From: a virus
DNA: 20,388 nt
Direction: 5' to 3' (one strand)
IMG/VR virus record: IMGVR_UViG_3300045431_000049
Location: 1-20,388 of that record
Shown here: positions 1 through 20,388 of the stretch, one piece after another
How the letters are laid out: every line of letters starts with the position of its first letter
Numbering within the stretch: the stretch's first letter is position 1
Made by a program: the position numbers and the translations under genes
Notes under the pieces: generated by a model
Database searches by the model: none
The model's input: only the letters and a program-made list of their open reading frames with translations
Told to the model about the DNA's origin: nothing

Positions 1-3000
1 GGTAGCGCGCGCACAATGTCTGCGGCGTTTGATACCGTTTGCGCCCTAAACGCGCCGATGGACATCGTGCTCGGATCTCGTTCATACCGAGTGTTGAACA
101 CGAACATGTTCAATGGTGTGTCAAACGCGGGGGTGCCGAACGCCGACATACGACTCAGAGTGGCCAAAAACCAGCGCGCCGGATCTTGCTCGCGCCGGTC
201 AACCTCTTCTCCAGTAATCAGCGACATAGCCATAGGCATAGCTCGTTCGCCGACAGCCATAGCAGCGGCGGCGTACGCAAAAGCAATAGGCGCGTACGTC
301 GACATCGGCGCCAACATCTTAGCTCGATCACTGGCCGACAGATTCTTTTCCGTCACCGCGCGATACGCCGTTTTTGCAGCGTAATTGCGGATCTCACGAG
401 TATATGCATACGGAAACCCGGCCAACGCGTATGCCTGTCGGCCAACAGGATTTTTGGCCAAGTACGGGATCTGGGCAGGGTTGGGCTCCTGAATAGTTCT
501 CATGCTGAAATCGTAGAGTGCCGACCGCAACTTGGTGGCCACCGCAATTCGTCTGCGTACGGCTTCTACTTTCTTCCATTCAGCCGCGCTAACCGCATCG
601 GGTTTAGCGTCTTTCCCTTGCGCCAGCTTAATGAGTTCGGCACTGCCTAGAGTTTCCGCAAGAGACCGCGGATTCGAGATGAGGGCCACGCGGCTATCCG
701 AAGAAGCCCCTTCCATAAGATCATACAGTTTTTTCAACTGGGGTATATCGGCCTCGGTGAAGCCATACTCGCGAAGCAAGTCGAGCGAAGCCGCAGCGCT
801 TTGGCCCTTTACCTGTACATCGGTCGCGGCGTGCTTGAACAGGCCGTCTCCGATTTGTAACGCGTAGGCTCTTTGGCCTTCGGTCAAACTGGTGACGCCT
901 AGCGCGTCCATATACAACGTCGTCATGCGACGAAGCAAAGCGTTGTCCAAGCCATCAAGACGCGATGACACCAGCATGTCACGGGCGTACGACCCCGTCA
1001 CGCCAATCATCTCGGCTAGAGCTTTGTACGTGTGGGCGTCCGGTTTGCGAAGCACGGGCAGGTTCGAGAAAAACCGAAGCTGGTCGACAACCATGAGCGC
1101 CGAACTGATCGGATTTTTGCGCGCGCGAACTCCGATGTTGAAAGGCTCGAACATTTGAAGAATAGCGGTGCGACCGAGAAGACGCATCATGGATAGCGTA
1201 TCAATCAGGGTCAGCGGCGCTCGAATTTCTGCGGGTAGAGGCGAGCCGGTGAGTTGCCCTGTCGCAGCATGAAGTTGGTGCATAATCATGCGCGCTTCGC
1301 CCGACGGAACGTTCTGCGCGAGAAAGCGAGCCAGCGCCTCCAGCCGCTCTCCTTTCTGACCAAACCTTTGCGTGTAGGCGACAAGCTGCCCCATGTTTTC
1401 GGCGTATCGCGCCGTCAACGCGGCTGCGTCTCGGACATAAAAATCGGCCAAGTGTTTGTCTGCGGTCGCGCCGAGAACACGACGCTTGATCGGCGACACC
1501 GCCGTATCGAACGAAAGAACCGGGTTCATCAAGCTACGCGTCTTCGGGAACGCCGCGGCATAGAAGAACTCTTCCGCCGCTTCCATCGCCTCCGTCAACG
1601 ACAGGCCTTCGTCCTGATACGCTTTCGTGGCTTGCTCGATAAACTTGTCTTGGTTGTTGCGGATCAGATCATCGTCCAGCTTCCGGCTGAAATAGTCTTC
1701 CCGCTTGCCGAGTTTGACCCCTGCTTCGGTGACTTCATTCCACACCTGATCGAACCAAGCACGTAACTCGCGGGCATCGGCCCAATCTTGCGCGTCCACG
1801 CCCGGTGGCGCTTTCGCGCGCTCGGACACGGGCATTCGGCTCCAGAGTTTCCCGTCGACCGCAAGCGCCACCACGCGCTTGCTCTTTACGATGTCCCAAT
1901 CGTTGACGAGTTTTCCGATCTTATTTGTCCAAATCCCGGTAAGCTGTTTGGCGTGTTCGGTGTACCCTTGCTCTTGAAGCTTTCCACTTCCGGGGTCTGT
2001 ACCAACTTTGCGAGCGAAAGCGTCAATCGGGTTTTGACCTTCCTCGATACCCAGTTGCTTGGCCCAATCCGCATCCACCTTTGCGCGTAGACTATCCCAG
2101 CGACGCCCCAGAGAGTTGAGCGCGCCGACCGAAGCTTGTGTTGCTGTCCAAGCCATGTTGACGACAGCGTGAGCGGCCCGCGTTGGCGTCATCGTCTTAG
2201 CCCCTTCCTCCAAATCGCGGAAGAAGCGAGCGCGCATCGGATCGTTTTTAAGCTGGTTCTGCATGATCTTGCGGGCTGACGACATCAGCGCACGTCGGCG
2301 CGTAGTAGGCGGCACCGCGCCTTTACGGTCGTCGAGGGCATTGCGCACGAGCCGCACCACCTCGTCGAGCAGGCCGCCCGGGAACGCGTTGAGCTTGCCT
2401 TCCCTTGCGCGGGCAAGCGCGTTGTCGGCCCAGTTTTGGCGCTCTTTGCGCAGATCATCAAGCCGCCGCTGTTCGCCGGGCGTACGGGCCGCTTCGCTCT
2501 GAAGATCGACAAGCGCACGCGCCTTCTCGGGGTTGCGCTTCGCCCATGTGTCGAAAAGTTCGCGCTTCGTGGGTAGAGCGGGCGAAGGCTCGGTCTTTGC
2601 CGCGGGCTGCTCCTTGACCGGCTTGGGAGCGGGCGGCGGGGTCGGCGGTTCAGGCGCAGGTCGACCCTCGCGCTTGGCTTTTCGCACCTCGTTTGCGTAC
2701 GCGCGCTCCTTCGCGACCTGCTTGGCGATGTCCGCGGTGGTCGGCTCGCCGGTCGGGATCCGGTCGCCCTCAAGTGCGTCGAGTTCGCGCTGGAGCCGGG
2801 CCAGCTTTCGCGAATCGCTCAAGTTCAACCGGCCGCCCATTTCCAGTTCTTGGATCTGGGCACGGATCTTTTGCAGGCGGGCTTGGGTGCTGCCCTCCGC
2901 TTCGATGCGATCCGCTTCCGCATCTTGCGCGCGGTTGTCGGGCGTGATCGTGCGTTCGTGGTCCTTGCCGACCCGTTCGATCGTTTCCTTGGGCGCCGCT

Positions 3001-5957
3001 TTTGCCTTTTGCTTCTGCACGTCCTGTTCGCGCAGAGCTTCGAAGCGGGCGAGCAATTCGCGGTCGTACGTTCCAAGTTCAGGCTTCGGGCCGCCGCGGC
3101 CGTCGTCGTCCACGTCGGCCTTGGCCCGCTCGCGACGGACGAGGTTCATGACTTGGTCATCAGACCAGTCCGCATACGCTTTACCCAGCCGGGATCTGCG
3201 CAACACACTCAGCGTTTGTGTGTCCGTCAGCCCGACTTCGGCCGATCGGCGCGCGAACTCACTAATCTTCTGCGCGCGGTTTCGGATGTCCCCGCTCAAA
3301 ACGTAGCGGAGAATCTCGGGGAACGATTTATCCGGCCACGGAACACCCGAGTAGATGATCCGCGGGTCAAAAGGGGTGTCTCCCGACCCTCCCTGAAGAC
3401 GCAGATCCTTTTCGATGCTGTCGACGAGGTTCTTAAGCTGCTTCTCTTTTGCCTGAAGAGCGGCTTTATCCGCGCCGTCCTCGCGCATCTTTTTGATGGC
3501 GTCTCGCAGACTTTCGGCCTGCGTGACCTTTTGTTCAATGAACCGCTTCGGGTCGACATTCGACTTGACGTTCTGCCTCGGCGCCGGGGTGTCGATAGGC
3601 GGTTCGGTGCGACCGCGCAAATCGTTGTTAGGCACCCATTCTTTTCCGGCGTAGCGACGATACGTGTTTTCCACGGCGCGACGGTTCGACGGATCGAGAG
3701 GTTTGCCGCCTCTGGCGCGCACCGCATCGTCTTTGCGCAAGATGTTGCCGAGATCGACAATCTGTTGTTCGCGCCAACGGGTAGCACCCTCTTCGTCCGA
3801 GAAGCGCGGGTCGACGTTAGCACGATCCAACGCTTGACCCGGAGGTACGTCTTTGGCGTCACGAAGGGGTACGGACGACAGGTTGTCCCGGTCGCTTGCC
3901 GCGTCACGATACATGTCGTCAAGCGCGGCTTCCAAACGCGCGCGATCTTCAGCGGGCAGGCGCTTATCGGCGGGCGCCATGTCGTCCTGCGTCAGCCGGT
4001 TTTCGACATCTGCTATATTCGGATCTTCATGTCTGAGCGCCGAGTCCGGGCGTCGACCCAGCGGCGTGTTGCGCGGGTCGAAATCCGGTTCGGGAGGGAT
4101 GGCCGCAGAAACCCGGGCTCCGCGCGCTTGGGCGCCGGACGCCGCGGGCGGGCCGGTCATCTCACTTGGACGATTCAACGCAAACGGGCGACGCTGTGCG
4201 CGATAGCTGTCGGGTTGCGGCGCTTCTGCGCGCGGCCCCGGTTCTGGCGGAAGCGAACGGGGCGCTTCGTCAGCCGGAATGTAGCGCATCTGCGGCGCTT
4301 CGACATCATCGGTCAAAGCCGCGCGGAAAGCGGCGATAGCCTCGCGAGCGCGAGAAATTCGATCTTGTCGTTCAGGAGTTTGGGGCTTGGCTTCCATTGC
4401 CGACACTTGGCGCTCAAGCTCGCGAATTTGTATCGCCCAGCTAGGTTCGTCCGTCTCGAATGCGGAAGCACGAACGTTAGGCGGTGGATCGCTAGGGGAC
4501 GGTTCCGGGTTGTCGACACGCTGACCGAAACGACGCGGGGGCTCGTCGGCTTCAAACTGGGCGTACCTCGGGCGCTGCGGCTGTGTGTCGCCATAGGTCG
4601 CGGGCGGCGGGGTGCGCGGGTCGAAGCTCTGGTCAATCGGGAGGTCGTAGCCTGACGGCGGTGGTCGCCGACGATCACTTGGGCTTTCAACCGGCGCTTG
4701 CGATCCTTGGTCAATCGTTCGCTGGTATGCGTTCTCGGGGCGAACGTAGCCGCTACTGTCGTTGAGCGGAATGGGCTTGCCACCGGGCACCAAAGTTGTC
4801 GGTGTTCGGCGGACTTCGACGAAGTTGCCCTTCGGCGCCGTGCGCGGCTTTGCTTTTGTCGGCTGACCGCGCTCGTTGACCGGCTGGTACAGGTCTTCGC
4901 CTTTTTCGTTCTTGCCAGCAGGCTTGTAGAACGTGGTGACTTCGTTGCCATTCTTGTCAGTACGGGTGTGTTGATACAGAGGCGCGACCTCTTGCCGAGA
5001 CGTGCGCGTGGGGCTGGCCGGGGGTACGCTGGGCGCCGGAAGCGCGAGACGTTCGTTGGGCGCCGGAAGCGCAGGTTGAACTTCGGGCACGGCGGCTTCG
5101 GGTTGCGGACGAACGCCGCCGCGACCACCAAGGAACGCCGATGCGAGCGCGCCTATGGCAGCATCAGTGCCACGCGCGGACGGGTTCAGCGGATCACGGA
5201 GCGCGGCCTCTGCCGAGTATCCTTCTGCACTGAGTTGTCGCGATACCGCCAGATCTGCGGCGCCGCCCACACCCGTGTTGACTGCCGCGCCCTGAACTAC
5301 GCGCTTGATTAGACCGCCGCTTCCCGGCGCAATCATGTTACCTGCGGCGCTGATACCGGCGTCGAGAACCGCTGAACGACCCGCCGTTTCGGGAGCGACG
5401 CCGCGCTCGCGAAGTTGCGCGCCCGTGTCGGCGCCTTGGATAGCCCCTGCGGTAAGACCACCGCCAATCGGACCCGCGGCGAAAGATGGCGCGACGCGGC
5501 CCAAACCATAAGCCACGTTGTCGAGCACCGACCCGCCTTCCGGCGCCGGAAGAACTTGACGATTGAACTCGTCATAATCGCTGAGCTTCGAAATCTGACG
5601 TTGGCGCTGGCGCGTCTCCCACGTCGCCATCTCTTGCGAGTTAAAGCCTTTCCAGACAGGGGGCGGATCAAATGCACTGGTGTCCGTGACCGCTTGCTCA
5701 ACGGCTTTCGCGCCCGAAGTGAAGAACGACGCAAGACCGCGCGCGAGATTAGTCGGCACACTGAGCAAATCATCCTTCTGCGTGACGGGCACACCCCGTC
5801 CCACAGCGGGCGTGTTATCGGGCGCGGTCTGCGCTCCGAACACATCGTCGTAGCTAAACCCGTTCTGCTGCGGATAGGTAACGTAGTCTTTCGGGTTTGG
5901 CCCGAAAACCTCGTCGTACGAGTATCCTGATTGTTTTTTCTGCGGTTCGCGAGCCAT
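1..5957 (-). CDS. Giant virion/ejection protein, 5' part (no stop in window)
   Basis: One frame is open from ATG 5957 to the left edge: 1985 codons with no stop, so the protein is at least about 200 kDa and incomplete. The start follows TAGGA by seven bases. Visible regions: residues 11-41 hold two copies of Gly-aromatic-Ser-Tyr-Asp-Asp/Glu-Val-Phe-Gly. Residues about 146-230 form a Gly/Ala-rich hydrophobic part (VAPSFAAGPIGGGLTAG; LIKRVVQGAAVNTG). About 283-650 is Pro-rich and disordered, with repeated LALPAP and FDPR. About 1015-1065 is a Lys/Arg/Glu/Leu coiled coil. About 1120-1150 is Pro/Lys-rich. From about 1230 the protein is a helical globular part, with a hydrophobic stretch YAPIAFAYAAAAMAV near 1887. 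Position matches T7 gp16 or N4-type giant ejected proteins. I see no lysozyme, RNA polymerase, helicase or protease signature; the missing end could hold one. Confidence 0.85.
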   Translation of the reverse strand, partial: MAREPQKKQSGYSYDEVFGPNPKDYVTYPQQNGFSYDDVFGAQTAPDNTPAVGRGVPVTQKDDLLSVPTNLARGLASFFTSGAKAVEQAVTDTSAFDPPPVWKGFNSQEMATWETRQRQRQISKLSDYDEFNRQVLPAPEGGSVLDNVAYGLGRVAPSFAAGPIGGGLTAGAIQGADTGAQLRERGVAPETAGRSAVLDAGISAAGNMIAPGSGGLIKRVVQGAAVNTGVGGAADLAVSRQLSAEGYSAEAALRDPLNPSARGTDAAIGALASAFLGGRGGVRPQPEAAVPEVQPALPAPNERLALPAPSVPPASPTRTSRQEVAPLYQHTRTDKNGNEVTTFYKPAGKNEKGEDLYQPVNERGQPTKAKPRTAPKGNFVEVRRTPTTLVPGGKPIPLNDSSGYVRPENAYQRTIDQGSQAPVESPSDRRRPPPSGYDLPIDQSFDPRTPPPATYGDTQPQRPRYAQFEADEPPRRFGQRVDNPEPSPSDPPPNVRASAFETDEPSWAIQIRELERQVSAMEAKPQTPERQDRISRAREAIAAFRAALTDDVEAPQMRYIPADEAPRSLPPEPGPRAEAPQPDSYRAQRRPFALNRPSEMTGPPAASGAQARGARVSAAIPPEPDFDPRNTPLGRRPDSALRHEDPNIADVENRLTQDDMAPADKRLPAEDRARLEAALDDMYRDAASDRDNLSSVPLRDAKDVPPGQALDRANVDPRFSDEEGATRWREQQIVDLGNILRKDDAVRARGGKPLDPSNRRAVENTYRRYAGKEWVPNNDLRGRTEPPIDTPAPRQNVKSNVDPKRFIEQKVTQAESLRDAIKKMREDGADKAALQAKEKQLKNLVDSIEKDLRLQGGSGDTPFDPRIIYSGVPWPDKSFPEILRYVLSGDIRNRAQKISEFARRSAEVGLTDTQTLSVLRRSRLGKAYADWSDDQVMNLVRRERAKADVDDDGRGGPKPELGTYDRELLARFEALREQDVQKQKAKAAPKETIERVGKDHERTITPDNRAQDAEADRIEAEGSTQARLQKIRAQIQELEMGGRLNLSDSRKLARLQRELDALEGDRIPTGEPTTADIAKQVAKERAYANEVRKAKREGRPAPEPPTPPPAPKPVKEQPAAKTEPSPALPTKRELFDTWAKRNPEKARALVDLQSEAARTPGEQRRLDDLRKERQNWADNALARAREGKLNAFPGGLLDEVVRLVRNALDDRKGAVPPTTRRRALMSSARKIMQNQLKNDPMRARFFRDLEEGAKTMTPTRAAHAVVNMAWTATQASVGALNSLGRRWDSLRAKVDADWAKQLGIEEGQNPIDAFARKVGTDPGSGKLQEQGYTEHAKQLTGIWTNKIGKLVNDWDIVKSKRVVALAVDGKLWSRMPVSERAKAPPGVDAQDWADARELRAWFDQVWNEVTEAGVKLGKREDYFSRKLDDDLIRNNQDKFIEQATKAYQDEGLSLTEAMEAAEEFFYAAAFPKTRSLMNPVLSFDTAVSPIKRRVLGATADKHLADFYVRDAAALTARYAENMGQLVAYTQRFGQKGERLEALARFLAQNVPSGEARMIMHQLHAATGQLTGSPLPAEIRAPLTLIDTLSMMRLLGRTAILQMFEPFNIGVRARKNPISSALMVVDQLRFFSNLPVLRKPDAHTYKALAEMIGVTGSYARDMLVSSRLDGLDNALLRRMTTLYMDALGVTSLTEGQRAYALQIGDGLFKHAATDVQVKGQSAAASLDLLREYGFTEADIPQLKKLYDLMEGASSDSRVALISNPRSLAETLGSAELIKLAQGKDAKPDAVSAAEWKKVEAVRRRIAVATKLRSALYDFSMRTIQEPNPAQIPYLAKNPVGRQAYALAGFPYAYTREIRNYAAKTAYRAVTEKNLSASDRAKMLAPMSTYAPIAFAYAAAAMAVGERAMPMAMSLITGEEVDRREQDPARWFLATLSRMSAFGTPAFDTPLNMFVFNTRYERDPSTMSIGAFRAQTVSNAADIVRAL
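5030..5072. repeat. Direct repeat inside the giant gene (LALPAP units)
   Basis: TGGGCGCCGGAAGCGC occurs at 5030-5045 and again at 5057-5072 on the plus strand, 27 bases apart. It encodes two successive Leu-Pro-Ala-Pro units in the Pro-rich region of the giant protein. The spacing is a multiple of three, so the repeat preserves frame and looks like a small in-frame duplication. A partial third copy of the core (GGCGCCGGAAG) is near 5542-5552. Confidence 0.75.
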
Positions 5958-5966
5958 TTTGTTGTC

Positions 5967-7208
5967 CTATTGAGGAGCCGAACCAACTGGATAAAGGCGA
6001 CCGTTTCGAACCACCATCGGACCCCTTTTTGTTGGTATTTCCTGGCCCTCTAGCTGCCCAGACTCAACTTGCTCTTTGGTCGGCGCGCGAACTGGGTTTG
6101 GCAGGCTATCGACGCCGTCATCACTAGATGACGTGCCCACCGTGTTTTGCGGCCCGTTGTTGATGAAGTAATCGGCCAGACCGCGAGCAAGGGGCAAGCC
6201 CGCCGTGGTGTCTACGCCGACACCTTTGATGTTTGCCTTGCGCGGATCAATGACCCATTCTTTGCCGTTCCACTTGCGCCCGTTTATAACTCGCGCGGCG
6301 GCTTGGTAGCCTGCGTCGCGAGATGGCATTCCGTCAACAATGAATCGTTGCGCTACCGCGAGAGCCCGCTTGTATTCTTCTGACGCCAGCATGGCTCTTG
6401 TAGAAGGATCATTGTACCATTTTTGATACTCAAGTTCGTTGGCGCCTCGGTTTATGTTTAACTCAGCTTCGACCGCTCGTCGCGCTTCATCTGCTGCTTT
6501 AACGTTGTCTGTAGGATTCAAAGGTCTGCTGGCTAGCGCGGCTTTCTCCCGGGCTCGCGCGTCGGCAGCTTCAGCCTGAAGCGCGGCGATCTGCTCGCGG
6601 CTATCGGCGTTGATGCGCGCCGCGCCAAGCGTGCCTTCAAGCTGTTTGTCTTGACCGCGCTTCGCGACATCGGTCGTGACCTGCAACGCCGTATTGCGAT
6701 CCGACTCAGTGACCGACTCGTTCGGGGCCAGCGATTGATTTGAGTAGATCGGATACACGTTGGTCAGGAAGCGGTTTGCCGCTGGCCCTTCTTCGCCCGC
6801 AAAATTAAGCGCAATCATGCGAGCAAGATCGGTCGGGTTAACCCCCGCCGACATTGCCGACGAAGTCAATTCTCGTGCCGCGTAATCGGGGCTTCCATAC
6901 CCGTTCGGCTTGGGATCCATCTCCCCCGCCGCCTTCATGTCCGGCGAGAACACGTAGCCCAGCCTATACGCCAGTTCACGCTGGGCGTTTTGGCGCGCGC
7001 CAATCTCGTTGGCTTCAGCTTGCGCTTTCGCTGCTTGTGCGCGGAACAGGTCGTTCTGGGCGCGCTGATCCCCCATCTTGCCGATGCTATCGACAATGCC
7101 GGTGAACGCCCCCGAAAGACGCGACACCATTGACTCAGGATCGCGCCTAGCGACGTAGCCAGGTACGACGCGCTGTAGGACCGGACTTTGCTGGACATAC
7201 TGGGGCAT
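5967..7208 (-). CDS. Probable internal virion protein, unrecognised
   Basis: A 413-residue protein, last of the medium-sized genes before the giant one. The N-terminal 40 residues are amphipathic (VLQRVVPGYVARRDPESMVSR then LSGAFTGIVDSIGKMG). Residues about 45-85 form an Ala/Gln helix (FRAQAAKAQAEANEIGARQN). The middle is a mixed globular part (ARMIALNFAGEEGPAANRFLTNVYP) and another Ala/Glu coiled coil follows (EQIAALQAEAADARAREKAA). The C-terminus is a small strand-like unit with RGPMVVRNGRLYPVG. By order it corresponds to T7 gp15, but I see no motif proving homology. AGGAA eight bases before the ATG supports the start. The TAG stop lies nine bases before the start of the giant gene and forms part of that gene's likely ribosome-binding site. 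Confidence 0.7.
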   Translation of the reverse strand: MPQYVQQSPVLQRVVPGYVARRDPESMVSRLSGAFTGIVDSIGKMGDQRAQNDLFRAQAAKAQAEANEIGARQNAQRELAYRLGYVFSPDMKAAGEMDPKPNGYGSPDYAARELTSSAMSAGVNPTDLARMIALNFAGEEGPAANRFLTNVYPIYSNQSLAPNESVTESDRNTALQVTTDVAKRGQDKQLEGTLGAARINADSREQIAALQAEAADARAREKAALASRPLNPTDNVKAADEARRAVEAELNINRGANELEYQKWYNDPSTRAMLASEEYKRALAVAQRFIVDGMPSRDAGYQAAARVINGRKWNGKEWVIDPRKANIKGVGVDTTAGLPLARGLADYFINNGPQNTVGTSSSDDGVDSLPNPVRAPTKEQVESGQLEGQEIPTKRGPMVVRNGRLYPVGSAPQ

Positions 7209-7217
7209 GGTCGTTTC

Positions 7218-8684
7218 CTAGATACGGAACTGCGGCGGCGTGGTGATAACCGGCGTAGTGGCGGGCATGACCGCCGACGGCGTGTACTGGTTGAACTTGG
7301 GCGTGCTGTTGATAGTCGTCATCGCGGAATTAGCGTTGAATGTTCTGGGCATCGCGCTCGCCAACGCCGCGCCAAGGTCGAGGACTTTGGCGCCTGTTTG
7401 CATCCAGTTGCCGGTGGCGCTTGTGCCATTGATGCGCCTATCGTAAATGTTGCCCATGTTGGCTAAATAACTGTCGTTAACGTTCGTTACGGTATTGCCA
7501 TATCCCGTGATGGCGTCGAGCTTCGCCTTCAACTGGTCGTTCGCTGTGTTCGCCGTTCCCGTAAAGTAATCCGCTAGGGCCGCGCCTTCTTCAGCGAACA
7601 GATTGCCACGGGTAATGCCGTCTTGGACAATCTTGTTGACTTGTGCGTTGCCTACGGTTCTGACGTTGTCCCCGCGGGCGCCGTAGAACTCATCCGTAAA
7701 GTTCAGGTTGGCGTCTGTCACGCCTTGAGTGTAGTCTTTGTCTATGTTTCCTAACGCGGCAACATTTGCTCCTCGCGCGGCGGCTTCCATATTGTTCGCG
7801 CCGTAGACAAGCGGCAAATCAGCCGCGTCAAGTTGCGCGATCGTCTTAAGAGTTCCTACGCCCAAGTCGACATCGTTGCGTCGGACATCGTTGACAAACG
7901 ACGCGTCGCCGTAGGCTCGGAGCTTGTTATCTGTGACCGCTGCGTCTACGGCCCGGGCCAGCCCTTGTCGGTTTCTACGTTCGAACTCGTTGCGTACAAG
8001 ATTGCTCGACCTCGGCGAACTTTGATCGAACGTCGTGATGTTAAGAGCGTCGGCGAGCGTGTCGTTCCGTCGAGCCTCGCCAACACCAAGATTTGTCTCG
8101 TAACGACCTCGTCCTAAAGATCCTATATATTCTTCGGCGATGTCATCTGCATATTCTTGAAACGCGTATTGCCTGTCTTGTCGAGGACGAAACGCGCTAA
8201 GGTTTTTATCGCGCCGCGCGTTTTCAAGATTGGCTTGTTCGATGGCGGCACTAAGATCGATCTTACCTAGATCCACCGCGTTTTTATTTTTCAAAATCTC
8301 TGCGTTTTTTCGACCTTGCAGGCCGATGACGTTTAGCCGGTCCAACTGATCCAGCTTAGCGTTTAGCGACGTGACATTCGTGTCTAGTACATTGCGAGCG
8401 GTTTTTACTGCGGACGCATTTGCCGCGCCTGCCGCCGCCCGGCCCAAAATGTCGTTGATGTTGACTGTGTCGCGCGCGATCCCCTCTTGTTTTCCTCGAA
8501 CATCGGCGTTCACTTTGCGGTTGTCATCAAATAACGGGCGCTGAAACGCGCCTGCAAATTCATTCGACAACTGCTCTTTAACTCGCTCCGCTTTTTTCGC
8601 GTCTTTACTTTGCTTAGCGTTTCCCGCCAATCCAAGTATTTTGGACCCGACTGTTGCGATTGCGGCAATAGTGAGCGGATCCAT
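7218..8684 (-). CDS. Probable internal virion (ejection) protein with N-terminal hydrophobic segment
   Basis: A 488-residue protein whose N-terminus (DPLTIAAIATVGSKILGLAG) is a short hydrophobic, Gly/Ala-rich segment that could insert in or cross a membrane. It is followed by a basic helix (KQSKDAKKAERVKEQL). The rest is polar and helical with many Asn, Asp and Ala, including repeated Asn-Val/Asn-Leu-Asn patterns. The C-terminus is Pro/Thr-rich (AVMPATTPVITTPPQFRI). A short hydrophobic N-terminus ahead of a long soluble helical body is common in phage ejection proteins such as T7 gp14. The start is ATG 8684 within TGATG; an in-frame GTG three bases upstream is also possible. Function is inferred from order and composition. 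Confidence 0.7.
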   Translation of the reverse strand: MDPLTIAAIATVGSKILGLAGNAKQSKDAKKAERVKEQLSNEFAGAFQRPLFDDNRKVNADVRGKQEGIARDTVNINDILGRAAAGAANASAVKTARNVLDTNVTSLNAKLDQLDRLNVIGLQGRKNAEILKNKNAVDLGKIDLSAAIEQANLENARRDKNLSAFRPRQDRQYAFQEYADDIAEEYIGSLGRGRYETNLGVGEARRNDTLADALNITTFDQSSPRSSNLVRNEFERRNRQGLARAVDAAVTDNKLRAYGDASFVNDVRRNDVDLGVGTLKTIAQLDAADLPLVYGANNMEAAARGANVAALGNIDKDYTQGVTDANLNFTDEFYGARGDNVRTVGNAQVNKIVQDGITRGNLFAEEGAALADYFTGTANTANDQLKAKLDAITGYGNTVTNVNDSYLANMGNIYDRRINGTSATGNWMQTGAKVLDLGAALASAMPRTFNANSAMTTINSTPKFNQYTPSAVMPATTPVITTPPQFRI

Positions 8685-9700
8685 CACGCCACCGTATAAG
8701 CTGAATTAGACGACGAAGGGGTGTACCCGCCCGCGCGCGAGAACGTCGTAGCGGGGCGCCGCACGTTGGCCAGCGCGTCGCGGAAACCAGACAACGCGTC
8801 GGGCAGCGAGTTTGGATTGGGCGCGCGGTAATTGTTGACGTTGTCTTTGATGCCCCGCGTGACATCGTTAATCCGCGTGCTTATGTTCTTCAGACCTGAA
8901 TCCGCGTCCAACCCGTCGGGCAGGCTTTGGCCCGTATCTGCCGCGTTAAAGACACTGGCCAGCGCATCGTTACGCTGGCGCAGGATGTCGGCCTGCAACG
9001 ACCGAGAGCCTTCTTCTGCTTTAGCCGCCACGCCCGCTTGAGCCTCCGCTTTGGCTTCGGTAAGTTCTCCGAACGACCTGGCTGCGGCGGACGAGTTGAG
9101 ATTCGCGTTGTCTGCGAACTTGAGCGTCATATCCCGAGATGCATCCCCGAAACTCTTTTCGAGTTTTGGCGCGTAGTACGCGAGGAACTTGTCTTTGAAG
9201 TCTTGGTAAAACGAGTCATCAAACTGACGAAAAGTGTCGTCGATCGTTCCCTTAGCTTCCGTGATAAACTTCTGCCGACCCTCATTGTACCGACGCACTT
9301 CCGCCGCGCGAGCCGCCGCCTGCGCAGCCGCCGCCATCTGCGAAGAGAACTGCGCTTGCTGGGCTTGCCGCTGTTGTTCGCGCAACTCGTTCAGCGTTCG
9401 CATTTGCGCGCTTTGCTGGAACGAAGCAAAATTCATCGCGTCGGCGAGCGCTTTGGCCGCCGCGTCTCGCTGCATCTGAACTGATGTCGCGTTGGCGTCA
9501 TTTGTCTGCGTTGCGATGTTCGTCGCGGTGGCAACTCGATCTTTTAGAAGATCTTCAATTCGTCGCGCTTCGATAGCCGCTTGTTCGTCCGCAAGCCTGC
9601 GCTGAAGCTCCAGAACCGCGGCAGCGTCCTGTTTGTTCAGTTCAAACTGACGAGAAGCTTCTTCTTGCTGTGTCGTCATCAAGGGCGAGTCAATAGCCAT
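8684..9700 (-). CDS. Probable internal virion (ejection) protein, coiled-coil
   Basis: A 338-residue protein. Residues about 10-150 are almost pure Ala/Gln/Glu/Arg helix (for example LNELREQQRQAQQAQF and MAAAAQAAARAAEVRRY), predicted to form a long coiled coil. An aromatic middle (RQFDDSFYQDFKDKFLAYYAP) and a Ser/Pro C-terminus follow. No signal peptide or membrane segment is visible. It is the first gene after the nozzle, the position of T7 gp13/gp14, and is followed by two further helix-rich genes and a giant one, which together resemble an ejectosome cassette. Sequence families of such proteins diverge fast, so I rely on position and composition. It starts at ATG 9700 with a weak GGAA upstream; its TGA overlaps the next ATG. 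Confidence 0.72.
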   Translation of the reverse strand: MAIDSPLMTTQQEEASRQFELNKQDAAAVLELQRRLADEQAAIEARRIEDLLKDRVATATNIATQTNDANATSVQMQRDAAAKALADAMNFASFQQSAQMRTLNELREQQRQAQQAQFSSQMAAAAQAAARAAEVRRYNEGRQKFITEAKGTIDDTFRQFDDSFYQDFKDKFLAYYAPKLEKSFGDASRDMTLKFADNANLNSSAAARSFGELTEAKAEAQAGVAAKAEEGSRSLQADILRQRNDALASVFNAADTGQSLPDGLDADSGLKNISTRINDVTRGIKDNVNNYRAPNPNSLPDALSGFRDALANVRRPATTFSRAGGYTPSSSNSAYTVA

Positions 9701-9705
9701 GTGAC

Positions 9706-11430
9706 TTATTCCGACAAGTTTCGGTCAAAGTGAATGACGACACTTACCAAACGCTTGTATCCCGAACCTCGTCCGATGAACTCAAGCGTCGGATTAGTCT
9801 GCCAGCCAATCGTGGGCACGGCGGGGGCGTCGAACGTAGGCTCGAACAGGATCGACGCTCGTTCGGTCGCGCTTTCAGTTAGGTCATACGCTTGGCGTAC
9901 TTCCCACTCCCCGATGACCCCGAAGTCAAATCCCGTTACGTCTTTGAATGTCGCGGGCGCTCCCGCGGAAAGATTGGCCAATCTAATGCGTGGCACCGTC
10001 GAGTCGTAAACGTCTCCGGTCAGTCCACCATAGATGTATACCGTATTTCCCGACCGAACCCAAACACGATCATTGCAGATGCAAGCGTCATCCGCGGTAA
10101 AGCCCAAGATGTATTCCGACCACCCATACACACGCGTAGCGGTAAACCGCGTTAGGACATAGGCCCGGTCAGAGAGGAAGCACAAGAAGCGATTGTCTAC
10201 AGGTTCCACAATCGATATCGCGTTAGCAATCGTATCCGCGCTCATCGCAGCCATGCGCGGGATAAGAAGTTCGTCGATCTGCGACCCAACCTCGTCCACC
10301 AGCGCGTAGTTGGCGAGTGTCGAGGATGGCTGAAGTGCGCGAAGCCCCTTGCGATCGAGGAACATAAGCCCGGTGTCGCCGAAGGGGCGAACCGACTTCG
10401 GCGAACGAGTGCCGTAGTTCTGAATGGTTTGCTTACGCGTGTTTTGCGTGTCGTCGGCGGCAACGTCCCAGATCTGGATGTTTGTGTCGGTGAACAGCGC
10501 TAAGTCCGCGATGTACACGCCCACGCCCGTAAGATCCGCCGCGCCTGATGTGTGGTTCGATATTTCGACAAAACCCGCGCCGGGATAGTCAGGGTTCCAT
10601 TGAACAGGCGTCAGTACCGAAGAAAAATGCAGACGCGGCCCCGACAACGCGTACATCTTCGCGTCGTGCGTAAGGACCGTTTTGCCGGGCACGTACGATC
10701 CTACGTCTGCTTGACCGTTAGCTACCGGGGTCGGCGCGCTTGTCGTCATGCCACCGCTAACCGCGATCACAACTATGGATCCGTTTTGGCTATCGCCTAC
10801 CGATTGGTCCGCGATAAGATTGACCGTTTGATTGATCGCAGTGGCCGCAAATTCCGGGCTCGATGCAAATGCTGAAATGGTGCTGGCGATGGCGGTTGCT
10901 GTGGCCGAATTAGATGTCGCCCAACTAACAGTTGACCCTAGTATCTCAATACCGTTGACTTTGATCGAAGTTACCGATCCTGTCGTTCCTGTCACATCAA
11001 ACGATGCTCGGGCGCGACCGTCGGCCCAAGCTGCGACCCGGGCTCCGTCATAGTAGTGATGTGTTGAGCCGTCGGCGAATGTTACCGACAGATACAGCTT
11101 TCCGTCGTAAACATCCCACGAGTTGATCTTGCTAATCGCCGAGCCAGCATCGGTCGGATGAACGATCTTTTGATATCCGAACACCGCATCCAGACTAGTA
11201 GGTCGATCAACAATGCCGAACACGAAGGGTACATTGTTTACTGTCGCAAGCCCCACCGTTTGCGCCGGGGGAAGCGTGTACTGCTGGACAAACGCCTTTC
11301 GCACTTCCCAATCGCCGCCGCGCGTCAGATGCACGTTCTCGGCTACCGAAGCGGATCCGCTCGGTAGAGCCCATTCGGGCTTTCGCAAGTCTAATCCACC
11401 TGCGAACCGATCAACGACAAAATAAGGCAT
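9706..11430 (-). CDS. Tail nozzle / tail tubular protein B-like
   Basis: Forms the distal short tail tube below the adaptor. The 574-residue product begins with the typical nozzle signature: a FAGGLDLRKPEWALPSGSA segment and then ENVHLTRGGDWEVRKAF (about residues 9-47). The rest is strand-rich with repeated aromatic strands (YIADLALFTDTNIQIWDV; GLMFLDRKGLRALQPS; DNRFLCFLSDRAYVLTRF; DRVWVRSGNTVYIYGG) as expected of a beta-propeller like T7 gp12 or P22 gp10. A Thr/Ser/Ala-rich domain at about 142-232 (VTSIKVNGIEILGSTVSWAT onward) looks inserted into the propeller. The ATG overlaps the upstream stop as TGATG and has no clear Shine-Dalgarno, so translation is probably coupled. Assignment by motif and gene order is strong. 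Confidence 0.85.
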   Translation of the reverse strand: MPYFVVDRFAGGLDLRKPEWALPSGSASVAENVHLTRGGDWEVRKAFVQQYTLPPAQTVGLATVNNVPFVFGIVDRPTSLDAVFGYQKIVHPTDAGSAISKINSWDVYDGKLYLSVTFADGSTHHYYDGARVAAWADGRARASFDVTGTTGSVTSIKVNGIEILGSTVSWATSNSATATAIASTISAFASSPEFAATAINQTVNLIADQSVGDSQNGSIVVIAVSGGMTTSAPTPVANGQADVGSYVPGKTVLTHDAKMYALSGPRLHFSSVLTPVQWNPDYPGAGFVEISNHTSGAADLTGVGVYIADLALFTDTNIQIWDVAADDTQNTRKQTIQNYGTRSPKSVRPFGDTGLMFLDRKGLRALQPSSTLANYALVDEVGSQIDELLIPRMAAMSADTIANAISIVEPVDNRFLCFLSDRAYVLTRFTATRVYGWSEYILGFTADDACICNDRVWVRSGNTVYIYGGLTGDVYDSTVPRIRLANLSAGAPATFKDVTGFDFGVIGEWEVRQAYDLTESATERASILFEPTFDAPAVPTIGWQTNPTLEFIGRGSGYKRLVSVVIHFDRNLSE

Positions 11431-11975
11431 CAGCTATACGGAGTGTCCAATTCTAGGCGGCACGACACACGCAAACCCGACGAGGGCGCAGTAAAACCGT
11501 TGGCTGTCCACAAAAGACCGAACAGTCCTTCGTCTGGACGATTGGATCCCGAGATGGCCCGGTCTAGCCTTATCGGAATGTCGAACTGGTTGGCCCCGCC
11601 TGCGTGAAGAGACGCGTACGCTGAATTTGCCGCAGCAAAAGTCGTTTGGCTTGACAAGCGAGCGATCCATCCAGGCTCAACACTACCTGACGACGCCACA
11701 ACAGCGTACGCCCCGTTATCCCCGGCTGTCACCGCAGGGCGATAACGAAATAGGTCTAGCGTGAACGCGGCGTTGGCTACGCTAACTCCCGTGGCTTCAA
11801 CCGTCAGCAACGCGCGACGCAACCACCCTGCCCGGGTATCTTTGAAGTTGCCGTCAAAAAGAAAATCCATTGGGGTGACACTGGCCGCCGTAGTGCTGTC
11901 AGCGACAAGATCGTTGTTTCCGTACGGCGTCGCGCCCGATGCAGTCTGGAACACGGCTGGGATAGCGAGGAGCAT
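11430..11975 (-). CDS. Beta-rich phage structural protein, role unknown
   Basis: A 181-residue, low-charge protein with alternating strand-like segments. It contains the pattern YGNNDLVADSTTAASVTPMDF near the N-terminus (about residues 18-38), then RRALLTVEATG, FTLDLFRYRP and RVSCRLELDTPYS at the end. I recall similar 'D-L-V-A-x-S-T-T-A-x-S-V-T-P' proteins in many phages, annotated as hypothetical or structural with a likely jelly-roll fold. That is family memory, not a proven function. It sits between the adaptor and the nozzle, three bases after the former and sharing one base with the latter (TGATG). CAGGA lies seven bases before the ATG. It may decorate the tail or the head vertex. Confidence 0.7.
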   Translation of the reverse strand: MLLAIPAVFQTASGATPYGNNDLVADSTTAASVTPMDFLFDGNFKDTRAGWLRRALLTVEATGVSVANAAFTLDLFRYRPAVTAGDNGAYAVVASSGSVEPGWIARLSSQTTFAAANSAYASLHAGGANQFDIPIRLDRAISGSNRPDEGLFGLLWTANGFTAPSSGLRVSCRLELDTPYS

Positions 11976-11978
11976 AGC

Positions 11979-12686
11979 TTAATCCTGTTTGGCGGTAAGA
12001 ATGCGTTGCGTTGGGTCTCGGGGGTCAAGCTCTTTGGGTTCGTCGCCAAGTTTGACGACCGTTCCCGACATCTGGTTAGATTTCAGCATGGCAAGATGCT
12101 TCTCGGCGTCCGCCCGCATCATCATCGCCTGCTTAGGGTCTCGGCGGCTCATCAGTTTAGCCCCGGCCATCATGACGAGCAGCACGCTGTCCAACATGCA
12201 GATGTCAGTGTCGAGCACCAATGGGGTAAGCTTGCGCTTGCCGGTGAAGCGAATGGTCATCGTTGACGCTGGAGTCGGCCATATCTCGAACTGATCTTCC
12301 GTGTGCGGTTCCCAACGCTGAGGCGGATCGGCCTGTGCCCCGGCGTCCGAGTTGTACGAAGTGTAAAGCTCAGGGGTGATCCCGCGCACCAGAGGCAACC
12401 AGACGTTTCCCCATCGCACGTACACCCGCCGAACGTTGTCGTACGAGATGTCTACCGGGTAGTCGTAGTACCGCTGGCCAGCGGCGGTCGACTTGTCGAA
12501 GAAGCCGTTGGCCAGCGTGCCTATCAGATGGGGCCAATCAAATTCAGCGTAGAGACGTTCTTGCTCCATCCGAATCGAATGCGCCACGTTGGCCCGAAAA
12601 TTTTGGCCCAGCGCCGGGTTGGAACTCAGCGCCGTCTCTAGCTGTACCGCTTCGATAAGCTGGCTTAGAGGGACGCCGAGCGCCAT
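11979..12686 (-). CDS. Head-tail adaptor (tail tubular protein A / gp4-like)
   Basis: Connects the portal to the tail nozzle and seals the packaged head. The 235-residue product opens with a helical region and the motif RMEQERLYAEFDWPHL (about residues 39-54). This matches the Arg-x-x-x-Glu-Arg-Leu...Asp-Trp-Pro-x-Leu signature I associate with podovirus adaptor proteins. Strand-rich segments follow (YYDYPVDISYDNVRRVYVRWG; FEIWPTPASTMTIRFTGKR). It ends in a helical tail with a Met-rich part (DPKQAMMMRADAEKHLAML) and a polar C-terminus. The order adaptor then nozzle matches T7 gp11-gp12, here with one extra gene between them. AAGGAG seven bases before the ATG is a strong ribosome-binding site and fixes the start. 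Family assignment is from motif memory and context. Confidence 0.8.
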   Translation of the reverse strand: MALGVPLSQLIEAVQLETALSSNPALGQNFRANVAHSIRMEQERLYAEFDWPHLIGTLANGFFDKSTAAGQRYYDYPVDISYDNVRRVYVRWGNVWLPLVRGITPELYTSYNSDAGAQADPPQRWEPHTEDQFEIWPTPASTMTIRFTGKRKLTPLVLDTDICMLDSVLLVMMAGAKLMSRRDPKQAMMMRADAEKHLAMLKSNQMSGTVVKLGDEPKELDPRDPTQRILTAKQD

Positions 12687-12697
12687 CGTCTAACTCC

Positions 12698-13306
12698 TTA
12701 TCCAAAAGCGTCGGCGAGACTTTCGGAAGCTGACTTTCCCTTGGCGGGGCGGCCTCGCTTCTTCGGCGTCGGCGTAACTGGCGGTGCAGTTTCCAGAGCC
12801 CGTGTTTCTTCATTGTCCGCGTCGAACTCCTCGTCGAATGCGTCGATTTCGGATTCGCCAAACGTCTCTTGTTCGCCCGCCTGTTCTTCCAGCCTGCGTG
12901 CGGCTTCTTCTGCGGCGGCGCGCAAACGACGAGCTTCCTCGCGCGGATTGATACCAATGTCGGCCAAGCGTTTTGGTAGAGGAGAGAACGGGCCAAAAAG
13001 GCGAGCGACTGTGCCCGACGTTTCGTCCATCGGACCCGAAGCGCCTTCATATTCAACGATCAAACGCTCGCGCTCGCGCTCGTCCATCCACTCCCCGCAA
13101 GGCTCGACGCCCTCGATGACAACACCTGGCTTGCCTTTGGGATCGGACGATCGGGCGTCGTACGTGTACAAGGGGCGAATATCGAGAACTGCGTCTTCGC
13201 CGTGCAAGAACTTGAGTACTCGGATTTCGGGCACGGTCACGAGTTTGTTCGTCACGGTATGCTGGGTCGACCCAGCTACGCGGACAGTGCAAGTGCAGTA
13301 AAGCAA
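12698..13306 (-). CDS. Acidic structural-module protein with AT-hook-like C-terminus
   Basis: Not recognised as a named family. From the TTG at 13306 the product has 202 residues. It begins with a beta-like part (VRVAGSTQHTVTNKLVTVPE) and has a central segment ending PLPKRLADIGINPREEARRL. A helix of alternating Ala, Glu and Arg runs through AAAEEAARRLEEQAG, followed by a strongly acidic stretch (SEIDAFDEEFDADNEE). The basic tail KKRGRPAKGK resembles an AT-hook (Gly-Arg-Pro core flanked by basic residues). The same frame stays open far upstream, but that part is an Arg/Ser-rich shadow of the decoration gene. Position between decoration protein and adaptor suggests a head-completion or minor structural role; DNA binding is speculation from the tail motif. 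The stop overlaps the ribosome-binding site of the next gene. Confidence 0.75.
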   Translation of the reverse strand: MLYCTCTVRVAGSTQHTVTNKLVTVPEIRVLKFLHGEDAVLDIRPLYTYDARSSDPKGKPGVVIEGVEPCGEWMDERERERLIVEYEGASGPMDETSGTVARLFGPFSPLPKRLADIGINPREEARRLRAAAEEAARRLEEQAGEQETFGESEIDAFDEEFDADNEETRALETAPPVTPTPKKRGRPAKGKSASESLADAFG

Positions 13307-13313
13307 AACATTG

Positions 13314-13318
13314 CCTCC
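13314..13318 (-). promoter_or_regulatory. Ribosome-binding site selecting a TTG start
   Basis: GGAGG on the minus strand, seven bases before TTG 13306. A second GGGAGG lies 10 bases further upstream. No in-frame ATG exists near here, so this site decides the start of the 202-residue gene downstream. Confidence 0.65.
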
Positions 13319-13333
13319 ATAGCCTCCCAAGGT

Positions 13334-13376
13334 GAACCGCGCGCATGGGGGAGGCGCTTTCCCGTGCGCGCGGTTC
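13334..13376 (-). other. Perfect 12-bp inverted repeat (RNA hairpin) after the capsid genes
   Basis: The arms GAACCGCGCGCA (13334-13345 as written on the plus strand) and TGCGCGCGGTTC (13365-13376) are perfect reverse complements around a 19-base loop. The loop itself holds a smaller GGGA/TCCC pairing on the transcript. It lies in the largest gap of the operon (76 bases), just after the decoration-like gene and just before the next gene's ribosome-binding site. There is no T-run after the stem on the minus strand, so it is not a standard intrinsic terminator. A role as a partial terminator, RNase processing site or 3'-end protector that sets capsid mRNA above tail mRNA is inference. Confidence 0.7.
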
Positions 13377-13382
13377 TCTCGG

Positions 13383-14354
13383 TCAGCTCCCGAATTGCGG
13401 GTTGCCGAGATACCAAGGCTCGCCGCCAGCGACGACAAGCGTATATGTGCGTGAACCATCAGGAACGTTGGCTGCGTTCGTGTTAGGAGCGAACGTGCCG
13501 CGAACGTCAGCGGTCGTTGCCGTTGACACCGTGCTGGACGCCAGACCAGCAACCGTCGTGGGCGCGTTAGACGGCGCGGCGCCATCTTGCAGCGTGTACA
13601 GAACGGCGCCGATGTGACCGATCCAGAACGGCAGTCCGAAGACCGCGCCCCAGCCGCACGAGATGTTGCCCGCGCACGCCGCGTCGACCGAGATCGAAGT
13701 GATAGACGCGAACGCCTTGATCCCCGCAACCGTGGCCGCGTTGACGCCTGTGATCGTTTCGATGACCGTCGAACCGTACTCGTCAACTCCCGTGATCGTG
13801 AACACGCGAGCCGTGTCGACACCTGACGAAGTGATCGTCACGTTGCGCGGAACGTCGAACACCAGAGCCGCGGTGATAAGCGTCAGAGCGCCGCCGACGC
13901 CGACCGCAGCCGCTGCACGAAGACCTGCTGAGTTAGTCGCCGTGGGGTTACGAATGCGAACGCTGACCAGTTCCATCGGGGCGAGTCGGCGAACCGGAAT
14001 TGGGGTCAAGCCGCGAGCGCCTTGGATCGAAGCCCCGGTGCCGGGAACACCGACGGCAACGTACTGCCGGTTTTCCAGATTCGAGTTGCCCAGAATTTCA
14101 AGCTCAAGCCTGAAAACCGAACCCGCGGGTAGCGTACCCGCGCGACGCCACGTGACCGTCACGTTGGTTGCGTTCAGCGTAACGCCAAAATCGACGGGGC
14201 AATTCACCAGCGTTTGATTGACGTAACCACGATGCTGCGCGCCATCGACAAAGTCACCCCGGGAAAAACCCGTCGGATAAGGAACGGTGAAGGTACCAGA
14301 AGTCGCGACTGCCGTAGCAAGCGTGGCGACCGCACCAGAAGAAGCGTAAGACAT
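13383..14354 (-). CDS. Capsid-associated (decoration-like) structural protein
   Basis: A 323-residue beta-rich protein immediately after the capsid gene, probably a head surface or head-stabilising protein. It is poor in charged residues and full of Thr, Val, Ala, Gly and Ser. Its second half contains a recurring phage-structural pattern: a strand pair around VFTITGVDEYGSTVIETITG, then AFASITSISVD, then GWGAVFGLPFWIG. I know this TITG / SITSISV / GLP pattern from proteins encoded beside capsid genes in many phages, usually annotated only as structural. The start is well supported by GGAGG five bases before the ATG, one of the best ribosome-binding sites in the window, implying high expression as expected for a capsomer-stoichiometric protein. 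The gene ends seven bases before the right arm of a strong hairpin. Confidence 0.72.
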   Translation of the reverse strand: MSYASSGAVATLATAVATSGTFTVPYPTGFSRGDFVDGAQHRGYVNQTLVNCPVDFGVTLNATNVTVTWRRAGTLPAGSVFRLELEILGNSNLENRQYVAVGVPGTGASIQGARGLTPIPVRRLAPMELVSVRIRNPTATNSAGLRAAAAVGVGGALTLITAALVFDVPRNVTITSSGVDTARVFTITGVDEYGSTVIETITGVNAATVAGIKAFASITSISVDAACAGNISCGWGAVFGLPFWIGHIGAVLYTLQDGAAPSNAPTTVAGLASSTVSTATTADVRGTFAPNTNAANVPDGSRTYTLVVAGGEPWYLGNPQFGS

Positions 14355-14359
14355 GATAT

Positions 14360-14364
14360 CCTCC
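14360..14364 (-). promoter_or_regulatory. Strong ribosome-binding site of the decoration-like gene
   Basis: GGAGG on the minus strand, five bases before the ATG at 14354, in the 12-base gap after the capsid gene. It fixes the start of the downstream gene. Confidence 0.85.
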
Positions 14365-14366
14365 GA

Positions 14367-15425
14367 TTACGACACGGTCGGGTTGATTTCGTACACGCCG
14401 TGGCAGTTGAGTTGGTTGAAAACCAACGCGCCGGTGAACGTGACGCCGCGATAAAGAACGTACTTTTCAGGCGGGCGCGCAGGCGAATGCTTTTTCATAT
14501 CTTCGCCTTGCATCGCCATCAGCATGATCCGACGCGGGTCGAGAATGTAGGCAAAGTTTTGCAGACCCAGGTCGTCAAGAGAGGGGTCGTACTGAACCTT
14601 GCCAACGCCGCGCATGGAGATGTCGGCAATGCCGATCGACGTCGCGCCCGATTTCTCGAAGCCTTCCAGCGTAAAGTTACCTTTTGCCGTGATTTCGGTT
14701 TCGAGCACGTCGATAAAGTTTGAACCCGCAAGGAAGAGAGTCGGGCGTCCACCGTAACGGCGAAGCTGACGCACTTCACGGCGCAGGGTTTGAATGAGCG
14801 TGCTGTTCGAGCGCGACGGGTTGATGCGGTTGCCGCCGACAAGCGAACGGTTCCGCCACCACGGATTGAGCGCTCGGTCGATACCGCCCACAACGCCCGT
14901 AGTCGGGTCGAGAGAAATGGCTGATTGGATTCCGCCAAACACCTTCGACGACTGCGTGCCGTCGCGCCAGAGGATCGAGTTGAAGGACCGCGCCATGCCC
15001 TCGTCCATATCCTCAAGCTTGTCTTGCATGAGGTTCGAGATTTCGAGCATTTCGCGGTCGGACACTTCCGACGTGTTTTCGCCCGTCGTCGTGTCGAGAA
15101 CCGTGATCCCGTTACGCTTCAGTTCGGTCATCGTAAGCGACATACCGGCGTGCAGTTCGCGCCACGGAAACGTGAACTGACGCATTTTAGCGGGGTTGGT
15201 GTAAACAACCGTGTCGTCGCTGTCGAAGCCCATGAACGTCGTGACGTACTCGGCTTTGACGTTGCCTTTGATTTCGCCTTTGCCGCCCGGGAAAGTTTTC
15301 TTACCCGACGTCATCGCCGAAAGAAGCGGCTTGTCTTGAATCGTTTGCGAGAGCGGTTGGCCCCGCAGATAGTGGTCGAGCGTCGCGTTCGCGATGTTTT
15401 CGACCTGTTCCATAGTCAACGGCAT
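14367..15425 (-). CDS. Major capsid protein
   Basis: Forms the icosahedral shell; an HK97-type fold is expected from family knowledge and context, not seen directly. The 352-residue product starts MPLTMEQVENIANATLDHYL and has a long basic and Gly-rich early loop (KKTFPGGKGEIKGN, about 42-55) followed by aromatic-rich strands (TFPWRELHAGMSLTMTELKR). Next is an acidic helix (MLEISNLMQDKLEDMDEGMA) and a C-terminal part with DPRRIMLMAMQGEDMKK and YVLYRGVTFTGALVFNQL. No N-terminal protease-like extension is present, consistent with a separate scaffold. AGGGA lies about 10 bases before the ATG. It is preceded by a 63-base gap, the second longest in the operon, and followed 12 bases later by a decoration-like gene. 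Length and position fit podovirus capsid proteins. Confidence 0.88.
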   Translation of the reverse strand: MPLTMEQVENIANATLDHYLRGQPLSQTIQDKPLLSAMTSGKKTFPGGKGEIKGNVKAEYVTTFMGFDSDDTVVYTNPAKMRQFTFPWRELHAGMSLTMTELKRNGITVLDTTTGENTSEVSDREMLEISNLMQDKLEDMDEGMARSFNSILWRDGTQSSKVFGGIQSAISLDPTTGVVGGIDRALNPWWRNRSLVGGNRINPSRSNSTLIQTLRREVRQLRRYGGRPTLFLAGSNFIDVLETEITAKGNFTLEGFEKSGATSIGIADISMRGVGKVQYDPSLDDLGLQNFAYILDPRRIMLMAMQGEDMKKHSPARPPEKYVLYRGVTFTGALVFNQLNCHGVYEINPTVS

Positions 15426-15462
15426 GAGAAAGTATCCCTGCTAAAGAGTGGTAGCAAGGCGG

Positions 15463-15487
15463 CGTCGTTCTCAGTTGGCCGTCGTTC
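15463..15487. repeat. Short direct repeat in the scaffold-capsid gap
   Basis: CGTCGTTC is present at 15463-15470 and 15480-15487, 17 bases apart, within the 63-base gap between the scaffold stop and the capsid start. I see no convincing -35/-10 pair or terminator in this gap. The repeat may be chance, or a protein or RNA-structure element affecting capsid expression. Confidence 0.4.
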
Positions 15488-15488
15488 C

Positions 15489-16520
15489 CTACGACTGAAT
15501 CGCGCGACGGACCACGTCGAGCATCGTAGCGTTTTGCGGCAACTGCGACGGCGCCGCCGATGGCGCGGAAGAAGTTGCTTGACCCGCTCGGGGCACGACA
15601 CGTTGCGGACGCGGTACGGCTTGCTGAATTTGCGCTTTGACGTATTTGTAAGACTGATCGCAAACCTGACGAATCTCTTCAGGGTTGAACGTCGTCTTAC
15701 CTTGCGCTCTCAGATCGCCGACAACGACGCGCACGCGGTCGTTAAAGAGCGAGGAGACAGTGTCAAAGTCCGGGTCACTTTTCTGCTTGGCGTCTACCCA
15801 CGAACCGATCGTTTCAGCCGCAGCGGTGTGACGCCGTTGTGCGTCTTGCTGCTGCTGGTTCTGCTGATCTCGCTGGATATGCCCAGCGAGCGCCGATCGC
15901 GTGTGCCCAGCTTCAGCCCGAAGGCGGGAAAGCTCTAGGGCGCGGTCCTCGGAGATTTCGCCCGTATCGACTGCATCTTGCAGATCTTCAGGTAGAACTT
16001 CGCCGAGTTGTTTTTCCAGATTGCCGACAATTCCGCGCAGCGTATCGAGAGCTTGTTTCGGATCGTTCTTGATAGTCGCGGCGAGGGTGAACCCCCGAAC
16101 GATGTCATCAGGAACGAGGCCGTTCGTGTTCATGAACTTTTCGACGGCAGCGAATTGTTCTGCCGCAGGTTCAAGACGCGAAACGCGCTCACGCAACTCG
16201 GTATTGGCGCGCACCTGGCGTTGCCAAGCAGGATGAGTGTGGAACGGCGGCGGCTTTTCAGGATCGGTGCGATCCGTGTCTGCCGTCGGCGTAACCGGCT
16301 TGTCATCCGTCTGTTCCGGGTCCGACGATTCCCCGACCGGCTTTGCCTTGACGACTTCTCGAACGATGTCGAGAGTTGTCTTGACCGGCTCTTTAGCGTC
16401 GGCATCTTCCGCAGGCGACGACTCCGCGGGGGCTTTAGCGTCAACTTCCGGCGAAGAAACTTCGGCGGTAGTATTTTCAATTTCGTCGGCGGGCGATTCC
16501 GACGTAACCCTATTGGTCAT
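15489..16520 (-). CDS. Probable capsid scaffolding protein
   Basis: Assigned by position between portal and major capsid protein and by composition. It is a 343-residue, soluble, very polar protein. Roughly the first 90 residues are acidic and rich in Glu, Asp, Pro, Ser and Thr (disordered-looking). Then comes FHTHPAWQRQ and a long helical part with a Gln run (QQNQQQQDAQ), then a Pro/Ala/Ser linker, ending in a short helix VVRRAIQS. Scaffolds of this class bind capsid through a small C-terminal helix and leave the head after assembly; that role is inferred. A longer frame begins at ATG 16562, but it has no Shine-Dalgarno. ATG 16520 has AAAGG eight bases upstream and is chosen. No protease motif was seen, so a scaffold-protease fusion is unlikely. 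Confidence 0.8.
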   Translation of the reverse strand: MTNRVTSESPADEIENTTAEVSSPEVDAKAPAESSPAEDADAKEPVKTTLDIVREVVKAKPVGESSDPEQTDDKPVTPTADTDRTDPEKPPPFHTHPAWQRQVRANTELRERVSRLEPAAEQFAAVEKFMNTNGLVPDDIVRGFTLAATIKNDPKQALDTLRGIVGNLEKQLGEVLPEDLQDAVDTGEISEDRALELSRLRAEAGHTRSALAGHIQRDQQNQQQQDAQRRHTAAAETIGSWVDAKQKSDPDFDTVSSLFNDRVRVVVGDLRAQGKTTFNPEEIRQVCDQSYKYVKAQIQQAVPRPQRVVPRAGQATSSAPSAAPSQLPQNATMLDVVRRAIQS

Positions 16521-16575
16521 ATTTAGCGCCTTTGAAACCCGAGACGCGTAGTCTACGGGCATGTTGTCTTATGAA

Positions 16576-18657
16576 CTAGTACTGTTGGCCACCATTGTCA
16601 ACGCCCTCGCTGGGCGCGGGTAGCGCGGCTTGTGGTCCGCCTGCCGCCTGATCGGGGCGAGCGATGCGATTACCGCCCTCCCCGCCTTGCGCGTTGGGAT
16701 CCGTACTGGGGTCGCCAGTGCCCGGCTGCGCTTGGCTGTTCATCGCTGTGATCGAAGGCATTAGCCCGTCGAAGAACTCTTCGAAGTCGATCTTGGAGTC
16801 GAGAGCTTCCCAGATCATGCGCGCCACAGTTTGAAGCTTCACGCCGGGCAACTGCACCAGCAACGGCGTCACTCGTTCGAGGTTGGCTAGCTCTTGTGTC
16901 TTGTTCGGGCGCCCGGTCGATCCGGCTTGGATCGTCAAGAACATCTCTTCTGCGATGTCCCTCGCCGAAAACTGAGGCCATATCGCGCCCGGGCCGACAA
17001 CCTTCTGGACCGTTTCGAACGTCATGTTGGCCAGAAGTACTTGGCCCGCCATGCGCGAGAACAATGTCAGTGCTTCGTCCAGATCGTCGGTGTTGCTGTC
17101 GAGGCTTGACACGCGGCTGGCTTCCGCCGTCGCAACTTCGGTCGCCGTGCTGTTGGACGTGCCGCCGAAGTTTGCCTCTTGCGAGCCGACCACGCGCATG
17201 ATCGCATCGTACACTGGATCTGGCGTGTACAGGTTGGGATCGATGTTAGCGACCTTAAGCTGTTGGATGACTTCTTCGATCTTGTTGCCGTGGATGGCTT
17301 TCAGTTCGAGCACCGAGTGTGCGGGCAGGCTTGAAAGCTTCAGCTTCTCGTCTTCGTCGAGCGCGCCCGGCATACTGACGTAGCGCGGCTTCGCGGCAAT
17401 GCGCGCCTGCCTAAGACTTTCCGCAAGTCGGTTGATCTCTTTTTGCAGCGGCATCAAGTGATGTACATCTGACTTCGGGAACGGATCGTTCTCGGCTTCT
17501 TGCCGATTGAAGACCACCGCGATCAGGGGCACGAAGCCTTCGACTTTGACGTTTGGCGCCGCAGGCGGTTGCAAGAAGTCGTTGTACCCGTCGCAGACCA
17601 CATACATCACGCCGTGCTTGCGGTGGTAGATGCGGTACACGCAGCACATCGCTTTCATCGGATCGTCGCCGTCTCTAGCGACGCGTAGCTCACCTTCGGT
17701 GGTGACGGCATACGCCGCGGCTTTGTCGCCGATGTCGACGCCGTAGGTTTCTTGGATGTCGTCTTTGGACATGGGGTCCATGACCGCGACCCAGTCCGAT
17801 CCCAGCCACCCCGACAGTTTGCGCGTCTTCTTGTCGGGAATGACCCGCGTCGCCTGCGGGAAAGCGACAACCAACCCTTCCCTCGTGACGATCTCAGGCT
17901 CTTGCGAGAGCGTCGCCATGATCGACCGGGCGACTTCGATCTCAGACGAATAGGTGTCTAGTTCGCCCTTTTGTAGCTCTAGCTGGAGCCGTTCGAGAGT
18001 GGCGATTTGGCCCTCAACTTCACCAAGCTTGGCCGCGATATCCGGGCGTTTCTGCGTTTCGCGCTGATAGTCGATCTCCATGTAACCAACACCGCACGTC
18101 AGAATGCGGGGGATCATGTCTTTCGCTTGATCCTTGAACAGCGGAAACTGCTCGTCCAGCGAATACTCGAACAGGATCTCCAGCGTTTTGCCCAGCTTCG
18201 TGAGCATCTTGCGACGCGCCAAGCCCTCTTGGATCGATCGCAACGCTTGGTTGAGTATCGGATCCTCTGGGTTTTGCTGAAGCTTTTCGGCCAGCGCCAT
18301 CAACTCTTCCGGCGTGCCGTCCCAGTTGGCGAACTCCAACCGCTTCTTACGCTGCGCGACGATGGTCGGATTCTTGGCGTACAGCGCCGCCGTGCGGCTT
18401 TGGACATGCCTCTGCGTGATGTCGACGATCATCCGTTCGTCGCCTTCGCGCTGGTTTGGCCAGTGCATACCCGAAGCGAAGCGCATGCATTTGCGCATCC
18501 TAGCGTATTGCTTCGACCAATAGCGTTGCGCGTCTTTGACCTGATCAGTCAGCTTCTTGACCAACGCAGAACGCTCCGCGGGCACGTCGGGCGCCTCGTA
18601 CATTGGCGTCGCGCGCGTGTTGTCCATTGGCTCGAATGCATCATCAATGTAGGCCAT
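16576..18657 (-). CDS. Portal protein
   Basis: Dodecameric ring at the capsid vertex through which DNA enters and leaves; it also docks TerL and the tail adaptor. The product is 693 residues, close to P22-type portals rather than the shorter T7 type. Visible features are an N-terminal helical region with RYWSKQYARMRKCMRFASG and DITQRHVQSRTAALYAKNP, a helix-rich middle, the conserved-looking stretch NDPFPKSDVHHLMPLQKEIN, a later helical segment with STATEVATAEASRVSS, and a low-complexity Gly/Pro/Gln tail over roughly the last 50 residues. An in-frame TTG at 18666 would add three residues and overlap TerL by 7 bases. I prefer the ATG at 18657, two bases past the TerL stop. Ribosome-binding signal is weak (GGGAG about 13 bases upstream), suggesting coupling to TerL. 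Confidence 0.93.
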   Translation of the reverse strand: MAYIDDAFEPMDNTRATPMYEAPDVPAERSALVKKLTDQVKDAQRYWSKQYARMRKCMRFASGMHWPNQREGDERMIVDITQRHVQSRTAALYAKNPTIVAQRKKRLEFANWDGTPEELMALAEKLQQNPEDPILNQALRSIQEGLARRKMLTKLGKTLEILFEYSLDEQFPLFKDQAKDMIPRILTCGVGYMEIDYQRETQKRPDIAAKLGEVEGQIATLERLQLELQKGELDTYSSEIEVARSIMATLSQEPEIVTREGLVVAFPQATRVIPDKKTRKLSGWLGSDWVAVMDPMSKDDIQETYGVDIGDKAAAYAVTTEGELRVARDGDDPMKAMCCVYRIYHRKHGVMYVVCDGYNDFLQPPAAPNVKVEGFVPLIAVVFNRQEAENDPFPKSDVHHLMPLQKEINRLAESLRQARIAAKPRYVSMPGALDEDEKLKLSSLPAHSVLELKAIHGNKIEEVIQQLKVANIDPNLYTPDPVYDAIMRVVGSQEANFGGTSNSTATEVATAEASRVSSLDSNTDDLDEALTLFSRMAGQVLLANMTFETVQKVVGPGAIWPQFSARDIAEEMFLTIQAGSTGRPNKTQELANLERVTPLLVQLPGVKLQTVARMIWEALDSKIDFEEFFDGLMPSITAMNSQAQPGTGDPSTDPNAQGGEGGNRIARPDQAAGGPQAALPAPSEGVDNGGQQY

Positions 18658-18659
18658 GA

Positions 18660-20222
18660 TTACCAACCGTCTCCCGTGCCTAGCCCGAACGTCGCAGCTT
18701 CACGGCGCTTAGACTCTTCTTTGATCCACCGCATTGTGCCGACCTGAACTTCCGGCTTCGGCGCTTCGGTTTTCTTCCCAGACAAAAGCTTGTCGAGCCC
18801 GCGACCGATCGAAGACAAGGTGTCTACAAAGTCGTCGTGACGAGCGCGCGGGAACTTCAGCAACTCGTCGCGGGCATCGGCCCACCACGGGGCAAAGCTG
18901 GGAAAGTACACCATTCCCATACTCATTCTACCCAAAATTGGCTGGGCTTTCACCACCTTGTCTGGGTAGCCTTTGGACTCATCAATGTGGCAGTAAACGC
19001 CAGTTTCGCGCATTCGCTTCTTCAAGAACGGCGATATCGATTTGGCGATGTGATCTTGATCGGCAAACCACGTCAGCGGTTTGTACATTCTCATCCAATC
19101 GATCATCTTTTCGACCACGAAGTCTACCGGCTTGCGGTCGAGGAACGCATCGAGAAGCCAGATGCGATCAGCTTCGTCCACCCCGGCGACAATCATGCAC
19201 GTACGGTCGTTGTGCTGCTTGGTCGCGACGGCGTGGTCAGACGCCGCGTAGATGCGCAGGCTGGATGGCAGTTCGTCCCGACTTGCGTAGGTACGCAGCA
19301 TGTCGGCTTTGAAGAACGCACCGTCTGGCGGCGATGGCCTTTGCTGATACAGCGCCGAGAACGCCACAGGATCCCGTCGTTTTGCCGACAGTAGCAGTTC
19401 AAGTGACTGCCGCTCGGGAAACAACGGCTCGCCCGTCTTTCGCCCCAACGGATCGTCGGCGGCTTCGGCAAGGGCGGGCATGTTGATGACCTGCCACAGC
19501 TTCGCTTCCTCCTCGTTGTAGCACGGGTTGGTTGGGTCAGTCAGGCGGCCAGGTATGTCGTCTTCGTGCCACCGCGTTTGAATGAGCAAGATCGCGGCTT
19601 CGTCGGTCATGAATCGGCTCATGACATCGTTGTTGAACCACGTCCAAAGCTTCTCGCGCGTGGCGACAGAGTTGGCTTCTTCGCTGTTTTTGATCGGGTC
19701 GTCGACAATGACTAGGTCGCCGCCCCGTCCGGTGATCGCACCCCCTGCCCCGACGAAGTACATCATACCGCCGAAGGTCGTGCGCAAGCGCGCCGCAGCC
19801 TCGGAGCCCTGTTCAAGCGTGCAGTGCGGGAAGACTTGCTTGAATGCGGGGTTACGCATGTTGGAGCGCACGTCGCGCCCGATGTCTTGCGCAAACACGT
19901 CCGAGTACCCCGTAAAGATGACGTGCTTGTTCGGGTTCTTCCCCATGAACCACGGTATAAACATGCGGCTCGTAAGCTCGGTTTTCCCGTGGCGCGGAGG
20001 CACATTGACGATAAGCCGTTTGCGCTTCCCGTTGGCGATGTCCTCCATAGCCTTGGCTAACGCCCGGGGGAAAGGCCGATCGAGGAACGTCGATTTAGTG
20101 GCGTCGCCCGGGTCGTTCGGATCCGGCTTGAGCAACTGGGCAAACGTGAAATACTCTGTTGGCGCCTTCTTGATGCGAAGAAGTCGTTCAGCCGCGCGGA
20201 TCTGGGTATTTACATCAACCAC
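18660..20222 (-). CDS. terL: Terminase large subunit (DNA packaging ATPase and nuclease)
   Basis: The motor that packages phage DNA into the procapsid and cuts it. The 520-residue product has the full two-domain plan. The N-terminal ATPase carries a Walker A motif PPRHGKTE at about residues 75-82, a Walker B strand LVIVDD at about 170-175, and a coupling segment QTRWHEDD at about 215-222. The C-terminal RNase H-like nuclease has candidate metal-binding acids in AASDHA (about Asp329), WFADQD (about 386-390) and HDDFVD (about 462-467). The TRWHEDD form is typical of the large terminase family that includes the archaeal phage psiM2 protein. The start is GTG, preceded by GAGAAG inside the upstream gene; no ATG is available near it. 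It ends TAA directly before the portal ATG. Family assignment is firm; packaging type (pac or cos) cannot be told. Confidence 0.95.
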   Translation of the reverse strand: MVDVNTQIRAAERLLRIKKAPTEYFTFAQLLKPDPNDPGDATKSTFLDRPFPRALAKAMEDIANGKRKRLIVNVPPRHGKTELTSRMFIPWFMGKNPNKHVIFTGYSDVFAQDIGRDVRSNMRNPAFKQVFPHCTLEQGSEAAARLRTTFGGMMYFVGAGGAITGRGGDLVIVDDPIKNSEEANSVATREKLWTWFNNDVMSRFMTDEAAILLIQTRWHEDDIPGRLTDPTNPCYNEEEAKLWQVINMPALAEAADDPLGRKTGEPLFPERQSLELLLSAKRRDPVAFSALYQQRPSPPDGAFFKADMLRTYASRDELPSSLRIYAASDHAVATKQHNDRTCMIVAGVDEADRIWLLDAFLDRKPVDFVVEKMIDWMRMYKPLTWFADQDHIAKSISPFLKKRMRETGVYCHIDESKGYPDKVVKAQPILGRMSMGMVYFPSFAPWWADARDELLKFPRARHDDFVDTLSSIGRGLDKLLSGKKTEAPKPEVQVGTMRWIKEESKRREAATFGLGTGDGW

Positions 20223-20388
20223 CGATCTTCTCGACAGCGCGCTTCAGCGTGTCGACCGCCTCTTTGAGCGCAGCGACGACGGCGGGCAGCGGGGCCAGGT
20301 CTTCGATGCGCTCGGCTTGGCCGTCGACTTTGGCCTTCAGGGCTTCGTGGCTTTTGCCCAGAGTGACAAGCTCTCTGATCGACCAAGC
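20215..20388 (-). CDS. 3' end of an unrecognised small helical protein
   Basis: The last 57 residues and the stop codon of a frame that enters from the right edge; its start lies outside the window. The visible part is almost entirely helix-forming, rich in Ala, Lys, Glu and Leu with heptad-like spacing (for example LKEAVDTLKRAVEKIGG at the end), broken once by a short Leu-Ala-Pro-Leu-Pro stretch. This suggests a short coiled-coil protein. Its TGA overlaps the GTG start of the terminase gene by 8 bases, so the two are probably translationally coupled. The position just before TerL is where a small terminase subunit often sits, but I see no DNA-binding helix-turn-helix in this fragment and would not call it one. 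Function unknown. Confidence 0.7.
   Translation of the reverse strand, partial: AWSIRELVTLGKSHEALKAKVDGQAERIEDLAPLPAVVAALKEAVDTLKRAVEKIGG

Follow-up and report, generated by a model that had tools for sequence, protein, structure and literature searches.

The window analysed here, i.e., the whole stretch of 20,388 bases, is an entire viral IMG/VR record (IMGVR_UViG_3300045431_000049) from a short-tailed phage. Its minus strand carries genes in the order: large terminase (18660–20222), portal protein (16576–18666), scaffold-like protein, major capsid protein (14367–15425), SU10-type adaptor (11979–12686), nozzle-like tail protein (9706–11430), three helical proteins and a giant protein (3–5957). 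The homologous genes of related phages stand in identical order. The terminase was assigned from PHROGs and Pfam matches and the portal from a PHROGs match, in both cases together with synteny with the relatives, the adaptor from its match to PF24175 (E 1.1e-10), and the nozzle-like protein from homology to the syntenic gene of the relatives (in Microcystis phage Mae-Yong1326-1, the homologue is annotated as 'packaged DNA stabilization protein'). Relatives encode, at the equivalent position, a protein that shares the C-terminal half of the first helical protein (8684–9700). The second (7218–8687) and the third (5967–7208) are presumed to be ejection proteins from their position, the latter between the nozzle and the giant gene. 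In the part of the genome seen to the right of the record edge, the giant gene is the last and largest of this nozzle and ejection-protein cluster. The order nozzle, three helical proteins and giant protein, proposed in the first-pass annotation, is thus supported by the adaptor match and the syntenic homologues, and the place of the giant gene is as in podoviral ejectosome operons. The largest, tetrameric ejection proteins of podoviruses (T7 gp16, phiKMV gp37 and PhiM1 gp48) occupy the same position, after the nozzle and the smaller ejection genes.

Another open reading frame of the window, 12698–13822, overlaps the gene of a 323-aa protein (13383–14354) and is conserved in relatives only in its second half (from about residue 155–180), so the gene probably begins some way into the frame as listed.

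The giant frame starts with the ATG at 5957 and is free of stops down to base 3, where the edge of the record itself cuts the 3′ end of the gene, leaving 1985 codons (1985 aa) visible. That this frame stays open to the window edge had been noted before, and its length is far above what was obtained by shuffling the same DNA, where the longest stop-free run had a mean of 177 codons and a maximum of 306 (200 trials). In complete relatives the stop is found some 30–95 residues past the edge, and by extrapolation from them the full protein would be of about 2,020–2,080 aa. No Pfam-A domain at E ≤ 1 and no NCBIfam domain were recognized in the giant protein, and its PHROGs matches were to unannotated families only, the best of them with E 1.6e-11 at residues 149–275. 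The earlier statement that it contains no recognisable enzyme domain holds therefore for these three collections.

A tblastn search of 50,697 phage records with the giant protein as direct query gave no match, and a search of IMG/VR for loci related to its C-terminus gave none, so relatives were reached through the major capsid protein used as query. The capsid matches were Mae-Yong1326-1 (44% identical), Rhizobium phage RHph_N65, 80 IMG/VR contigs and 13 contigs of bacterial genomes, several of them alphaproteobacterial. In Mae-Yong1326-1 and at least nine more contigs, a giant protein of 1787–2807 aa is encoded at the same position by a single intact frame. RHph_N65, in which nothing matched the giant protein of the window, codes at that position (8757–11569) for a protein of 708 aa and, in a separate gene after it, for an M15 peptidase, an arrangement that suggests a split cargo. 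In IMGVR_UViG_3300021430_000557 (L012), the giant protein is encoded by two overlapping ORFs in different frames (4554–6995 and 6983–10216), which could reflect a sequencing error, a programmed frameshift or a real split. In IMGVR_UViG_3300027833_000109 (L149), the start of the giant protein (2493–2800) resembles by eye a muramidase-type domain, on which Pfam reports nothing. A copy of the C-terminal domain occurs in Vibrio hannami (NZ_JARQZP010000010, G047:C10:23702-25072) in three short frames, one of them with internal stops, apparently as part of a decayed prophage.

The last ca. 700 residues of the related giants are homologous to each other (blastp E values down to 2e-28 in a small set). 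A profile constructed from ten relatives, with the window protein left out, recovered its residues 1325–1984 with 198.6 bits and E 9e-57 (Z=1e6), whereas none of 2000 shuffled sequences and no reversed protein was reported. This conserved C-terminal region (residues 1280–1985; 3–2120) is common to the giants of related phages and, as extended by tblastn from the relatives, to proteins of KPP25, tf, JB8, PaP3/LUZ24-like phages and Aeromonas phage phiA008. The loose alignments of the family contained no stretch conserved enough for scanning. Many members are annotated as 'virion structural' or 'phage particle' proteins, including those of LUZ24, PaP3, tf (gp51) and KPP25. The tf-type proteins are a short form (about 1,020–1,050 aa) without the ca. 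980-residue middle of the window protein, while the KPP25 protein has a middle that differs from it in sequence. Concerning presence in the particle, nine virion proteins of LUZ24 were identified by ESI-MS/MS, seven of them with tf homologues (PMC3517423), and the LUZ24 protein that matches a 1054-aa relative is named 'phage particle protein' (PMC3890496). Since neither source names the gene among the nine, it is likely, but by an indirect route, that the LUZ24 member was one of the proteins detected.

The relationship of this C-terminal family to T7 gp16 was apparent in two kinds of comparison. In hhalign, the family profile matched the profile of T7 gp16, SP6 gp37 and phiKMV gp37 with 95.8% and E 7.8e-9 over about 310 colinear columns, which set residues 1503–1856 of the window protein (390–1451) against residues 788–1120 of T7 gp16. 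The alignment ends where the family motif P-x-G-R-x-x-Y-x-L-x-S-F faces 'ALGKMVMQFKSF' of T7, and a second, partly overlapping alignment (91.7%) kept the register unchanged. The same procedure gave only 0.05% with gp15, 0.12% with the portal and 0.16% with the C-terminus of N4 virion RNA polymerase. The window sequence alone aligned to gp16 in the same register at E 0.083, below significance, so the link to gp16 rests on the family profile, and the window protein shares it by virtue of its clear membership of the family. Sequence searches of the PDB with the window protein, with tf gp51 and with the family profile gave nothing meaningful.

The second comparison was of folds. The AlphaFold2 model of residues 1280–1985 was built on 11 sequences, contains helices only and is weak (mean pLDDT 53.6, pTM 0.33). 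Plain Foldseek of this model against the PDB gave nothing significant, and the gp16-type matches came from a second aligner. With the latter, the best three of the 692 PDB chains aligned were gp16-type ejection proteins: PhiM1 gp48 (Z 10.6, 247 residues, rmsd 5.3), T7 gp16 (Z 8.8, 238 residues, rmsd 6.9) and Gp29 of phage E1004 (Z 6.8, 228 residues, rmsd 7.0), with unrelated chains next at Z 4.1. The aligner itself cautions that helical folds can give non-specific matches at Z values below about 13. The part superposing on PhiM1 gp48 comprises residues 1309–1567 (1257–2033), and the superposition on T7 gp16 extends further. In BFVD, the model matched LPD proteins, the KPP25 structural protein and internal virion proteins of VP2, BB8, RSB3 and JG068. 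Taken together, the profile and fold comparisons give good support to the interpretation that the C-terminal region of the family is a distant relative of the C-terminal half of T7 gp16, PhiM1 gp48 and phiKMV gp37. The first-pass annotation had seen no motif of N4 virion RNA polymerase, of the T7 gp16 transglycosylase or of methylase/helicase polyvalent proteins. This stands as far as no enzyme or transglycosylase was found, but the annotation is incomplete as to the last ca. 700 residues, whose relation to gp16 is visible only by profile or fold comparison.

Outside the C-terminal region, the window protein differs from T7 gp16 (1318 aa) in being about 700 residues longer, in having a long linker-like middle and in lacking the N-terminal lytic transglycosylase, of which no trace was found in Pfam or in the profile of the N-terminal segment compared to gp16. 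The latter difference is not disqualifying for a gp16-type protein, since P22 gp16 is also devoid of transglycosylase (PMC8954989). The Gly/Ala-rich N-terminal segment (residues 149–275; 5133–5513) matched phrog_14422 (with the best E value given above), phrog_1145 and phrog_11561, all of them unannotated. As its profile comparisons with gp16 and with the corresponding segments of tf, JB8 and phiA008 were negative, no shared N-terminal domain is claimed. Two predicted transmembrane helices are a feature of T7 gp16-type ejection proteins. In the window protein, no 19-residue stretch of the visible 1985 residues, in which the C-terminus is incomplete, had a mean hydropathy above 1.4, the cut-off applied for a membrane helix on a simple scale, so the hydrophobic segments mentioned in the first-pass annotation found little support as far as membrane helices are concerned.

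The middle region (residues 300–1279; 2121–5060) is unique to the window protein and consists of Pro-rich linkers of low hydropathy and isolated helices. Hydropathy was low in 18 of the 19 blocks of 50 residues between positions 301 and 1250, where Pro-rich stretches occur, and a single-sequence model of residues 680–1279 was a string of separate helices with no strand (pTM 0.23), two of the helical stretches (approximately residues 720–768 and 803–855) being predicted at pLDDT 80–90. The disordered and coiled-coil segments described earlier were thus borne out for residues ca. 300–1250. Matches of the middle to CsoR/FrmR-like folds (Z about 8 over 55–63 residues) look like generic helical hairpins and were set aside. 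No relative of this region was detected among the phages compared, its blastp comparison with the middles of the relatives giving no match below E 0.5. It matched no enzyme-named family in Pfam, PHROGs or NCBIfam and had no HExxH, SleB or Walker A motif.

The relatives carry differing modules at this position, all of them typical of polyvalent proteins, namely the peptidoglycan hydrolase SleB, DdrB-ParB, LPD1 and metallopeptidase-like HExxH motifs. ORF38 of Mae-Yong1326-1 (2441 aa), of the same lineage, gene position and C-terminal family as the window protein, displays in its middle LPD1 and two HExxH motifs, of which the window protein has none. DdrB-ParB, LPD1 and metallopeptidase modules are those of the polyvalent proteins described by Iyer et al. 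2017 (PMC5512222). Several relatives by C-terminal family carry DdrB-ParB and LPD1, and four (L132, L136, L154 and L155) have two or more polyvalent-type domains, while three (L131, L133 and L138) are, like the window protein, without any recognised domain. LPD38, listed as phage-only in the same work (PMC5512222), was absent from the Pfam hits of all the relatives scanned. The suggestion that the giant could be a large polyvalent protein is therefore correct for relatives that share its C-terminus, but the window protein itself contains zero recognised enzymatic, DNA-binding or LPD domains in PHROGs, Pfam and NCBIfam, as compared to the two or more that define a polyvalent protein.

Considering these results together, the giant is probably the counterpart of gp16 in the DNA ejectosome of this phage, enlarged in the manner of polyvalent proteins but carrying no known enzyme. 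Gene order, C-terminal family and gp16 comparison all support the original reading of a giant ejectosome-type protein that closes the nozzle and helical-protein operon without a recognisable enzyme. T7 gp16 tops the internal core and unfolds on exit, and its C-terminal part is thought to be a hub at the inner membrane and in the cytoplasm (PMC8954989, PMC11440229). By analogy, the giant would be stored inside the head as an internal virion protein and would exit via the tail, together with the three smaller helical proteins. Its C-terminal ca. 700 residues would be placed over the portal within the head, lose their fold for passage of the tail and regain it at the inner membrane or beyond, forming a hub for DNA entry. 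Membrane contact may be made by the Gly/Ala-rich N-terminal segment, and the ca. 980-residue middle could be a flexible tether that threads easily, at the place where relatives carry exchangeable cargo. The analysis shows the open frame, its place in the operon, the family to which the C-terminus belongs, the resemblance to gp16 in profile and fold and the turnover of cargo among relatives, whereas presence in the virion, ejection, the passage of the membrane and the function of the middle are inferred.

Other explanations have to be weighed against this one. It is rather unlikely, though worth consideration, that residues 300–1279 hide an enzyme or effector too diverged for Pfam, which would make the giant a true polyvalent protein delivering a new activity with the DNA. 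The recognised modules of relatives at the same position (SleB, LPD1 with HExxH, DdrB-ParB) and the two well-predicted helical stretches speak in its favour, but the lack of enzyme-named matches and motifs, the low hydropathy, the model without strands and the three relatives likewise devoid of recognised domains argue against it. In a related but separate proposal, to which we give a similarly low chance, the middle would be a functional cargo, e.g., a helical array binding DNA or host proteins, carried by the gp16-type domain, so that the gp16 C-terminus would be a general delivery module with interchangeable payloads. An internal scaffold or core protein of the head, which stays in the virion instead of being ejected and resembles gp16 by a common helical arrangement, seems unlikely. 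It would agree with the annotation of family members only as 'virion structural protein', with the PHROGs placement of the family under head and packaging and with the low confidence of the C-terminal model, but two different methods pointed specifically to gp16 with negative controls, and the gene is at the end of the ejection operon, like gp16.

It is very improbable that the long frame results from misassembly or from the joining of separate genes. Although in L012 this protein is divided between two overlapping ORFs (1077 and 813 aa), the single intact frame of at least nine other relatives and the GC content by codon position, alike throughout the giant gene, speak against it. Finally, N4 virion RNA polymerase (gp50) is likewise a giant ejected protein with a similar genomic position, and the size of the window protein and its place as last gene of the ejection cluster would suit an N4-type polymerase with a diverged catalytic domain. 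This is extremely improbable, as the middle showed no similarity to gp50 (BLASTP E 0.82), the C-terminus gave the mentioned 0.16% with the C-terminal domain of N4/LUZ7, and no polymerase family was matched in PHROGs, Pfam or NCBIfam. The parts tested thus have no detectable sequence relation to gp50, in agreement with the first-pass annotation, which saw no motif of that polymerase.

Each of the three kinds of protein brought together here was already known, whether ejection proteins, LUZ24-like structural proteins or polyvalent proteins. What looks new is the same gp16-type C-terminus on proteins with exchangeable polyvalent modules, the window protein being an enlarged version without recognised cargo, and no paper making the link was found among the top open-access literature results. 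The finding joins two subjects usually treated separately, the gp16-type protein that the podoviral ejectosome has at the inner membrane and the giant polyvalent phage proteins with exchangeable enzymes. If the C-terminal domain is a delivery module, the cargo position of the giants is a place to seek activities injected with phage DNA, and many 'virion structural protein' annotations of LUZ24-like phages gain a testable function.

Two minor observations concern Mae-Yong1326-1. Its ORF38 (OP028995.1, L006, 23089–30414) is annotated as 'peptidoglycan transglycosylase', while Pfam shows LPD1 and no transglycosylase. The podovirus-type adaptor, nozzle and ejection genes of this phage do not fit its published 340-nm flexible tail (PMC9503304).
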